From positions 3,534,001 to 3,598,000 of the forward strand of contig NZ_CP036291.1 in NCBI RefSeq assembly GCF_007750855.1: a stretch of 64,000 nt of DNA, read 5' to 3'. Numbering within the stretch: position 1 is the stretch's first letter; each line of letters opens with the position of its first letter. Below the pieces are notes generated by a model. The model was not told the origin of the DNA. It worked only from the letters and a program-made list of their open reading frames with translations, and searched no databases. This document shows, piece after piece, positions 1 through 64,000 of the stretch. The stretch is from Pirellulimonas nuda (GTDB taxonomy: Bacteria > Planctomycetota > Planctomycetia > Pirellulales > Lacipirellulaceae). A program made the position numbers and the translations under genes.

Positions 1-3000
1 GCCGCCAGGTCGACGATGTCGTCGCCGTTGAGGTCGGCCGCGAGCACCTGCTTGACGCCGCTGGCGACCAGTGAGGCGAAGCTCGCCAGCCCCGTGCTCT
101 CCGGGAAGCTGTAGACGCCGCCGTTGTTCCGCAACAGCACCACGTCGTTGTCGAGCGAGCGCCCCACCACCAGGTCGGCGTCGCCGTCCTGGTCGATATC
201 GACGACCGACACCGACCTCGGGCCCTGGGCGACGGGGATCGGCGTCAGGCCGGTCAGCACGCCGGCGCCGTTGTTGATCAGGCGAAAGACGCTGTTCGCG
301 CCGATGCTGGCGCCCACCACGTCAGGCGCGGTGCTCCCGCCGATGTGGGCGATGGTCACCGACGCCGGCCCTGCGCCAACCGGCACGGCCGCGAGCGCCG
401 TAAAGCTCGTCCCGCCGTTGTTTCGGAGCACCTGCACGGAGTGACCGTCGAAGTTGCCGATGACAACGTCCGGGTAGAGGTCGCCCGTGAGGTCCCCCAC
501 CGCCAGCGATAGTGGGCCTGAGGCCCCCATCGCGACGTCGGCCAGCGGCGTGAAGCTGGGCGAAGTCAGGCCACTGTTGAGCAAGAACCTCACCCGGTCG
601 TTCGGCTGGGCGCCGACGTCAAGCGTCACCACCAAGTCGTCGTCACCGTCGCGATCGAGGTCCGCTACCGAAACGTGGGCCCGGGCGAACAGCAGGGCCG
701 AAGCGGGATTCAGTGGGTCTTGTCGCAGCGCGACCTCCTGCGGGGCCCGCGTGAACCCGCCGGCGCCGTCGCCGAGCAAGAACACGACGTACGCGTACGA
801 CCAGTGAACCACCGCGATGTCTGGGTAAGAGTCGTTATTGAAGTCGCCGACGGCGATCCCCGCCGGCTGGTCGCCGACGGCATACTCGGTCCTCACGCCG
901 TAGCCGCCGTCTGCTTTACGGAGCCGCACCGAGACCTTGTCCGACCCGCCGTCGACGCTCACTAGGTCGGGGCCGCTGACGCCATCGAGGTCTACGGCTT
1001 GCAGGCCCAGCGGGTTGGGGCCGGTGTTCAGCGTCTGCGTCGAGAAGGCGTTCCCCTGCAGGCCGGCGAGCGACTCGCCCGGCGTGGTCACCAGCCGCAC
1101 GACGTAGTTGGTCGCCCCCAGGCCGGTGAACGAGTAGGCGCCCGTGGCGGTGGTGGTGCGGACCGGCTCCGAGGGTTCCCGCACGCCGTTGTCGTTCACG
1201 TCCAAGTAGACCTGTCGGTTCGCCAGCTCCTCCCCGGAGTCAGGCACGCCGTTTCCGTTGAGGTCCTCGAACACAAAGCCGCTGACCTGGCTCGAGCCCT
1301 GCCCGCTGAGCGTGTTGTAGACCAGGAAGTCGGCGCCGACATACACCTGATCGGGCGCGAGATCCACGCTCCACTCGTTCTGCTGCGAGGGCGCCGGGGA
1401 GGTGACGGTCTGGCTGGCCAGCGTATTGAGCCGCACCTCGTACACGCCCGGCGCGGCGAGGTTCTCGAAACGGTACTCGCCCAGCGGGCCGGTAACCCGG
1501 GTGATGTCTCCCGCCGTGAACGTGTTGGAGTGGTCGAGGTCGAGGTAGACGCTTACCCCGGCGAGGCCCGACTCGCTCGGGTCACGGAGGCCGTTGTTGT
1601 TCGTGTCCGAGTAGACGATCCCGCGGATCTCACCCGGGGCGCTGCGGGCGCTGAAGTCCGCCCCCGTAATCTCCGTGCCCACCTGCAGCGTCTTGCGGTC
1701 TAGCCCCGCCCCGTCGCGAACGAACTGCGTCAGCGCGTTCTCGTCTCCCCCCGCAATCACGTAGAGGAACCCACCGGTCGCCAGTGCGTCAACGCCATTC
1801 TCAAGGTTCTCCACCGGGCCGCCGAACGCGTCGGGGACGCCGTCGGCGAGCGCGTGGAGAAACGTTAAGCGACCGGACGATGCGTTGCGGCTAAACACCG
1901 CCACCGCACCGACCAACAAGGGGTCTTCGGGGGAACCGTAGTTTCGCTTGCCGGTAACGTAGACCCGGCTACCGTCCGCACTGATCGTCACCGACGACGC
2001 GTCTTGAACCCCTCGTACCACGCCTCCTGCGTTGTCGATGTCCCCTTCCGAGAGCGTTTCGAGGAACGTCAGCGCCCCCAAAGTGTCCCGTGCGAAAACC
2101 GTCGCCGAGCCGTCTGTCGCCGCCGATACGTACGCGAACCGTCCGTCCGAGCTAATCGCGATGTCGTTGGCCCCGTCGAGCCCGCTGACCCCCGACTGGC
2201 CGTTGCGGAGCACGGACGTGTAGTTGAGGTAGAAAGGCGCCGCGGCGAGGTTGAAGGTCGTCAGGGTATCGAGGCTATCTGCGGTCTCGCCCACCACGTA
2301 CACCTGGCCGCCGTAGGCCGCCACGCCGCGTCCACCGGTTCCGAACGGAGAGACGCCGGCGCCGTTGCTCAGCACCCGTCGGAACCGCAGCTCTGGGCTG
2401 AACCCCGCTAGGCGTTCGAAGATCAACAGCGAGCCGCCATTCAGGGCGGAGGGGCCGGAGTTCGACACGTAAACACGCGTCCCATCGGGGCTAACGGCAA
2501 GCCCGGTCGAGCCGTCGAGTCGTGACACGGTGGCGCCACGCACGTCGCCGTTGCGGACCACGTCCACCTCGGTCAGGTCGCCCGTCATCGTGTTGACCGA
2601 GAACACAGCGAGGGCGCCGCTCGATGAGAGGGCGTAGAGGTACACACTGCCGAGCGCCGCGGCCGGCGCGACCACGATCTTCACCACGTCTTGCAGAATA
2701 TTCACGGCGCCGACCAGCGAAGCCGACGTCGTTACGCCCAGCGGCGTTAGCACGCCGGTAGACGAATCCCGCTTAAACCGCTGAATCTTGGATTCGCCCG
2801 CGCCGGCGACATAGATGAACCGACCATCCGCCGTTGCCGCAATCGAGCTGGCGCCGCTGAGTCCGAGCCCGACGTCGGACGCGTCGAGCAGTTGAGCGGC
2901 ATACGCGGTTTCGCTGTACGTCCGCGTCCACCCCGGCTGGTTCACTTCTGCTACGGTGTAGTCGCCCGGCTTAAGCAGCGTGAACGTGTAGTTGCCCGCA

Positions 3001-6000
3001 GTATCGGTGACGGTCGAGGGTTCGCCCGCGTCGAGGGCGCCGTTCTGGTTGAGGTCGAGGTAGAGCGTCCACCCCGACAAGCCCGGCTCACCCGGGTCCT
3101 GCACGCCGTTCTCGTTCTGATCCTGGAACTTGCGTCCAGCGATCGAGCCGTGGTAACGCTCGACGGCGCCGATATCAGGAATCGAGCTGCCATTGTTGTC
3201 GCCGTCGCGCGAGCGGGCGTAGCCGCGCTGGTCGGTGGTGAGCGCCGAAGCGACGCCGGCGTCGATGGCGGGGCTGTCCGCGGCGGGGAGGTGCGTGAGC
3301 GTGTAGCCGCCGTTGTCCGCTAGCGGGCCGAGCCGGGCGTCGATGTCGGCGCCGTCCGGACCGACCTGGTCGGACGCCACGCCGTCGACGAGGCCCGTTG
3401 AGGCGCCGTCGCTGCCGATCAGGTTGTTACCGAGCGATGTGAACTGACCCACCACGTCGGTTCCGCTATGGGCGGCCGTGTTGCCGGCGACGATGGAGTT
3501 CTTGAGCGACACGGCGCCGCTGTCCGCGTTGAAGACGCCGCCCCCATCGTAGTTGAGGCTGTAGCGCTGGGCGAAGACGCCGGCGCCGTCGTCCGGTCCG
3601 CTCCCATCCCAGAGTACGGTGACGTTTCCACGACCATCGATGGCGATGTCGCGGATGTACTGTTCCCCCGAGGCGAAGGGTTCGCTTTGGTTCACAACAA
3701 TCGACTCTCCCGACCACTCTCCCAACGCGCCGAGGACTCCGATGTAGACATCCGTTGATAAGGACTCTGCATTGTACTCCGACCAAGCCGCTATGAAGCG
3801 GCCGTCAGGAAGAGTCGACACCGCCGGCCATTGGAGCGAACCCTCGCTTGCAAGGAGCAGGCGTTCGCCGCCGATCGGCTCACCGTTCCTGTCGAACATC
3901 CGCGCGACGACGCCAACGCCCGAAGAAAGCCACACCGCCAGAAAGCCGTTACCGTTGGTGGAGACCGTGGCGAGGTTCTGATAGCCAGAGATGGTCGAGT
4001 TAAGGGGCATATCGCCGCTGATTGCCGTCCCATCCGCGTTGAACACCCTCGCAAGAACGCCGCCATCCGGGTCGCGGGCATCGGCGCTCCGCCAGCTGAC
4101 AACGAACTCACCACTGGGCCAAGTTGCAACCCTTGGATACCCTTGCTCTCCGGAAATATAAGCATTAATCGGGAACTCACCACCGACGGCGCCGCCTGCC
4201 TGAGAAAACCGCTGACCGAAGACGCCAGTCCCGCTTCCTTCGTTTGTGTCATCGTGCCAGACCGCAACGAACTGCCCCTGCTGGTCTGCGGCGATGGCAA
4301 CTCCCGTCTGATAGCCGTTCTGATACACATTGACGATGTACTCACCGGCAATCACCGTGCCCGCTGCGTTGAACACCTTGCCGCGGAGCCCCCAACCTGC
4401 TTGGTCGGCGCCCCACCCCGCAAAGAACACGGCAAAGTTGCCATTGGGAAGCACCACGGCATCACTATCAAGCCGCTCACTAATGTGCCCGTCACTGACC
4501 TGAAACTGCCCGCCGACCGCGTTGCCAAACGCGTCGTAACGCTGCGCGAATACGTCTTGATCCTGAAGAGAAAACGCTGTCGTCCAAGTTACGACCGTCT
4601 CCCCGGCCGCATTCACCGCCAACTTGCCGCGGCTCTGCGTGCCGGACGTGGACGAGTTGACGCGGAACTCGTCACCCTGTCGCGACAGAAGCTCGCCAGC
4701 CATTTGCCCCAAAGCCGTGTTTTCAGCAACCGTCGAGCTCTCCACGATCGCCGTGGCCCCGTCGGCATTGAACAGCCCGCCCCCTTGGTTCGCCGCGTCG
4801 TTGCCCGAGAGGGTCACATTGGTCGCGGTGAGCGTGCCGGCGTTGTAGACGCCGCCGCCGTCGCCGCCGATTTCTTTGGCGCCAGCGAAAAGACGTTGAG
4901 CGAAGATTCCCTGAGAATCGCCGGGGCCGACGCCATCCCAGGTTACGATCACCCTGCCAGCATCATCGACGCCGATGTCCGTCCAGGAAACAAGCCCAAG
5001 CACGCTTGCGGTTGAGCTCAGCACGACAGGGGGAGACAAGAAAGAGCCGTCGGCTCCCAGGAGTCGCGCGAAGGCATTGAATGGCGGTCCGTTGTCGTCA
5101 GGGTCTGTTAGCCCTGAGATCACGTACGAGCCGTCGGCGAGCGCGGCAACTCGTGCCGTGTTGCCATAGGACGTGCTGCTACCAGCGATGAGAAACTCGC
5201 TGCCGATACGTCCGCCTTGCCGATCAAATAGTTGGCCGAAGGCGCCAACTCCGATGGAATCCCACGTAACCAGAAAACCATGGGGGCCCGTCGCTACATT
5301 AGGCAGATTCTGCTCACCTGGAAAGCTGGTATTGATCCGCAGCTCAGGACCCACAGGGTTCCCCGCCGCGTCAAACAGTCTTCCTAATACGCCATAATCC
5401 GGATCAACGGGGTCGGTAGACGTGTAAACGACCACCGACTGCCCATCGTCCCAGAAAGCAATCTCTGGCGATGCTTGAATTCCCTGCGTCGTCGCATTGA
5501 CGGTGATCTCGCCTGTAAGGGGGACGCCTGAAGGGTTGAAACGGCGCATCACGACTCGACTCTCGCTCCCATCTACTCCGTCGTTGGAATACCATACGGC
5601 GGTGTAGTTGCCCGAGGGATCACTCGCGATTTGCGGCTGCTGCTGAACCCCCGAAAGGCTGGTATTCACCAAGATCTCGCCCGAAATCGGATCCCCCGAG
5701 GGACTGAAAGTCGCGGCGTAGATCTCCGTGTCAGTGAATGCTGCGTTGTATACCTCATAGACCACCGCAAAACTGCCGTCGGGAGAAACGGTAGTGTCTC
5801 CGCGCTGGCTGTTTGCGGCGACGCTTGCCTGGTAGTTCGTGCCGACAGGATGCCCGGCCGCATCATATCGTTGGACAACTAGGCTTGTTCCCGCGTAGGG
5901 GCCTGTGCCGCTGGTCCAAGCCACAACTTGATCACCGCTTGAGTTGACGGACACCTTTGGCACCCATTGAACACCGGCTGTAGCGTCGTTGATTCTAAAG

Positions 6001-8561
6001 ACGTCTCCAATAAGCTCCATTGTGTTGATTAGATATTCGCCGTGCGCTGCGTTGCCCGAAACTGTCGACGCGTGCAGGTCGGTAGCTGCGATGTCAGAGT
6101 TGTAGACGCCCCCGCCATCTCGTACGGCGGAGTTCGCTTGAACCGCACTTGCAGCAATTGTCGCCGAGCCGGCGTTCCATACGCCGCCGCCGTCACGGCC
6201 GGCGTGGTTGCCGGAGATGGACGACGTTTCCACGACCATTGACGCCCCGGCCGCCACAGCGACGCCCCCCCCATCGGCCGACGTTCGGTTGCCGATGACC
6301 GTGGAGTTACGGAGCGTCAGCAACCCGTCCTCCACGAAGACGCCGCCGCCGGGGTTGTCCAGCACGCGGCCCCCGGTGACGGTGATGCCGTCGAGCGTCA
6401 GCGAGGGGAGCGGGAACCCGGCGGCCTGAACGACCTGGAACACCCGCTCGCCGATCCCCGTGTCGCCCCCGGCGTCGATGACGACCTCGCCGGCGCCGTC
6501 GCGGAGCAGTGTGACGTTGCCGCGGATGTCCAGGTCGCCCGTGGCCGAGTCGTTGTCGTCGGCGCCGCCGACGGTCAACGGGTACGTCCCCGGTTTGAGC
6601 AGCACGATGTAGTTCTGCAGCGGGTTGTTCGCCGCGTCTTGCAGGATGGCCCGCAGTGTGACGTTGCCCGCCGCGTCGGCGATCTCGCTGTCCAACGGGT
6701 TAGCGTCGGGGGCGTCGTAGAAGACATTCGGGGCGTACGTGCCGGTCGAGGTGACGGTGAACGAACCGACCACGTGCTCGGTCGAGCCGATGCCGCTAGT
6801 GTCGGCTACGGCGCCCCCAACCAGCACGATGTCGTAGACGCCCAGGTCGACCGCGTCCCAGCTCCCCCCGGGGGGTATGATCTGATAGGTGACGTCGAAG
6901 GAGGCCGCATCGACCGTGGGCGCCGTTGATCCCCGTGTCGCCAAGAGGTCTACTCCGCCGCTGCCGCGCCTGCGGACCACGAAGTCCCCGTCGTTCACCG
7001 AAGCAGCCGCGACCAGCGGCGTGAGGTTGCCGGCCAGGTTGTTGGGCTTCGAGAGCGTCGCGGTGAACTGGTAGCTCGTGCCGCCGATCGAGGTGACGTC
7101 GGTCGTGCTGACCGCGGCCTGCGGCGGTAGCTGGGCGAAGGCCCCAAACGCGCTCAGCCGGCGGCCGCTGGTGGTGAGCCCTTGCAGCGACGCCAGCGGG
7201 TCGCCACCGGACAAAATGGCCCGTCGGACTTCTGCCATCGTGGCGTTGGGGGCGGCCGACCACACGAGCGCCGCCACCCCCGCCACGTGCGGGGCGGCCA
7301 TGCTGGTGCCGGTGCGGGTGTTGTAAACCTGCTGGGTTGGCTGTGCCTGATCAATAAAGAGGTCGGTGCTCCAGACGCTCTGTCCCGGCGCGGCCAGGTC
7401 CACCGTCTGGTCGCCGTAGTTGCTGAACGCAGAAAGCTGGTCGCCGCGGTCGGTAGCGGCGACGGTCAGCATGTTGTCTAGCCCGTACACGGCCGGGAAG
7501 AACGGCAAGACGTCAATGTCCTGGCCACGCCCAAAAACGTCGCCGTTGCCCGCGGCGGCGACGAACAAGATGCCTGCCTCGCCGGCGGCGTCGATCGCCG
7601 CGATCAGGCCGGGCGAGTCGATCCCGACTCCCCCCCAACTAGCGTTGATGACGCGGATGTTGACGTCGTACTGGTTACGCAGCACCGTGGCGTAGTTCAC
7701 CGCGGCGATCGCGTCCGCCACCGAGCCGGTGTTGTTCTGGTCGAGCAGCTTCAGCGGCAAGATCGAGGCGGCCCAGTTCACGCCGGTCACGCCGATAGCG
7801 TTGTTCCCTACCGCCCCCAACGTGCCGGCGACGTGCGTGCCGTGGCCGTGGTCGTCCAGCGGGTCGGCGTCGTTGTTGGCGAAGTCCCAGCCGTGGCTGA
7901 TCGGCGTAGCGCCGTCCGGCCCGAGCACCCCCGTGGTGTTGGTCCAGACGTTGGCCGCGAGGTCGGGGTGCGTGTAGTCGATCCCGGAGTCGATCACCGC
8001 GACCACCACGTCGCGCGAGCCGGTGGTGATGTCCCAGGCGGCGACCGCATCGATGTCGGCGCCCCCCAGACCGCCGCTCTGGCCGACGTTGTACAGCGCG
8101 TACTGCTCGAGGCCGGTGAAGCGGGGGTCGTTAGGCTCGGCGGCGCCGCCGAGCGAGGCGTCGAGGTGGAAAGACGCGATGGCGGGGTTGGCGGCCAGGG
8201 CGTCGCGCGTCGCGGCGGCGTCGCCGCTGGTTTCGATCAGCAGCTGCCCCGGCAGGCCAAGACCGCGGACCGATTGCACGGCTACCCCGCCAAGCAGACC
8301 CGCGGCGCCGGCCGCGCCGCCGGACTGCGCCGCTGCCTCGGGGGTCAGCCGGGCGACCCAGCGGACCGTCGGCGTAGACGCAAGAGCGCCGCCATCGATC
8401 GCCGCCAGCGGGGCGGTCGTCGCCGCGCCGAACCAGCCCAGCGACGGCCGCAAGTAGTCGGGCAGCAGCGGGTCGCCCGTCAGGAGCAACCGGTGCTCGA
8501 GCGTCTCCACACGCAGTCGCCGCGCAGAAACGGCGCGTAGCACCCTCCACGTTCTCCCCAT
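1..8561 (-). CDS. Giant secreted subtilisin-like (S8) serine protease/surface protein, 3' end outside window
   Basis: One frame stays open from the ATG at 8561 to base 1 (more than 2,850 residues), so the C-terminus is missing. The N-terminus carries the planctomycete motif LEHRLLL near residue 22. The S8 catalytic triad is visible: D191 in VIDSGIDYTHPDL, H240 in GHGTHVAG and S420 in GTSMAAPHVAG, with the oxyanion Asn in AAAGNG. After the protease come right-handed beta-helix (GGGVxNxG) repeats (about residues 610-840), two arrays of VNTxxxGxQxxPxIA-type repeats (about 850-1230 and 1290-1650), three SdrD/Cna-B-like domains with DxNxNGxxDxGE calcium-type motifs (about 1800, 2310, 2420), a YVTN-like beta-propeller (about 1890-2260) and FG-GAP/VCBS-like DLNGDxxxDL repeats from about 2500 on. 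It is probably exported and cell-surface attached, with the protease acting on itself or on extracellular substrates (inferred). It is transcribed divergently from the kinase gene at 8759. Confidence 0.92.
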   Translation of the reverse strand, partial: MGRTWRVLRAVSARRLRVETLEHRLLLTGDPLLPDYLRPSLGWFGAATTAPLAAIDGGALASTPTVRWVARLTPEAAAQSGGAAGAAGLLGGVAVQSVRGLGLPGQLLIETSGDAAATRDALAANPAIASFHLDASLGGAAEPNDPRFTGLEQYALYNVGQSGGLGGADIDAVAAWDITTGSRDVVVAVIDSGIDYTHPDLAANVWTNTTGVLGPDGATPISHGWDFANNDADPLDDHGHGTHVAGTLGAVGNNAIGVTGVNWAASILPLKLLDQNNTGSVADAIAAVNYATVLRNQYDVNIRVINASWGGVGIDSPGLIAAIDAAGEAGILFVAAAGNGDVFGRGQDIDVLPFFPAVYGLDNMLTVAATDRGDQLSAFSNYGDQTVDLAAPGQSVWSTDLFIDQAQPTQQVYNTRTGTSMAAPHVAGVAALVWSAAPNATMAEVRRAILSGGDPLASLQGLTTSGRRLSAFGAFAQLPPQAAVSTTDVTSIGGTSYQFTATLSKPNNLAGNLTPLVAAASVNDGDFVVRRRGSGGVDLLATRGSTAPTVDAASFDVTYQIIPPGGSWDAVDLGVYDIVLVGGAVADTSGIGSTEHVVGSFTVTSTGTYAPNVFYDAPDANPLDSEIADAAGNVTLRAILQDAANNPLQNYIVLLKPGTYPLTVGGADDNDSATGDLDIRGNVTLLRDGAGEVVIDAGGDTGIGERVFQVVQAAGFPLPSLTLDGITVTGGRVLDNPGGGVFVEDGLLTLRNSTVIGNRTSADGGGVAVAAGASMVVETSSISGNHAGRDGGGVWNAGSATIAASAVQANSAVRDGGGVYNSDIAATDLHASTVSGNAAHGEYLINTMELIGDVFRINDATAGVQWVPKVSVNSSGDQVVAWTSGTGPYAGTSLVVQRYDAAGHPVGTNYQASVAANSQRGDTTVSPDGSFAVVYEVYNAAFTDTEIYAATFSPSGDPISGEILVNTSLSGVQQQPQIASDPSGNYTAVWYSNDGVDGSESRVVMRRFNPSGVPLTGEITVNATTQGIQASPEIAFWDDGQSVVVYTSTDPVDPDYGVLGRLFDAAGNPVGPELRINTSFPGEQNLPNVATGPHGFLVTWDSIGVGAFGQLFDRQGGRIGSEFLIAGSSTSYGNTARVAALADGSYVISGLTDPDDNGPPFNAFARLLGADGSFLSPPVVLSSTASVLGLVSWTDIGVDDAGRVIVTWDGVGPGDSQGIFAQRLFAGAKEIGGDGGGVYNAGTLTATNVTLSGNDAANQGGGLFNADGATAIVESSTVAENTALGQMAGELLSRQGDEFRVNSSTSGTQSRGKLAVNAAGETVVTWTTAFSLQDQDVFAQRYDAFGNAVGGQFQVSDGHISERLDSDAVVLPNGNFAVFFAGWGADQAGWGLRGKVFNAAGTVIAGEYIVNVYQNGYQTGVAIAADQQGQFVAVWHDDTNEGSGTGVFGQRFSQAGGAVGGEFPINAYISGEQGYPRVATWPSGEFVVSWRSADARDPDGGVLARVFNADGTAISGDMPLNSTISGYQNLATVSTNGNGFLAVWLSSGVGVVARMFDRNGEPIGGERLLLASEGSLQWPAVSTLPDGRFIAAWSEYNAESLSTDVYIGVLGALGEWSGESIVVNQSEPFASGEQYIRDIAIDGRGNVTVLWDGSGPDDGAGVFAQRYSLNYDGGGVFNADSGAVSLKNSIVAGNTAAHSGTDVVGQFTSLGNNLIGSDGASTGLVDGVASDQVGPDGADIDARLGPLADNGGYTLTHLPAADSPAIDAGVASALTTDQRGYARSRDGDNNGSSIPDIGAVERYHGSIAGRKFQDQNENGVQDPGEPGLSGWTLYLDLNQNGALDAGEPSTVTDTAGNYTFTLLKPGDYTVAEVNQPGWTRTYSETAYAAQLLDASDVGLGLSGASSIAATADGRFIYVAGAGESKIQRFKRDSSTGVLTPLGVTTSASLVGAVNILQDVVKIVVAPAAALGSVYLYALSSSGALAVFSVNTMTGDLTEVDVVRNGDVRGATVSRLDGSTGLAVSPDGTRVYVSNSGPSALNGGSLLIFERLAGFSPELRFRRVLSNGAGVSPFGTGGRGVAAYGGQVYVVGETADSLDTLTTFNLAAAPFYLNYTSVLRNGQSGVSGLDGANDIAISSDGRFAYVSAATDGSATVFARDTLGALTFLETLSEGDIDNAGGVVRGVQDASSVTISADGSRVYVTGKRNYGSPEDPLLVGAVAVFSRNASSGRLTFLHALADGVPDAFGGPVENLENGVDALATGGFLYVIAGGDENALTQFVRDGAGLDRKTLQVGTEITGADFSARSAPGEIRGIVYSDTNNNGLRDPSESGLAGVSVYLDLDHSNTFTAGDITRVTGPLGEYRFENLAAPGVYEVRLNTLASQTVTSPAPSQQNEWSVDLAPDQVYVGADFLVYNTLSGQGSSQVSGFVFEDLNGNGVPDSGEELANRQVYLDVNDNGVREPSEPVRTTTATGAYSFTGLGATNYVVRLVTTPGESLAGLQGNAFSTQTLNTGPNPLGLQAVDLDGVSGPDLVSVDGGSDKVSVRLRKADGGYGVRTEYAVGDQPAGIAVGDFNNDSYPDIAVVHWSYAYVVFLLGDGAGGFTRAPQEVALRQDPLNPASALLFARAHVSVADLDRDGDDDLVVTLDVGAQPNDRVRFLLNSGLTSPSFTPLADVAMGASGPLSLAVGDLTGDLYPDVVIGNFDGHSVQVLRNNGGTSFTALAAVPVGAGPASVTIAHIGGSTAPDVVGASIGANSVFRLINNGAGVLTGLTPIPVAQGPRSVSVVDIDQDGDADLVVGRSLDNDVVLLRNNGGVYSFPESTGLASFASLVASGVKQVLAADLNGDDIVDLA

Positions 8562-8758
8562 CGGACGCCCCCCAAAAAGATGAACTACGCCAGACGTCGG
8601 GACCTGCCAGGTAGGTCGCACCCGTCTGCGCAGCCCCGGCATCTTAGCCTCCATGCGGCTTTTTCTCCACTGTTATCGCGGGTGAAGATTCCGCCCACGG
8701 GACCGGGCGGATACGATCTTGGGGACGTCGCTTCCTCGGTCTTCCACCCCCCTGCCCC
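8562..8758. promoter_or_regulatory. Divergent intergenic region between protease and kinase genes
   Basis: This 197-bp gap lies between two divergently transcribed genes and must hold both promoters. I could not pick out convincing -35/-10 pairs on either strand. Confidence 0.4.
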
Positions 8759-11700
8759 GTGCCAGCCGAACTCCCGCCCGACGTCGAGCAACTGTTGTAC
8801 GCCGTTTTGGCCGTGCAGCTTGGGCTAGTAGCGCCCGAGACCTTGCGTCAGCTGACTTCGCAGGACGAAACGGATAGCGACCAGACGCTCGGACAGCGGC
8901 TTGTGCAATCCGGCTCGCTACGGGCGGACGAGCACGACTTATTGACAGAGATCGCGTCGGTGGCCCACCTGAGGGCCGGAGCGTCGCTTGATCGCGTGCT
9001 GGCGTCCTGCCCTACCCTCGGTTCCCTCAAGATTGCGTTGAACGAATCGCAGGGGGGATCCGACCGAGAAAGCGCGCCGACAGTTCTGTTCGAGCAGTCG
9101 GACCACGACACATCCGTCGTCTCAGGGGAACGGGGCGGCGGGCTGGTTCGTCAAACGGCCGCGGGCGAGCGTTTCGTCAAGCTCAAGCCGCACGCCGCCG
9201 GTGGGCTGGGCGAGGTTTCGGTGGCGCGCGATGAACAGGTGCGTCGCGAGGTCGCTCTTAAGGAGCTTCAAGAGAAGTACGCCGACGACCCGGAGAAGCG
9301 ACGGAGGTTTCTCGTCGAAGGGGAGATCACCGGCGCCCTGGAGCACCCCGGCGTCGTGCCGGTGTACGCACTTGGGGTCGATCCGCTGGGGAGGCCCTTC
9401 TACGCGATGCGCTTTATCCGCGGTGAGAGCCTCCGCGGCGCCGCCAAGACGTTAGCGCGCGGCTGGCCGCGGAGCAGCAGGTTCGACCGCGGCAACCTCG
9501 ACTTCCGGCGATTGCTCACGCGGTTCGTCGAGGTCTGCAACGCGGTGCAGTACGCCCACAGCCGTGGGGTATTGCACCGCGACCTGAAGCCGGACAACGT
9601 CATGCTGGGCAAGCACGGCGAGACGTACGTGGTTGATTGGGGCATGGCCAGGATCATGTCCGAGCCAGAGGAGACCCTAGCGCCGGTGAGCGAGCAGAAG
9701 GTGCGGGCCACGTACTCCGGCGATTCGGCGACCCAGATGGGCAGCGTGATGGGGACCCTCGAGTTCATGAGCCCGGAGCAGGCCGCCGGAGATATCGCGG
9801 CGCTCGGGCCGCCGGCCGACGTGTTCTCGCTCGGGGCGACGCTCTACTACTTGTTGACGGAGAAGGCGCCGATCCGCGGAGAGACGATCAACGAGAAGCT
9901 CCGCCGTGCGCAGGCGGCCGAGTTCACGCCGGCACGCGAACTCGCGCGCGAGATCCCCCCTCCCCTGGCAGCCGTGTGCGACCGAGCGATGGCGAGGCGT
10001 CCCGCGGACCGGTACCCGAGCGCACGGGCCCTGGCGGACGATGTGGAGGCATGGCTAGCGGACGCCCCGCTTATCGCCCACGCCGACTCTCCGACCGAAC
10101 GGGCCAGCCGGTTCTTGCGGCGTCACTGGAAATGGGTCACGCCCGTCGTGGTCGGAACGCTCGCCGCGGCGTTGATCGCGGGGCTGGCGTCGATCGCGAT
10201 CGACGCGGCGCGCCGCGAGGCCGTTCGGTTGGCTGAGTCCGAGTCCGCGGCAAGGCGGCTCGCCGAACAGCGGCTTGGTGTGGCCCGGGACTCGGTCGAT
10301 GCGTGGCTGACCGGGGCTAGCGAGACGATGCGCTATTTCCCCAGCGCCGTGCAGGCCCGGCGAACGATGCTCCAGCAGGCCGCCGAAGCGTACCGCGGCT
10401 TCGCCGCAGAGTCGGGCGATGACGCGGGGATCGCACTCGAGCGTGGCCGCAGCCTGATCCGGCTCGGATCGATCTATCGGACGCTGCGTGAGAATGCCGC
10501 GGCAGCAGATTCGTTTACAGAAGCGGTCGAGGCTCTTGCGGCAGTCGATCGTAGCTCAGAGGTCGGCCATGCAGCGCAGATCGAAACGGCGCGGGCCGAG
10601 GGGCTGCTGGCCAGCGTCCAAGCAGAGGCGGGCGACTGGGTTGCTGCGTCGAGCACCTTCCAAGGGGCGATCGCACGGATCACCGCCCAAACCCGCGATT
10701 CGACCGATGGCGATCGACAGGCGCTGTTAGCGGAGTGTGAAATCCTCGCTTCGTTCGGCGCCGCCGCGGCCCTCACAGGCGATATGAAAGAGGCGACGAA
10801 ACGCTTGAATGCCGCGCGCGATGCGGCGCTCTCCCTATCCGCCGAGGGCGCCGGAGATCTCAGGCCGCGTGAGCTGCTGGCGGCCGCGGAGCTGAACCTT
10901 GGACAGATCGAGCTGCTGGAGGGGGACGCCCCGGTCGCCGAACGCCGGTTCCGGGAAGCGCTCGCGTTCTTTCAAGCCGCCCGCATCATCGATCCGCGGC
11001 AGCTACGCTACGGGCAGTCGGCGGCCGACGCATCGCTCTACCTTGCCGCGGCGCGAAGGCGTCTGGGGGATCTGGCCGGAGAGGCGGACGCGTCTCAGCA
11101 AGCAATCGACGCTTACCTGGCGCTGCTGGCTCAGCAGCCGGGCTCGCCCGTGCTAGAAGAGCGGCTGATGCTCGCCCGTATCGACCTCGGCCAGTTGCGG
11201 TTGGACCTGGCCGACCCGGACGGCGCCGAGGCTGCCCTCGCCATGGCTAGCGAAACATCCGAGTTGCTGCTCGGCAGTGGAGCGCGGGGCCCGCAGGTGC
11301 TCGAGGCGCGTGCCGCCGTGCTAGACGCCATGGCAGAACTACGACTACTCAAAGGGGAGCATCAAGCCGCCCTGGAATCAGCAGAGGCGGCCACAGCGGT
11401 CTTGAGCGCCTTGATCGATTCCTTACCGGACACTCCCCAGTACCGATTGCGGTTAGCGGTGTCGCTCGGTAACGCGGCCCGCGCCCTGGAAATCCAGGCA
11501 GACCTTGAGGGTGCACGCAAGCGGCTAACGACGGCGCTAGATTTGCTGGCGCCCCTCTGCGTGGGGCCCGACAGGTCGGCGGATGCGATCTCGGTGTCCG
11601 CGGCGATGAACGGTCGTCTAGCCACGCTGCTGGCGGGAGAAGAGCCTGCCTCGTCGGCCGAACGGTTAGAAGACGCCCAGCAACAGTGGAGTGAGGCAGT

Positions 11701-12130
11701 GATCGGCGCGGTTGAGGCGCGGATTTTCCAGCAAGCAACCCTGTTCATGCTCACCCGCCCAGACGCCACCCTGTCACACTACACAACGGCGCTCCGCTGG
11801 GCCGAATCGGCCGTTGCCAGCGCGCCGCACCACCCTCGAGGCCAGATCCTGCTGGCCTGGGCGAAGCAGGCCACCGGGGGCCCGCTCGATCAAGCGTCGA
11901 TCATCGGCGGCAGCCCACTGGAGACCGCCAGCAAAGGCTACTTGAATTCCTTGCGGCTGGCGGTGTCTCACCCATCCGATGCACTTCGGGCCCAGAGTGA
12001 AGCCCGTGTCGCTGCTGAGGCCATCCCCGGTGACTGGCTGCTGTCGCCGCTAGCGAAGATGGTCGATGCCCGCCTAGCAGCAACCGCCGACCCACCCCCA
12101 ACAAACAGTCAAGAATCGCCCCACGAGTGA
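8759..12130 (+). CDS. Membrane Ser/Thr protein kinase with C-terminal TPR-like region
   Basis: The 1,123-aa product has a Hanks-type kinase domain at about residues 138-435: a glycine-rich loop (AAGGLGEV), the VALKEL lysine K168, HRDLKPDN with catalytic D275, and a SPEQ segment. The metal-binding DFG is DWG (293-295). A hydrophobic segment near 463-482 is probably a single membrane helix, followed by a long Ala-rich, TPR-like alpha-helical region to the end. The N-terminal 110 residues (PPDVEQLLYAVLAVQLGLV...) form a helical domain that reappears as a small fragment at 14626-14766. The start is a GTG at 8759, with no strong ribosome site seen. It likely phosphorylates Ser/Thr of partner proteins, possibly gated by the TPR region; the substrate is unknown. 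Confidence 0.93.
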   Translation: MPAELPPDVEQLLYAVLAVQLGLVAPETLRQLTSQDETDSDQTLGQRLVQSGSLRADEHDLLTEIASVAHLRAGASLDRVLASCPTLGSLKIALNESQGGSDRESAPTVLFEQSDHDTSVVSGERGGGLVRQTAAGERFVKLKPHAAGGLGEVSVARDEQVRREVALKELQEKYADDPEKRRRFLVEGEITGALEHPGVVPVYALGVDPLGRPFYAMRFIRGESLRGAAKTLARGWPRSSRFDRGNLDFRRLLTRFVEVCNAVQYAHSRGVLHRDLKPDNVMLGKHGETYVVDWGMARIMSEPEETLAPVSEQKVRATYSGDSATQMGSVMGTLEFMSPEQAAGDIAALGPPADVFSLGATLYYLLTEKAPIRGETINEKLRRAQAAEFTPARELAREIPPPLAAVCDRAMARRPADRYPSARALADDVEAWLADAPLIAHADSPTERASRFLRRHWKWVTPVVVGTLAAALIAGLASIAIDAARREAVRLAESESAARRLAEQRLGVARDSVDAWLTGASETMRYFPSAVQARRTMLQQAAEAYRGFAAESGDDAGIALERGRSLIRLGSIYRTLRENAAAADSFTEAVEALAAVDRSSEVGHAAQIETARAEGLLASVQAEAGDWVAASSTFQGAIARITAQTRDSTDGDRQALLAECEILASFGAAAALTGDMKEATKRLNAARDAALSLSAEGAGDLRPRELLAAAELNLGQIELLEGDAPVAERRFREALAFFQAARIIDPRQLRYGQSAADASLYLAAARRRLGDLAGEADASQQAIDAYLALLAQQPGSPVLEERLMLARIDLGQLRLDLADPDGAEAALAMASETSELLLGSGARGPQVLEARAAVLDAMAELRLLKGEHQAALESAEAATAVLSALIDSLPDTPQYRLRLAVSLGNAARALEIQADLEGARKRLTTALDLLAPLCVGPDRSADAISVSAAMNGRLATLLAGEEPASSAERLEDAQQQWSEAVIGAVEARIFQQATLFMLTRPDATLSHYTTALRWAESAVASAPHHPRGQILLAWAKQATGGPLDQASIIGGSPLETASKGYLNSLRLAVSHPSDALRAQSEARVAAEAIPGDWLLSPLAKMVDARLAATADPPPTNSQESPHE

Positions 12131-12235
12131 CTCCAGCTCATCCGCCTTGCTGGCGGCGCCGATGGTAACGATTAGGCAGAGTTTTCCGGACTGGGGCGGC
12201 GATCACTACCGTCGTGTTGTTTTGCTGGGGGGACG

Positions 12236-14557
12236 ATGGGAGCGGGGCGTTTCATATCGCTGGTGCTGCCGATCTTTGTGCTGGCGTCGGTGAATGCGGC
12301 ATCTGGGCACGACGGCTACGCGTCCTATGGCGACGTTGTGTGGGCGAGCGATCGCGCCGAGCAGGCGCAGTTCCAGGCGCCGCTTCTGCCGCAGGCCGAC
12401 CTGGGCATCGTCCCGCAGGCGCCGCAAGCATCGTCTGCTCAGCTCCGCTTAGCGTCGGTCGAGGGGCTGACCCCGCTCGGGGTCAATTTTGCGACCGCCG
12501 GCGACGCCAAGTTCCGCGGCGCTACCGACGCCGGCGACCTCCTCGGGCTCGCCCCAGGCGTCGTGAACCTGGGCGTTCAGCACCGCAACCCCATTGTGAC
12601 CGATCCCCGCGTGCGTGGCAGCCGCGTGGGCGCTTTGGCCGCCTCGGGTTCCTACTGGGTGCCGGCCCGGATCGATCTCGACACGGCCGTCAGCAAGATC
12701 GACTCCCGCTGGATCGACGATGTGCTGGTGGTCGCGGGCCCCTACTCCGCGCTCCACGGGCCGGGGTTTGAGTTTGTGGACATCGAGCTGGCCAAGGCGC
12801 CGCGCTACAGCGGCGGCTACGAGTCGCACGGCGTCACGGGACTCGACTACAAGGCCAACGGCCAGCAGTGGCACGGACGGCAGGCGTTTGAGGGGGGGTC
12901 CGACGTGTGGGGATTCCGGGTTGGCTACAACCACCGCACCGGCAGCGACTACACCACCGGCAATGGCGAGCAGGTCGCGGCCAGCTACAACGCGCGAAGC
13001 TGGAACGTGGCCCTCGGCGCGAATCTGACGGAGAGCACGACGGTGGACCTCCACCTGCTGAGGCTCGATCAGACGGACGTCGAGCTCCCCGGCCAGGCCT
13101 TCGACATCAGCTATTTGGTGACCGATGGGTACGAAGTGGGGCTGGTGCTGGAAGATCGGCCGCGGGCCGATCGGCTGCTGGTCGAAGCGTGGTACAACCG
13201 CACGCGTTTCGACGGCAACGCACAGAACCCGAGCAAACGCGCCCAGTTCCCCTACCTCGATTTCATCGAGTTCGTGGGCTTCACGAACGTCGACTCGATG
13301 TCGACCGGCTACCGGGCCGCCGGTGTTTGGGACGGTGAAGAGGGCGAGACGCTGACGCTCGGCGCCGATCTACGCTACATCCGGCAGGAGCTCAACGAGA
13401 TCACCAGCGGTCAGCAGGGGTTCTTCGCGTGGGACGACGCCAATTCCCCGATCCCCCGCAGCGATTCGGCTAACCCCGGTTTGTTCGCCGAATACGCGGC
13501 GCATAGCGAATCAGGGACCCGCGTGAAGCTCGGAGGGCGGCTCGACTTGGTCGCGATGGATGTGCTGGCCGACGCGGCGTCGCTGGCCAACGTCGGCATC
13601 GTGCAGACCTCGGCCGCTGCGATCCTCGGCACGTCTGATTTTGACCAAGACGAGCTGCTCGGCCTGTGCTACCTGGCCGTCGATCAAGAACTGGGGGATG
13701 GCTTCTGGGTCGGCTCAAGCGTCGGCTACGCCGAGCGGGCGCCCAACCTCACCGAGCGGTACGCGATCGAGCCCTTCATGTTCTTGCTGCAGAACGGCCT
13801 CAACACGGTCACGGGCAATCCGTTGCTCGATAAGGAGCGGCGTCTCCAGGTGGATCTCCGCGCCTCCAAGCAGGCCGAGTTCGTTCGCGGCGACGTGACG
13901 CTGTTCCACGCCTGGGCGTGGGACTACATCACCTTCCAGGCGTTATCTACGGTGACCGGCCCGCCGCAGGGCGATATCCAGCAGGTCAACCTCAACTACG
14001 TCAATACCAAGCTGGCGACGCTGTGGGGCGCCGAGGCGCGGGGCGAGTGTGACCTCACCGGCACCTGCACGGGGTTCTCGACCCTGCGGTATGTCGAGGG
14101 GACCGACCAAAACCGCGACGGCTCGTACGCCACCCGCCAAGCCACCGCGACCACCCCATCGGAGAACTTTGCGGGGCTTTCGCGTGGTTTCTTTAGCGGG
14201 CTGACGGGTGACGACAACGAGCCGCTCCCCGGCATCCTGCCCTTTGAAAGCCGGATCGGGCTGCGGCTGCACGAGGCCGATCCCGCCCCCTGGTGGCTGG
14301 TGGAGGTCTCTGCGCGGTTGGTGGATGCTCAACACCGTGTGGCGCGGAGCCTGCTTGAATCGACGACGCCCGCGTTCGTGACGTTCGACCTGCGTAGTTC
14401 TTGGCGGCCGCGAGAGCGCGTCGTGCTGGTCGCCGGCGTCGAGAACTTCACCGACCGCAACTACCGCGAGGCGCTCGACTTTCGATCGACCGGCGGCGGG
14501 CCTAGCGTATTCCGCCCGGGGGTGACGGCGTACGTCGGGGGCGAGCTTGCCTACTGA
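12236..14557 (+). CDS. TonB-dependent receptor-like outer-membrane protein
   Basis: The 773-aa protein begins with a signal peptide (about residues 1-24, cleavage after VNAASG). A plug-like domain follows, with DLLGLAPGV near residue 103, VRGSRVG near 125 and GPYSALHGPG near 170. The remainder has alternating beta-barrel character and ends in an aromatic residue (GGELAY), as expected of outer-membrane barrels. The C-terminal VAGVENFTDRNYREALDF segment is typical of TonB-dependent receptors. I see no clear TonB box. The substrate cannot be told from the sequence, and no siderophore or cobalamin genes are adjacent. It lies 105 bp downstream of the kinase gene on the same strand, so co-transcription is possible. 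Confidence 0.85.
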   Translation: MGAGRFISLVLPIFVLASVNAASGHDGYASYGDVVWASDRAEQAQFQAPLLPQADLGIVPQAPQASSAQLRLASVEGLTPLGVNFATAGDAKFRGATDAGDLLGLAPGVVNLGVQHRNPIVTDPRVRGSRVGALAASGSYWVPARIDLDTAVSKIDSRWIDDVLVVAGPYSALHGPGFEFVDIELAKAPRYSGGYESHGVTGLDYKANGQQWHGRQAFEGGSDVWGFRVGYNHRTGSDYTTGNGEQVAASYNARSWNVALGANLTESTTVDLHLLRLDQTDVELPGQAFDISYLVTDGYEVGLVLEDRPRADRLLVEAWYNRTRFDGNAQNPSKRAQFPYLDFIEFVGFTNVDSMSTGYRAAGVWDGEEGETLTLGADLRYIRQELNEITSGQQGFFAWDDANSPIPRSDSANPGLFAEYAAHSESGTRVKLGGRLDLVAMDVLADAASLANVGIVQTSAAAILGTSDFDQDELLGLCYLAVDQELGDGFWVGSSVGYAERAPNLTERYAIEPFMFLLQNGLNTVTGNPLLDKERRLQVDLRASKQAEFVRGDVTLFHAWAWDYITFQALSTVTGPPQGDIQQVNLNYVNTKLATLWGAEARGECDLTGTCTGFSTLRYVEGTDQNRDGSYATRQATATTPSENFAGLSRGFFSGLTGDDNEPLPGILPFESRIGLRLHEADPAPWWLVEVSARLVDAQHRVARSLLESTTPAFVTFDLRSSWRPRERVVLVAGVENFTDRNYREALDFRSTGGGPSVFRPGVTAYVGGELAY

Positions 14558-14625
14558 TTTGGGACTGACTGCGCGCGCGTTGTAGTTGGGTAGCGACGTG
14601 AAGAATCGATCACGGATAGCGCCAA

Positions 14626-14766
14626 CTATTCTGCGACCGCACGAAGGGTAAGCAGAGCAGCTCCTTCGCTAGCCCGCTCGATCGCCCCGATATCGACTAG
14701 GCCGAGCTGAATGGCGAGCGCTGCGTCCAGTAGTGCTTGGGATTCGGGCGGTGATTGCGTAGGCAC
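14626..14766 (-). pseudogene. 46-codon fragment resembling the kinase N-terminal domain
   Basis: A GTG-started frame encodes 46 residues, including LLDAALAIQLGLV. This matches the N-terminal segment LLYAVLAVQLGLV of the kinase encoded at 8759. It stops at TAG without any kinase domain. It is either a stranded gene fragment or a stand-alone copy of this helical domain. Similarity was judged by eye. Confidence 0.4.
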
Positions 14767-14787
14767 GGTTCGGCGGGTGATGTTCCG

Positions 14788-15294
14788 TTAGCGGCGAAGT
14801 GCGTACTGCAAGCTGGCTTCGAGCTTCCCAGCGCGGCGTCGCACCGGCTCCCAGCCGTCGAAGGGGTTATCGAGCAGTTGATGGACCGGGCGCGGTGTTG
14901 GGTGTTGCGTGTTGCGTGTTGCGTGTTGCGTTCGCTCTTGGGACGCTGGGCCAGGGCGAGCACGAGGTTGGGGTCGATGTCGGGTAGGACGTACGCCGCT
15001 GCACGGCGTGCGGGGCGATCGCGCGTGGGGGCGACGAGCGGCGGGCACGCCGCCCGCCAGCGAGGCGAGGCTCGCGGAATGATCGAGGGCGCCCGTGACC
15101 CCGCCGTCCGCGGTGATGATCGTGACGCTGTCGCTGACCTTGGCGTCCAACCAAGCGGCCTGCTCGTCCGGCGCCCCCGCCGACTGCGACCCCCTTGAAG
15201 CGATTGCCATGGCCGCCTGGCCCAAGGCCCTGCTGGACCCAAACCTCCTCAGCGGGGCCCGCGCCCCTCCCGACCTCGATCGCGCTCGTCGCAA
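14788..15294 (-). CDS. Doubtful hypothetical protein interrupted by heptamer repeats
   Basis: The frame is open for 168 codons just downstream of the sigma-factor gene, on the same strand. Two stretches look protein-like (SDSVTIITADGGVTGALDHS and NPFDGWEPVRRRAGKLEAS), but between them the frame crosses the gcaacac heptamer array at 14895-14929, giving a low-complexity NTQHATR segment. No family is recognised. The true start may be the internal ATG of MAIASRGSQS. It could be a decayed gene. Confidence 0.25.
   Translation of the reverse strand: MRRARSRSGGARAPLRRFGSSRALGQAAMAIASRGSQSAGAPDEQAAWLDAKVSDSVTIITADGGVTGALDHSASLASLAGGVPAARRPHARSPRTPCSGVRPTRHRPQPRARPGPASQERTQHATRNTQHPTPRPVHQLLDNPFDGWEPVRRRAGKLEASLQYALRR
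14895..14929. repeat. Heptamer tandem repeat (GTGTTGC, 5 units)
   Basis: There are five consecutive 7-bp units, the first with one mismatch (GTGTTGG) and four exact GTGTTGC. The array lies in a poorly coding stretch between the TonB-receptor-like gene and the sigma-factor gene. Confidence 0.9.
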
Positions 15295-15303
15295 CGAGAA
15301 AGT

Positions 15304-15909
15304 TTACACGTCGACCAGCACTTCCCGGAGCGATCGGAGCCCGCGTCTGAGCAGGCCCGCTACGGCGGCCGGGGTGCGGTCCATGGCGACCACGATCTCG
15401 TCCAGGCTCGCCCCCTGCAGGTGCCGGAGGGTGACCGCGGTTCGCTGCGCCTCAGGGAGCCGGCCGACCGCCGCCTGCAGCCGCACCGCTGCCTCGGCCC
15501 GCAGCACGGTGCGGCTGGCGGTGGCGTGGCGTCCGCGTCCGGGGGTCAGCCACGCGAGCTGGGTCTCCCCGGGGGTCGGCTCGCAGTGCTGCTCACGCCG
15601 GTGGTCCCGCTTCGCCGCCCGGTTAGCGCGGGCCGCGTTCAAGACGTTCCGCTCCAAGATCCGGGTGAGCCACGCCCGCAGCTCCGGCTCGGTCCCCCCC
15701 CGGAACTCACCGATCGAGCGGTACGCCTCCAGCTCGGTCTTCTGGACGACGTCCGAGGGGGCCTCGCGGCGACGCAACGCGCCGCCCACCTTGCGGTCCG
15801 CGAGCCGAACCAGCTCGGGGTGAAACCGACGCAGCAGCTGGTCGATCGCGTGCTCGTCTCCCCCCTTAGCGGCGGCGATCGCTTGCTCGAGCTGGGCGTC
15901 GGGATCCAT
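15304..15909 (-). CDS. ECF-type RNA polymerase sigma factor, planctomycete type
   Basis: The 201-aa protein shows sigma region 2 (LLRRFHPELVRLADRKVGGALRRREAPSDVVQ; residues about 25-56, then ...AYRSIGEFRG) and sigma region 4 (LPEAQRTAVTLRHLQGASLDEIVVAMDRTPAAVAGLLRRGLRSLRE; about 145-192). The DVVQ-TxxxAY and RTxxAVxGLLxRGL signatures match the planctomycete sigma-70-like ECF group. I chose the ATG at 15909 (MDPDAQLEQ) because the open frame upstream to 16059 is low-complexity Arg/Gly-rich. It directs RNA polymerase to a specific regulon; in such genomes these often sit near kinases and PEP-CTERM genes, as here. No anti-sigma gene is adjacent. Confidence 0.9.
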   Translation of the reverse strand: MDPDAQLEQAIAAAKGGDEHAIDQLLRRFHPELVRLADRKVGGALRRREAPSDVVQKTELEAYRSIGEFRGGTEPELRAWLTRILERNVLNAARANRAAKRDHRREQHCEPTPGETQLAWLTPGRGRHATASRTVLRAEAAVRLQAAVGRLPEAQRTAVTLRHLQGASLDEIVVAMDRTPAAVAGLLRRGLRSLREVLVDV

Positions 15910-16716
15910 AAGCGGGAACGGTTCGCAGCGCCTGACATGTTGGGGGGCCGATCCCCCATTCTGTCCGGCGCGGGTGGCGGCGGCAATCGTCTCGCCCGAC
16001 CGCCCCCTCCCCGAGCCGACGAGTCCGCGGCGAATTTTCGGGTTTCTTGCGGTCCCCACGCGCCGGGATGGCGCCCAGCAGGTAGAGCAAGACGCGACGC
16101 CCCGCAGAGGACGTCGACCCGATCAGGCCGCCCCGGCCCGCGCGGAACGCGACCGGCCGGCCGACCCGGGTCCTTCTCCGACAAGCCCCCCCACACCGAG
16201 CAAGGCCATGAATCATTCGCACACCACGCACCCTCTCCCGCCAGCTCTCTACCACGGCCCGCTGGCCACCGTTGGAGGCGTCTCCCCAAAAAGGCCCGCC
16301 TCGGAGGAGGGCGCCCGGGTCGGGGCAGCGGCCGCCGCGTCGGACCCATCTGCCGCTCGCCGACCGCACGCGATCGAGCGGCAGATGGGTCGCGCCTGCC
16401 GAAAAACGCTCCTCCGCGCCGCATGGACCTGCCTCCAGTTGACGGTTTTGCTGCCGCTGATGCCGGTCATCCTGTTGGCTTGGCTCTGCTACTTCGCGAC
16501 CCGTGGGGGGGAAACCGACCCTTTGCAGAACGACGTCTCGCCGGCCGAGGCGGGCCGCGAGCGGTTCGAGCCCCCGCAGGTGGGCGTGCTCTGAGGAGGG
16601 CGACCCGGCCGCGGGCTGCCCCTCGCCGGTCTCCGGCCGGTCCTCCGCGGCCCGCGGCGTCGCCCAACCGGGCCCGCGGCCGATCCTCGGTTTTCCGTGT
16701 TTTCGGCGGGCGGCTG
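15910..16716. other. Long leader/intergenic stretch without a convincing gene
   Basis: About 800 bp between the divergent sigma-factor and PEP-CTERM genes. A possible short plus-strand frame at 16208-16594 (129 codons from MNHSHTTHPLPP) contains a hydrophobic stretch (LQLTVLLPLMPVILLAWLCYFATRGG) and could encode a small membrane protein, but I cannot decide between coding and non-coding. Confidence 0.3.
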
Positions 16717-16719
16717 GTG

Positions 16720-16731
16720 TTACTATGCGTA
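16720..16731 (+). promoter_or_regulatory. Possible extended -10 promoter element (TGTTACTATG)
   Basis: TACTAT preceded by TG lies about 50 bp before the start of the 16777 gene. The same TACTAT element with upstream TG precedes both NHL/PEP-CTERM genes (46948 and its duplicate near 60551). I found no convincing -35 box. Confidence 0.35.
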
Positions 16732-16776
16732 GCACCGATACGCCCCTTCCCACCACGCAACGCCGACGCCGCAACG

Positions 16777-19700
16777 ATGCGCCACGCAAACACCGCTAGG
16801 CTTGGGGTGAGCGTGCGGGACCAGACGACCGGACCGGTGCTGGGCCTGCTGCTGCTCGTGCTCTTGGCTGCACCGACCCCTGCCGAACCGGCCCGGTTCT
16901 GGATCGCCACGTCGGCCGAGGCGCCCGCCGGCCCCGGGTCGCCCTCCGTGCCGGCCCCCTGGGGGGCGCCGCGGCTGTTCTACCTCTGGGCGCAGCCCGC
17001 GACCGTCGCCGAAGGTGCGTACGATCCGCTCCAGAACCCGTTCGACGTGCTGCAGCGTTTCTCGCTCAACCTAGTCGCCCCCGACCCCGAAGTGATTTTC
17101 ACGCAAGCTTCGATCACGGTTCACAACCCGCAGATCGGCCCGAACGCGCGCCGCTTCGAGTTCGTCAACGACGCGGGAACCGGGCTGGCGCTGACCACCC
17201 CGCAGCGGCGGCTGGCGGGAGACGCCTACCCGCTCCAAGGGGCGCAGGGCTACTCGATCTTCAGCAACGACACGATCGACATCGGGCCGCTGTGCGACCC
17301 GGGGGACGGTCTCTGCACACCGTCCCTGGGGGGCGCCCCGGCCTGGCTCATCGCCACCCTCAGCCTCCAGCTTGAACCCGGTTCGCCCGACGCGGCGCTG
17401 TTCCTGCAAATCGGCGAGCTGGGGATGAACCACCTCGGGGCGGGCTCGGCGCAGACGATGGTGGTGTTTGGGGACGGGGCCGGTCCGGTCTACCGGGCCG
17501 GGCCCGCCGGCGCCAGCGACCGCGGCGTCACGCTCCCGGGCGACACCCCCGACCTGCTGCTCCGCACAACGCCGGCGCCGGGGGACTACAACCTAGACGG
17601 GTTCGTCGACGCGGCCGACTACTCGGTGTGGCGCGACTCCCTCACGCAGGCCGGGGCGGGCCTGGCCGCCGACGGCGACGGAAGCGGCGTGATCGACGCC
17701 GGCGACTACGACGTCTGGCGGGACAACTTCGGCGTGCCGGCCGGCGCCACGCTCGCGAGACCCGTTCCCGAACCGGCCGCCGGGCTGCTGCTCGCCCTGG
17801 CCGTGGCGTACCTCTGCGTCTCGCGGCGGTCGCGCCACCGCGGAGCGTGGTGTGGCCCCGTAGTCCTCTCGGCCCTGACGCTGCTGCCGCCGGCGCCGGC
17901 CGACGCGGCGCAGATCGTCGCGCGGTGGACCGGCCCGAGCGGCGGCGTCTGGTCCAACCCGGGGAACTGGGACGCCAACCAAACCCCGGCAAACGGCGTC
18001 GACACCTACGCCGTCGTGATCCCGACTGATCTGACCGTGAATCTGGACGTTGGCGTGCCAAGCCCGGTCGAGATCGACGCGTTGAATCTGGCCGGCAACG
18101 CGAATCTCTCCATCGCCGCGGGCCAGAAGTTGTCGGTGCTGGGGGGCACGCTGCTCGAGGGGACGCTCGCGCTCAACGGCGGAGGCGCCGAATTCAACGC
18201 GTTGGGGGGCGGGGTCGGCTTTGGGAGCAACGCACGGGTCAGCGTTGTGGGGGGGGCAACCGCCTCGCTCAGCGCCACGGGCTACGCGCTGGTGACCAAC
18301 CCTGGCAGCGCCACGCTGCTCTCGGCGGCGGGCGCCGGCTCGCGGCTGGGGCTGCCGTCGTTGGGGTCGATCACGTCAATCGCCACCAGCGGGACGCAGA
18401 CCATCGAGGCCGCCGGCGGGGGCGTGCTCGACCTCTCGGGGGTCACCACCATCCAGAAGAACAACGGTGGGACCCTGAGGTTCCGCGTCGCGGGCGCCGG
18501 CAGCAGCCTCGACCTCAGCGCCCTGCAGTCGATCAGCGGCAGCACGCTGATGGACGTCTCGGGGAGCGGGCTGCTCACCCTCGCCGGCCTCAGCGAGACG
18601 ACCGGGATGAGCGTCGCGGTCGACGGCGGCAGCACCCTCAACCTGCCGGCGCTCGCCGCCTACCGGTACGCGAGCATGACGGTCGCCGCGGGGGGGACCG
18701 TCAACGCCCCGGGGGTCACCGACATCACCGGAGCCCAGCTCAGCCTCACGCCGCAGACCTCCGTCAACCTCGGCACGCTGGCGGTGATCGACGACGCCCG
18801 CATCGCGGTCAGCGGCGGCCGGGTGTTCAACCAAGTGAGCGCCACGGGCTACGCGCTGGTGACCAACCCGGGCAGCGCTACGCTGCTCTCGGCGTCCGGC
18901 GCCGGCTCGCGGCTGGGGCTGCCGTCGCTGGATTCGATCACGTCGGTCGCCACCAGCGGGACGCAGACCATCGAGGCCGCCGGCGGGGGCGTGCTCGACC
19001 TCTCGGGGGTCACCACCATCCAGAAGAACAACGGCGGGACCCTGAAATTCCGCGTCGCGGGCGCCGGCAGCAGCCTCGACCTCAGCGCCCTGCAGTCGAT
19101 CAGCGGCAGCACGCTGATGGACGTCTCGGGGAGCGGGCTGCTCACCCTCGCCGGCCTCAGCGAGACGACCGGGATGAGCGTTGCGGTCGACGGCGGCAGC
19201 ACCCTCAACCTGCCGGCGCTCGCCGCCTACCGGTACGCGAGCATGACGGTCGCCGCGGGGGGGACCGTCAACGCCCCGGGGGTCACCGACATCACCGGAG
19301 CCCAGCTCAGCCTCACGCCGCAGACCTCCGTCAACCTCGGCACGCTGGCGGTGATCGACGACGCCCGCATCGCGGTCAGCGGCGGCCGGGTGTTCAACCA
19401 AGTGAGCGCCACGGGCTACGCGCTGGTGACCAACCCGGGCAGCGCTACGCTGCTCTCGGCGTCCGGCGCCGGCTCGCGGCTGGGGCTGCCGTCGCTGGAT
19501 TCGATCACGTCGGTCGCCACTAGCGGGACGCAGACCATCGAGGCCGCCGGCGGGGGCGTGCTCGACCTCTCGGGGGTCACCACCATCCAGAAGAACAACG
19601 GCGGGACCCTGAGGTTCCGCGTCGCGGGCGCCGGCAGCAGCCTCGACCTCAGCGCCCTGCAGTCGATCAGCGGCAGCACGCTGATGGACGTCTCGGGGAG

Positions 19701-22152
19701 CGGGCTGCTCACCCTCGCCGGCCTCAGCGAGACGACCGGGATGAGCGTCGCGGTCGACGGCGGCAGCACCCTCAACCTGCCGGCGCTGGCCGCCTACCGG
19801 TACGCGAGCATGACGGTCGCCGCGGGGGGGACCGTCAACGCCCTGGGGGTCACCGACATCACCGGAGCCCAGCTCAGCCTCACGCCGCAGACCTCCGTCA
19901 ACCTCGGCACGCTGGCGGTGATCGACGACGCCCGCATCGCGGTCAGCGGCGGCCGGGTGTTCAACCAAGTGAGCGCCACGGGCTACGCGCTGGTGACCAA
20001 CCCGGGCAGCGCTACGCTGCTCTCGGCGTCCGGCGCCGGCTCGCGGCTGGGGCTGCCGTCGCTGGATTCGATCACGTCGGTCGCCACCAGCGGGACGCAG
20101 ACCATCGAGGCCGCCGGCGGGGGCGTGCTCGACCTCTCGGGGGTCACCACCATCCAGAAGAACAACGGTGGGACCCTGAGGTTTCAGGCCCGCACCGGCG
20201 GCCGGTTGTCGCTCGGTGGCCTCGTCGCAAGCGGCTCGGTGCGGATCGAGGCGGACGGGCTCGATTCGGGGATCGAGGTCGCCGGCGACCTCGTGCTGGG
20301 CGCCTCGGCAAGCCTGCTGGTCGACAACCAAGCGACGCTCCGCGTGGGGGGGGACGTCTCCTACCCCGCGATCGAGTTCGATTACGACGGCGGAGTGTTG
20401 AACCTGGTCGGCGGCGGCGCCCAGCAGCTCGAGGTGGGGGGCGCGGACCTGCTGGTGGGCGGGGCGACGGCCGGCAACTTTGGACTCGGACGCCTGCTGG
20501 TCGGCTCGCCCGGTCAAGGGACAGGAGTGACGCTCGTCGACGCGGTCGACAACGGCAACCGCGGCGGCGCCGGCGGCCAGGACGAGTCGCTCTACCTGTA
20601 CGGCGTCGGTGGCCCGAACGGTTTGGTGGTCTACCCCGACTCGGTGCTGACCCTCAACGGATTAAATGTCTACGCCTGGGACCCCTCGGCCGGCGGCGGC
20701 GCCGGCGCGCAGGTCCACCTCAACAGCCTGTTCGCACCCGGACAAAACCGGATCCCGTACTTTGGCGGGGGGTACCTGCAGCTTACGGCGGACGTCGTGA
20801 ACTCCTGGCTCGAGGATGGGGGCGGGGCGTGGTCGAGCGCCGCGAGCTGGACCGCCGGCCTCGCGCCCAACGGCCCCAACGACGAGGCGATCCTTTCCGC
20901 GGCGCTGGTGAGCGGCCCGGCCACGATCGTCCTGGACCTCGACGCGACTGTCGCCTCGGTCAGGTTCGACAACGCCACGTACGGCTACACGATCGGCGCC
21001 GACGGCGTCCACCGCCTGACGCTCACCGGCGCGGCGCAGCTGAACGCCGTCGCGGGGACCCACGCGATCTCAGCGCCGATCGCTGGAACGGCCGGGCTCC
21101 ACAAGACCGGCGCCGGTCGTCTCACCCTCTCGGGCGCCAGCGACTACAGCGGCCCGACGCGCATCTCGGCGGGCGTGCTGGCGGTCGCCTCGGCCGGGGG
21201 CCTGGGGGCGAGCCGGTCGATTAACGTCGCCGCCGCCTCGACGCTCGACCTCAGCGGGCTGGGAGGCTACACGCTACCATCGGGGGGAAGGCTCGACGGC
21301 CAGGGGACGGTCGTGGTCCGCAAGGGCGCCCAGGCGGCGACCCTCACGATCCCGCAGACGGGCGTGCTGGGGGGGAGCCTGACCCTGCTGGGCGACGTCG
21401 CAAACGCCGGCCGGCTGGCGCCTGGCGCCTCGCCCGGCATCGTGACGGTTGTCGGCGACTACACGCAGCTTGCCGGCAGCACGCTCGAGATCGAGTTCGG
21501 CGGGCTTACCCCCAGCGTAGAACACGACCTCGTCATCGTGACCGGCGCGGCCGACCTCAACGGGTCGCTCGCCGTGCCGCTCTACAACGGCTACACCCCC
21601 AATTTCTCGTCGGGGGTCGCGTTGGAGTACATCACGGCCTTGACCGCCGCGGGGGGCGTGAGCGGACGGTTTGTCGACGCCGACTCGCCGAACTCCAGCT
21701 ATGGGGTCATCGTCATCTACGGGTCCCACACCGTCGAGGTCGCTTTGACGCCGGGGACCGGCTTCCAGTCGCTGCTGGCCGACATGAACGGAAACGGGTT
21801 CCTTGACCCGGGCGATTGGGCCGGGTTCGCCCACGCCCTACGCGACCCCGACGGTTACGACGACGGCTTCTTCCAACCGGGCCGCCACATCGCCGTCGGC
21901 GATCTGGACCGGAACGGGCGCCTTGATTTCGACGACGTTGGCCGCTTCGCGACGTACTATGCTGCGGGCGGGGGCGCCTCGTACGCGGAGGTGCTCGCGG
22001 GGATTTCGGGCCGGTTGGCCGTCCCCGAGCCGGTGTCCGCCGTGCTCCTCGTGACCGTCGCGGCCCCGTGGCTGGCGGCCCCGACGCGGCGTCGCAGGCT
22101 CCGGATTGGCGCCCCCAACCGCGGCGCCGTCGGAACGGGGCGCCTACGATGA
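16777..22152 (+). CDS. Tandem (double) PEP-CTERM/dockerin-like secreted protein with 189-aa repeats
   Basis: The 1,791-aa frame reads as two complete exported proteins in a row. Part 1 (residues 1-356) has a signal peptide, a beta-rich body, a dockerin-like pair GDYNLDGFVDAADYSVWRD...DGSGVIDAGDYDVWRD (269-319) and a VPEP-hydrophobic-RRSRHR tail (329-354). Part 2 starts with a new signal-peptide-like stretch (WCGPVVLSALTLLPPAPADA), then GGVWSNPGNWD, three and a partial fourth 189-aa repeat (residues about 499-1136), autotransporter-type strand repeats (GAGRLTLSGASDYSGPT, about 1443), a second calcium-type motif pair (DMNGNGFLDPGDW, DLDRNGRLDFDDV) and a second VPEP tail ending in RRRR. I took the ATG at 16777; the open frame upstream is antisense to the sigma gene. 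Its stop overlaps the next start (ATGA). It is probably sorted to the cell envelope. Confidence 0.88.
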   Translation: MRHANTARLGVSVRDQTTGPVLGLLLLVLLAAPTPAEPARFWIATSAEAPAGPGSPSVPAPWGAPRLFYLWAQPATVAEGAYDPLQNPFDVLQRFSLNLVAPDPEVIFTQASITVHNPQIGPNARRFEFVNDAGTGLALTTPQRRLAGDAYPLQGAQGYSIFSNDTIDIGPLCDPGDGLCTPSLGGAPAWLIATLSLQLEPGSPDAALFLQIGELGMNHLGAGSAQTMVVFGDGAGPVYRAGPAGASDRGVTLPGDTPDLLLRTTPAPGDYNLDGFVDAADYSVWRDSLTQAGAGLAADGDGSGVIDAGDYDVWRDNFGVPAGATLARPVPEPAAGLLLALAVAYLCVSRRSRHRGAWCGPVVLSALTLLPPAPADAAQIVARWTGPSGGVWSNPGNWDANQTPANGVDTYAVVIPTDLTVNLDVGVPSPVEIDALNLAGNANLSIAAGQKLSVLGGTLLEGTLALNGGGAEFNALGGGVGFGSNARVSVVGGATASLSATGYALVTNPGSATLLSAAGAGSRLGLPSLGSITSIATSGTQTIEAAGGGVLDLSGVTTIQKNNGGTLRFRVAGAGSSLDLSALQSISGSTLMDVSGSGLLTLAGLSETTGMSVAVDGGSTLNLPALAAYRYASMTVAAGGTVNAPGVTDITGAQLSLTPQTSVNLGTLAVIDDARIAVSGGRVFNQVSATGYALVTNPGSATLLSASGAGSRLGLPSLDSITSVATSGTQTIEAAGGGVLDLSGVTTIQKNNGGTLKFRVAGAGSSLDLSALQSISGSTLMDVSGSGLLTLAGLSETTGMSVAVDGGSTLNLPALAAYRYASMTVAAGGTVNAPGVTDITGAQLSLTPQTSVNLGTLAVIDDARIAVSGGRVFNQVSATGYALVTNPGSATLLSASGAGSRLGLPSLDSITSVATSGTQTIEAAGGGVLDLSGVTTIQKNNGGTLRFRVAGAGSSLDLSALQSISGSTLMDVSGSGLLTLAGLSETTGMSVAVDGGSTLNLPALAAYRYASMTVAAGGTVNALGVTDITGAQLSLTPQTSVNLGTLAVIDDARIAVSGGRVFNQVSATGYALVTNPGSATLLSASGAGSRLGLPSLDSITSVATSGTQTIEAAGGGVLDLSGVTTIQKNNGGTLRFQARTGGRLSLGGLVASGSVRIEADGLDSGIEVAGDLVLGASASLLVDNQATLRVGGDVSYPAIEFDYDGGVLNLVGGGAQQLEVGGADLLVGGATAGNFGLGRLLVGSPGQGTGVTLVDAVDNGNRGGAGGQDESLYLYGVGGPNGLVVYPDSVLTLNGLNVYAWDPSAGGGAGAQVHLNSLFAPGQNRIPYFGGGYLQLTADVVNSWLEDGGGAWSSAASWTAGLAPNGPNDEAILSAALVSGPATIVLDLDATVASVRFDNATYGYTIGADGVHRLTLTGAAQLNAVAGTHAISAPIAGTAGLHKTGAGRLTLSGASDYSGPTRISAGVLAVASAGGLGASRSINVAAASTLDLSGLGGYTLPSGGRLDGQGTVVVRKGAQAATLTIPQTGVLGGSLTLLGDVANAGRLAPGASPGIVTVVGDYTQLAGSTLEIEFGGLTPSVEHDLVIVTGAADLNGSLAVPLYNGYTPNFSSGVALEYITALTAAGGVSGRFVDADSPNSSYGVIVIYGSHTVEVALTPGTGFQSLLADMNGNGFLDPGDWAGFAHALRDPDGYDDGFFQPGRHIAVGDLDRNGRLDFDDVGRFATYYAAGGGASYAEVLAGISGRLAVPEPVSAVLLVTVAAPWLAAPTRRRRLRIGAPNRGAVGTGRLR
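18271..20184 (+). repeat. 567-bp tandem repeat array (3.4 copies) inside the PEP-CTERM gene
   Basis: Units begin at 18271, 18838, 19405 and 19972, exactly 567 bp (189 codons) apart. The fourth is partial and diverges near 20184. Units differ at only a few positions, and the first is the most divergent near its 5' end. The near identity means recent expansion or gene conversion, and copy number may be mis-assembled. Confidence 0.95.
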
Positions 22153-23096
22153 ACGCTCCCCGGCGGCCCCACGTCCGGCCCTCGCCCGACGCACCTCCAC
22201 CGGCGCTGAGCGGGTTTACGCTGGTCGAGCTGCTGGTGGTGATCGCGATCGTCGGCGTCCTGACCGCGCTGCTCCTGCCCGCGGTCCAGTCGGCCCGCGG
22301 GTCGGCCCGTCGCAGCAGCTGCGCCAACCACCTCCGGCAGCTGGGGCTCGCGGTCCACGCCTACGAATCCCAACACGGCGCGTTCCCGGCCGGCGCACAG
22401 CTGCACGACCAAGAGAAACTCCCCGGCGTCAGCTGGCGGGTGCTGATCTTGCCCCACATGGAAGAGGGGGCCCTCTACGAACAGATCGGGCCGACCCCCG
22501 ACGGCGGCGCCCTCGATTGGTCGGCCCAGACCGTCGTGATCGCCCCGCTGGTGTGCCCGAGCACCCCGGCGCAGCAAGACAACCCGCTGCTGCTCAAGGA
22601 GTCGAAGTACTACGGGGTCGCCGGGGCCCTGAGATCCGGCGGGTACCTCGACCTCGAGGACGCGCAGTGCGGCGACCTGAGCGCCAACGGTTTCTTCTTC
22701 CCGGGGAGCCGGACCCGCGTCGCGCAGATCGAGGACGGGACGTCGCACACGCTGGCCATCGGTGAACGCGACACGACCTTCCACGACTGGATGACCGGGG
22801 CCAACTGGCGGGACGCGCCCCCCACACGGGTCTGCAGCTTCGCGGCGAGCAACATCCGCTACCCGGTCAACGCCGACCGCGCCGAATGGGGCTACTTCGT
22901 CGGCGACTTCTCGGTCCCCCCGGGGGCCGAGAAGACGATACTGCTGAACGACCTGAACTTCGCGAGCCTCCACCCCGGCGGCGCCCAGTTCTGCTTGGGC
23001 GACGCGGGCGTCCAGTTCCTGTCGGAGGAGATCGATTTCACCGTTTACGAAGACATGGCGACGATCGCCGGCGGTGAGGTCAGGGGTCGGCCGTAG
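22149..23096 (+). CDS. DUF1559 family pseudopilin-like protein
   Basis: The 315-aa protein has a type IV prepilin-like N-terminus, GFTLVELLVVIAIVGVLTAL (about residues 22-41), followed by the DUF1559 body: a CANHLRQLGLAVHAYE helix, AAP-type loops and the closing SLHPGGAQFCLGDAGVQFL signature. The start ATG at 22149 overlaps the stop of the PEP-CTERM gene (ATGA), suggesting translational coupling. The in-frame ATG at 22068 lies inside that gene and is less likely. The family is hugely expanded in planctomycetes; the role is not established but is thought to be a secreted or pilin-like surface component. Its 3' end overlaps the convergent kinase gene by 17 bp. Confidence 0.93.
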   Translation: MNAPRRPHVRPSPDAPPPALSGFTLVELLVVIAIVGVLTALLLPAVQSARGSARRSSCANHLRQLGLAVHAYESQHGAFPAGAQLHDQEKLPGVSWRVLILPHMEEGALYEQIGPTPDGGALDWSAQTVVIAPLVCPSTPAQQDNPLLLKESKYYGVAGALRSGGYLDLEDAQCGDLSANGFFFPGSRTRVAQIEDGTSHTLAIGERDTTFHDWMTGANWRDAPPTRVCSFAASNIRYPVNADRAEWGYFVGDFSVPPGAEKTILLNDLNFASLHPGGAQFCLGDAGVQFLSEEIDFTVYEDMATIAGGEVRGRP

Positions 23097-25173
23097 ACGC
23101 CCCTTCTGTATCGGACGCCTGGGCCGAGCCGGGCGGCCGGAGGGTCAACGGCGGGTTGCCGGTGAGCTGGCAGGCCATCAGGTACGCCGACTCTGGGTCG
23201 TGCGGCCAGCGGCCCTCCAACTCCTGCTTCAGCTCCGCGACGCGGGCCAGGTTCGCCTGCGCCGATGCGAAGCCCAGCACCTTGGTCAACGCCCACTCCG
23301 ACTCCAGCCAATCCAGCTGCAGAGCCGGCTCCGCCGGGGCCTGCATCGCCAGCCGCTGGTTCAGCCCCCGCGCCCGAGCGAGCAGGTCCGCCGCCCCCTC
23401 CCGATCGTCCGCCAGAGCGAGGCGCGCCAGCCGCGTGTAGCAGACCGCCAACGCGTGATCGATTTGGGCGGGATCCTGCGCCTCTGGACGGAATAAAGCG
23501 AGCGACTGGGTCGCCGCCTCGTAGTGCCCTCGCGCGGCGTCCGCATCCCCTAGTGCGTCTGCGAGCTGCGCCTTGGCGAGTTGCAACAGCGTGGCCTCCC
23601 GGCGGCCCGCGGCCGGGACGGGTCCTCCGCCCGGCTCGATCGGGGCAAGCGATCGCAGCAAGTCGGCCGCCAGATCGCGTCGCAGCGGCTGGGCCGGCGA
23701 CGGCGGCCAGAACTCCCAGGGGTTGGCCCTCCCTTCCCAAGCGTCGAGCCGGTCGCGGAGCGCCTTGGTCGTATCGTCGGCGGCCCGCACCGCCTGGTCC
23801 TTCTGACGGATCAGGCGGTTCCGCTCGGCGTAGCGGGTCTGCAGTTCCAGACGCTGGCCGCGGAACACGACCGCCGCCAACGGCCCCGCAACCGCGAGCA
23901 GCACAACCAGCCCACCCGCGAGTGCGGCGGCGGGGTTCCGCTTCACCCATCGCCAGAGCCGCTCGCGCCGCGACGTGGGGCGGGCCAAGATCGCCACACC
24001 GGTCAGGTGACGCCGCAGCTCTTGGGCAACCTGCTGCGCCGTCTGGTACCGCTTTTGAGGGTCTTTCTCAAGGCACTTCAGCGTGATCGTTTCCAGGTCC
24101 CTGGGGATGTGCGAAGCGAGCTTCCGGGGTCCCGGGGCCTCGTCGTGGATGATCTGGTGCATGATCATCCGGGCGTTTCCGCGGAACGGCAGCTCCCCGG
24201 TGAGCAGGCGGAAGAGCGTCACGCCGAGGGAATAGACGTCGCTACGCCTGTCGGCTGCATGGCTCTCCCCCTTGGCCTGCTCGGGGGACATGTAGGCCGG
24301 AGTCCCCAAGACCTGCCCGTCGACGGTGACGGTCACCTCGCCGGCCTCCCGCCGCGCCAACCCAAAATCCAGCAGGTGGGGCTCGTCGGCCCCGTCGATC
24401 ATGATGTTGCCGGGCTTCAGGTCGCGGTGGATCACCCCTTTCTCGTGCGCGTGGTGGAGCGCCTCGGCGATCTTCACGGCCAGCGCGGCCGCGTCGCGCG
24501 CCGGCGGCCGCTGCGCCGTGAGCCAGTCGTCGAGCGTGACGCCCCGAATCAGGTCGCTGACGATGTAGATGGTGTCGCCGTCACGCCCCACCTCATGGAC
24601 GCCCACGATATTGGGGTGCTGCAGCTGGGCGGCCGCCCGCGCTTCGCGCAAAAACTTCTCGGACTCATCCGCGTCCATCATCCCCTGACGTGGGATCTTG
24701 ACCGCCACCCCCCGGTCGAGCTCGGTGTCGCGTGCTTTCCAGACCGAACCGAAGCCGCCGACCCCGAGCCGTTCGAGCAATTCGAACCGTCCGACCCGGG
24801 TTACCGCGGGCGCCTCGCGCGTGGCCTGCGGCCCCCCCACCAGACAGAACCGGCTGCCGCACGACGCGCAGACCAGGTCCACAAAGGACGCGTCAACCGC
24901 CACCCGTTTGGGCGACTGGCAGTGCGGGCAGCGCACCTCGAGCGTGTTGCCGCCGTCGGCCTGCGTGGCGAGCGCCAGCGTGCTGCGCCGCCCCATCCGC
25001 TCGACGTGGTGCTCCTCTGAAAAGTAGTCTCGCAACTGGTCGGCAAACGCTGGGTGGGCCGCGATCAGCGTGTCAGGTTCGGGGCGTTCCCCCGCGTCAA
25101 GCCGTCGCAGGTACTCCGCTAGAACCTCGTCCAGGCTCGTCTCGGGGCCGCTTCCGTCGGTGGGTCCAATCAT
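23080..25173 (-). CDS. Membrane Ser/Thr protein kinase with zinc-ribbon N-terminus
   Basis: The 697-aa protein (counting from the ATG at 25173) has a zinc-ribbon-like pair CPHC (82-85) / CASC (102-105), then a canonical kinase domain: GVGGFGSVW glycine loop, VAVKIPRQ lysine K159, HRDLKPGN with D251, DFGLA (269-273), GTPAYMSPEQ and SDVYSLGVTL. It has one membrane helix (about residues 418-440), then a helical C-terminal region that may hold TPR-like repeats. An upstream in-frame ATG at 25194 adds only MHPRRLR. The N-terminal LDEVLAEYLRRLDAGERPEPD segment is common in planctomycete kinases. It converges on the DUF1559 gene with a 17-bp overlap. The substrate is unknown. Confidence 0.93.
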   Translation of the reverse strand: MIGPTDGSGPETSLDEVLAEYLRRLDAGERPEPDTLIAAHPAFADQLRDYFSEEHHVERMGRRSTLALATQADGGNTLEVRCPHCQSPKRVAVDASFVDLVCASCGSRFCLVGGPQATREAPAVTRVGRFELLERLGVGGFGSVWKARDTELDRGVAVKIPRQGMMDADESEKFLREARAAAQLQHPNIVGVHEVGRDGDTIYIVSDLIRGVTLDDWLTAQRPPARDAAALAVKIAEALHHAHEKGVIHRDLKPGNIMIDGADEPHLLDFGLARREAGEVTVTVDGQVLGTPAYMSPEQAKGESHAADRRSDVYSLGVTLFRLLTGELPFRGNARMIMHQIIHDEAPGPRKLASHIPRDLETITLKCLEKDPQKRYQTAQQVAQELRRHLTGVAILARPTSRRERLWRWVKRNPAAALAGGLVVLLAVAGPLAAVVFRGQRLELQTRYAERNRLIRQKDQAVRAADDTTKALRDRLDAWEGRANPWEFWPPSPAQPLRRDLAADLLRSLAPIEPGGGPVPAAGRREATLLQLAKAQLADALGDADAARGHYEAATQSLALFRPEAQDPAQIDHALAVCYTRLARLALADDREGAADLLARARGLNQRLAMQAPAEPALQLDWLESEWALTKVLGFASAQANLARVAELKQELEGRWPHDPESAYLMACQLTGNPPLTLRPPGSAQASDTEGASTADP

Positions 25174-25380
25174 CCGCAGGCGTCTGGGGTGCACGTAAGT
25201 GGGACGCGTTGGCGGGGGCGCAGCGGGATCGGCCGGTGCTGCCGCGACAGCTTAACCCGGTGACGGGTCAAAAAAAACTCACCCCACGCGCGGTCCGGCC
25301 ACGCCCGGACGGCGCCTCTCCCTAAGACGGGGAAGCCCAATGGGGCGCCCCCAAGGTTCGACCGCCTTCTGGAGAGAACG

Positions 25381-27891
25381 ATGAAACAATGTAGGAACTG
25401 GTCTGATTCGCGGCTCAAGCTGCACGCCGGCGTGGCCCTGTGGACCGCGTTGCCGCTGCTGGCCGGCTGTGCGGTCGCCGACGCGACCGCACCCGCGGCG
25501 GATCACGCGGACTCGGGTGGGGACGCCCCGAGCGCGTGGGTCGTGACCGACGAGGTGAAGAAGGCCGCGGCGCAGGCGCTGCAGGAAGAACGCCAAGAAG
25601 AAGCCGATTTCGAGCAGAGGTTGCTGCAACACCGCGACCGCGACACCATCGTGGAGCAGTTGTGCGAGGTCGTGAAGCACGGCAAGGCCCACTTCATCAC
25701 TGCGTATCAAGCGGCGCTGGGGACGCTGGATGTCCGTGACGCGAACGGGCTTACCCCGCTGACGGTGGCCGCGATGGCTGGCCGCTTGGACTCGGTCGAC
25801 GCGCTGCTCCGCCTGGGGGCGGACCCGGACTTCGCCAGCCAGGTGGGGGAGGACGCCCGGTTCTCGCCGCTGCACGCGGCCGCCGGCGCCGGGAGCATCG
25901 CCTGCGCCAAGCGGCTCTTGGACGCGGGCGCCGACCCTGACGCACGCGGCCCGGGGGGGCAAACGCCCGCCGACTGGTTGCAGAGCAACGGCTGGGCGCC
26001 GGCCGACGCCCCGGGACCCCTGGCGGCGCAGCTCGACCGGCTCCTTGCCGAGCGGGACGAGAACCAGGACGTGCTGAGCCCCGCGCGCACGCCGGAGCAA
26101 GAGAATCAGAGGATCCACGCGGCGCTGGCCGGACGAGCACTCGACTGGCGGCAGCGGCTTGAGCTTTTTCGGCGCATGAACCTTGAGCGTCCCAACAACC
26201 CCCAGGCGACCCGCGAGATCGCGCGTGTGCTCATCGAACGGGAGTTCTACGCGATGGCGCTCGAAATGCTCGGCGAGCGCCTGGCGGCCGACCCGCAAGA
26301 CGCCCAGGCGTGGGCGCTGAAGGGCGAGGCCTGCTACCGCACCAAGCGGCTCCCCGACGCGCTGCATTCCTACGACGCCGCGCTGGGCCTGCAGCCCAAC
26401 AACGGCGACTGGCTCCGCAAACGCGCCGGCGTCCACCGTGCGTTGGGATCCGCCGCCAGCGCCCACGCCGACCTGGACGCGGCGCAGGAGCACGGCGCCG
26501 ACCCAGCTTCAACGCTCAACACGCGCGGGCTCGTGTACGAGCTTCAGGAGCGTACCGGGGACGCGCTGTCCGCCTACCGGGCAGCGATCGAGGCGGACCC
26601 ACGTCTGACCTACCCCTATTACAACTTGGCGAGACTCAGCAAGCAGCGTGGCGCGTTAGACGAAGCGATCGAGCAGTGCCTGCTTAGCGTCGCGGCCAAC
26701 CCCCTCAACGCATTCGCCCACAGCCGTTTGGCCCTTTACCTCAGCCAGGCCGATCGCCTGCCCGAGGCGGTCGCCGCCAATCACCGCGCGCTGCGCGTGG
26801 CGCCCGGCGCGCGGTCCGCGAAGCAGCCGCACTACAACCTGGGGGTGCTGCTGGCCCAGAACCACCAACCGCTGGAAACACTCGAGCATATGACCGAAGT
26901 CTTGGCGACCGACCCCGGCTTCTTCCACGCCTATAAGTTCCGTGCGGAGGCCCTCAAGGAGCTCGGGGACGCATCGGGCGCCTACGAAGACCTCAAGATG
27001 CACGAGCAACTGACGCTGATCGACCAGATTCAAACCCGGCTCGGTTTGGCGTCGGTCCACACGCCGATCCCCGATGGGCGCCCGATCGTGGTCGGCGCAA
27101 GTCAGCAGTGGGGCGCGTCGGACGTGCGCGGAGAAGCGGGCGCCGCTTGGTCGTCCGCCGGCGGCCGTCCCGTGACGCTCGCCCGGCTGATGCTCTGCAA
27201 TGCTGCGGTCAACGACGACGACTTCCGTGTGCTGGCCGCGCTGGCCGCGGGCGCCGACGCCGAGACGACGTCCCCGAAAGGTCTTACCCCGCTGCTCCTC
27301 GCCGCCGGCCGAAGCAACAACCCGCTGGTGATCAAGCGCCTGATCGCTGCCGGCGCCGACCAGACGCAGACCACCCCCGACGGGCAGAACGTCGTCGCGT
27401 TGCTGGCCCGGAGGGCGGAGACGTCGGGCGACGGGGCGGGGCTGTTCGACGCCGAGGCCTTGGCGCGGCCCGACGCCGCGGCGGATCTCGAGTCGATCGT
27501 GGATCGCGCGATCGAGGCGTCCATCGATCAAGACCTCAAGGCAATCTCCGGGCTTGTCGAGGAGGAACGCGCCCGCCGGGCCGAGAACGCCGCGGACGAG
27601 CGGGAGATCCGTGAGATGGAAGCCCAGATCGCGGCAGCCGCCGGCGGGGGCTACGACGACTACCGCCAGTACAGCCTCGAGATGGGCGAACGCTACGAAC
27701 GCTACGAGCAAGATAGCGATCTGCGGAGGCAGCTCAGCAGCCGGGCCTCTTCCGCGGCCTCGGGCCAGGCCCTCACGGTCAGCGTGGGGGCGATCCGCAA
27801 GGCGAAAGCGATTTATGCGGGTAGCCCGGAGCGGTACGAGGAGTTCCGCCAGAGGTTGAGGGCGACGATGGAGTACTTCAAGCCGCGTTAG
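25381..27891 (+). CDS. Ankyrin- and TPR-repeat lipoprotein
   Basis: The 836-aa product starts with a lipoprotein signal peptide: a hydrophobic segment ending in the lipobox LLAGC, with lipidated Cys30. Two ankyrin-like repeats (GLTPLTVAAMAGRLDSVDALLRLGADPD and SPLHAAAGAGSIACAKRLLDAGADPD) lie at about residues 120-190. A run of TPR-like repeats spans about 270-550 (for example ALKGEACYRTKRLPDALHSYDAALGLQP), and a second ankyrin block (GLTPLLLAAGRSNNPLVIKRLIAAGAD) is near 640. The C-terminal helix is charged. It is likely a periplasmic or membrane-anchored scaffold. A strong hairpin follows the stop. Confidence 0.9.
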   Translation: MKQCRNWSDSRLKLHAGVALWTALPLLAGCAVADATAPAADHADSGGDAPSAWVVTDEVKKAAAQALQEERQEEADFEQRLLQHRDRDTIVEQLCEVVKHGKAHFITAYQAALGTLDVRDANGLTPLTVAAMAGRLDSVDALLRLGADPDFASQVGEDARFSPLHAAAGAGSIACAKRLLDAGADPDARGPGGQTPADWLQSNGWAPADAPGPLAAQLDRLLAERDENQDVLSPARTPEQENQRIHAALAGRALDWRQRLELFRRMNLERPNNPQATREIARVLIEREFYAMALEMLGERLAADPQDAQAWALKGEACYRTKRLPDALHSYDAALGLQPNNGDWLRKRAGVHRALGSAASAHADLDAAQEHGADPASTLNTRGLVYELQERTGDALSAYRAAIEADPRLTYPYYNLARLSKQRGALDEAIEQCLLSVAANPLNAFAHSRLALYLSQADRLPEAVAANHRALRVAPGARSAKQPHYNLGVLLAQNHQPLETLEHMTEVLATDPGFFHAYKFRAEALKELGDASGAYEDLKMHEQLTLIDQIQTRLGLASVHTPIPDGRPIVVGASQQWGASDVRGEAGAAWSSAGGRPVTLARLMLCNAAVNDDDFRVLAALAAGADAETTSPKGLTPLLLAAGRSNNPLVIKRLIAAGADQTQTTPDGQNVVALLARRAETSGDGAGLFDAEALARPDAAADLESIVDRAIEASIDQDLKAISGLVEEERARRAENAADEREIREMEAQIAAAAGGGYDDYRQYSLEMGERYERYEQDSDLRRQLSSRASSAASGQALTVSVGAIRKAKAIYAGSPERYEEFRQRLRATMEYFKPR

Positions 27892-27921
27892 TCGCGCGAA
27901 CTCTCGGTGAAATCCGGTCTG

Positions 27922-27949
27922 CCGGCGGCGCCTTGGAGGGCGCCGCCGG
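27922..27949 (+). terminator. Perfect GC-rich hairpin downstream of the ankyrin/TPR gene
   Basis: An 11-bp perfect stem (CCGGCGGCGCC / GGCGCCGCCGG) with a 6-nt loop lies 30 bp after the stop codon. There is no T-tract, so it would be an unusual intrinsic terminator or an RNA 3'-end stabiliser. Confidence 0.6.
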
Positions 27950-28499
27950 AAATAGGCGGACCCGCACGGTCGGGAGCCCTGCTTGTTTCGCGCTTGCGGG
28001 GTTCTCGGACCGGCTCTTCGCTGTGGCCAACTAACAAACCAGCGCCAACGGTGGGAGGCGTGGCGAAACGTTCGACTGCTCCGGGTTGCTGTGCCTGCCG
28101 GGTCGCCGCGACGGCAGGACGTCGTCGGGACGGGAGCTCCTCCGCGTCGGCCCATCGTTCACCGGGGCCCCAGCATGGCACGTACGGTTGCTTGCGCTTC
28201 TGCCACTGCATCCTTTCGTGATTGGGGACGAGGCGGGTAGCGCTGCGGTGGGGGGGTGGCTGCCCGCGGCCGGCGCCTAACCCGCCCGCGAGCCAAGCCG
28301 ATGCGAGGGGTCGACAGGCTGACGCGGGGAGGTTTCTGGCAATGCAGAGCGTCCCGAACGCGCGTCGAGCCTTCGGCGCCGGCCTCTACGATCTGCGAAT
28401 CTCGATATTCCGGCCGACGTCGACACAGGTCCCTCCCCTGCCCCGGCGGGGCCGTCGTGTCCCGCTACGGCGTCGTCCGACCGCTCGAGATCTCGAGCC
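27950..28499. other. 550-bp intergenic stretch with no supported gene
   Basis: It lies between convergent genes. I see no conserved coding frame. It contains a short GC hairpin (GCCCC GGC GGGGC near 28442-28454) and a 14-bp perfect palindrome CTCGAGATCTCGAG just before the convergent TMEM43-like gene stop, which may act in termination. Confidence 0.4.
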
Positions 28500-29999
28500 T
28501 CACACTGGGAGCAATTCGCCCGTCGCTACGCCGACGATGATCCTTCGCACCTCGTCCTTGGAGATCCCAAGCCGCGCGGCCATCGCGACGAGCACCGACT
28601 GCTCGCGCACCGAAAGCTTGCCGTCGGCCAACGCCACCGCAACCATCAGGATAAAACCGTCACGGCTGGCGGCATCTGCCGGGGCCGGGTCGCGTTGGGC
28701 CTCGGCGAAGAGTTTTTGCATGCGGGGCTTGGTGATCCCGTGCTTCTTGCCCCAACGCACCAGCAGGCGGTTCTCCCGCTTGCCGAGTCCGTCCCCGACG
28801 GCGAGCTTGATCAGGTTGGAGAACATCCGCTCGTCGCGCGCGGCGGGCAGCGGCACGGTTGGCGTGCCGCTGGCTTGGGCCAGCCGCTCGTGCTGGTAGT
28901 GATCGACGGCTTCTCGGGCGTGGGTCTGGGCCCGCCGGCTGCCGCGGATCAGCCACCAGGCCCCCGCCGCCACCAGCGCCAACGGCGGACCAAGCGCCCA
29001 TGGGTGGTGGACCATCGCCGAGACCGCCACCACCAGCAAAGAGAGGGCTGCCCCCATCAAAACGCTTAATAGCAGCATCCCCCACCGAGCGATCTGGCCG
29101 AGGACCGGCACGTGGTACAGCAGGTTGGAAAACCGCTCCAGCAAGCCGTAGACGCCCAGCACCACCACGGCCGCGCCGCCCAGCCGTGCGAGCCAGGTCT
29201 CCTTGGCAGAACGCGACTTGAGGACGCCGAGCGCGTGCCGCCGATCCCCGTTGACAAGGTGGTGCAGCACGCCGTCGTTCTTCATCAGGTCGGCGGGCAG
29301 GTAACGTTCGTACAGCAGGGCGGACAGGCGCCCAGGGGACACATCGAACTGCTTGCCGCGCGCCCGCCGGCCGTCCATCTTTCCAAAGTAGGTCGCAACG
29401 GGCGCGTTGGGGACGCCCGTGTAGTCCAAACGTTCGTCCCCAAGCCTGGGATGAGCCAGGTTTCCGCGGACCAAGCACGCGCGCGCCTGCAGCAGGCCCG
29501 CCTGTCGGCCCGCCTGGGTAAGCGGGAGGTCGACCCCCGAAATCGGGACTTTGTCATCCACCAGTTGGACGGCGTCTGGATGGACTTCTAGGTCGCCTAC
29601 CAGGTACTTGGTGGGGAAGAGGGCGCCGCCGCGCAGCGTCTGTTTGACGCCCTGGTTGCGAGCGTTGTCTGGGACCGACGGGCCCCAGCTCAGCTTCCAG
29701 TCTGAGTCGCCGCTCTTGTGCCAGGAGCAGACCGATGCGGCCCGGTCGACGCAGAGGTAGCTGGCGAACGGCTTAACGTAGCGCCCCTCGATCGGGACCT
29801 GGGTGTCGACCTCGCCGGTCAGTGAAAAGGTGTCCACCGCGGCGGCGTCCGCCGCCGATTGCACCACCGGCGCGTCGCGGGCCGCCCGGTAGAAATCGAA
29901 CCGCCCCTCGTTCTCCCAGAGCGCCAGCACACCCGCGACGACAATCGCCGAACCGGTCGCGACCACTTCCCACCGACCGTTCGGTCTCTCTCTTGCCAC
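28500..29999 (-). CDS. TMEM43-like membrane protein with C-terminal TerB-like domain
   Basis: The 499-aa protein has an N-terminal helix (VVATGSAIVVAGVLALW), a large soluble region with LTGEVDTQVPIEGRYV and beta-rich text, and three further membrane helices (about residues 270-365: GGAAVVVLGVYGLL; GMLLLSVLMGAALSLLVVAVSAM; LGPPLALVAAGAWWLI). This matches TMEM43 (DUF1625) layout. Residues about 395-499 (LIKLAVGDGLGKRENRLLVRWG...MVAVALADGKLSVREQSVLVAMA) form a TerB-like helical domain with acidic/DGKLSxRE motifs. I chose the GTG at 29999 because a GGAG lies 8-10 nt upstream; the frame is open further to 30176 but looks non-coding. The function of bacterial TMEM43 proteins is unknown; TerB-like domains are linked to metal-binding stress responses. 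Confidence 0.82.
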   Translation of the reverse strand: MARERPNGRWEVVATGSAIVVAGVLALWENEGRFDFYRAARDAPVVQSAADAAAVDTFSLTGEVDTQVPIEGRYVKPFASYLCVDRAASVCSWHKSGDSDWKLSWGPSVPDNARNQGVKQTLRGGALFPTKYLVGDLEVHPDAVQLVDDKVPISGVDLPLTQAGRQAGLLQARACLVRGNLAHPRLGDERLDYTGVPNAPVATYFGKMDGRRARGKQFDVSPGRLSALLYERYLPADLMKNDGVLHHLVNGDRRHALGVLKSRSAKETWLARLGGAAVVVLGVYGLLERFSNLLYHVPVLGQIARWGMLLLSVLMGAALSLLVVAVSAMVHHPWALGPPLALVAAGAWWLIRGSRRAQTHAREAVDHYQHERLAQASGTPTVPLPAARDERMFSNLIKLAVGDGLGKRENRLLVRWGKKHGITKPRMQKLFAEAQRDPAPADAASRDGFILMVAVALADGKLSVREQSVLVAMAARLGISKDEVRRIIVGVATGELLPV

Positions 30000-30339
30000 C
30001 AGGAGGGTCTCCAAGGGGGACGATAAGAGGGTGCGCCTCTTACAATAGGCGATAGGATCGCAACGGCCGAACGCGACCTGTCCGGTCCCATCGGTTGGAT
30101 CGGGCCCCAGCGCCCAACAACCATCGGCCGGGGCGTTGGCTAGTGGGATCGAAGACCAGCCGCATTGTAGACGCACCGGCCGCCGGCGCCATCAACACGG
30201 TCCGACCCCAGGTCGCAGCCCAGCCGCCGCCCGTCGTGCCGCCTGCCAGGCGAACGGGCTGCCTGCCGCTCGCGGTCAGAACCTCGCGAGTCGATGACGA
30301 TCGTCTCGTGCAGGCGAACAGCGTCGCCAGGCTGATCGT

Positions 30340-30880
30340 CGCGCAGCGCGTCTTGGATTGCCGCGAGCCGTCCTGGACGCCGCCCGCTGCGCCGCCATCC
30401 AGATCACCACTTGGGAAACCTGTAGCGGCAGGCGTTCGCGGACCCGGCTGCACGTCGAGTGACCCGTCGTCGACTCGGTCTGCGTAACGCCAAAGAACTC
30501 TCGCAGGCTGAGTCTGTCGGCGCCCGGCCACGCGATGTCGCTCTGCGAACCGATCCGTTCGAAGCAACCGACCATCAGCATCCGAAAGATAGGACACCGG
30601 CGGGACCGATGGCGGCCCGGGGCGCCCGCCGGCTCATCCTACCGCTCGCAAATTTTCTGGACCTCGCGGTCGAAGCCCGCCTCAGCCAAGAGTCGGTTCG
30701 GCCGCTTGCAGAACGCGCGAACCTGGCTCTTGGCCGGCCGCTGGGCCCTCACCAGCAACACCTCCTGCCCGTCTCAAGCACGCCGTCCCGTCCCCATCGC
30801 CTCCCTCCTGCTTACCTCATGCTTCCGTCGGCGACGCAGCCTTGCGCTAAGGCGCTGGTGCGGGGAGTGGTGATCTTCTT
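30340..30880 (-). pseudogene. Degenerate IS1182-like transposase remnant
   Basis: On the minus strand this segment parallels the left end and 5' third of the IS at 39297-40811. It has the same leader (CTGCGTCGCCGACG, then a start region AGGCGATGGGGAC) and the protein stretch MLMVGCFERIGSQSDIAWPGADRLSLREFFGV, matching MLMVGYFEGIGSQRGIAWRCADSLSLREFLGV. It has several frameshifts and an internal stop, and no catalytic region. The outer terminal repeat is not preserved. Confidence 0.7.
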
Positions 30881-31078
30881 CCGGCTTTTAGGCGAGTCGA
30901 CTCCTTCGAGTGACGTAGGTTTGTAGTGGGGCGCCCCATTCAACGCGGGCCGGCGTTTCGCTTAGTTTTGTCCTGAACCGAAGGTGAGATAGGCCGCCGA
31001 GGCAGCGGGTTTCCCAGCTAGTTCACCGCGCCCGTCAATGCAGGTCGGGAGACACGTCGCTCAGGCAGGTGAGGCGCC

Positions 31079-31726
31079 ATGGACCTTTGGAAGACCCAGC
31101 TCCGGCGGGCGGCGGCGCTGTTCGAAGCGTGCGACGGCCAGCAGCCGATCGCCATGCAATTGACCTGGCGGCCGCTCGGGTCCCCGCTCGGCGCCGCTCC
31201 GCAGCAACTAGACGCCCGCCTGTGTGAGAAGCCGCTGCACTTTCTCAGGCGGTTTGGCGCGGGGTGGGGTCCGCGACTCTCCCATCCGGCCGCCTGGCCT
31301 CCCGGTCTCGACAAGCCCGGGCTGCTGCGGGTGGACCTGTTCGCCCAGGAGCAGGGCGCCGCCGGGAAAGTGGCGCTGGTCACCGCGCTGGAGGCCTCGC
31401 TCAGATCCGCTCAGGCTCTCAGCGGAGCCCCCGGCGACCTGCTGCTGTGGCTGGGATACACCAACCTCCCGCAGGCGAAGCCGGAGGCGTGGCTCGCCGT
31501 GCTTTGGTCGCTTGCTTGGCGTCACGCCACGGGCCCCGGCCTCGCCGCAGACCGCTGCTTTTATCCCTCGGGCGATCAGGGCGACTGCTTCAGACTCCTT
31601 CCGGGGCAATCGCCCGAAGAGGTCCCTCCCTTGTCCGCCGCCATCACCCAAGACGCGTTGTGGCGTTCCTACCTGGGGCATCTCGCCCGGGCGAGCCTCC
31701 GAGCGATCGACGTGCTGCTGCAATGA
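31079..31726 (+). CDS. Hypothetical protein, 215 aa
   Basis: The ATG at 31079 is preceded by a purine-rich CAGGTGAGG. The protein is soluble-looking, with a Trp/Leu-rich centre (LLWLGYTNLPQAKPEAWLAVLWSLAWRHATG) and a helical C-terminus. I recognise no family or catalytic motif. It stands alone between an IS remnant and a gene fragment. Codon use resembles the host chromosome. Confidence 0.55.
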   Translation: MDLWKTQLRRAAALFEACDGQQPIAMQLTWRPLGSPLGAAPQQLDARLCEKPLHFLRRFGAGWGPRLSHPAAWPPGLDKPGLLRVDLFAQEQGAAGKVALVTALEASLRSAQALSGAPGDLLLWLGYTNLPQAKPEAWLAVLWSLAWRHATGPGLAADRCFYPSGDQGDCFRLLPGQSPEEVPPLSAAITQDALWRSYLGHLARASLRAIDVLLQ

Positions 31727-31779
31727 GTGGCACAGCAGCGGTAGTCGCCCCTCCCGCCACGCTTCACGAGGGGCCTGTT

Positions 31780-31985
31780 AAATCCGCTCGTGCGGACCAA
31801 CGCGATCGAGGCCGAGCGGCTGTCGGCCGACGCACGGGTGGTCGTTGGGCAGGGCCGCGGCCGGTACGGCAGCAGCGGTGAGGCGTTCCTCTGGGACGCG
31901 GCGACGTCGGCTGGCAGCCCTTCGCTAGCCCGCATCTCACGGGACGGAGTTCCCGTTCGGCAGCCGCGAAGGCCCTATACGCGAT
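31780..31985 (+). pseudogene. Possible fragment of a HAF-repeat/PEP-CTERM type gene
   Basis: An in-frame stretch reads LSADARVVVGQGRGRYGSSGEAFLWDA, resembling the SADGxVVVGxxxxxxGxEAFxW repeat of extracellular HAF-repeat proteins. Both ends are lost. The remaining text does not follow one frame. Weakly supported. Confidence 0.35.
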
Positions 31986-32786
31986 TCACTTGCCCTTGGT
32001 GGCCTTCGTCGCGATGAACGTGGGGATGTACTCGGAGATTGGCCAGTCCGACCAGCAGTCTTCAAACAACCCCGTGATGGCTAGACCCGCGTCGATCTGC
32101 CCACCGACCTGATCCGTCAGGGTATGGCCAAAACAGAACGGCTCATCGTCGTCACGAAACGCCTGCCGCTGCTCGGAAGAAAGACTGGTCAGATCAGAAT
32201 AGGGGATTCTGTGACAGACTTTGAATTCGCCCTTTTCCAACAGTTGATCGTCGAACAGGTAGACAATCGGACTGACGATACCTGAAAGCAGGTTGGCTCC
32301 TGGCTTCATGACTCGCGCCGCTTCCTTCCACACCGGCAGTACGTTGGGAACAAAGCAGTTGGAGCACGGATGAACGATCAAGTCGAAAGACGCGTTTGCG
32401 AAAGCGGAAAGGTCAGCCATGTCGCCTAGAACCAACTTGATCGCCAAGCCTTCACGGTCGGCCACGAGTTGATCCTGCGCCAATTGAGCTGGCGAATTGT
32501 CGAGCACCGTGACATGGGCTCCAGCCGCCGCGAGGATGGGCGCTTGCTGTCCTCCGCTACCAGCAAGGCAAAGAACCTCGATAGAACTTGCGCGGAAATC
32601 GGGAAACCACGTGTTTGGGACAGATTTCTCCGGCGTGAGAACGATCCGCCAGTCATCCTTTCGGGCCCGCTCGATTTCCTCCGGTGAAACAGGAATCGTC
32701 CAGCGGTTTCTTTTCCGAACCTGGCTGTTCCAAGCCGCACGGTTGTAGGCGACGATGTCATCCGCTGGATCGAGGTTCTGGCTCAT
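31986..32786 (-). CDS. SAM-dependent class I methyltransferase
   Basis: The 266-aa protein shows the Rossmann methyltransferase motifs: motif I VLCLAGSGGQQAPILAAAGA (71-90), acidic end of strand 2 (HVTVLDNS, 91-98), motif II-like LGDMADL (120-126) and motif IV FDLIVHPCSNCF. The closing region is typical of SAM methyltransferases of unknown small-molecule substrate. The start is the ATG at 32786 (MSQNLDPADD); the frame upstream to 33398 reads as non-coding. Its GC content is clearly lower than its neighbours, which suggests horizontal acquisition. No partner gene is adjacent. Confidence 0.88.
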   Translation of the reverse strand: MSQNLDPADDIVAYNRAAWNSQVRKRNRWTIPVSPEEIERARKDDWRIVLTPEKSVPNTWFPDFRASSIEVLCLAGSGGQQAPILAAAGAHVTVLDNSPAQLAQDQLVADREGLAIKLVLGDMADLSAFANASFDLIVHPCSNCFVPNVLPVWKEAARVMKPGANLLSGIVSPIVYLFDDQLLEKGEFKVCHRIPYSDLTSLSSEQRQAFRDDDEPFCFGHTLTDQVGGQIDAGLAITGLFEDCWSDWPISEYIPTFIATKATKGK

Positions 32787-33474
32787 TGGTTTCAGCGTCC
32801 AAGTTGGATGGATCTGATGGGCGATTCTCAGAAGGAATAACGCTGCCAATTGCCCGGCGGCGACCAGCAATTGTCTATTCGTACCCGCCCGGACGCGCCG
32901 CTCGGGTGCACTTGATTGTTGGCCGTTATAACCGAGTCGGATCAGAGCGGAGCCCCGATGACGCCTTCGCCCGGGAAACTGCGTGGTTGAGCTCAGTTCT
33001 GAGACGCGACCCGGATATGTCCGCTGAGGTAAGTTCATCAGCGTGTCGCCTTGGAATCGATCGCTGCCAAGTGCTCGTGGTCCGTGCCGCAACATCCACC
33101 GATCAGGCAGAGTCCACGGAGTCGCCCCGTCGAATTTTGCGTCGAGCTCTACGGCGAGCATGCTCGGGTCGCCACGGCAGAGGACAGGATCGTCACCCAA
33201 CTCGACCGGGCCGTGAATCTCGGTCGCGAAAAGCCCGTCGGCGACGCCCGCAACCCGGTGGCGGCCCAGGACGACTTGCTGGACTGGTCCGACGCCCCGC
33301 GGTGGCGTACGGCGATTGGGACCCACGAACCTCTTTCTGCGCTGCGGGTTCGGCTGGGGGTTTGAGCGGTTCTTACGCCTAGCGGGCCCGCTGCCCACCG
33401 GCGGCAGCCGAGCCGGGGCAGGCGCCGAGGCGGGGAGGCATCGCTAGAGTCGGCGAGGCGAAATCGTCCAGGCT
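32787..33474. other. 690-bp region with no convincing gene
   Basis: It lies upstream of the methyltransferase gene. The minus-strand frame has a protein-like patch near 33090-33260 (LFATEIHGPVELGDDPVL), but no start, stop or family could be fixed. Probably gene debris. Confidence 0.35.
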
Positions 33475-33500
33475 CAAATTTGTTGTTAACAACAAACTTG
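33475..33500. promoter_or_regulatory. 26-bp near-perfect AT-rich palindrome
   Basis: The core TTTGTTGTTAACAACAAA (33479-33496) is an 18-bp perfect palindrome, and the flanks CAAA / CTTG extend it with one mismatch. It is AT-rich in a very GC-rich neighbourhood, 160 bp downstream of the last gene of the Ubl locus. It could be a dimeric repressor operator; I see no gene next to it that it would obviously control. Confidence 0.6.
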
Positions 33501-33659
33501 CCCTCCTCCGGGGGCTAAAAAAAGGGCTCCCCTCAAGCGTGCCCCCCCCTCCCCCGCCGGCCGCGCGGACGCAGCAGCGTCCGAAGCGGCCCGCCGGGAT
33601 TGGAACCGACCGGATCACCCGGCCCTGATCGTGGCGCCCTGCCCTCTGCCTGCCGACCG

Positions 33660-33893
33660 CTACCGCCGCCGCTGCACCCGTCGCCTCGGCGCCGGCCTCG
33701 ACAAGGCCCGCTTCTGCTGCGCGAGCCTGCAACAGGCAAAGACTCCCCCTATCGCGAGCACGACGACCGTCGGCCAGAACGCGGTGGTGAGCAGCACGGA
33801 CAGAACAACGCACGCCCAGAACACAACCGCCCGCGGGGGCGGCCGCGTCCAGAACTCGGGGCGCGAGGCCCCTTGGCTTTCGCTACCCGTCAA
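33660..33893 (-). CDS. Small membrane protein at the end of the Ubl-conjugation locus
   Basis: A TTG start at 33893 is preceded by an AAGGAGG ribosome site six bases upstream, and the gene begins 15 bp after the E1-like gene stops. The 77-aa product has a cytosolic-type N-terminus, a long hydrophobic hairpin (VVFWACVVLSVLLTTAFWPTVVVLAIGGVFA, residues about 24-54) that probably forms two short helices, and a very basic tail (RPAPRRRVQRRR). Unknown family. Position and spacing suggest translation as the last gene of the operon. Confidence 0.65.
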   Translation of the reverse strand: MTGSESQGASRPEFWTRPPPRAVVFWACVVLSVLLTTAFWPTVVVLAIGGVFACCRLAQQKRALSRPAPRRRVQRRR

Positions 33894-33908
33894 GGGTTGC
33901 CTCCTTGG

Positions 33909-34577
33909 CTAAAGGGTTGAAACAGTAAGCTCGCTCGCCAGCAGGCTGAGCGACAGGTCGGCGTCGACCGGCTGCCCTCGCAGCCAGCGGACCAGCTGCG
34001 AGAGCATCAAGCCCGCCGCAATGCTGGCGGCGTAGATCGTCGACCTCGCCGTGCAGGCGCCCGCCTGGGCCTCGCGCTGCGGAAATAGCGATTGGGAGTA
34101 GTGCGCGCGGCTGGCGCCGTCACACGCGGCAAGCACCCGCAGGGTCTCGCCCCGCATCCGCCCGTCGGCCCAGAAGCCGACCAGGCCGCCGCCCCCCCGC
34201 CAGATGGCCGCGCGGGCGTCGATGGAATCGACGCAGCAGAAGGCCGCGTCCCCCAGCCGGGTCGCCGGGCGCCAGCGGTCCTGCACGGCGTCGACGTTGA
34301 CTTCTGGATCGATCGCCAGCACCGCGTCGCGGCAGGCATCCACCTTCCGGCGGCCGATGTCGCCGCGGGCGTACCCCTGGGTGGTCACGTTGCTCGCGTC
34401 GACCTTGTCAAAATCCACCAGCCGCAGCCGGCGCACGCCGAGCGACGCCAGCTGCACCGCGACCTGCCTGCCGACGGCGCCGACGCCGACCACGGAAACA
34501 TCCAGTGCCGCCAGCCTTGCTTGCGGCACCAGCTGCGCCTGCCGCACGAAGCGGTCTTCCTCGGGTTCTGTAAACAT
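33909..34577 (-). CDS. ThiF/E1-like ubiquitin-activating enzyme
   Basis: The 222-aa protein is a compact E1-type adenylating Rossmann enzyme. The ATP loop is GVGAVGR (31-37), the strand-2 acidic pair is VDFDKVD (D55, D57), then [19 protein letters not shown] carries the conserved Arg and Lys, and CCVDSIDAR (114-122) is the strand-5 motif. A Cys in [17 protein letters not shown] corresponds to the C-terminal ThiF region. It lacks the zinc CxxC pairs of MoeB/ThiF. It should adenylate the C-terminus of the Ubl at 36279 and pass it to the E2-like protein. An AAGGAG lies 5 nt before the ATG. Context: between the JAMM peptidase and the small membrane gene. Confidence 0.85.
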
Positions 34578-34595
34578 CGGGCTCCTTGGGCTTGG

Positions 34596-35243
34596 TTAGT
34601 CTGGGGGGCAGCTCCAGAGCGCTTCCGCGGCCTCGGGGTCGATCCCGAACAGCCGCTCACCCAGCCCCTCCAGGTCATCCCAGTCGGGCTCGGGCTCGAC
34701 GCAGGCGGCGTACTGGGCGAGCCACGCGGCGTGGTCGCTGCCAGAAAACGGCTCGTCCCACGCGACCCGCACGGGGAGCCGCTGGCTGGCGCCCGGGCCG
34801 GCGCTGACCCCCAGCCGGGCGTACCAGCTCCCGCCGCGGGCCAGGATCGCCATCACGGCCCAGTCGGCCGGCCCGAACACCCGGGCAAACGTCTCTTCGT
34901 CGGTGCCGCTGGGGTGGGGCGAGGCGCCGGGGTGGGTGTGGAACCAGATCCGGCCGAACTGTTGGGGGCTAAGCCCGGCGTCGGCCTGCTGGTCGAAGTA
35001 GTCTGCCACCGCGGCGTCGTCAAACGCTACGCTCACCGCGCTGCACGCCTGCCGGACCGGCGTTACGTCCCGCACCAAGAGCAGGTCCTGGGGGTCCGAG
35101 ACGCCGAAGCAGCCGATCTCGGTCGGGCCCGCGTCACGCAAGAACCTGAGCTTGGCCCACGCGTGGGGCGTCAGCCGCAGCGACCGCCGCCGCTGCGGCT
35201 GGGGGCGCCTCGTCTTCTGACTCTTTCTCTGCAGTACACGCAT
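34596..35243 (-). CDS. JAMM/MPN (JAB) metallopeptidase, deubiquitinase type
   Basis: The 215-aa protein contains a complete JAMM zinc site: the upstream Glu in TEIGCFG (E42) and HTHPGASPHPSGTD, which fits HxHx7SxxD exactly (H102, H104, S112, D115). Such enzymes cleave ubiquitin-like proteins from targets or trim Ubl precursors. I chose the ATG at 35243 because GGAG lies 7 nt upstream; a GTG three bases earlier is less likely. The gene overlaps the 3' end of the E2-like gene by about 110 bp in another frame, and its stop is 18 bp before the E1-like start. Confidence 0.87.
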   Translation of the reverse strand: MRVLQRKSQKTRRPQPQRRRSLRLTPHAWAKLRFLRDAGPTEIGCFGVSDPQDLLLVRDVTPVRQACSAVSVAFDDAAVADYFDQQADAGLSPQQFGRIWFHTHPGASPHPSGTDEETFARVFGPADWAVMAILARGGSWYARLGVSAGPGASQRLPVRVAWDEPFSGSDHAAWLAQYAACVEPEPDWDDLEGLGERLFGIDPEAAEALWSCPPD

Positions 35244-36159
35244 CACAAACTCCGTCGGTTAGGCATTGGTAGCAGCAGGTCCTCTCGCAGTCGCTACAGG
35301 ATTCCAGACACGCCCGGCAGTGTGGCTCGCCGCAGCCCGAGCACTCCCCGCGGCAGCCGTGGCAGAGGCCCTCGCCGCAGCCCTCGCAGGCGCCCGAGCA
35401 GCCGTCGCACACCTCGGCGTCGCAGCGTCCGCACAGCGACCGGTCCTCGTCGTCGACCAGCACGCCGCAGTCGCTGCAGGGGGTCCCGTGCCAGCGGTCG
35501 AGGTCGACGTAAGCGCTCGACGCGTTGTAGGTCTGCAGGATCTGGCGGACGATCAGCACGTAGTCGTACAGCCGCCCCTCGAGGGCGGCCGCCTGCAGCA
35601 CGGGGCCCCCCTCCCCTTCGCACAGCCGGTCCTCGACGACGTGCGGGTGGGTGACGCTGGCGTTGGACCCCGGGGCGTGCGGCTCCATCGCGATGACCAG
35701 CAGCTGGGGCTGGTCGCCGCCGAGCGTGCTCCAATCGAGCGACAGCAAGAACGGGCCGAGAGCGACCCCCTCGAGCGTGATCGGTCCGGTCGCGACCAGC
35801 AGCCGCCGCTGCGGGAGGTTGATCTCGAGCTGCGGGAACTCTTCGTCGATGGCGAGCAGGTCGCGGTAGAGGCCCCCGAGCGTTGGCGCCTGGCACACCC
35901 GCCGCTCGCGGCACAGGCGCTCGGCCTGTGAGGTGGCCGTGACGGCCAGGTCGCGCAGCGCCCGCTCGAGCCGCGGGCGGAGCCGCCTCGAAGCCGCGCG
36001 GTAGTGATGGCGGCAGGCGTGCCGCATCATGCGCGTGAGCCGCGCGACGGCGTCGAGCGGCAGCGGCTCCGCGGGCAGCGGCAGGACGTCTTGGCGGCGG
36101 GCGTAGGTCTCGGCGATCGCCGAGGCGGCCCGCCACAACATCTTCTGGCGTGGGTTCAT
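35134..36159 (-). CDS. E2-like (UBC-fold) domain fused to a multi-CxxC zinc domain
   Basis: The 341-aa protein has a helical N-terminus (1-90), then a region with UBC/E2 layout (about 92-215): beta-rich LEINLPQRRLLVATGPITLEG, a THPHV turn (170-174), and RLCEGEGG with candidate catalytic Cys180, followed by the helix YDYVLIVRQILQTYN. Residues 228-308 hold ten CxxC motifs (CSDC, CGRC, CDGC, CEGC, CHGC, CSGC, CRAC, CSDC, CYQC, CDAC), a treble-clef or RING-like zinc array. The tail is Ala-rich. The expected role is to accept the Ubl thioester from the E1 and, with the zinc part, select targets (E2-E3 fusion). The E2 assignment is by motif and gene context, not by alignment. Confidence 0.72.
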   Translation of the reverse strand: MNPRQKMLWRAASAIAETYARRQDVLPLPAEPLPLDAVARLTRMMRHACRHHYRAASRRLRPRLERALRDLAVTATSQAERLCRERRVCQAPTLGGLYRDLLAIDEEFPQLEINLPQRRLLVATGPITLEGVALGPFLLSLDWSTLGGDQPQLLVIAMEPHAPGSNASVTHPHVVEDRLCEGEGGPVLQAAALEGRLYDYVLIVRQILQTYNASSAYVDLDRWHGTPCSDCGVLVDDEDRSLCGRCDAEVCDGCSGACEGCGEGLCHGCRGECSGCGEPHCRACLESCSDCERTCCYQCLTDGVCDACTAEKESEDEAPPAAAAAVAAADAPRVGQAQVLA

Positions 36160-36278
36160 CGGATGGCCGCTTCGCGGCGGGGCTGGGGGCTAGGGGCTGG
36201 GTAGGCAGTGGCCAGCAAGCAGGCATCCGTGCCCGCCGCTGACCGCTAATGACTAATACCTAAGACCTAACGCCTTCC

Positions 36279-36497
36279 TTAGGCCCCTTCGATCTTCACC
36301 GGCGTGAAGCTGATGCGGTCCCCTTCTTCGAGGACCTGGTCCGCCGGCGCCGGCAAGCGGTTGACGCGGATCAGGTAGTTCTCGGGCCGCGGGTCGCGGA
36401 CCTGCCGCTCGAACAGCTTGCGGACCGACGTGCCGGGCTCGATGTGCACGTAGTCGGCGAAGCCGGCGCCGTCGTTGTTGATGACGAGGATTTTCAC
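36279..36497 (-). CDS. Small ubiquitin-like beta-grasp protein (MoaD/ThiS-like)
   Basis: The 72-aa protein begins at a GTG (36497) and shows the beta-grasp pattern: strand MKILVINN, strand [10 protein letters not shown], helix VRKLFERQV, strand [10 protein letters not shown], then [18 protein letters not shown]. The C-terminus is EGA rather than the usual GG, so it either conjugates through a single Gly-Ala end, is trimmed by one residue by the JAMM peptidase, or has another role. It is the probable modifier of the locus. It is separated from the E2-like gene by a 120-bp G-rich repeat-like gap. Confidence 0.78.
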
Positions 36498-36614
36498 TAT
36501 TGGACTCGGGGGTTGGGGGATTGCCGCGGACGCGGTGTGTCGCTGCGCGACGGGGCTGGGGACGGGGACGGGGGGCTAGGGGTTGGCGACTGGGAAAGGC
36601 GTCGACTCGGCACC

Positions 36615-36690
36615 CATCACTCATCACTCATCACTCATCACTCATCACTCATCACTCACAACTCACAACTCACAACTCACAACTCACAAC
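36615..36690. repeat. Two-type heptamer tandem array (TCATCAC then TCACAAC)
   Basis: Five TCATCAC units (36621-36655, plus a partial before) run straight into five TCACAAC units (36656-36690). The array fills the gap between the Ubl gene and the next gene upstream, and the last units encode that gene's final residues and stop. Confidence 0.92.
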
Positions 36691-36924
36691 TCCGGCGTAG
36701 CGGGCTTGCCAGGCGTCGTCCCAGTCGAGGTAGCTCTCGTGGGCGATGTCGGCGGCGAGCGGGTTCACATCCTCGAAGTCGTAGGCCTCGTCGAGGACGA
36801 CCTGCGGCTCGGGGTCGTGGCAGACGTCCAGCGGGGCGGCCAGCGAGAAGCCGAGCCGATCGATCGTGCGGCGTGACTCGCCCGTGGCGTGGGAGACGGC
36901 GGACAGCAGCTGGCGGTGGGACAT
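36670..36924 (-). CDS. Hypothetical small acidic protein of the Ubl locus
   Basis: I chose the ATG at 36924 (MSHRQLLSAVSH) because GGAGG lies about 6 nt upstream; an earlier ATG at 36948 lacks such a site. The 84-aa product has a basic N-terminal helix-turn-helix-like segment (LLSAVSHATGESRRTIDRLGF) and an acidic C-terminal half (DEAYDFEDVNPLAADIAHESYLDWDDAW). The last residues (VVSCEL) come from the heptamer array. No family recognised; its place in the operon suggests a partner or target of the Ubl pathway. Confidence 0.6.
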   Translation of the reverse strand: MSHRQLLSAVSHATGESRRTIDRLGFSLAAPLDVCHDPEPQVVLDEAYDFEDVNPLAADIAHESYLDWDDAWQARYAGVVSCEL

Positions 36925-36981
36925 GACGGACCTCCGGTTGGGGAACATGAACAGGGGGAGACTCAGAAGCGATGACGCCGC

Positions 36982-37224
36982 TTAGAGGCGGCTTCGCAGC
37001 AGCCAATCGCGTTCGGCCTGGAGGGCCTCACTTCGATGGGTAAACGGGCCCAAGAGCGGGCCGTCCACAGGAGACAGGTCGGCCAGCCAGCCGCCGAGGG
37101 GGTCGGGCTCGACGTGGCTGGCCCGGGCGATGGAGACGCGGCCCAGAGTGGCCAAGTCGAGCGTCTCGTCGTACAGCGTGGTGATCGTCCCCTGAGGTCC
37201 GACCACCAAGTGCAACGCTTCCAC
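36982..37224 (-). CDS. Hypothetical 80-aa protein, translationally coupled
   Basis: It starts with a GTG whose first G is the last base of the upstream gene's TAG (TAGTG), a typical one-base coupling overlap. The product (MEALHLVVGPQGTITTLYDETLDLATLGRVSIAR...) has alternating beta-strands and one C-terminal helix (HRSEALQAERDWLLRSRL). No family recognised. Position in the Ubl operon is the only functional clue. Confidence 0.6.
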   Translation of the reverse strand: MEALHLVVGPQGTITTLYDETLDLATLGRVSIARASHVEPDPLGGWLADLSPVDGPLLGPFTHRSEALQAERDWLLRSRL

Positions 37225-38180
37225 TAAGAGCCACGCCGCATCACGCGGCGGCGGGGACGGTCGACCAGCAGCGACTCCAGGGACTGGGCGACCCGCCCCA
37301 ACCCCTCGGCCGCCTGCTCGCGGAGCGAAGTGTGGGTCCGCAGCCCCTCGGGCCGCACGCCGGCCAGCACGGCCTCGGCCTCTTCGACCAGCTCATCCAG
37401 CTCGCCAGAAGTGCTGAGCCGCAGGCAGCGGAACCGCTCGAAGAACGCCTGCAGGTTCTCGACCGCCGAGTCGCGGAACACCTTCGGCTTGCCGTCGGCC
37501 TGGCCCTCCAGCCGCTCGGCCAGGTGGCTCACCAGCCGCTGCAGCTCTTCGCCAAACGCCTGCTCGGCCAGCGCGACCGCTTCTTCGAAGCGTGCCCGCG
37601 TGCGCTCGCACTCCCGCTGGTACAGCTCGGGTGACAAACGACGCAGGTACTCAGGCGGCTCGACCGATGGAAAGTCCCACTCGACGGCGAACAGCCCCGC
37701 CAGGCGCTCCGGGTAGTCGCCCGACTCAAACAGTTCTCCTAGGCGGCGGCGGGCCGAGTCCCGCAGCTCGCCATAGACCTCGTCCAGCTCCTGCACCGCT
37801 TCACGCAGCTCTTCGCGGTAGCCTTCGAACCGATGCTGCAGCGTCTCGACATCGCCGCGACGCACCAGCCGGACCCCCGGCTCGGGGAACGGCAGCGAGA
37901 CCCCCTTCCAGTAGGCGACCGCTTGGCTGCGGACCGCGGAAACGCCGCGGTACTTGGGGTGCCGGGTGTCGAGCAGCTTCTTGCCGGCCGACAGAGAGTC
38001 GCCGGCGGCGCCGAACGCCTCGGCCGCCAGCGCCTTCTGGTCGGCCGAGAGGGTCTTCTTGGCGCCGAACCAGGTGAACGACAATCGTACCGCGGCCGTC
38101 TCCAGACGCAGCCGCTCTGGGGGCGAGGGAGGGGGCGCCTCGACGTGGTTGGGAGGCGGGGCTTCGAGTAGTACAGACAT
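37224..38180 (-). CDS. DUF3150-like coiled-coil protein
   Basis: The 318-aa protein begins at the ATG at 38180 with GGAG 6 nt upstream. A Pro-rich start (EAPPPNHVEAPPPSPPE) leads to LSFTWFGAKKTLSADQK and KKLLDTRHPKYRGVSAVRSQAVAYW, then long charged helices (YREELREAVQELDEVYGELRDSARRRL; RARFEEAVALAEQAFGEELQRLVSHLAERLEG). The layout resembles DUF3150 proteins of plasmids and integrative elements; this is from memory of the family pattern. It is the first intact gene of the minus-strand Ubl locus and probably a structural or substrate component. Confidence 0.7.
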   Translation of the reverse strand: MSVLLEAPPPNHVEAPPPSPPERLRLETAAVRLSFTWFGAKKTLSADQKALAAEAFGAAGDSLSAGKKLLDTRHPKYRGVSAVRSQAVAYWKGVSLPFPEPGVRLVRRGDVETLQHRFEGYREELREAVQELDEVYGELRDSARRRLGELFESGDYPERLAGLFAVEWDFPSVEPPEYLRRLSPELYQRECERTRARFEEAVALAEQAFGEELQRLVSHLAERLEGQADGKPKVFRDSAVENLQAFFERFRCLRLSTSGELDELVEEAEAVLAGVRPEGLRTHTSLREQAAEGLGRVAQSLESLLVDRPRRRVMRRGS

Positions 38181-38194
38181 AGAGACTCCTTGGT

Positions 38195-38266
38195 GATGGG
38201 TGATCCTCGGGTGGTGGCTGGGGGAAGCTGATCGCTGAAAGCTCAGAACCAACAGCTGACGGCTAG
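38195..38266. repeat. Degenerate heptamer-like G/A-rich intergenic repeat
   Basis: A short stretch of GGTGATG/GGTGATC and AGCTGAT/CGCTGAA/AGCTCAG-type 7-bp steps precedes the DUF3150-like gene. It is similar in style to the gap at 36180-36275. Confidence 0.45.
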
Positions 38267-38491
38267 TCAGGGCGTCAGCCCGCGACGTTCCAAGAAGCTG
38301 GCGAGCTCCATGCAGACTTCCGCTGACGCCCACTGCTTGTGGCAGTCCCAGTGGTGCTCTCCCGCGTCGTCGGAGTCACCCTGGAGCTGCTGGATGGCTT
38401 CCCACTGATCGAGATTGAAGATGGCGTTTAAGCACCCGCCCGGCGGCGGATTGCCGCCCGCACGATCCCAGAAAAGGCGGCCGCCGACGCA
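38267..38491 (-). pseudogene. 5'-truncated gene fragment at the Ubl locus boundary
   Basis: The frame is open from 38491 down to the TGA at 38267 and looks protein-coding (FNLDQWEAIQQLQGDSDDAGEHHWDCHKQWASAEVCMELASFLERRGLTP), but no start codon is available. Upstream it abuts the PIN-domain remnant on the other strand. It is likely the 3' end of a further locus gene cut off by the accessory region. No family recognised. Confidence 0.5.
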
Positions 38492-38683
38492 TTACTTGTT
38501 GCCGCCGCAGCGCTGGGTGGCGTAGGCTACCTGTTGACCTTGCACTGTCGCCAGTTTGCTAACGCCCATGAACTCCCTCGCATCGACGCGTTGCTCAATG
38601 CGGAGGGCTTCGGGCGCCTGCTGATCTGTACTCCTGCTGAATTCTTCGGGTCCCGCGACGATGCCATCGAATCCGGTTCTTGA
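38457..38683 (+). pseudogene. PIN-domain toxin remnant (VapC-like), N-terminus missing
   Basis: A plus-strand frame without a start reads PEKAAADALLVAAAALGGVGYLLTLHCRQFANAHELPRIDALLNAEGFGRLLICTPAEFF, the C-terminal half of a PIN-domain protein (compare the ANAxxxPRI and LLICTPxEF signatures of this family). It ends with a TGA at 38681. The N-terminal acidic residues are gone, so it is not functional. Confidence 0.65.
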
Positions 38684-38801
38684 CGAACTGCATGAAACGC
38701 GTCGCAAGCTTCTCGCGGACGCGGGTGGCACCCTTGAGGGGCTTGCTCGCCGCTGGGGCGGACCCAAATCACAAGAACAACTCGGACGAATCCCCCATTG
38801 A
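38661..38801 (+). CDS. Small antitoxin-like protein next to the PIN remnant
   Basis: An ATG inside the PIN remnant opens a 46-codon frame (MPSNPVLDELHETRRKLLADAGGTLEGLARRWG...). The NPVLDELHxTRxKLLADAGG opening is common in short planctomycete proteins paired with PIN toxins. The final residues look shortened. With the remnant it forms a decayed toxin-antitoxin cassette just before palindrome A. Confidence 0.5.
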   Translation: MPSNPVLDELHETRRKLLADAGGTLEGLARRWGGPKSQEQLGRIPH

Positions 38802-38938
38802 TACCGCCGCGACTATCGGTGATGGCACGCTTAGAACAAGAATGGCGAAGGGCTAGCGAATCGCTCAACCGGAGCTGCATCTGGACTTCCCGATAGTGCG
38901 TCGGCTTCATCGCCCGAAGCGGCTTTGGGTGGCCCGGA

Positions 38939-39161
38939 AACCTGCAGCGGTGGACATCTCTTCCCTCAGATCCGGCACCGGCCAAATTGCCGCTGATGGA
39001 CCAGCCGACGTGCGTGCTGGCCGGCGCCAACTCGCAGCGGTGTCCCGACCCGGCTGACACCGCCCGCAGTTCGGCATCGAACTTGGCCATGCCGGCTGAT
39101 GCGATCGCGGTCCGTTGGCCATTCGGCACTCCGACGGAGGAGAGCTGCACCGCCGCAGGTT
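38939..39161 (+). repeat. 223-bp palindromic repeat, copy A
   Basis: An imperfect palindrome with four core sites: outer left AACCTGCAGCGGTG at 38939, inner left AACTCGCAGCGGTG at 39029, and their inverted partners ending at 39071 and 39161 (GTT). Spacing is 90-43-90. It lies 3' of the toxin-antitoxin remnant. Confidence 0.9.
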
Positions 39162-39296
39162 CGAGGATGGCGTCCGAGCGGGAGGTGATACACCTAAGCG
39201 ACCGTACGGTCCGCTCGATATGCAGCGGTGTAGGGACCTCAGGAGCGTCGAGGCGATCCAAGGGCACTTGACCAAGCCGCCTAACAAATGGCCGCT

Positions 39297-40811
39297 TAGC
39301 AGCCCGTTGAAAAATACCACTCCCCCGACCAACCCCTTGGCGCTAAACTGCGTCGCCGACGAAAGCGTGACTTGAGCAGGAGCGAAGCGATGGGGATGGG
39401 AAGGCGAGAGCGGGATCGGCAGGACGTGTTGTTCGTGACGGCAGAGCAGCTGCCCAAGAGTCAGGGGCACGCGTTCTACAAGCGGCTCAATAGGCTGCTT
39501 TCCGAGGCGGGCTTCGACCGCGAGGTCGAGAAGCTGTGCGAGCCGTACTACCAGCCGACCGGCACGCGTGGGCGGCCGTCGGTCCCGCCGGGAGTCTACT
39601 TCCGGATGTTGATGGTGGGTTACTTCGAGGGGATCGGTTCACAGCGGGGCATCGCGTGGCGGTGCGCCGACAGCCTCAGCCTGCGGGAGTTCCTGGGCGT
39701 TCCGCTGACCGAGGCGACCCCCGATCACTCGACGCTCAGCCGGGTCCGCGACCGCCTGCCGCTGGAAGTCCACCAGGAAGTGTTCCGACTGGTGCTGCAA
39801 CTGGCGGCGCAGCAGGGGCTGCTAAAAGGCAAGACGGTAGCGGTCGATTCGACTACCCTTGAAGCCGATGCGGCGATGAAGAGTCCGCCTTCGGCGGATG
39901 CGGCGCGACACAGGCGAGGACTGGAAGGCGTACGTCATTGGCTTGATGAAGAAGGAAGGAGTGATCGAAAAAGAAGACGAGCCGAGCGACGACGAGGTCC
40001 GCCGCTTCGATAAGAAGCGGAAGAACAAGAAGGTCTCGAACGCCGAGTGGGTCAGCACGACCGACCCGAGCGCACGGATCACCAAGCTCAAGGACGGCCG
40101 CACGCATTTGGCGTACAAGGCGGAGCACGTGGTCGATATCGATACGGAGCTGATCTTGGCGGCAGAGGTCTATCACGGCGACCACAGCGACACGAAGACC
40201 CTCTGCGACAGTGTGATGGAGGCGCAGACGCACCTGTCAGAGGCTGGGCTGGAAGCGCAGATCGAAGAAGCGGTTGCCGACAAGGGCTACCACGCTGCCG
40301 AGCAGCTGGAACTGGTCACGTCGGTCGGGGTGCGGACGTATGTGCCGGAGCCCAAGCGCCGCGGCGAGTCGCGTCTGAGCGCCAAGCCAGTCGAGCAGCA
40401 GCGCGCGGTGAAGGGTAACCGCCGGCGGACCAAGACCGCCAAGAACAAACGGCTCCAGCGGCTGAGGAGTGAACGGGTCGAGCGCAGCTTCGCCCACGTG
40501 TGCGACACCGGCGGGTCACGCCGCACATGGCTGCGGGGGATCGACAAGGTGAGGAAGCGGTTACTGACGTCGGCGCTGGTGCGGAACCTGGGCCTGGTAA
40601 TGCGGAAGCTGTTCGGGATCGGCACGCCGAGGGGCCTGCAGGGCGAAGGTGGCTCCGCCGGGCTTATGCAGCTCGCCTGGCTTCTCATCGCGGCGATGAA
40701 GAACTTGTGGGACACACATGCTCGCCTGGGAGCCCGGCCTACAGAGTCACGCCTCCAACTGCTCACAGTTGGCGGGCCGCAGGAGTATGCGCTTAGATCA
40801 ACGGGCTGCTA
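39297..40811 (+). mobile_element. IS1182-like insertion sequence, 1515 bp
   Basis: It is bounded by a perfect 14-bp inverted repeat, TAGCAGCCCGTTGA (39297-39310) and its complement (40798-40811). It encodes one DDE transposase split by a frameshift. Flanks GCCGCT and GCCGCC could be a decayed 6-bp target duplication. A degenerate relative lies at 30340-30880. The right-hand terminal repeat also carries the transposase stop codon. Confidence 0.85.
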
Positions 40812-40812
40812 G
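39372..40812 (+). pseudogene. DDE transposase (DUF772/IS1182-like), frameshifted
   Basis: The first frame (39372-40013) has the N-terminal DUF772-type part (YQPTGTRGRPSVPPGVYFRMLMVGYFEGIGSQ, SLSLREFLG, HSTLSRVRDRLP) and the first catalytic Asp in AVDSTTLEADAAMKS. The second frame (from about 39898 to the TAG at 40812) continues as VRRDTGEDWKAYV-type text (here MRRDTGEDWKAYV) and holds DKGYHAAEQLE (second Asp) and RSERVERSFAHVCDTGG (Glu). The shift is near 39880-39900, where a small GC palindrome TCCGCCTTCGGCGGA sits. All three catalytic residues are present but in different frames, so it is either inactivated or needs recoding. Confidence 0.8.
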
Positions 40813-40928
40813 CCGCCGGGGCTGACGGTACAGCGGGTGGGCGAGCGAAAGTAGGCGCCGACGCTCGGACGAGCCAAGGACGCTGGCGCCCCCGGTCGGC
40901 CTACAGCGGCTGGTTCTACCGCGCGTGT

Positions 40929-41312
40929 TCAGTGGAACGTCCTTAACACGACGAGCGGCTCGGTTCCGTCCCACTGCCAGCGCGTGGCGAGGTAGCAGTA
41001 CTCGTCCGGGAACGCCGTGAGGTCGAAGGACTCCTCGGCTGGGTCCGCTAAGTGCGGTCGGATTTCCGACTTCCAGAAGTCGAACGCCTCTGCCACCGGG
41101 ACCCACTGCGGTGGGGCCGCCGTCTCGGCGACGACGAACTGGACTGGACCGAGGCGGAGGAGGTCGCGAATCTCGCCCTCATTCAGGTCGGCCTCGCGCT
41201 CAGTAGCGACCGTCTCATTCTCATCGTTCCAGACCTCGCGGAGTGGTAAGGCCGTGATGACGAGGTTGTAGCCGGTTCGTTTCGGCACAGCGGGAGCGCG
41301 GTAGAACGACAC
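40929..41312 (-). CDS. Hypothetical protein, 127 aa
   Basis: GTG start at 41312. The protein is acidic and aromatic (EVWNDENETVATEREADLNEGEIRDLLRLGPVQFVVAET...FDLTAFPDEYCYLATRWQWDGTEPLVVLRTFH), resembling small cytosolic immunity-type proteins in style only. No ribosome site is obvious. It lies between the IS and the next unknown gene inside the first cassette-like interval. Confidence 0.5.
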   Translation of the reverse strand: MSFYRAPAVPKRTGYNLVITALPLREVWNDENETVATEREADLNEGEIRDLLRLGPVQFVVAETAAPPQWVPVAEAFDFWKSEIRPHLADPAEESFDLTAFPDEYCYLATRWQWDGTEPLVVLRTFH

Positions 41313-41415
41313 GCATCACCGCGGTCGCGGCGAGTGATGCTCGACTTGGAAAAACGGCCGACCCGCGACTCCGGTGCATGCGATTGTTACCTCACGATTT
41401 CTTGCGTGGACTTGA

Positions 41416-41856
41416 TTATAGCATGTTCGCAATTGGATTCGACCGACGATCCGGCCAATTCGGGAACTCGGGCTTGGTCGGAAACAAGTGAATGAATTGC
41501 GGTACTAGTTGAATACCCTCATTCGTCAGCCGACAAGCAGTGAAGGTAGGATAAGCAGGTGTCTCGAAATCGCCGCCGCCTCCGAGTAGTAGCGGTTGTC
41601 GCTCAAGCAAATCAATCAGGTCTTTATATCGCGATGAAATCTGCTGGCACAATTCGCCGTCATCATCGTAGAGACCGCTGACGTGTCCGCGATTCGAAAG
41701 GCGACTGATGCAATCCTTCGTTGAAATGTCACCAGTGTAGAACAGGGACAATGTCAAAACCTGATCCGAGCAAGATGTCCAACGGTCTTGGTCGAGAGTG
41801 CAGCCGCGAAAGTATGCAGCGAGCAACAAAGATCGATCAACCAAGGACAGGTTCAT
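41416..41856 (-). CDS. Hypothetical protein, 146 aa, low GC
   Basis: ATG start at 41856. The base composition is clearly lower in GC than the chromosome. The product (MNLSLVDRSLLLAAYFRGCTLDQDRWTSCSDQVL...) is mixed alpha/beta, with a winged-helix-like pattern in the C-terminal half (TFTACRLTNEGIQLVPQFI). No family identified. Probably a horizontally acquired accessory gene. Confidence 0.55.
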   Translation of the reverse strand: MNLSLVDRSLLLAAYFRGCTLDQDRWTSCSDQVLTLSLFYTGDISTKDCISRLSNRGHVSGLYDDDGELCQQISSRYKDLIDLLERQPLLLGGGGDFETPAYPTFTACRLTNEGIQLVPQFIHLFPTKPEFPNWPDRRSNPIANML

Positions 41857-41978
41857 TTTTGCGGCGAATCGTTGGTTTGCGTGAGGTAACGACGGGCATA
41901 ACCGAGACGCAGTAAACGATTCACCACTTCAAAAAACTCAACTCCGCGTCTTCGGTTCATGCCATGGTTCTGTTGCGA

Positions 41979-42473
41979 TCACTGGTCGACGCTAAACAGC
42001 ACCGATCGATTGGCAGTCGCCGCCCGACTGAAAAGATCGCGAAGCGCGGAAAAGTACGACCAAGTATACTCGAAATCCTCATCCGACAATGGCATGCCGT
42101 AGTCTTCTTGGTCGATAGCATCGTAGCGAGATCGGAATTCGGATTCGCTGAGCGGTGCGATTGCCTCGGAGACCTGTTTGACGTTCGGGACATCGACGAA
42201 AGAGACAACGTAATCATCCCCGACGTACATCTGTGAACCGTTGAGGACACACCAATGGAATGGCGTTGAGTCATCTTCCGAGAGCGTGCCGTCTGTGAGG
42301 CAGCGGTGTATGGCGTCCCATGCCTTGTCAGTTTCGCACAGCCACTCCGTGTCCCATTGTTCTTCGATGTCCTCTTGGATGAACTCGATGACGTCGCCCT
42401 GTGATTCAACGAGTGCAAGCAACTGGTTGCGTTGCTCGTCAGTCAGGGCAAAGTGGACACCACGGCAGGCCAT
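41979..42473 (-). CDS. DUF1877 family protein (YfbM-like)
   Basis: The 164-aa protein begins MACRGVHFALTDEQRNQLLAL and has the family signature ETDKAWDAIHRCLTDGTL (residues about 46-63), then VLNGSQMYVGDDYVVSFVDVPNVKQVSEAIAPLSESEFRSRYDAI, ending with an aromatic helical section. This matches DUF1877 layout and length. I chose the ATG at 42473, with AAAGGA upstream; an earlier ATG at 42515 adds a poorly conserved leader. The function of the family is unknown; it often occurs near contact-dependent toxin and accessory loci. Confidence 0.75.
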   Translation of the reverse strand: MACRGVHFALTDEQRNQLLALVESQGDVIEFIQEDIEEQWDTEWLCETDKAWDAIHRCLTDGTLSEDDSTPFHWCVLNGSQMYVGDDYVVSFVDVPNVKQVSEAIAPLSESEFRSRYDAIDQEDYGMPLSDEDFEYTWSYFSALRDLFSRAATANRSVLFSVDQ

Positions 42474-42637
42474 CGTTATTCCTTTAGCAACAGAACAATA
42501 AATGTACAGAAGCAATTCTGCCTAACCCAATATGCAGACACGCTCAGTGTCGCCGTAAATCCGGTCGTCCGCAAGCTTTTTCGCCTGACGATCCGACCGG
42601 TCCGCTGCATATGCAGAAACGGCCTGGATGCTCAGCC

Positions 42638-42860
42638 AAGTCGCAGCGGTGGAAATCGCTTCGTTCCGATCAGGCACCGGCCAAGTTGCCCGAAATGCAT
42701 CAGTTGATGCGCGTACTGCCCGGCGCCAACTCGCAGCGGTGTCCCGACCCGGCTGACACCGCCCGCAGTTCGGCATCGAGCTTGGCCGTGCTGGCTGATG
42801 CGATCGCGGTCAGTTGTCGAGTCGGCACTCCGACGGAGGAGAGCTGCACCGCCGCGGGTT
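42638..42860 (+). repeat. 223-bp palindromic repeat, copy B
   Basis: Same length and orientation as copy A. Outer left site AAGTCGCAGCGGTG at 42638, central AACTCGCAGCGGTGTC / GACACCGCCCGCAGTT, and 3' end GCACCGCCGCGGGTT at 42860. Confidence 0.9.
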
Positions 42861-42940
42861 CAAGGAGGGCCCGAAACCGCGAGAATGGCCCAAGTTCGAG
42901 GGGTGGCTGCGTCGCAGAACCAGCCCAGAACGTCCCCACG

Positions 42941-44859
42941 CTACGCTCGTGTCGTTCTTCCTTGGCGGTGCGCGGTGTGGCGCCGCCGTTGGAGAATCGA
43001 TGAGGCAATAATTAGGAGAATCGTCGCCGTCTTGGGTTCTGGAACGGCAACACTCTCCGAAAGACCGGCGGGCAGCAACACGGCGCCGAAATTCGACCGC
43101 CAAGTCTGGTACTGTTCGCCACCAATCAATCCTCCATCGACATCGTTGGGGAGCGTACCCGCCGGCGCCCCGAGGTTGTCGCGCCACACGGTGTAGTCCG
43201 CCGCGTCGACTACCCATCGTTGTTGTAGTCGCCGGCGAGGGTGGCGGGACTAGCGAGGGTGTTGGCGACGAAGATGCCTTGGGACCCGTCGGTGAAGCCG
43301 GCTCGAAAAGCGACCTGGCCAGCGTCGTTGAAGCTGGTGGGTCGGCCGTCTTCGCCGCCGGAGTTGGTGACCAGCGAGAGGTCGGAGATGGTGCGCAAGT
43401 CCGGGCTGAGCGGGTCGTTGCTGACATCGAAGAGGTTGCCCTCGCGGACGATTAGTTGCAGCAGGCCATCGAGGTCGGTCGCCCAGATGCCGGAATTGTT
43501 CGCACCGGTCACCCCCGCGCCGGTAAGAAAACCGAGGAACGCCGTCTGTCCCAAGCCGTTGAGCACGGGTTTGCTGTTGAAGGCTTCGAGGCTGTTGAAG
43601 ATCACGCCGGGGGCCGCACCCGGGGCTTGGCTGCCCTCGCGGGCAACCAGGGCCAAGCCCGACCCGCCCGCCTCGGACCAGATGCCTTCGTTGTTTGCGT
43701 GAGTCACTCCCGCGCCGGTGAGGCCGCCGATGAACGCGGTCTGCCCCACGCTGTTGAGCAAAGGACTCTCAAAGCTGATGAAGCTCACGCCGGCGGTCGT
43801 GCCCGGGGCATGGCTGCCCTTACGGGCGACCAGGGCTAGGCCCGATCCACCTCCCTCGGACCAAATGCCAGTGTCGTTCGCGCCGGTGACCTCCACGCCG
43901 GTGAGGCCGCCGATGAACGCGGTCTGCCCTCTGTCGTTGAGCGCAGGGATGCTGGAGGTGAAGTCTCCGAAGTTTACGTCGGCGATCATACCCGGAGCTT
44001 GGCTGCCCTCGCGGGCAACTGGGGCTAGGCCCGACTCGACCCCCTCGGACCAGATGCTGCTGTCGTTCGCGCTGGTAACCCCCGTGCCGGTAAGGCCGCT
44101 GACGAACGCGGTCTGCCCGGCGCCGTTGAGGGCGGGGATGCTGATATTTACGAAATTCACGCCGGCGGCCATTCCCGGGGCTTGGCTGCCTGCGCGTGCG
44201 ACGAGTGCCAGGCCTAACCCGCCGCCATCAGACCAGATGCCCAAATTGTTCACGCGGGTCATTCCCGGGCCAGAGATCACGCCGTGAAACGCGGTCTGCC
44301 CTGCACCATTGAGCATTGGTTCGTTGAAAGAGTTGAACTTGACGCCGGCAGCCGTGCCCGGCGCTTGGCCGCCCTCGCGGGCGATCAGGGCTAGGCCCGA
44401 CCCACCCCCCTCAGACCAGATGCCGCGGTCGTCCGCCGTCGTCACCCCCGCGCCGTTGAGGAAACCGCGGAACGAGGTCTGCCCCCCGCTATTGAGCACG
44501 GGGGTGTTGAAGCTTCCGAAGCTCACGGCCCCGGTCGTGCCCGGGGCTGGATTGCCCTTGCGGGCAACCAGGGCCAGGCCCGATCCGCCCCCCTCGGACC
44601 AGATGCCGCTGGCATTCAAGCCATTCACCCCCACGCCGATGAGTTCGCCCCTGAACGCGGTCTGCCCCGCGCTGTTGATCACGGGGGCGCTGTCCAAGTC
44701 GCTGAAGTGCACGCCGGTCCCCAGCCCCGGGCCCAGCGGGCCATCGGTGCCGGCCAGGGCGCGAGTCTCAAAGATGAGCTGGGCCGAGGCGACTGGAGGC
44801 ATTCCAGGGAGAAATCCACCGGCAGCCACGATAAGGGGAAGCATCACGGTACGATTCAT
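42941..44859 (-). pseudogene. Secreted NxxGxxAF tandem-repeat protein, frameshifted before its anchor
   Basis: The first frame (44859 to the TAG at 43210; 549 aa) has a signal peptide (MNRTVMLPLIVAAGGFLPGMPPVASA) and eight motifs of the NxxGQxAF type with a period near 61 residues (183 bp), interleaved with GIWSEGGGSGLALVAR and APGT segments, as in choice-of-anchor tandem-repeat proteins. It reaches GDYNNDG and stops. One missing base later the sequence resumes in another frame as VVDAADYTVWRDNLGAPAG, a second half-dockerin (DVDGGLIGGEQYQTWRSNFG) and a VPEPKTATILLIIASSILQRRR tail ending at 42941. The intact protein would be envelope-anchored. As read, it would be secreted without its sorting tail. 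Confidence 0.85.
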
Positions 44860-44904
44860 CCGCGGCTACTCCGTATCACGCTGAAGGGTTCCTGAGGTTG
44901 CTCG

Positions 44905-44910
44905 AGTATA
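44905..44910 (-). promoter_or_regulatory. -10 element (TATACT) for the NxxGxxAF gene
   Basis: TATACT reads on the minus strand about 46 bp before the ATG at 44859. I see no clear -35 match. Confidence 0.4.
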
Positions 44911-45050
44911 GCCGAGCGACCCGCACGCGTGGGTAACGCCGGCGTAAAGTTCTTGGGTAGAAATCACGAGAAGGGCGTGGGCCCAGCCCGCGTAGGATGC
45001 ATGATCTTCGGCGGCCTGGAGGCTCAGCCAAAGTCACGGGGGCGGACAGC

Positions 45051-46307
45051 CAGGGCGATCGCACCATAACTCACCTCCCGCACAGGACTTCCAGCCGATA
45101 CTGGTCGCTCCATGCGGCCGCGAGGCGTTTGTTCTTGACGCCCAGCTTGCGTGAGGTGTTGTTCTTGAGCAGGCTCAGCGCTGTCCTGCGCAGCAGGCTG
45201 AAGTTGGCGTCGGCGTGGCCTTTGCGGATGCGGCATTGGTCTTCGCCGAAGGTGACGTCTAGTTGCCAGTGCAACGCGTTCTCGATCGCCCAGTGGCCAC
45301 GGACCGCGTCGGCGAACTTTTGGCCGCTGAGGTAGCGGCTGGCGATGTAGTAGCGGGTGTCGTGCGTCTGCGTTCCGTCGGCGTGGGTCGTGATGCGGCA
45401 CGCCAGGCCGATCGCCTTGAGCCCGCGCCACTTGCTCCCCTCGTCGAACCCGTCCGGAAGCTTCGCTAAGTAGTAGTAGCGATCGTCCTGCCGGCCGTGC
45501 CCCTTCTCGTGCGACTCGGAGCGGCGGCAATCGATGCCGCTGCAATCGTCTTCGAGGTGGGCGGCGAAGAAGCCCTTGATCGCTGTGTGCAGCTTGGGCT
45601 GGTTCCCCTTGACCGCCAGCACGTAGTCCCCCCCTCCCACGACGATCTGCTCGGCGATCTCCCGCTGGCAGCCCATCGCATCGATCGTCACCAAACACCC
45701 CTGGATTTCTAGGATATCCAGCAGCTTGGGAATGGCCGTGATCTCGTTGCTCTTCGCGTCGGTGACCACCTGCCCCAGCGCGATGTGATTGGCCGACGCC
45801 CACGCGCTGACCATGTGGATCGGCGCCTTGCTGCTCGCCGCGTCGAAGCTCCTCCGTAAGGTCTTGCCGTCGATCGCGATCACCTGCCCTTCGGTCACCT
45901 CGTGCAACGCCGTGATGAAGCTCAGCAGGCACTTCTCGAACTCCGCCGGCTTGATCGCCGCGAAGACCGCGTTGAAGCGGTCGTGCGAGGGGACCCCACT
46001 GCTCATGTCCAAGAATCTCGCCAGCCAATCCTTCTTCTCCCGCGACCAGTCGGCGATCGCCACGAAGTCGTCCGCCCCGCTCAGCACCGCGCACAACGCC
46101 ATCGCCACGATGTTCACCAGCGGGTAGGTCACCTCACGCCGACGCGGGTCGGTGAGGCCCTCGAAATGCTCCGCAATCCGCACGCTCGCCTTGGCGCCCA
46201 TGCCCATCCCTCCAGGTCCCGCCGGCCGCCAGGCAACACCTGCTGCCATTCCAAACGCCGGCTTGCCTAGAGGGTCGCATATTGCCTAGCTTGGCGCAAT
46301 CGCCGTG
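45051..46307 (-). mobile_element. ISAs1-family insertion sequence, 1257 bp (copy 1)
   Basis: The ends match CASGGCGATYGCRCCA as imperfect inverted repeats (13 of 16). It is flanked by a perfect 10-bp target duplication GGCGGACAGC (45041-45050 and 46308-46317). Length and coding sequence equal those of the copy at 54886-56142, in inverse orientation. It inserted into palindrome C. Confidence 0.95.
45071..46201 (-). CDS. ISAs1 family DDE transposase
   Basis: Intact. It has the family landmarks: EHFEGLTDPRRREVTYPLVNIV, GVPSHDRFNAVF, the catalytic AIDGKTLRRS, SNEITAIPKLL, TIDAMGCQREIA, DYVLAVKGNQPKLH, RYYIASR and the closing HWAIENALHWQLDVTFGEDQCRIR (Glu). It is identical at protein level to the copy at 54992. 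I prefer the start at 46201 (MGAKASVRIAEHF), which has GGAGG 7 nt upstream; the frame is open to 46249. Catalyses transposition of the 1257-bp element. Confidence 0.95.
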   Translation of the reverse strand: MGAKASVRIAEHFEGLTDPRRREVTYPLVNIVAMALCAVLSGADDFVAIADWSREKKDWLARFLDMSSGVPSHDRFNAVFAAIKPAEFEKCLLSFITALHEVTEGQVIAIDGKTLRRSFDAASSKAPIHMVSAWASANHIALGQVVTDAKSNEITAIPKLLDILEIQGCLVTIDAMGCQREIAEQIVVGGGDYVLAVKGNQPKLHTAIKGFFAAHLEDDCSGIDCRRSESHEKGHGRQDDRYYYLAKLPDGFDEGSKWRGLKAIGLACRITTHADGTQTHDTRYYIASRYLSGQKFADAVRGHWAIENALHWQLDVTFGEDQCRIRKGHADANFSLLRRTALSLLKNNTSRKLGVKNKRLAAAWSDQYRLEVLCGR

Positions 46308-46602
46308 GGCGGACAGCACTTCGATCAGATCTGGCTCCGCCGAAGTCGCAGCGAGTTGTCCACTCACGGCGCGTTGGACAGTCGCCATATCCGCAGAAGT
46401 CTTCCTTCGGCAACGACACTGCTGCACTTCTGCCGTCGCTCCCAGGCGATCAGGCTGATGCGCCTACGGTCAGCTGGGCAGTCGGCAACCCGGCGGAAGA
46501 GAGCTGCACCGACGCGGGTTGCGCCGGATCATAGACGGCGTCGGATGCGGCATCCGCCCAGCGAGGGTGAGTCCCGCACACCCGCAAGCACCCCAGACTA
46601 CT

Positions 46603-46919
46603 GGTCCATCCGGGTTTCTTGTGGGTAGAAGGATTCCGACCTCCGCTCCTGCTCCAACAAAGGGGGCGCCCCTCCGTCGCCGCTCTCGCATCGGCCGCAG
46701 TAGGGGTGACGGCCGATGCGAGAGCGACGACGAAGGGGCTAGCGACCGCTCTGATGCGAAAAACCCTGTGCGCAAAGTCCCGCGAGCCCCTTCCTCCTTC
46801 ACCGTCGCATCGGCCTCGCCCCGCTCCCCAGGGCCGATGCGACGGGGAAGGAGGGAGGGGCGGCCCCTTTCTTCGAGCCCGAGCTGAGGCTTTCTACCCA
46901 CAAGAAACCCGGATGGACC
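46603..46919. mobile_element. 317-bp MITE with 26-28-bp terminal inverted repeats (copy 1)
   Basis: The ends read GGTCCATCCGGGTTTC... as perfect inverted repeats. It is flanked by the 8-bp target duplication AGACTACT (46595-46602 and 46920-46927). The duplicate block shows the empty site with a single AGACTACT. Two long internal hairpins lie at 46669-46738 and 46787-46860. No coding capacity. Confidence 0.95.
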
Positions 46920-46944
46920 AGACTACTTTGGTAGCCTAGCGTTC

Positions 46945-46953
46945 TGCTACTAT
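46945..46953 (+). promoter_or_regulatory. Extended -10 promoter element (TGCTACTAT)
   Basis: TG-C-TACTAT lies about 60 bp before the ATG of the NHL/PEP-CTERM gene, and is conserved in the duplicate (60543-60551). The MITE ends only 25 bp upstream, so it replaces whatever -35 region existed. Confidence 0.45.
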
Positions 46954-47011
46954 GCTCAGGGTCTACTATGCGGTAGCCCACGACAACGCACGATAAACGG
47001 CCCTCACTCCA

Positions 47012-47986
47012 ATGACATTACCTGCCACCGTGACGAAACTGAAAAGATCGCTTTCCGAGAACGCACGTGAAATTCGAGCGATCTTGGTCGTGGCTTGCCT
47101 CACTCTTGCGTGCGGCGTGGCGCGAAGTGCATCGCTACCTTTGCCGCATTATATCGTAAGTGACTACCACGGAGACCAGATACGACGATATGACGCCGTC
47201 ACTGGGAACTACATAGACACGCTAGCCGAGATTCCGAACGCTGCCGAAATGGTGGTCGGCCCTGACGGCTTTCTCTATGTGAGCGATTTTCAAGGACGGA
47301 GGATTCACAGAGTAAATATGGATACAGGTGCATCAACGGTCTTCATCGAGGGAGGAACTCTCGCGAATCCTAGAGGCATCATCTTCGGTCCGAATGGGAA
47401 CCTATTCGCCCGAGGATCCGATCAGATTAATGAGTACGATAGCGGTACCGGCGCTTTCCTTGGAGCATTCACTTCAGGCCCGGCAATGGAGGCGCCGATT
47501 GCCTTTCGCTTTGGACCCGACGGGACCCTATACGTCGTTCGAGGCTACTCTCCAGGCGACCACACGGTAGTGAAGTTTGATTCTACTGGTCAATACGTCG
47601 CGGAGTTCGGCGCCGCTTACATCCACAAGCCTCAGAATATTGTGCTTGGGCCAGATGGCGATCTATATGTTGCCAACCAGCAGTCGCCCACAGATCTGGA
47701 CATTGTGCAATTCGATGGACGGACGGGCGCGTTCATTAGGACCGTCGTTAGCGATCCTCTAATGAGCAATCCACTTGGGCTCTACTTTCGCAATGATGGC
47801 AGCCTGCTCGTGGCCAGCGGTGATCAAAGGATTCGAACGTACGACGTTCAGACAGGTGCTTATACCGGTGATTTCGTCAATGATCCACAACTGGTGTTTG
47901 CGTCAAGCCTTTTACTAGTCCCAGAACCGAGCGGCGTCGCGATTCTTCTCATTGGATTGGGTGTGGTGATCAGACGTCGCCGTTAG
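47012..47986 (+). CDS. NHL/SMP-30-type beta-propeller protein with PEP-CTERM tail (copy 1)
   Basis: The 324-aa protein has a signal peptide (IRAILVVACLTLACGVARSAS), then about five propeller blades of the GPDGxLYVxxxxxxxIxRxxxxTG type (VVGPDGFLYVSDFQGRRIHRV; IFGPNGNLFARG; RFGPDGTLYVVRG; VLGPDGDLYVANQ) and a VPEPSGVAILLIGLGVVIRRRR sorting tail. It is probably exported and anchored to the envelope, binding a ligand through the propeller. It is nearly identical to the copy at 60614 (few residue changes such as R/L, Y/F and I/F). GC content is markedly lower than the host core. The next gene is 200 bp downstream on the same strand. Confidence 0.92.
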   Translation: MTLPATVTKLKRSLSENAREIRAILVVACLTLACGVARSASLPLPHYIVSDYHGDQIRRYDAVTGNYIDTLAEIPNAAEMVVGPDGFLYVSDFQGRRIHRVNMDTGASTVFIEGGTLANPRGIIFGPNGNLFARGSDQINEYDSGTGAFLGAFTSGPAMEAPIAFRFGPDGTLYVVRGYSPGDHTVVKFDSTGQYVAEFGAAYIHKPQNIVLGPDGDLYVANQQSPTDLDIVQFDGRTGAFIRTVVSDPLMSNPLGLYFRNDGSLLVASGDQRIRTYDVQTGAYTGDFVNDPQLVFASSLLLVPEPSGVAILLIGLGVVIRRRR

Positions 47987-48183
47987 ATTTGGGCGCCATT
48001 GTTGGCCTGCATCGGATTCATCGACCGCGGGCCCGAACGACATTCTGCCGGGCGCCTTTGTCGCCCGCCAAGTCGGTGCAGGCTTCGGCGTTTCACGCCG
48101 TCGTTGAACAGCGTAGGCTGGGACCATCCTGACCGCTCCAGAAGAAGAATGGTCGCATCTGTAGAATCTCTGGCGAAGGCCGT

Positions 48184-48447
48184 ATGTCTTTCTTCTCAAA
48201 ACCGCCGAGGATTCCTCCCCAGAAGGCGATCGGTATCGGGGTGGTTTGCATATCCCTTGGGACACTACTGGGCTCGAATCCAGTTTCGGGGGTGCTGATC
48301 GGTGGAGGGATCGGAGCCGTCGCGATGGGATTCTGGGACTTCCTCCGTCTTAGCTGTATGACTTGGTTTCGCACATCACGGTCGGCTAAGCTGTGGAAAG
48401 AAACGGAAAGCTGTAATCACGCAGAGGCCGCATCTGAAGACTTGTAG
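48184..48447 (+). CDS. Small membrane protein (short form, 87 aa)
   Basis: MSFFSKPPRIPPQKAIGIGVVCISLGTLLGS... has two predicted membrane segments (residues 15-30 and 34-54, a Gly-rich GVLIGGGIGAVAMGFWDF) and a charged tail. In the duplicate at 62121 the same codon is TAT instead of TAG, so that product is 121 aa. No family recognised. Confidence 0.7.
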   Translation: MSFFSKPPRIPPQKAIGIGVVCISLGTLLGSNPVSGVLIGGGIGAVAMGFWDFLRLSCMTWFRTSRSAKLWKETESCNHAEAASEDL

Positions 48448-48596
48448 CGTCGGCGACCAGTCGGACCGTTGAGATTCGTATGGGAGATCGATTGGCAAGT
48501 GACGCCGCTCGGTAATTCCAACGTTTACAGCCTGGTCAGCTGCCGGTAGAAACTGCTTCGGCATCTTCGTTCGTCGCAGTCTTGGATGGCCCCAGA

Positions 48597-48821
48597 AACT
48601 GCGGCCGGTTGGACATCACCTCCTTCAGATTCGGCTCGGACCAAGCTGCCGGAAACGGACCAGTCGACCCGCGTGCGGGCCAGCATCAACTCGCAGCGGT
48701 GTGCCGACCCGGCACACACCGCCCGCAGGTCGGAATCGACCTCGATCGTGCTGGCTGATGCGCCCTCGGTCAGCTAGCCGGTCGGCACCCCGAAGGAGGT
48801 GAGCTGCACCGACGCGGGGTT
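48597..48821 (+). repeat. 225-bp palindromic repeat, copy D
   Basis: Outer left AACTGCGGCCGGTTGG at 48597, centre AACTCGCAGCGGTGTG / CACACACCGCCCGCAGGT, 3' end GCACCGACGCGGGGTT at 48821. It separates the NHL/membrane pair from the GNAT gene. Confidence 0.9.
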
Positions 48822-48987
48822 GGCGACCTCCCGAAAGTGCAGAGTGGTTTCAGGACCGACGCAGTTTGGCGGGAGCGCTTCGCCACCAAGAGCGACGCCC
48901 CCTACCGCGGAGGCTTCTTTCTGATGAACCTAGTGGCTACCCGGAGTGTCATGCGGTTCCTCGACAACTCAAATCAGGAGGAACGCG

Positions 48988-49422
48988 ATGATCGTTAGAA
49001 AATACGAAAGCCGGGATTTGGAAGCTGTTCTTTCTTCATGGGAGCAGGCAGCGCGGCTGGCCCACCCATTTTTAGCCGAGGAGTTTCTGGCTCAAGAACG
49101 CAAGAATCTTCCAGAGTTGTATTTGCCTAACGCAGAAACATGGGTGGCCGAGATTGACGGAGCCGCTGTGGGTTTTGTGGCCCTTATTGGCAACGAGATC
49201 GGCGGATTATTCTTGCTTCCTTCTCACCACGGGAAAGGGATTGGCCGAGCACTCGTTGACAAAGCCAGGGAAGTGCGTGGCACGCTTGAAGTCGAGGTGT
49301 TCTCAAGGAACTCAATAGGCCGACGCTTCTACGCAAATTGCGGCTTCGAAGAGATCGGCGAGAGCATCCACGAGCCGACGAGGCAGAAGGTGCTCCGCCT
49401 ACGATGTTCTGCCGGCGATTAG
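48988..49422 (+). CDS. GNAT family N-acetyltransferase (copy 1)
   Basis: The 144-aa protein shows GNAT architecture: beta1 IVRKYESRDLEAV, beta4 WVAEIDGAAVGFVALIGNEIGGLFLLP, and the acetyl-CoA pyrophosphate loop motif A HHGKGIGRALVDKA (residues 80-94), ending with FYANCGFEEIGE. The ATG at 48988 has AGGAGG 6 nt upstream; an in-frame ATG at 48946 lacks one. The acceptor substrate is unknown. It is alone between palindromes D and E and near-identical to 62925-63359. Confidence 0.93.
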   Translation: MIVRKYESRDLEAVLSSWEQAARLAHPFLAEEFLAQERKNLPELYLPNAETWVAEIDGAAVGFVALIGNEIGGLFLLPSHHGKGIGRALVDKAREVRGTLEVEVFSRNSIGRRFYANCGFEEIGESIHEPTRQKVLRLRCSAGD

Positions 49423-49479
49423 GAACGGCCTGTCATGGTCACGTCGTTCAACGCCGACTTCCGAGCAATTCTTCGTGCA

Positions 49480-52400
49480 TTAGAAGTTACCCACCAGAGG
49501 CTCCAAACCTGCCTCGGCCTCATCGCAGCCTGTTCGAATGTCCTCGAGACTGCTGTTGGTGGAGATCACTTCCCTCAGATCCGGCTCCGGCCAAGCTGTC
49601 TCGGAGATGGCCCAGTCGACGCGCGTGCAGCCCAGCACGAACTCGCAGCGGTGTCCTGCCGCGTCTTGCACCGCCCGCAGGTAGCCATCGACCTTGGCCG
49701 TGCTGCCTGTTGCGCCCACGCTCCGTTGGCCAGTCGGCACTCCGAGGGAGGTGAGCTGCACCTCCGCGAGTTGCGCCCGACGGGAACTCGCCGCGGATGG
49801 TCCAGCCGCCTTCAGTTCCACCGCCATTTTCTGTACCGCGGCTACTGCTATCAGCAACAGTAGACCAGCGGCCGGTTCGGGCACCGATGTCAATAATGCC
49901 GGGGCGGTTGCGCCGAAGTTGGCCACCCACACGTCGTAGTCGCCCTGAGAGAACGCTACCCCGAGACCGTCTCGCCAGACCGTATAGTCCGCTGCATTGA
50001 CGACGCCGTCAGCGTTGTAGTCGCCGGCGAGACCGCCCGTCGCCTGCAACAGGAGGCTCGTGCCGGTCACGACGAGGTTGAACTGGCTCGCCGACGGCCC
50101 GACCAAGGCCAGGCCCTGATCGACGAGGCTTGTGGCGGTCAGCACCTCGAACTGTTGACCCGCCGCCGGGGTGAAGTCGCCGGCCAACGCGACGCTGAGC
50201 AGCCCGTCGATCGTGGCCGCGCCGCCGACGGCGACCGTGTCGAACTGGTCGGGGCCTTCGATTCCTAAGATCAGCGCCGATGTTGCCGACATTTCAAGAT
50301 CGTCGCCGAAGATATTCGATCCGAGCAGCGTCGCGGCGCCCCCCGGCCCGTTCACCAAGTCACCGTTGACCGTGCTGTTGATCAGGTTGATGTCGCCGTT
50401 GTTGGTGACGCCCCCCGCGAAGCTCAGCACGGCGTTGATCGCGTTCAGCTCGCCATCGTTCACAAGGCCGCCGGAGGTGACGTCGATTGTCATGCCGCTG
50501 GTGACGTCGACCGTCTCGTCTGCGGCGATCGTAAGGTCGCCGCCGGTCACCTCGAGCACGCCGCTGGAGAGAATCAATTCGCCTGGGTTGACGATCTGGC
50601 CGGCCGACAGAGTACCGCCCGCCAGGACGAGTGGCGCCTCGACGGTGGCGGCGCCGTCGATCGTGAAAGATCGATTTGCGGAGAGCGGCGTCGCGACGTC
50701 GAGTTCGGCCAGCCGAACGGCGTTGAGTGTCTGGTCGCTGCGGAGACGGATCGATCCGCTGTTGAACTCAACGCCGCCCGTGCCGGTCACGGGAAGATCG
50801 GCCGCGTCAACCGCCCCGCCGTCGAGCACGAGAGCACCGCCGCTCGTGACGGTGATCGTCTCGTCGCTCACCAGCGCCATGTCCGCGTCGAGCGTTACGA
50901 CGCCCGGCAGCGGCCGGTCGATCGCGGTCTGGGAGTTGGTGATCGTGATCGCCGACAGCAGGTGGATCGTGCCACCTGTCCACGTGACTGGGCTCAGGTA
51001 CTGGGTGCTAACGGAGCGGTCGATGGCGTTCGCCTTGAGCAGGCCGCCGGTGATCAACAGCTCGGCGGAGTTCGCGAGCGGCCGAACGTTGCCGGGGGTG
51101 TCGAGCGTGCCGCCGGCGATGTGCAGCGTGGCGTTGCTGCTGTAGGTGACGCCACTAGTGCCGGCGACGCTACCGTTCGCAGCAATCCGAAGCGTGCCGC
51201 CATCGGCGACGACTTCTGTGGGCCCGGTGTAGTCGCTGTCTCCGGAAAGCACTTGGGTTCCGGCTAGACGCTTCACGAAGTTCCCAGCACCCGTGATCGC
51301 TCCGGCGAAGTCAAAGACCCCCGAAGACGGTTCCACCGCGAAGCCGGAGCCGGCGCCCGTGACGACGGTTCCCGTGCCGGTTGTGCCGCCGGTGGCGTCG
51401 CCGTTGACGTTGTTTGCCACGACGAGGGTCGCCCCTGCGGCGATGAAGGTCGGGGTTCTTGGCAGGCCCGAAGTCCCCGCGAGTTCTAGCGTCCCCCCGT
51501 CGATGCGGGTGGGGCCGGTGTAGTCGTGCTGGGTAGACTGGTCGAAGACGATCGTCCCCGCTCCCTGCTTGGTGTAGCCCCCGGTGCCGGTGAGGTCGGC
51601 GCTGAAGGTGCGCGAGCCGCTGTCGATCCGGTCGGTGAACGTCCCGCCGGCGATCCGCACCGTGGTTGCGTTGTTCGTGCTGACGATCTGCCCGCCCGCC
51701 GAGTTGTTGAGGCTGGTGAACTCCCAGGTCCCGCTGCCGCCGAGCTCGAGCGTGTCGTCGGCGCCCTGGAGGGTGACGTCGTCGAAGCTCTTGCTGCCGC
51801 CCTGCAGTTGCACCACGCCTGCTCCGCCGATTCCGATACTCAGCGGGCCGGTGAACGTGCTTGGCGAGTTGCTGGCGTTGGTGACGCGGATCGTCCCGGA
51901 GCGGAAGTTGATCACGCCACCTGGCGACTTGCTCAGGTTGCTTGCGGCTAGGTAGCCGCCGTCGAGCGTGAACTCGCCCGCGTTATTCACCTGGAACGCG
52001 CCGGCGTTGCTGGTCGTTGTGCCGATCGATCCGGACAGCTCCAGGCGCCCACTAGCGACGGTGATCGAGCCGTCCAAATCGGGGCTGGACCCTGAGACGA
52101 CCCACTTGCCGGCGCCCTCTTTGACGACGCTGGTGACGGCTGCGCCGGCCCCGGGGCTGATCGTGCCGGCGAGGGTGTTGTCGAGCGTGCTGACGCCGCC
52201 GAGGCGGAGGAACTGTCCGTTGACCGGGTTGGTGACGGGGCCGGTGAGCACCAGCGCCCCGGTCCCGGACGCCTCAATCACGCCGCTGTCGTTGTTGTTG
52301 CCGGACAACCGGATCGCGCGGTCGCTCGTGTGTCCAGAACCGGTGTAGCGGAGTGCGGCGCGATCCGTTCCCCCGCCGTCGGTGAGCCCTAGGAGGATGG

Positions 52401-53160
52401 CGCTGTCGACCATCGGCGCTTGCCCGAGCGCGTTGGCCGGACCGCCCACGTTTGCGATCGAATCGAATTCGAGGATTGCCGCATTGACCCCCACTGAGCC
52501 GGTGAACGTGTTGGCGCCGGTGACGCGCACCACGCCGGTGTGGTTGGCCAAGTCCGAGTTGAATCCGGCGACCAGTTGGACGCGGCCGGCCCCGTCGGAG
52601 ATGACGCCGCTCACCGCCACCGAGGGGACGATCGTGTCGTTACGCGAGGTGAGCATCAGCGTGGTGATGCCCGTCGCCTGCGCAGTGGACACGTCGCCGT
52701 TGACGGTGATCGATCCGCCGGTCGTTGCGACGTTGAACCGTTGGGTGCTGTCGGGATCGGGATGCAGCAGCACGTCGGCGTCCAGCACCAGGTCGCCGCC
52801 CCCGTTGTCTGTGAGTAGGGCGTTGCCCGCGCTGAGCCCGAGTTCCAAGAGTCCGTTGGTGAAGGTGTAGGCGCCGTCGACTCCGTTCGTCGCGAGCCGG
52901 TTGATCGTCCTCGTCGCACCGCCCAGGTCGATGGTCTGCGGCCCCGCGACCGAGGCGGCCGTGAGGATGATGTTGTCTGGCTCGGCGGGGAACTGGTTTA
53001 GCGACCAGTTAGTGTCGAGGTTCGGCGTCGTGACGATGGCGTCCCACAGGTCGCTGCCGGCGCCCAGGTCCCATTCGAAGTCGAGGGCCAGGGCCGGGAC
53101 GGTTAGCAACCAGCCTGCGAGCGCGAAGACGACGGACGAGAGTCGGATCGGCTTGCGCAT
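49480..53160 (-). CDS. Autotransporter-like beta-helix PEP-CTERM protein reading into palindrome E
   Basis: The 1,226-aa frame has a signal peptide (MRKPIRLSSVVFALAGWLLTVPALA), WDLGAGSDLWDA...TNWSLNQFP as in autotransporter-type secreted proteins, many beta-helix strand repeats (GAGKWVVSGSSPDLDGSITVASGRLELSG; QGAGTIVFDQSTQHDYTGPTRIDGGTLELAG), a dockerin-like GDYNADGVVNAADYTVWRDGLG plus GDYDVWVANFG, and a SVPEPAAGLLLLIAVAAV segment. The usual RRR-stop after this helix is missing: from about codon 1,130 the frame continues across the 3' edge of palindrome E (49772) and uses its reverse strand for about 95 residues (VQLTSLGVPTGQ...GHRCEFVLGCTRVDW) before stopping at 49480. The native end has probably been lost. 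Confidence 0.85.
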   Translation of the reverse strand: MRKPIRLSSVVFALAGWLLTVPALALDFEWDLGAGSDLWDAIVTTPNLDTNWSLNQFPAEPDNIILTAASVAGPQTIDLGGATRTINRLATNGVDGAYTFTNGLLELGLSAGNALLTDNGGGDLVLDADVLLHPDPDSTQRFNVATTGGSITVNGDVSTAQATGITTLMLTSRNDTIVPSVAVSGVISDGAGRVQLVAGFNSDLANHTGVVRVTGANTFTGSVGVNAAILEFDSIANVGGPANALGQAPMVDSAILLGLTDGGGTDRAALRYTGSGHTSDRAIRLSGNNNDSGVIEASGTGALVLTGPVTNPVNGQFLRLGGVSTLDNTLAGTISPGAGAAVTSVVKEGAGKWVVSGSSPDLDGSITVASGRLELSGSIGTTTSNAGAFQVNNAGEFTLDGGYLAASNLSKSPGGVINFRSGTIRVTNASNSPSTFTGPLSIGIGGAGVVQLQGGSKSFDDVTLQGADDTLELGGSGTWEFTSLNNSAGGQIVSTNNATTVRIAGGTFTDRIDSGSRTFSADLTGTGGYTKQGAGTIVFDQSTQHDYTGPTRIDGGTLELAGTSGLPRTPTFIAAGATLVVANNVNGDATGGTTGTGTVVTGAGSGFAVEPSSGVFDFAGAITGAGNFVKRLAGTQVLSGDSDYTGPTEVVADGGTLRIAANGSVAGTSGVTYSSNATLHIAGGTLDTPGNVRPLANSAELLITGGLLKANAIDRSVSTQYLSPVTWTGGTIHLLSAITITNSQTAIDRPLPGVVTLDADMALVSDETITVTSGGALVLDGGAVDAADLPVTGTGGVEFNSGSIRLRSDQTLNAVRLAELDVATPLSANRSFTIDGAATVEAPLVLAGGTLSAGQIVNPGELILSSGVLEVTGGDLTIAADETVDVTSGMTIDVTSGGLVNDGELNAINAVLSFAGGVTNNGDINLINSTVNGDLVNGPGGAATLLGSNIFGDDLEMSATSALILGIEGPDQFDTVAVGGAATIDGLLSVALAGDFTPAAGQQFEVLTATSLVDQGLALVGPSASQFNLVVTGTSLLLQATGGLAGDYNADGVVNAADYTVWRDGLGVAFSQGDYDVWVANFGATAPALLTSVPEPAAGLLLLIAVAAVQKMAVELKAAGPSAASSRRAQLAEVQLTSLGVPTGQRSVGATGSTAKVDGYLRAVQDAAGHRCEFVLGCTRVDWAISETAWPEPDLREVISTNSSLEDIRTGCDEAEAGLEPLVGNF
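49548..49772 (+). repeat. 225-bp palindromic repeat, copy E
   Basis: Outer left GACTGCTGTTGGTGG at 49548, centre AACTCGCAGCGGTGTC, and 3' end GCACCTCCGCGAGTT at 49772. It is near-identical to copy I at 63489-63713. Confidence 0.9.
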
Positions 53161-53453
53161 GATGGGTGCCTTGTAGTGATTCTCAATGGTACGAAGCGGA
53201 CGTCGCGATCGACTGGGTCCGCATTCTGGAGGGCTGGGGACGCTGTAGCAACCCGATTCCGGTCAGAATGCCTGATTAGACACGCAGCCGCTCCTATCCG
53301 CGTCTCAAATGCTACGCACCGTGGGGCATGCCGCATTCTGAGAGCAAGAGAGCCTATCGAAGGACGTCTTCAGTCGCGGAATTGGGCCAGGGCGTCAGTC
53401 GCTGCACCAACCGACCTCGGTTGCATCGCCCGTTCGCAGATAGGGCTTCTGCG

Positions 53454-53530
53454 AACCCGCAGCGGTGTCCATGGCCGGACAAGACCTCGGCGAGCTAGCG
53501 TCAGGCGGAACTCGCCGAAACTGGTCCACC
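53454..53530 (+). repeat. Partial palindrome-family remnant next to IS4
   Basis: AACCCGCAGCGGTGTCC (53454-53470) matches the family core site, and the following GGAACTCGCCG...TGGTCC resembles the sequence after copy E. The rest of the palindrome is missing. Confidence 0.4.
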
Positions 53531-54885
53531 GAATGGCACTTAGTTCTTGCTAACTCCTTTGAGGATATCGAGTTTGGTTTCGGCGCGGGACTTCATCAGG
53601 AGGTCGTAGGGGGCCTTTCGCTTTTTCTTCCGTCGGGGCTCGAAGCGATCGGGTCGGTTGGCGACCCGGTGGGTCGCGACGGCGTCGAGCAACTCTTGGT
53701 AGAAGTGCAGCGTGAACGATTGGGTGGCCCGACCTGCGCGATCAAGGGTTGGAAGGCTTCGAGCGTTTGCAACGCCCCTTTGAAGCTGAGGGTCCGAGGC
53801 AGCACGCCGTGCTTCGCGGCGGCCTGCGCCATGACCGTCCGGATCAGGTTGTAGGCCAGCAAGTGGGTCCATGCCTCCTTACGGACCAGCTCGGGCGTCT
53901 TGCAACGCAGGACGTCCATCTGCATCGTGGTCTTGATCGTGCGCAGGTCGAGCTCTTGGTTCCAGCGAGCCCGGTACAGCTCGGCCAGGTCTTCCTTGGG
54001 ATACTGCTTTGGGTCGAGCAGGGTCGTGACAACGATGATCACCTTGGTGCGGAAACCGGGTTGCTTGACACTTACACGCAGTTCGCGAACCGTCAGATAC
54101 CTTGGCATCGCTAGTTGCGCCTTGCGACCAACCCCACGGATGTGGGGCTTGGGCCAACGCACCAAGTGGTCGTCCTTTCCGAGTCGCTGGCCCTTACGGA
54201 AGTCCGCTTTCCGCAAGGCCTTGTTGAGTCGAGTGACCATGGCCACGCCGCGTTGCTGCGTCTCGTAAAGACACCGCCAATTGCCGAGCAGGCAATCGCC
54301 AGGAGCACGTCGCCCTCGACGAGCACGTCCCACAGACGCCGAAGCAGCGTGACCTCTCCCGTTCCCTTGCCGGCGTAAGGGCAGAAGCCCAGGTTCAGAA
54401 CGGCTCCCGAGCACAGCGACGAGATCACGCCCAGCCGGGCGATCGGGAAGCCGGCTCCTGGCTTCGATCGGCTCGTCTGCGGGTACTCGGCCTGGTTGGC
54501 CGCCGTGTCGGGCATCGTAACGGTCGATCCATCGAACATCCGAACCCGCCGCCCCTTCCAGAGCCATTCGGGCTTGATCTGGGCGTCGAGCGAACGCCCC
54601 GTCTCGCGGACCGCTTCGGAGAAGAACGCCTCGGGCAGCCGCTTGCGGGCTTGGCAGTAGCCGCCAGTTTCGGCCGAGCAACGGCTCTCGCCGTTAGCGA
54701 TGCGATGAACGAGCAACCTCGCCACCGCGGCGCGGCACGAGTGGTCAGCACTGAGCACCTGGCCAAGGAAGACCCACAGCGTCACCATCGGCGTGTAAAT
54801 CCGAACAATCCAACCGCCCTCGATCGTGCTCAGTGCGGCTGATAGCGTCTCTGCGCTAAGCACGTCGCCGAACGGCAGGCCGTCG

Positions 54886-56142
54886 CACGGCGATTGCGCC
54901 AAGCTAGGCAATATGCGACCCTCTAGGCAAGCCGGCGTTTGGAATGGCAGCAGGTGTTGCCTGGCGGCCGGCGGGACCTGGAGGGATGGGCATGGGCGCC
55001 AAGGCGAGCGTGCGGATTGCGGAGCATTTCGAGGGCCTCACCGACCCGCGTCGGCGTGAGGTGACCTACCCGCTGGTGAACATCGTGGCGATGGCGTTGT
55101 GCGCGGTGCTGAGCGGGGCGGACGACTTCGTGGCGATCGCCGACTGGTCGCGGGAGAAGAAGGATTGGCTGGCGAGATTCTTGGACATGAGCAGTGGGGT
55201 CCCCTCGCACGACCGCTTCAACGCGGTCTTCGCGGCGATCAAGCCGGCGGAGTTCGAGAAGTGCCTGCTGAGCTTCATCACGGCGTTGCACGAGGTGACC
55301 GAAGGGCAGGTGATCGCGATCGACGGCAAGACCTTACGGAGGAGCTTCGACGCGGCGAGCAGCAAGGCGCCGATCCACATGGTCAGCGCGTGGGCGTCGG
55401 CCAATCACATCGCGCTGGGGCAGGTGGTCACCGACGCGAAGAGCAACGAGATCACGGCCATTCCCAAGCTGCTGGATATCCTAGAAATCCAGGGGTGTTT
55501 GGTGACGATCGATGCGATGGGCTGCCAGCGGGAGATCGCCGAGCAGATCGTCGTGGGAGGGGGGGACTACGTGCTGGCGGTCAAGGGGAACCAGCCCAAG
55601 CTGCACACAGCGATCAAGGGCTTCTTCGCCGCCCACCTCGAAGACGATTGCAGCGGCATCGATTGCCGCCGCTCCGAGTCGCACGAGAAGGGGCACGGCC
55701 GGCAGGACGATCGCTACTACTACTTAGCGAAGCTTCCGGACGGGTTCGACGAGGGGAGCAAGTGGCGCGGGCTCAAGGCGATCGGCCTGGCGTGCCGCAT
55801 CACGACCCACGCCGACGGAACGCAGACGCACGACACCCGCTACTACATCGCCAGCCGCTACCTCAGCGGCCAAAAGTTCGCCGACGCGGTCCGTGGCCAC
55901 TGGGCGATCGAGAACGCGTTGCACTGGCAACTAGACGTCACCTTCGGCGAAGACCAATGCCGCATCCGCAAAGGCCACGCCGACGCCAACTTCAGCCTGC
56001 TGCGCAGGACAGCGCTGAGCCTGCTCAAGAACAACACCTCACGCAAGCTGGGCGTCAAGAACAAACGCCTCGCGGCCGCATGGAGCGACCAGTATCGGCT
56101 GGAAGTCCTGTGCGGGAGGTGAGTTATGGTGCGATCGCCCTG
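54886..56142 (+). mobile_element. ISAs1-family insertion sequence, 1257 bp (copy 2)
   Basis: Same length and ends as copy 1 (CASGGCGATYGCRCCA repeats). It is flanked by a perfect 10-bp duplication CAGGCCGTCG (54876-54885 and 56143-56152). Inserted into codons for QDDGL of the IS4 transposase. Confidence 0.96.
54992..56122 (+). CDS. ISAs1 family DDE transposase (copy 2)
   Basis: Identical at protein level to the copy at 45071-46201, including AIDGKTLRRS and the C-terminal HWAIENALHW. The identity of two distant copies suggests recent transposition and an enzyme still active or recently so. Start chosen at the ATG with GGAGG 7 nt upstream; the frame opens at 54944. Confidence 0.95.
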   Translation: MGAKASVRIAEHFEGLTDPRRREVTYPLVNIVAMALCAVLSGADDFVAIADWSREKKDWLARFLDMSSGVPSHDRFNAVFAAIKPAEFEKCLLSFITALHEVTEGQVIAIDGKTLRRSFDAASSKAPIHMVSAWASANHIALGQVVTDAKSNEITAIPKLLDILEIQGCLVTIDAMGCQREIAEQIVVGGGDYVLAVKGNQPKLHTAIKGFFAAHLEDDCSGIDCRRSESHEKGHGRQDDRYYYLAKLPDGFDEGSKWRGLKAIGLACRITTHADGTQTHDTRYYIASRYLSGQKFADAVRGHWAIENALHWQLDVTFGEDQCRIRKGHADANFSLLRRTALSLLKNNTSRKLGVKNKRLAAAWSDQYRLEVLCGR

Positions 56143-56362
56143 CAGGCCGTCGTCCTGCAAGAACTGACGACGCAGAAAGCTGATCTGGCTACGACAGCGT
56201 CCGTTGGTAACACTTCGCATCGGGGGCCTCCTTGCCGTGGATGGGTTGTCTGACAACTCCCCTCTAGGCGAGCGAGGCCCTTCTTCGTAGGTCAATTCAT
56301 ACCAACGACTTACGGCTAACTACGTGCCATTCGTTGGTCCACCCGACGCGACTTGGCGAGTT

Positions 56363-56403
56363 CGCCAACTTGCACAGGACGACGCCTCCTGTGCACGTTA
56401 GCG
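56363..56403. repeat. 41-bp hairpin with AAC...GTT ends
   Basis: TGCACAGGA / TCCTGTGCA form a 9-bp perfect stem (7-nt loop), flanked by CGCCAAC and GTTAGCG, which are complementary at six of seven positions. It lies 27 bp downstream of the stop of the 56430 gene and could be its terminator or a short recombination site. Confidence 0.5.
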
Positions 56404-56429
56404 GTGGCCGCGGCTGCTATGACTGGACT

Positions 56430-57041
56430 TCAAACTGACGCGAGATGAGCTTCCAGTGTGTATAGCCGCAAGTCCCACTTAACGGGTTGCTCTCCATCAC
56501 CATCGAGACCGAACCAGTCCCGACATCTGCGGTCCCGATTTCGGACTTCAAAGCTGTCAGCAATACCTTGTTTTGCTTGCCTGCGTTCGTCCTCTGTGGA
56601 TGCCATCATGAAGTCGATATACGGAACCATGTGCTTCTCATAGCCCTTCGGCTTGCAGGGCGGAAGGTCCAATGACTCACCCCACAAGAATGCACTCACC
56701 GCCACGGCATACGGTTTCCAGATTCCCGAGTTGGGGAAGAACTTCGCGGCATGAGGGCTTAAAGCCGCTTTCGCAAGAAGCCTTATTGCGTCGTGGCCTG
56801 CTTCAACCAGGAGGCCAAAGTGCACAAGGTTGGGTGAGTTGAGAACTGCTACACTCGGCTTCCCCTCTCTCTCCAGTGCTGCAAGTGCCATATCATTTTC
56901 AGCGGCCATCTCGACGACTAACTCTCTGACGCCATCGGCCAACAGTTGTCGTTTCGCCTCGTCGCCGTCGCGAAGTTGATGCAGGGCACTGACAATCGCA
57001 GCCCTTACCTGGGACTCGTTCGTATGAGCTATTGGACGCAT
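56430..57041 (-). CDS. Hypothetical protein, 203 aa
   Basis: ATG start at 57041. The product is mostly helical (MRPIAHTNESQVRAAIVSALHQLRDGDEAKRQLLADGVRELVVEMAAENDMALAALEREGK...) with a Cys/Pro-rich middle and a closing CRDWFGLDGDGEQPVKWDLRLYTLEAHLASV. I recognise no family. GC is lower than the chromosome. It is the only gene in its cassette-like interval (before palindrome F), in opposite orientation to the palindrome. Confidence 0.6.
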   Translation of the reverse strand: MRPIAHTNESQVRAAIVSALHQLRDGDEAKRQLLADGVRELVVEMAAENDMALAALEREGKPSVAVLNSPNLVHFGLLVEAGHDAIRLLAKAALSPHAAKFFPNSGIWKPYAVAVSAFLWGESLDLPPCKPKGYEKHMVPYIDFMMASTEDERRQAKQGIADSFEVRNRDRRCRDWFGLDGDGEQPVKWDLRLYTLEAHLASV

Positions 57042-57188
57042 GGCGGGTGCAGCGGTTGAATGATCTAGGCTCGGATATTGTACCGAACTAGCAGACTGGC
57101 TGCCTACGAAGGCATCTTCGGCACCGATTAGTGCGTCGCCGGTAAGTACAAAGGAGTGACCCTCCTGGGCATCGAAGCGTCGCCCCCA

Positions 57189-57411
57189 AAGTCGCGTCGG
57201 TGGACATCACTTCGCTCGGGTCTGGCGAGGGTCCAGTTGCCCGAGATGGACCAGATTCGGCAACTCGGCGCCTCGAGCTATCTGCGGAGGTCTTGCCCGA
57301 GCTGGGACACCGCTGCGACCTGGCGGTGCCGGACAACCGCTGCGGATGAGGCATCCGCTGCAGAACTCCATCGACAGCGAACTGCACGAGTGAGCTGCAC
57401 CGCTGCAAGTT
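57189..57411 (+). repeat. 223-bp palindromic repeat, copy F
   Basis: Outer left AAGTCGCGTCGGTGG at 57189; central GACACCGCTGCG arm; 3' end GCACCGCTGCAAGTT at 57411. It is the most diverged full-length copy, yet its length is exactly 223 bp. Confidence 0.8.
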
Positions 57412-57672
57412 GTTCCGGAGGGGAATCCGCCGGTGTTTGTCCATCCGCTAGCAATTGGAAAAGCTCGTAGCTTCGTGTCGGTCGATATGCCTGCACGGCT
57501 TGTCCCACAACCATTGCCCGGCGAGCCGAAGCCCTAGCGCCGTGGCGGTTTGCTCAACGGGCGCCTTTCGATTTGCCGTGCGCCGCAACGTCGGCGTTTT
57601 CGGGTGGTAGTCGCGCTGATTAGCAATCGCAGAGCTGCGTCCGGTAAGGGGACTTAGCGAGGGAGGGCGGCG

Positions 57673-59958
57673 TTATCGCACCTCGCTCCATCGGATGATC
57701 CGCACGCCGCTCGGCCGCCCCCCCTTGTAGAGGTCGTAGACCTGATCCGGGCAGAGGGCGCGGTGGTAGAGCCGCACGTCATCCACCATTCCGTCAAAGA
57801 ACGCCGCGGCGTCTTCGATGACCCCCTCTCCGATCTTGAACGCTTCGGCGTTGGCGCCGTACCCAGCGACCCTCGATCCTCCAGAGGCGACCTCGCGACC
57901 GTCAACATACAGGGTGAGGGAGTCGCCGGTCCCTACGGCCGCGAGATGCTTCCACTCCCCCGGGAACAGCACGTTGCTCGCGGCAACCGAGCCCGCAGCG
58001 CGTGTCCGTAGCTCGACCCGGTAGGCCGTGTCGAGCACGCCAACCTCGATCAGGCCGGGCTGGCCGAAAAAAGGTTGGCCAGGCGCCATGTTCCGCGGCT
58101 TGATCCAGCCGGCCATGGTGAATTCGTCTGCCCCATTGAGCAGGCCCTGGCCCGAATCGATCGCGTCGTCCAGCCCGTCCAGCTGGACCGCGGCGCCCGT
58201 CTTGGGCGAGAACGCGCCGTCGCGCCCCAGCCGGGGCGTTCCGACGAACTCGGCGTCGGCGCCGCGACCGCTCGAGTCTACGGCGTCCGGCCCGCTCGTC
58301 TCGTCGAGTTTCCAGTGTGCAACCAGCCCGTACAGTTGGGCGATGCGGGCCGAAGAGAGCTTCGCGGGGTAGACCCGGAAATCGCGCATGGCCCCTTGCC
58401 ACCTCTCCGAGCTCCCCGTGCGGGCGCCGAAGGAGAGCGTCCCGGAGGGCTGGGCGACCATCTTCGCGCTGTTCACTCCACTCGCCTCAAGCTCGCCGTC
58501 CACCCAAACCTCAAAGGAACTGTCGGAGGCGTCAAACACCGCCGCGACGTGGCGCCAGCGGCCCGCCGTTTCGAAGGCGCTGGTGGTGCGGAAAGGCTGG
58601 GCGTTGCTGGGGGGCGACGCGCCCAGGTCGAACACGATCGTGCCGTCGGTCTGCCGGCGAGCCTCCCAGTCGCCGTTGACGCCGAACAACCGGCCGATGG
58701 ACCGCGGGACCGCGGCGCTCTTCATCCAGAACGCGACAGTCCCGGTAGAGGGTGGCGAGAAGGGGGCGGTTGTCGCCGCCTCGCCGCGCACCCCATCGAA
58801 GGCGACGGCGTTCCTCCCCAAGCAGTCGGTCGTCCACGCGGCGCTCCCCCACAGCTTCGCGTCGTTGCCCGCGGTTGAGCCGTCTGCCGCCGTCAACCCG
58901 ATCCCCTCGTCGAACTTCCAATGGCCCGCCAGCGCTTCGGCGGGGCTCCCCGCCTGAAAGTGGGCGAGCACTTCCGCCTGCGTCAGCGCCCGGTTGTACA
59001 ACGCGACCTCGTCGACGCGTCCGTCGAACTCGCGTGCGTTGCTGTTGGTGTTGCCGTCGTGGAAGCGGGTGTCGGCGGCCGCCCCGGCGATCACCGCCGG
59101 GTTGTGGTTCCACAGGCGTCCGACGCCGCTGCGTTGGCCGAAGCTGGCCCCGTTCAGGTATCCGATCAGGACGCCGCTTAGATCCGAGTCGTCCCCGCGC
59201 ATCACCAGCACGACGTGGTAGACCGCGCCCGTCGTCACCCCCCCGTAGACGGGGATGAAGACCGGATTGGGGGCGCCCCAGGGCGCGGCGCCTCCGCCGC
59301 CGTCGTCGTTGGCTTGGTTCCAGCCGGCGACGTAGAGGTCGGTGCCGTCGAGGTAGATGCTCAGCCCGCGGATACTTCCCCCCTGCTCGTAGAGGACCTG
59401 CCGGCCTGAAAGGCTCTCTGCTTGGAACCAGAGCTCGATCGTCTTCTGTGTAAACGGGCCGGAGCGGTTGACGCCATTCACATTCCCGAGACCGATACGT
59501 CCTCCGCTAAAGCTGACCGACGCGCCTTCTTCTCCCGCGAGCGGTGGCGCTCCCTTGGCGTGCCCCCCCGAGTAGCTTGCGTTGGCGGCCGAGCCGAGCG
59601 ACCCGCTGTTGATCGCGGTGCTCCCGCCGGATTCGTCCAGCTTCCAGTAGGCGATCGGGGCGCTGTCCAACACCACCTTCGAATAGGCGGCCTCTGCTTG
59701 GCGCTGGGTCGGGCAGGCCAGCACGCAGACGATCGCCAGCACGCCGCAGCGACCCTTCGATAGAATCGGCGCTTCGGCAAGACCCGCCTTGTCGGGATGT
59801 CGCCCGCCTTCGGGCCGGCCGCCGGTGACCTGCGTTTCGCGAGAGGACGATCGGCATGCGACGGCAACCCGCAGGCCATACGCCCGGCCGTTGCTCGATC
59901 TCCTGCCGCACCCCCTTCGAAATCCGAATCCCGCGGCTGCTGTTCTAGCTTCCAACAC
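57673..59958 (-). CDS. Secreted protein with three LamG/concanavalin-like domains
   Basis: The product is up to 761 aa. The hydrophobic signal (CGVLAIVCVLACPTQRQAEA) begins near residue 70, so the true start is probably inside the first 60 codons; no good ATG was found there and I keep the longest frame. Three LamG-type (LamGL) repeats follow, each with AHWKLDE/AYWKLDE openings, GR-W-HVAAVxD-type strands and D-VRLYxRALxxxEV/QV closings (about residues 95-330, 345-550, 555-750). They bind carbohydrates or calcium extracellularly. No PEP or dockerin tail is visible, so it may be released. Lies between palindromes F and G. Confidence 0.85.
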   Translation of the reverse strand: MLEARTAAAGFGFRRGCGRRSSNGRAYGLRVAVACRSSSRETQVTGGRPEGGRHPDKAGLAEAPILSKGRCGVLAIVCVLACPTQRQAEAAYSKVVLDSAPIAYWKLDESGGSTAINSGSLGSAANASYSGGHAKGAPPLAGEEGASVSFSGGRIGLGNVNGVNRSGPFTQKTIELWFQAESLSGRQVLYEQGGSIRGLSIYLDGTDLYVAGWNQANDDGGGGAAPWGAPNPVFIPVYGGVTTGAVYHVVLVMRGDDSDLSGVLIGYLNGASFGQRSGVGRLWNHNPAVIAGAAADTRFHDGNTNSNAREFDGRVDEVALYNRALTQAEVLAHFQAGSPAEALAGHWKFDEGIGLTAADGSTAGNDAKLWGSAAWTTDCLGRNAVAFDGVRGEAATTAPFSPPSTGTVAFWMKSAAVPRSIGRLFGVNGDWEARRQTDGTIVFDLGASPPSNAQPFRTTSAFETAGRWRHVAAVFDASDSSFEVWVDGELEASGVNSAKMVAQPSGTLSFGARTGSSERWQGAMRDFRVYPAKLSSARIAQLYGLVAHWKLDETSGPDAVDSSGRGADAEFVGTPRLGRDGAFSPKTGAAVQLDGLDDAIDSGQGLLNGADEFTMAGWIKPRNMAPGQPFFGQPGLIEVGVLDTAYRVELRTRAAGSVAASNVLFPGEWKHLAAVGTGDSLTLYVDGREVASGGSRVAGYGANAEAFKIGEGVIEDAAAFFDGMVDDVRLYHRALCPDQVYDLYKGGRPSGVRIIRWSEVR

Positions 59959-60312
59959 TTGCCCCTAGGACGCTCGCTTGAATGGGGATGGAAGGGGGCC
60001 AAGATGACCCCCGCTGACGGTAGATAGGTCACCTAGGCGACATGTCCAGCTGGGGCAGCAAATCGGCGGCAGGACGCAGGTTGCCTCGTGGTATTGGGAG
60101 GCGAGAAGTTGTAGCACATACGCGTGAGCCCAGTGCGATAAGGCGCCAAAACCCGGCCGTGTCCGGGGGCCGCGGCCGGCCCCTTGGGCAGTCCAACGAC
60201 GCATCGCGTCTAGCGGCTGTTGGGGGGGCCTGGCGGCGCCCACTCTGGGAGGGCCTGTGTTGTCCTCCGCCGCCATCGGTGGGCAACCAAAAGGCGAGCT
60301 AGGCCCCAGGGC
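59959..60312. other. Intergenic stretch without a gene
   Basis: About 350 bp upstream of the LamG gene. It is GC-rich with several short G-runs and the hairpin-like GGGGGCCGCGGCCGGCCCC near 60170. No supported frame. Confidence 0.4.
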
Positions 60313-60447
60313 CGAGCTGCAGAGGTCCGATCTCAGCGAGGACACCGCTGCGGCTTGGGGCCAACCCTGACCGCCCAGGGTGAGGTGCCCTCGAGCTCGG
60401 GCGGCCGGTCGGAGAGCCGACGGAGGAGAGCTGCACCGACGCGGGTT
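60313..60447 (+). repeat. Palindromic repeat copy G, left arm decayed
   Basis: The inner right site (GACACCGCTGCGGC, ending near 60357) and the outer right end GCACCGACGCGGGTT (60447) are 90 bp apart as in the other copies. The left arm is not recognisable. Confidence 0.65.
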
Positions 60448-60613
60448 GCGCCGGATCGTAGACGGGGTCGGATGCGGCATCCGCCCAGCGAGGGTGAGTC
60501 CCGCACACCCGCAAGCACCCCAGACTACTTTGGTAGCCTAGCGTTCTGCTACTATGCTCAGGGTCTACTATGCGGTACCCCACGACAACGCACGATAAAC
60601 GGCCCTCACTCCG

Positions 60614-61588
60614 ATGACATTACCTGCCACCGTGACGAAACTGAAAAGATCGCTTTCCGAGAACGCACTTGAAATTCGAGCGATCTTGGTCGTGGCTTGC
60701 CTCACTCTTGCGTGCGGCGTGGCGCGAAGTGCATCGCTACCTTTGCCGCATTTTATCGTAAGTGACTACCACGGAGACCAGATACGACGATATGACGCCG
60801 TCACTGGGAACTACATAGACACGCTAGCCGAGATTCCGAACGCTGCCGAAATGGTGGTCGGCCCTGACGGCTTTCTCTATGTGAGCGATTTTCAAGGACG
60901 AAGGATTCACAGAGTAAATATGGATACAGGTGCATCAACGGTCTTCATCGAGGGAGGAACTCTCGCGAATCCTAGAGGCATCATCTTCGGTCCGAATGGG
61001 AACCTATTCGCCCGAGGATCCGATCAGATTAATGAGTACGATAGCGGTACCGGCGCTTTCCTTGGAGCATTCACTTCAGGCCCGGCAATGGAGGCGCCGA
61101 TTGCCTTTCGCTTTGGACCCGACGGGACCCTATACGTCGTTCGAGGCTACTCTCCAGGCGACCACACGGTAGTGAAGTTTGATTCTACTGGTCAATACGT
61201 CGCGGAGTTCGGCGCCGCTTACATCCACAAGCCTCAGAATATTGTGCTTGGGCCAGATGGCGATCTATATGTTGCCAACCAGCAGTCGCCCACAGATCTG
61301 GACATTGTGCAATTCGATGGACGGACGGGCGCGTTCATTAGGACCGTCGTTAGCGATCCTCTAATGAGCAATCCACTTGGGCTCTACTTTCGCAATGATG
61401 GAAGCCTGCTCGTGGCCAGCGGTGATCAAAGGATTCGAACGTACGACGTTCAGACAGGTGCTTATACCGGTGATTTCGTCAATGATCCACAACTGGTGTT
61501 TGCGTCAAGCCTTTTACTAGTCCCAGAACCGAGCGGCGTCGCGATTCTTCTCATTGGATTGGGTGTGGTGTTCAGACGCCGCCGTTAG
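60614..61588 (+). CDS. NHL/SMP-30-type beta-propeller protein with PEP-CTERM tail (copy 2)
   Basis: A near-identical duplicate of the protein at 47012 (324 aa; GPDGxLYV blades, VPEPSGVAILLIGLGVVFRRRR tail). Unlike copy 1, its promoter region is not interrupted: the empty MITE site AGACTACT lies just upstream. The MITE of this copy lies 18 bp after the stop codon. Confidence 0.92.
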   Translation: MTLPATVTKLKRSLSENALEIRAILVVACLTLACGVARSASLPLPHFIVSDYHGDQIRRYDAVTGNYIDTLAEIPNAAEMVVGPDGFLYVSDFQGRRIHRVNMDTGASTVFIEGGTLANPRGIIFGPNGNLFARGSDQINEYDSGTGAFLGAFTSGPAMEAPIAFRFGPDGTLYVVRGYSPGDHTVVKFDSTGQYVAEFGAAYIHKPQNIVLGPDGDLYVANQQSPTDLDIVQFDGRTGAFIRTVVSDPLMSNPLGLYFRNDGSLLVASGDQRIRTYDVQTGAYTGDFVNDPQLVFASSLLLVPEPSGVAILLIGLGVVFRRRR

Positions 61589-61606
61589 ATTTGGGCGCCA
61601 TTGTTG

Positions 61607-61924
61607 GGTCCATCCGGGTTTCTAGTGGGTAGGAGACCTCAGCTCGGGCTCGAAGAAAGGGGCCGCCCCTCCCTCCTTCCCCGTCGCACCGGCCATGGGG
61701 AGCGGGGCGAGGCCGATGCGACGGTGAAGGAGGAAGGGGCTCGGGAGACGTTGCGCATAGGGTTTTTCGCATCAGAGCGGTCGCTAGCCCCTTCGTCGTC
61801 GCTCTCGCATCGGCCGTCACCCCTACTGCGGTCGATGCGAGAGCGGCGGCGGAGGGGCGCCCCCCTTTGTTGGAGCAGGAGCGGAGGTCGGACCGCTACT
61901 ACCCACAAGAAACCCGGATGGACC
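61607..61924. mobile_element. 318-bp MITE with terminal inverted repeats (copy 2)
   Basis: Reverse complement relative of the element at 46603-46919, with the same GGTCCATCCGGG ends and two internal hairpins. It is flanked by the 8-bp duplication CATTGTTG (61599-61606 and 61925-61932). The other block copy shows the empty site near 47998. Confidence 0.95.
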
Positions 61925-62120
61925 CATTGTTGGCCTGCATCGGATTCATCGACCGCGGGCCCGAACGACATTCTGCCGGGCGCCTTTGTCGCCCCCCCAA
62001 AGCGGGGCAGGCTTCGTGCCTTCGGCGTTTCCCGCCGACGTTGGACAGCGCGGGCTGGGACCATCCTGGCCGCTACAGAAGAAGACTTGTCGTATCTGTA
62101 GAATCTCTGGCGAAGGCCGT

Positions 62121-62486
62121 ATGTCATTCTTCACGAGACCGCCGAGGATTCCTCCCCAGAAGGCGATCGGTATCGGGGTGGTTTGCATATCCCTTGGGAC
62201 ACTACTGGGCTCGAATCCAGTTTCGGGGGCGCTGATCGGCGGAGGAATCGGAGCCGTCGTGATGGGGTTCTGGGACTTTCTGCGTCTCAGCTGTATGGCC
62301 TGGTTCCGCACGTCACGCTCTGCTAAGCCGTGGAAAGAAGCGGGAAGCTGTAATCACGCAGAGACCACATCTGAAGGCTTGTATCGTCGGCGACCAGTCG
62401 GACCGTTGAGATTCGTATGGGAGACCGATTGGCAAGTGACGCCGCTCGGTAATTCCAACGTTTACAGCCTGGTCAGCTGCCGGTAG
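62121..62486 (+). CDS. Small membrane protein (long form, 121 aa)
   Basis: A duplicate of the 48184 gene, with MSFFTRPPRIPPQKAIGIGVVCISLGTLLGS and the same two hydrophobic segments. The TAG of copy 1 is TAT here, so the frame continues for 34 residues (RRRPVGPLRFVWETDWQVTPLGNSNVYSL...). It is unclear which length is ancestral. Confidence 0.68.
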   Translation: MSFFTRPPRIPPQKAIGIGVVCISLGTLLGSNPVSGALIGGGIGAVVMGFWDFLRLSCMAWFRTSRSAKPWKEAGSCNHAETTSEGLYRRRPVGPLRFVWETDWQVTPLGNSNVYSLVSCR

Positions 62487-62533
62487 AAACTGCTTCGGCA
62501 TCTTCGTTCGTCGCAGTTTTGGATGGCCCCAGA

Positions 62534-62758
62534 AACTGCGGCCGGTTGGACATCACCTCCTTCAGATTCGGCTCGGACCAAGCTGCCGGAAACGGGCCAG
62601 TCGACGCGCGTGCGGGCCAGCATCAACTCGCAGCGGTGTGCCGACCCGGCACACACCGCCCGCAGGTCGGAATCGACCTTGATCGTGCTGGCTGTTGCGG
62701 CCTCGGTCGGTTGGCCAGTGGGCACTCCGAGGGAGGTGAGCTGCACCTCCGCGGGGTT
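62534..62758 (+). repeat. 225-bp palindromic repeat, copy H
   Basis: Counterpart of copy D (AACTGCGGCCGGTTGG start), but its 3' end GCACCTCCGCGGGGTT is closer to E/I, suggesting exchange between copies. Confidence 0.9.
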
Positions 62759-62924
62759 GGCGACCTCCCGAAAGTGCAGAGTAGTTTCAGGACCGACACA
62801 GTTTGGCGGGAGCGCTTCGCCACCAAGAGCGACGCCCCCTACCGCGGAGGCTTCTTTCTGATGAACCTAGTGGCTACCCGGAGTGTCATGCGGTTCCTCG
62901 ACAACTCAAATCAGGAAGAACGCG

Positions 62925-63359
62925 ATGATCGTTAGGAAATTCGAAAGCCGGGATTTGGAAGCTGTTCTTTCTTCATGGGAGCAGGCAGCGCGACTGGCCC
63001 ACCCATTTTTAGCCGAGGAGTTTCTGGCTCAAGAACGCAAGAATCTTCCAGAGTTGTATTTGCCTAACGCGGAAACATGGGTGGCCGAGATTGACGGAGC
63101 CGCTGTGGGTTTTGTGGCCCTTATTGGCAACGAGATCGGCGGATTATTCTTGCTTCCTTCTCACCACGGGAAAGGGATTGGCCGAGCACTCGTTGACAAA
63201 GCCAGGGAAGTGCGTGGCACGCTTGAAGTCGAGGTGTTCTCAAGGAACTCAATAGGCCGACGCTTCTACGCAAATTGCGGCTTCGAAGAGATCGGCGAGA
63301 GCATCCACGAGCCGACGAGGCAGAAGGTGCTCCGCCTACGATGTTCTGCCAGCGATTAG
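62925..63359 (+). CDS. GNAT family N-acetyltransferase (copy 2)
   Basis: A 144-aa duplicate of the 48988 protein, with the HHGKGIGRALV acetyl-CoA motif intact and only a few substitutions (Y/F, G/S). The ribosome site is AGGAAG instead of AGGAGG. Alone between palindromes H and I. Confidence 0.93.
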   Translation: MIVRKFESRDLEAVLSSWEQAARLAHPFLAEEFLAQERKNLPELYLPNAETWVAEIDGAAVGFVALIGNEIGGLFLLPSHHGKGIGRALVDKAREVRGTLEVEVFSRNSIGRRFYANCGFEEIGESIHEPTRQKVLRLRCSASD

Positions 63360-63488
63360 GTACGGCCTGTCTTGGTCACGTCGTTCAACGCCGACTTCCG
63401 AGCAATTCTTCGTGCATTAGAAGTTACCCACCAGAGGCTCCAAACCTGCCTCGGCCTCATCGCTCGCAGCCTGTTCGAATGTCCTCGA

Positions 63489-63713
63489 GACTGCTGTTGG
63501 TGGACATCACTTCCCTCAGATCCGGCTCCGGCCAAGCTGTCTCGGAGATGGCCCAGTCGACGCGCGTGCAGCCCAGCACGATCTCGCAGCGGTGTCCTGC
63601 CGCGTCTTGCACCGCCCGCAGGTAGCCATCGACCTTGGCCGTGCTGCCTGTTGCGCCCTCGCTCAGTTGGCCAGTCGGCACTCCGAGGGAGGTGAGCTGC
63701 ACCTCCGCGAGTT
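63489..63713 (+). repeat. 225-bp palindromic repeat, copy I
   Basis: Near-identical to copy E up to the terminal GTT at 63713; beyond it the two sequences diverge. Last member seen before the window edge. Confidence 0.9.
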
Positions 63714-63816
63714 TGAGGATGGACCGAGACCGCGAGGTTGGTCCAACCGAACGCAGTTTAATCTGGAGCTAAATCGCATCGGTCACTCACCAAATCTGAG
63801 TTACCGCGTACCGGGA

Positions 63817-64000
63817 TCATCGGGCCTTTGGCTTTTGACGCCGTCGAGGTGGCTTGAACTGATCGATATCGCGTTCACCAGAGAGCAGGAAGTCAAGAAA
63901 CGGTTTATCCTGGAAGCGACACGTTTGCGAGATCGACAACAAGCGAAGATAATCGTCCGCACCGGATTGTCCGAAAAAACATCCAGAAATCTTCTGCTGC
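63817..64000 (-). CDS. 3' end of a transposase-like gene (IS66-like), partial
   Basis: From the window edge to the TGA at 63817 one frame reads GADDYLRLLSISQTCRFQDKPFLDFLLSGERDIDQF followed by a basic tail (KPPRRRQKPKAR). The LxSxxQTCRxxxxxFLxFLLSGE pattern resembles the C-terminus of IS66-type transposases. The 5' part is outside the window. Confidence 0.5.
   Translation of the reverse strand, partial: QQKISGCFFGQSGADDYLRLLSISQTCRFQDKPFLDFLLSGERDIDQFKPPRRRQKPKAR

Follow-up and report, generated by a model that had tools for sequence, protein, structure and literature searches.

The window analysed here is a stretch of 64,000 nt of the Pirellulimonas nuda genome (GCF_007750855.1, NZ_CP036291.1, positions 3,534,001-3,598,000 of the forward strand), and all coordinates below refer to it. 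As had been predicted, a run of adjacent minus-strand genes lies at 33660-38180: the ORF list contains all eight frames at that place and on that strand, and they encode a ubiquitin-like modifier (Ubl), an E2-like protein, a JAMM protein, an E1-like enzyme and accessory proteins. The features of the locus and its surroundings are:

33660..33893, minus strand: small membrane-type protein, 77 aa, with a single hydrophobic stretch seen by eye
33909..34577, minus strand: E1-like adenylating enzyme, 222 aa, with one ThiF domain (PF00899, E=3.3e-26)
34596..35246, minus strand: JAMM/JAB metallopeptidase, with E43 and H103xH105x7S113xxD116
35134..36159, minus strand: E2-like protein, 341 aa (alignments, structure model, fold search)
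35236..35478, minus strand: putative zinc array of the E2-like protein, C228 to C308, from the Cys spacing
35620..35622, minus strand: codon of the candidate catalytic Cys180, in HPHVVEDRLCEG
36279..36497, minus strand: ubiquitin-like modifier, 72 aa, ThiS-type, with C-terminus KIEGA (alignments, ThiS matches)
36670..36948, minus strand: small protein c4, 84 or 92 aa (start at 36924 or 36948), from cross-locus comparison
36982..37224, minus strand: small protein c7, 80 aa, which co-travels with c8 in the cross-locus comparison
37224..38180, minus strand: c8, 318 aa, originally called DUF3150-like (model pLDDT 82.8, pTM 0.75)
38270..38392, minus strand: 3' remnant of gene c12 (tblastn, best 61.5% over 39 aa, E=3e-12)
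39297..40812, plus strand: IS-like element with overlapping transposase-like frames (transposase named by eye)

The JAMM gene shares 113 bases of its 5' part with the 3' end of the E2 gene, and the membrane-type gene was seen, among the loci scanned, only beside the seven copies of the cassette in the P. nuda genome. The IS-like element lies upstream of the truncated end, has a second copy with 98.3% identity at another site of the genome, and is outside the tagging system.

The original prediction of a Ubl-E1-E2-JAMM gene group is borne out by alignments, in which each of the four core proteins has conserved sites. In the E1-like enzyme, the claimed GVGAVGR and VDFDKVD motifs are present along with the ThiF domain; RFxRQ, GxGxxGR, D57, N63, Q67, K78, D117 and a candidate catalytic C175 are invariant among 14 sequences, and the profile searched against the PDB finds PaaA (4.5e-16) as well as MccB, MoeB and ThiF. 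The JAMM protein carries the exact HxHx7SxxD signature claimed for it, namely HTHPGASPHPSGTD, and the signature and the glutamate are invariant in 14/14 aligned sequences. While the protein scores just below the cut-off of PF14464 (E=3.5e-5, 24.1 bits against 25) and its profile matches Rpn11 weakly (E=0.092), it has the motif that marks JAMM peptidases and is predicted to be intact. As for the 72-aa protein, proposed to be a beta-grasp modifier, the window sequence alone gives weak Pfam matches (Ub-Mut7C 0.018, ThiS 0.041), and its profile found no match among solved structures at E<=1; ThiS is matched by 31 of 50 aligned family members (the window protein and 49 of 67 Ubls), at best with 1.5e-7. 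The C-terminal motif is GA, replaced by GG in L103 and L129. A ThiS-like domain and a C-terminal Gly motif, the hallmarks of the ThiS/MoaD/ubiquitin beta-grasp, are thus both present, and they suggest that the beta-grasp assignment was correct. What is more, of 81 Ubl precursors in which the GA motif is present, 63 extend 1-135 residues past it, so that a processing step seems to be needed and the JAMM may mature the Ubl. A long precursor of this kind, with the motif KGA, is that of phage locus L136.

The E2-like protein consists of N-terminal helices (residues ~1-92), a UBC-like domain (~93-225) and a Cys-rich zinc array (~226-310). Its structure model (pLDDT 91.8, pTM 0.73) resembles UBC/UEV folds in 42 of the 50 listed VIA matches (Z 6.8-7.8). 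A UBC-like fold around Cys180, on which the original prediction depended, is therefore moderately supported, and not more strongly, because Foldseek gave no match to the model at E<=0.001 (best E 0.17); Pfam E2 models, for their part, matched none of 61 family members at E<=0.05. It is for this moderate resemblance of the model to UBC-type folds that we call the protein E2-like. Cys180 is invariant in 61/61 aligned sequences (the window protein and 60 of 73 E2s), H171, P172, G182 and most of the Cys ladder are also kept, and all 73 length-filtered E2s have the HP[H/N]..CxG site. The zinc array has ten CxxC pairs, with a spacing mostly alternating between x4 and x3, and is B-box- or treble-clef-like by weak matches (MID1 chain 2ffw, E=0.0013; zf-B_box in 3/61 members). 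Both peculiarities pointed out earlier, namely an E2 fused to such an array and a Ubl that ends in EGA, are real and conserved in the alignments. A seemingly conserved E2 tail, xVGQAxVxA, was discarded: it is the start of the JAMM gene in the other frame, and the E2s of L037, L040 and L041 stop before it.

Given that ThiS is nearest to the Ubl, and that PaaA, MccB, MoeB and ThiF are nearest to the E1 profile, one could argue that the Ubl carries sulfur into a cofactor or natural product, like ThiS or MoaD, with the JAMM and the E2-like protein as pathway partners. We consider this quite unlikely, since the HPxx..C site is found in 73/73 length-filtered E2-like proteins, the context is one of phages and transposons (see below), and no cofactor-pathway gene was noticed when representatives of recurrent neighbour clusters were scanned. 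Judging from sequence, the locus has the gene content of bacterial Ubl-conjugation operons in general, with a moderately supported E2 fold and with conjugation as the predicted activity. In other words, the cassette looks like a bacterial relative of ubiquitin, able to attach and remove a small protein tag.

The accessory genes required more revision. The operon was taken to end at 38180, but the c12 remnant upstream, at 38270-38392, shows that it was originally longer: c12 is the gene that follows in the fuller operon, and the window copy is a shortened form broken at c12. Fuller copies add DUF1257, DUF2997 and AAA+ genes. In particular, c8, an AAA+ gene (PF00004, 9e-27) and DUF2997 (1.9e-14) occur jointly upstream in 22/46 loci and are all missing from 20/46; DUF1257 gave 14 matches (best 3.5e-6) when 66 of the 118 accessory proteins, 18 of them from the DUF1257 family, were scanned; and c4 is present in 33 of the 39 Planctomycetia-type loci having at least 7.5 kb upstream. 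The label DUF3150-like for c8 finds little backing: no match was obtained at E<=1 for the window protein and none at the loci of its own genome, the cut-off of PF11348 was reached nowhere that we tested, so that the name is dropped, and a single DUF3150 match (E=0.0046, matching protein unspecified) appeared among the same 66 proteins, 11 of them c8-family members. The c8 model combines long helices with strands close to its N-terminal end; a fold search returned helical-bundle matches only, with no clear solved fold, and a sequence profile found none among solved structures at E<=1. The c8 alignment covered the window protein and 22 of 24 c8 sequences.

Could the tag direct proteins to the AAA+ ATPase encoded upstream, as ubiquitin does to the proteasome? 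The joint presence of c8, AAA+ and DUF2997 in 22/46 loci and the 14 DUF1257 matches would fit such a protein-quality system. That said, the 20/46 loci that have none of the three argue against it, as do two AAA/DUF2997/DUF1257 blocks elsewhere in the P. nuda genome, which have no Ubl core within the 20 kb read, and the patchiness of the E2, which is missing from most phylum genomes searched and full-length in 14/392, its own included (five candidates per genome scored). It is our belief that this explanation is improbable.

The P. nuda genome holds seven copies of the cassette, all of one clade, and dN/dS among them shows strong constraint on the modifier, which is nearly fixed (0-0.10), and on c8. 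How the E2 changes is less uniform. Among L027-L029 the E2 diverges more than the E1 and the JAMM, and in the two pairs computed the zinc array diverges more than the UBC part; in the close trio of the window, L025 and L026, on the other hand, E1 dN (0.033-0.048) exceeds E2 dN (0.019-0.038), and when the window copy is set against L027 or L029, conservation is lower in the UBC part (62-64%) than in the array (67-69%). These sequence comparisons thus give a mixed picture of whether the array changes fast. One may also ask whether the window copy is what remains of a mobile cassette in decay, with no function left, given the lost upstream operon, the c12 remnant, the IS-like element close by and other copies that are visibly broken (L030 has no Ubl and no E2 start, and L175 consists of Ubl, c8 and AAA fragments). 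However, all eight window frames are open and full-length relative to the nearest copies, and together with the strong constraint on the modifier and c8 this makes decay the least credible of the readings weighed here.

Beyond this genome, the order Ubl-E2-JAMM-E1 on one strand was found in 78/78 loci with all four genes detected by HMMs, both among Planctomycetota and on ten viral contigs; the full set has 106 loci, and the count leaves out 28 in which at least one gene was undetected, approximately 20 of them at contig ends and L030, L039, L064, L066, L099, L100, L106 and L118 with a gap inside the contig or an HMM miss. Relatives in genome contigs were gathered with the JAMM alignment, the best 80 of 163 being kept. 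Among the carriers is the culturable planctomycete Lacipirellula limnantheis, with L051 and L102. Recombinase or TniB/TniQ genes lie near 24 of the 46 chromosomal loci that span 15 kb or more and in 0/20 random stretches from two genomes. Because these very loci also served to build the mobility HMMs, the comparison is tilted toward the test side. Domains that occur among the neighbours include TniB, TniQ and Ku. The family is also found in 12 viral contigs from IMG/VR. Terminase models match 9/12 of these records, one of them weakly, and the same models match in 11/14 and 6/14 control genomes, the former being phrog_2, annotated as terminase; the controls with matches may contain prophages. 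The window JAMM and E2 gave no tblastn match in 50,697 phage and 72,556 plasmid records, the E2 alignment found nothing in the viral contigs, and the phage JAMM of L129 had no match among named phage records, so that the phage claim draws solely on the IMG/VR contigs. In nine viral loci with 96 neighbours, replication genes were foremost (primase/helicase, DnaB, SSB, exonuclease), where 96 of 100 viral neighbours were scanned in one set and 108 of 129 in another. The deep phage lineages have the core but none of the accessory genes tested for, according to an E1 tree of 93 of the 106 loci and a comparison of loci. The truncation, the seven copies, the kept four-gene order that extends to viral contigs and the mobility context are all new beyond the original prediction.

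The data above show which genes are present and in what order, their conserved sites, the number of copies, the mobility context and the constraint on the modifier. What we infer from here on, namely the chemistry, its target and a role in conflict or in phage defence, would run as follows. The JAMM would cut the precursor of the modifier back to ...KIEGA; the E1, which probably forms a homodimer as ThiF/MoeB do, would adenylate the C-terminus of the modifier; and the modifier would pass, perhaps via C175 of the E1, to Cys180 of the E2, whose fused zinc array might bind the substrate or play an E3-like role within the same protein. The JAMM would presumably also take the tag off. Mobile elements of Planctomycetota and tailed phages appear to carry the cassette, and conflict with other phages or elements, by tagging the competitor's proteins, is its most likely use. 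In Planctomycetia the AAA+/DUF1257/DUF2997/c8 block would have been joined upstream; the window copy has lost the outer part of this block, so that its tagging core would be kept while its full output perhaps is not. We put the probability that this complete reading, a self-contained Ubl conjugation cassette on mobile elements and tailed phages that serves conflict between elements, is the best explanation at roughly one half. A more far-reaching version, in which the cascade is a weapon of mobile elements (tailed phages, TniB/TniQ transposons, recombinase elements) whose paralogues the host amplifies, with a frozen modifier and with E2 and zinc parts diverging to different targets, is offered only tentatively.

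Much the same chemistry could, however, simply serve the element that carries it. Phages and integrative elements would then use conjugation to remodel the replication proteins of the host or their own, as PRTRC-type plasmid loci may likewise do, and the chromosomal copies would be residents. Since replication genes lead beside the viral loci, a role in replication or takeover suits them as well as conflict does; the accessory-free core of the deep phage lineages, the frequent recombinase or TniB/TniQ context and the recurrent DUF2958 and GHKL-type ATPase neighbours of Phycisphaerae-type loci point the same way. Against this, the seven chromosomal copies with strongly constrained modifier and c8 suggest a use to the cell, and the recombinase, TniB and TniQ models tested had no match near any of the seven. 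We regard this as possible, if clearly less probable than the conflict cassette. Were the latter correct, a ubiquitin-like cascade of four genes, its E2 fused to a zinc array, would be borne by tailed phages and adjoin transposon and recombinase genes in Planctomycetota, with one genome keeping seven copies of it and an almost frozen modifier. This would provide a natural set of E2-plus-zinc fusions for studying the origin of substrate choice, that is, of the E3 role, and a phage-borne cascade in which to look for attack or takeover functions instead of defensive ones.

How does the operon compare with known systems? Prokaryotic RING/treble-clef zinc domains were reportedly proposed by Burroughs and colleagues in 2011 to act as E3 alongside E1, E2, JAB and Ubl. 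The PRTRC system, for its part, combines ThiF, an E2-like protein, JAB and a small Ubl on mobile elements. An identity with PRTRC was rejected, as the E1 matches TIGR03736 and its relatives weakly (3.6e-6, 26.5 bits against a cut-off of 144.75), and no other PRTRC model was among the NCBIfam matches of the window proteins. PADLOC returned generic E1, JAB and AAA matches only, with stray weak hits to SspC (0.082) and GajA (0.0098). In Iyer et al. 2006 (PMC1779556), operon type 6d likewise groups a small separate Ubl with a conserved C-terminal glycine, an E2-like protein, a JAB, an E1-like protein and a helical protein; in its E2s the usual His is replaced by one further downstream, and an N-terminal JAB-N domain is attached to its JAB, whereas the present E2 has HP[HN]..C and a fused zinc array, and AAA/DUF1257/DUF2997 genes are joined. 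BilABCD, as far as the corresponding part of PMC11354881 describes it, shares the four genes, namely Ubl, E2, a JAB/JAMM that matures the Ubl (as would be the case here) and E1; however, its BilA has two Ubl domains and its BilD an inactive and an active adenylation domain, in contrast to the single 72-aa Ubl, the single adenylation domain of 222 aa and the zinc-array E2 of the present locus. An identity with BilABCD was set aside, the double-Ubl BilA and the large two-part E1 being absent and the only match to BilD being a generic one (1e-7). BilABCD is counted among immune pathways in the part of PMC13373217 used here, which also places Bub operons and type II CBASS Cap2/Cap3, with E1, E2 and JAB conjugation enzymes like those of the present locus, among known or putative immune operons. 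No CD-NTase gene of the type II CBASS kind was noticed among the recurrent neighbours scanned. In Bub and in type II CBASS Cap2/Cap3, E1 and E2 are fused, while here they are separate proteins. A description of the operon was not found in the open-access literature searched; it is a variant within the known bacterial Ubl-conjugation systems.

On the protein families present, conjugation chemistry is proposed for the core of the operon, which is best read as a putative cassette for reversible tagging by a ubiquitin-like modifier (Ubl). The genome carrying the window is a single contig of 6.6 Mb (window at G000:C1:3534001-3598000), and the eight minus-strand genes of the original prediction are there as described. 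Its ThiF/E1 assignment holds, with a PF00899 match at 3.3e-26, and the exact JAMM motif that it named is present in the window protein, which scores 3.5e-5 against Prok-JAB, slightly below the cut-off. Besides E1 and JAMM, no operon protein reached a Pfam cut-off, and none of the eight matched an NCBIfam model at its cut-off. Candidate active-site positions are invariant in all four core proteins (alignments of 14 to 16 sequences). PaaA has the Arg of the N-x-x-R-Q motif; in E1 this residue is Thr or Ser in 14/14 sequences. Two of the core genes share bases:

Window 35134-35246: overlap of the E2 and JAMM frames, 113 bases

This overlap suggests coupled translation; E2/JAMM frame overlaps were found in relatives too. 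By eye, short tandem repeats with GTGAGTT and GATGAGT units lie at window 36612-36700, both where the 84/92-aa gene ends (3') and in the gap preceding the Ubl gene.

A beta-grasp fold for the Ubl is well supported at the sequence level because 50 aligned members gave matches at E<=0.01 to ThiS (31), Ub-Mut7C (seven) and TGS (four). The EGA end, also predicted, was borne out, the C-terminus being KIEGA in all 16 aligned sequences. More broadly, the GA motif is found in 81 of the 86 Ubl reads examined; 18 stop there (six being P. nuda copies) and 63 continue for 1 to 135 residues, counts which include near-identical rows and, among the very long tails, some possibly misread ends. The Ubls of loci L103 and L129 have GG and a tail, and that of phage locus L136 has KGA followed by 135 residues. 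Residues beyond the motif call for a protease, and JAMM is the candidate.

The predicted UBC fold of the E2-like protein was borne out in part. Namely, the AlphaFold model (61 input sequences; pLDDT 91.8, pTM 0.73) gave no Foldseek match at E<=0.001, although eight of the top ten were E2s (E 0.31-0.69). VIA-align, on the other hand, placed UBC/UEV domains in 42 of the 50 rows listed, with 117-130 residues aligned at 3.3-4.3 A and Z of 6.8-7.8, where values below 8 can reflect merely a common arrangement; the remaining eight rows concern mostly the N-terminal helices. Residues 93-225 align with Ube2N 4-139. Since this one family dominates the list as far as rank 50 (Z 6.8), and HP[HN]..CxG occurs in 73/73 length-filtered E2s (with one spacing in 72), a UBC domain is the best reading of the model, if not a proof. 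As for the putative zinc array, ten CxxC pairs are present in 38 of the 73 (range 7-17, counted over whole proteins), and a profile search of solved structures put MID1 (2ffw, E=0.0013) nearest. A viral-model search with the E2 returned three matches at E<=0.001, with a phage protein bearing the name amidoligase further down; we suspect that the array is the part behind these matches. Viral contig L132 carries two different E2-zinc proteins (8797-9987 and 12069-13418) that flank the JAMM and E1 genes; in both, HPN stands in place of HPH.

In two other P. nuda copies (L025, L026) and in relatives, the operon extends further upstream. The usual order, with genes called by an in-house script, is c5, DUF1257-like c11, c10, AAA+ c9, c8, c7, c4, Ubl, E2, JAMM, E1, sometimes with c16 between c10 and c9 or c12 between c9 and c8; by eye, c5 is lipoprotein-like and c16 TOPRIM-like. 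The c10 protein matches DUF2997 (1.9e-14) and c9 an AAA model (9e-27); the AAA protein is also matched almost end to end by phrog_8638, a phage family (5e-82). Among 66 accessory proteins scanned, 18 of them c11 members, DUF1257 gave 14 matches (best 3.5e-6), while its model found nothing at E<=0.1 in the P. nuda genome. PMC4284462 lists cyanobacterial DUF2997 and DUF1257 (ycf35) genes in a cluster that also holds fed7, a ferredoxin gene. In 46 loci that are P. nuda copies or of Planctomycetia type and have 7.5 kb or more upstream, those outside the tree (e.g. L100, with a Phycisphaerales name) being assigned to this set by default, c8, AAA and DUF2997 occur together in 22, none of the three in 20, and c8 alone in four, including the window copy, whose c12 is a remnant. 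None of the three is present in the eight Phycisphaerae-type or the seven deep phage loci that have sufficient sequence on the upstream side. The upstream block also stands alone in two further P. nuda stretches:

L173 8889-11167: orphan AAA/DUF2997/DUF1257 block
L174 8784-10918: orphan AAA/DUF2997/DUF1257 block

No Ubl core lies in the 20 kb read around either. The blocks are 97.4% alike over 4 kb and have unassigned downstream genes in common; L173 holds a serine recombinase too.

The P. nuda genome has seven E2 copies, one partial, and the seven E1s all lie to the same side of a branch supported at 100/100. With short dispersed repeats set aside, the window resembles the 20 kb surrounding each other copy at the nucleotide level only over the cassette (~33.2/33.5 to 38.2/38.4 kb of the window) or part of it. 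Pairwise dN/dS is 0-0.10 for Ubl, 0.07-0.11 for c8, 0.16-0.35 for E1, 0.10-0.55 for JAMM and 0.23-1.04 for E2. Among the window, L025 and L026, dS is much lower for E2 (0.02-0.04) than for E1 and JAMM (0.13-0.15), suggestive of gene conversion; dN is higher in E1 than in E2. Among L027, L028 and L029, E2 has the highest dN, and over the two pairs for which it was computed, identity is 72-80% in the array and 94-95% in the UBC part; between the window and L027 or L029 it is the UBC part that is less conserved, all these comparisons resting on small numbers, with the E2 end sharing bases with the JAMM frame. Near 3.72 Mb, close to copy L030, are the decayed remains of a further copy, a shattered cassette:

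L175 11747-16195: fragments of AAA, Ubl (ending KVEGA) and c8

Elsewhere in the window we noted:

39297-40812: IS-like element, two overlapping transposase-like frames
42487-42871, 38944-39171, 46453-46520, 48610-48818, 49558-49772, 62547-62755, 63499-63722: dispersed repeat family
47141-49422 and 60743-63359: duplicated gene group (c22-c24, part of c25), ~13.6 kb apart
28500-30176: protein with TMEM43-like (PF07787, 3.2e-12) and weak TerB-like regions

The IS-like element probably moved recently, since a 98.3% identical copy adjoins the orphan block of L173 (3328-4833). The repeat pieces, of about 70-385 bases and 78-87% alike, occur also in L025, L026 and L030.

The distribution is patchy. 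The E2 was found in 9/59 genomes searched and, with five candidates scored per genome, at 1e-6 in 26/392 of the phylum, strong and full-length in 14 (own included in both the 59 and the 14) and array-only or divergent in the rest. A pattern scan of species genomes gave 163 relatives, the best 80 of which bear a planctomycete name in 76 cases and the labels Hydrogenedentota, Actinomycetes, Chloroflexota and 'bacterium' in four; as the patterns derive from P. nuda relatives, distant hosts were possibly missed. Large serine recombinases are present at 24 of 94 chromosomal loci, TniB and TniQ at seven, and two groups of tyrosine integrases at four and six. With HMMs built from the loci under test, such families occur at 24/46 loci of at least 15 kb versus 0/20 random 20-kb stretches (two genomes). 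None of them lies near the seven P. nuda copies; by eye, L025 has genes resembling integrases. A Ku-domain family lies near the core in L059, L060, L121, L077 (PF02735), L090 and L107, five of the six having a TnsA-type nuclease look-alike by eye, and L059, L060 and L121 having TniB and TniQ near the core.

On viral contigs, 12 of 17 stretches were confirmed, ten with the full four-gene core by our own HMMs; the other two, L127 and L128, run into contig ends. Terminase models phrog_2 and phrog_38 match six and five of the 12 records (union nine, one at only 1.1e-5), and also 11 and six of 14 control genomes. In L129, a large terminase subunit with an intein-like insertion (16230-19277) shares the same 20 kb with the cassette. 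In the midpoint-rooted E1 tree (93 rows), every row with c8 or c9 falls inside a group of 69 (support 99/99), outside which lie the 16 Phycisphaerae-type rows and all but two of the ten phage rows, the two within being L130 and L132. Several of the phage branches are long, with uncertain positions. Ranked by members among 96 neighbours of nine loci, the commonest viral neighbour families are primase/helicase, polynucleotide kinase, DnaB, SSB, exonuclease and Sak4. This gene context also fits a possible role of the cassette in phage replication or takeover. In the 172-kb viral contig of L136, nicotinamide phosphoribosyltransferase, PRPP synthetase and thymidylate synthase genes lie near the cassette. 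Conflict systems usually show such patchiness, growth in copy number, exchange of modules and carriage on phages and transposons, and for these reasons we favour, with modest confidence, a conflict role.

In searches of the open-access literature, judged mostly from listings, we found no description of an array fused to the E2, a Ubl ending in EGA, AAA/DUF1257/DUF2997 partners, or carriage by phages and transposons. Bacterial Ubl-conjugation operons as a kind have been known since Iyer et al. 2006 (PMC1779556), and Bil and Bub (PMC11354881 and PMC13373217) are operons of the same kind.
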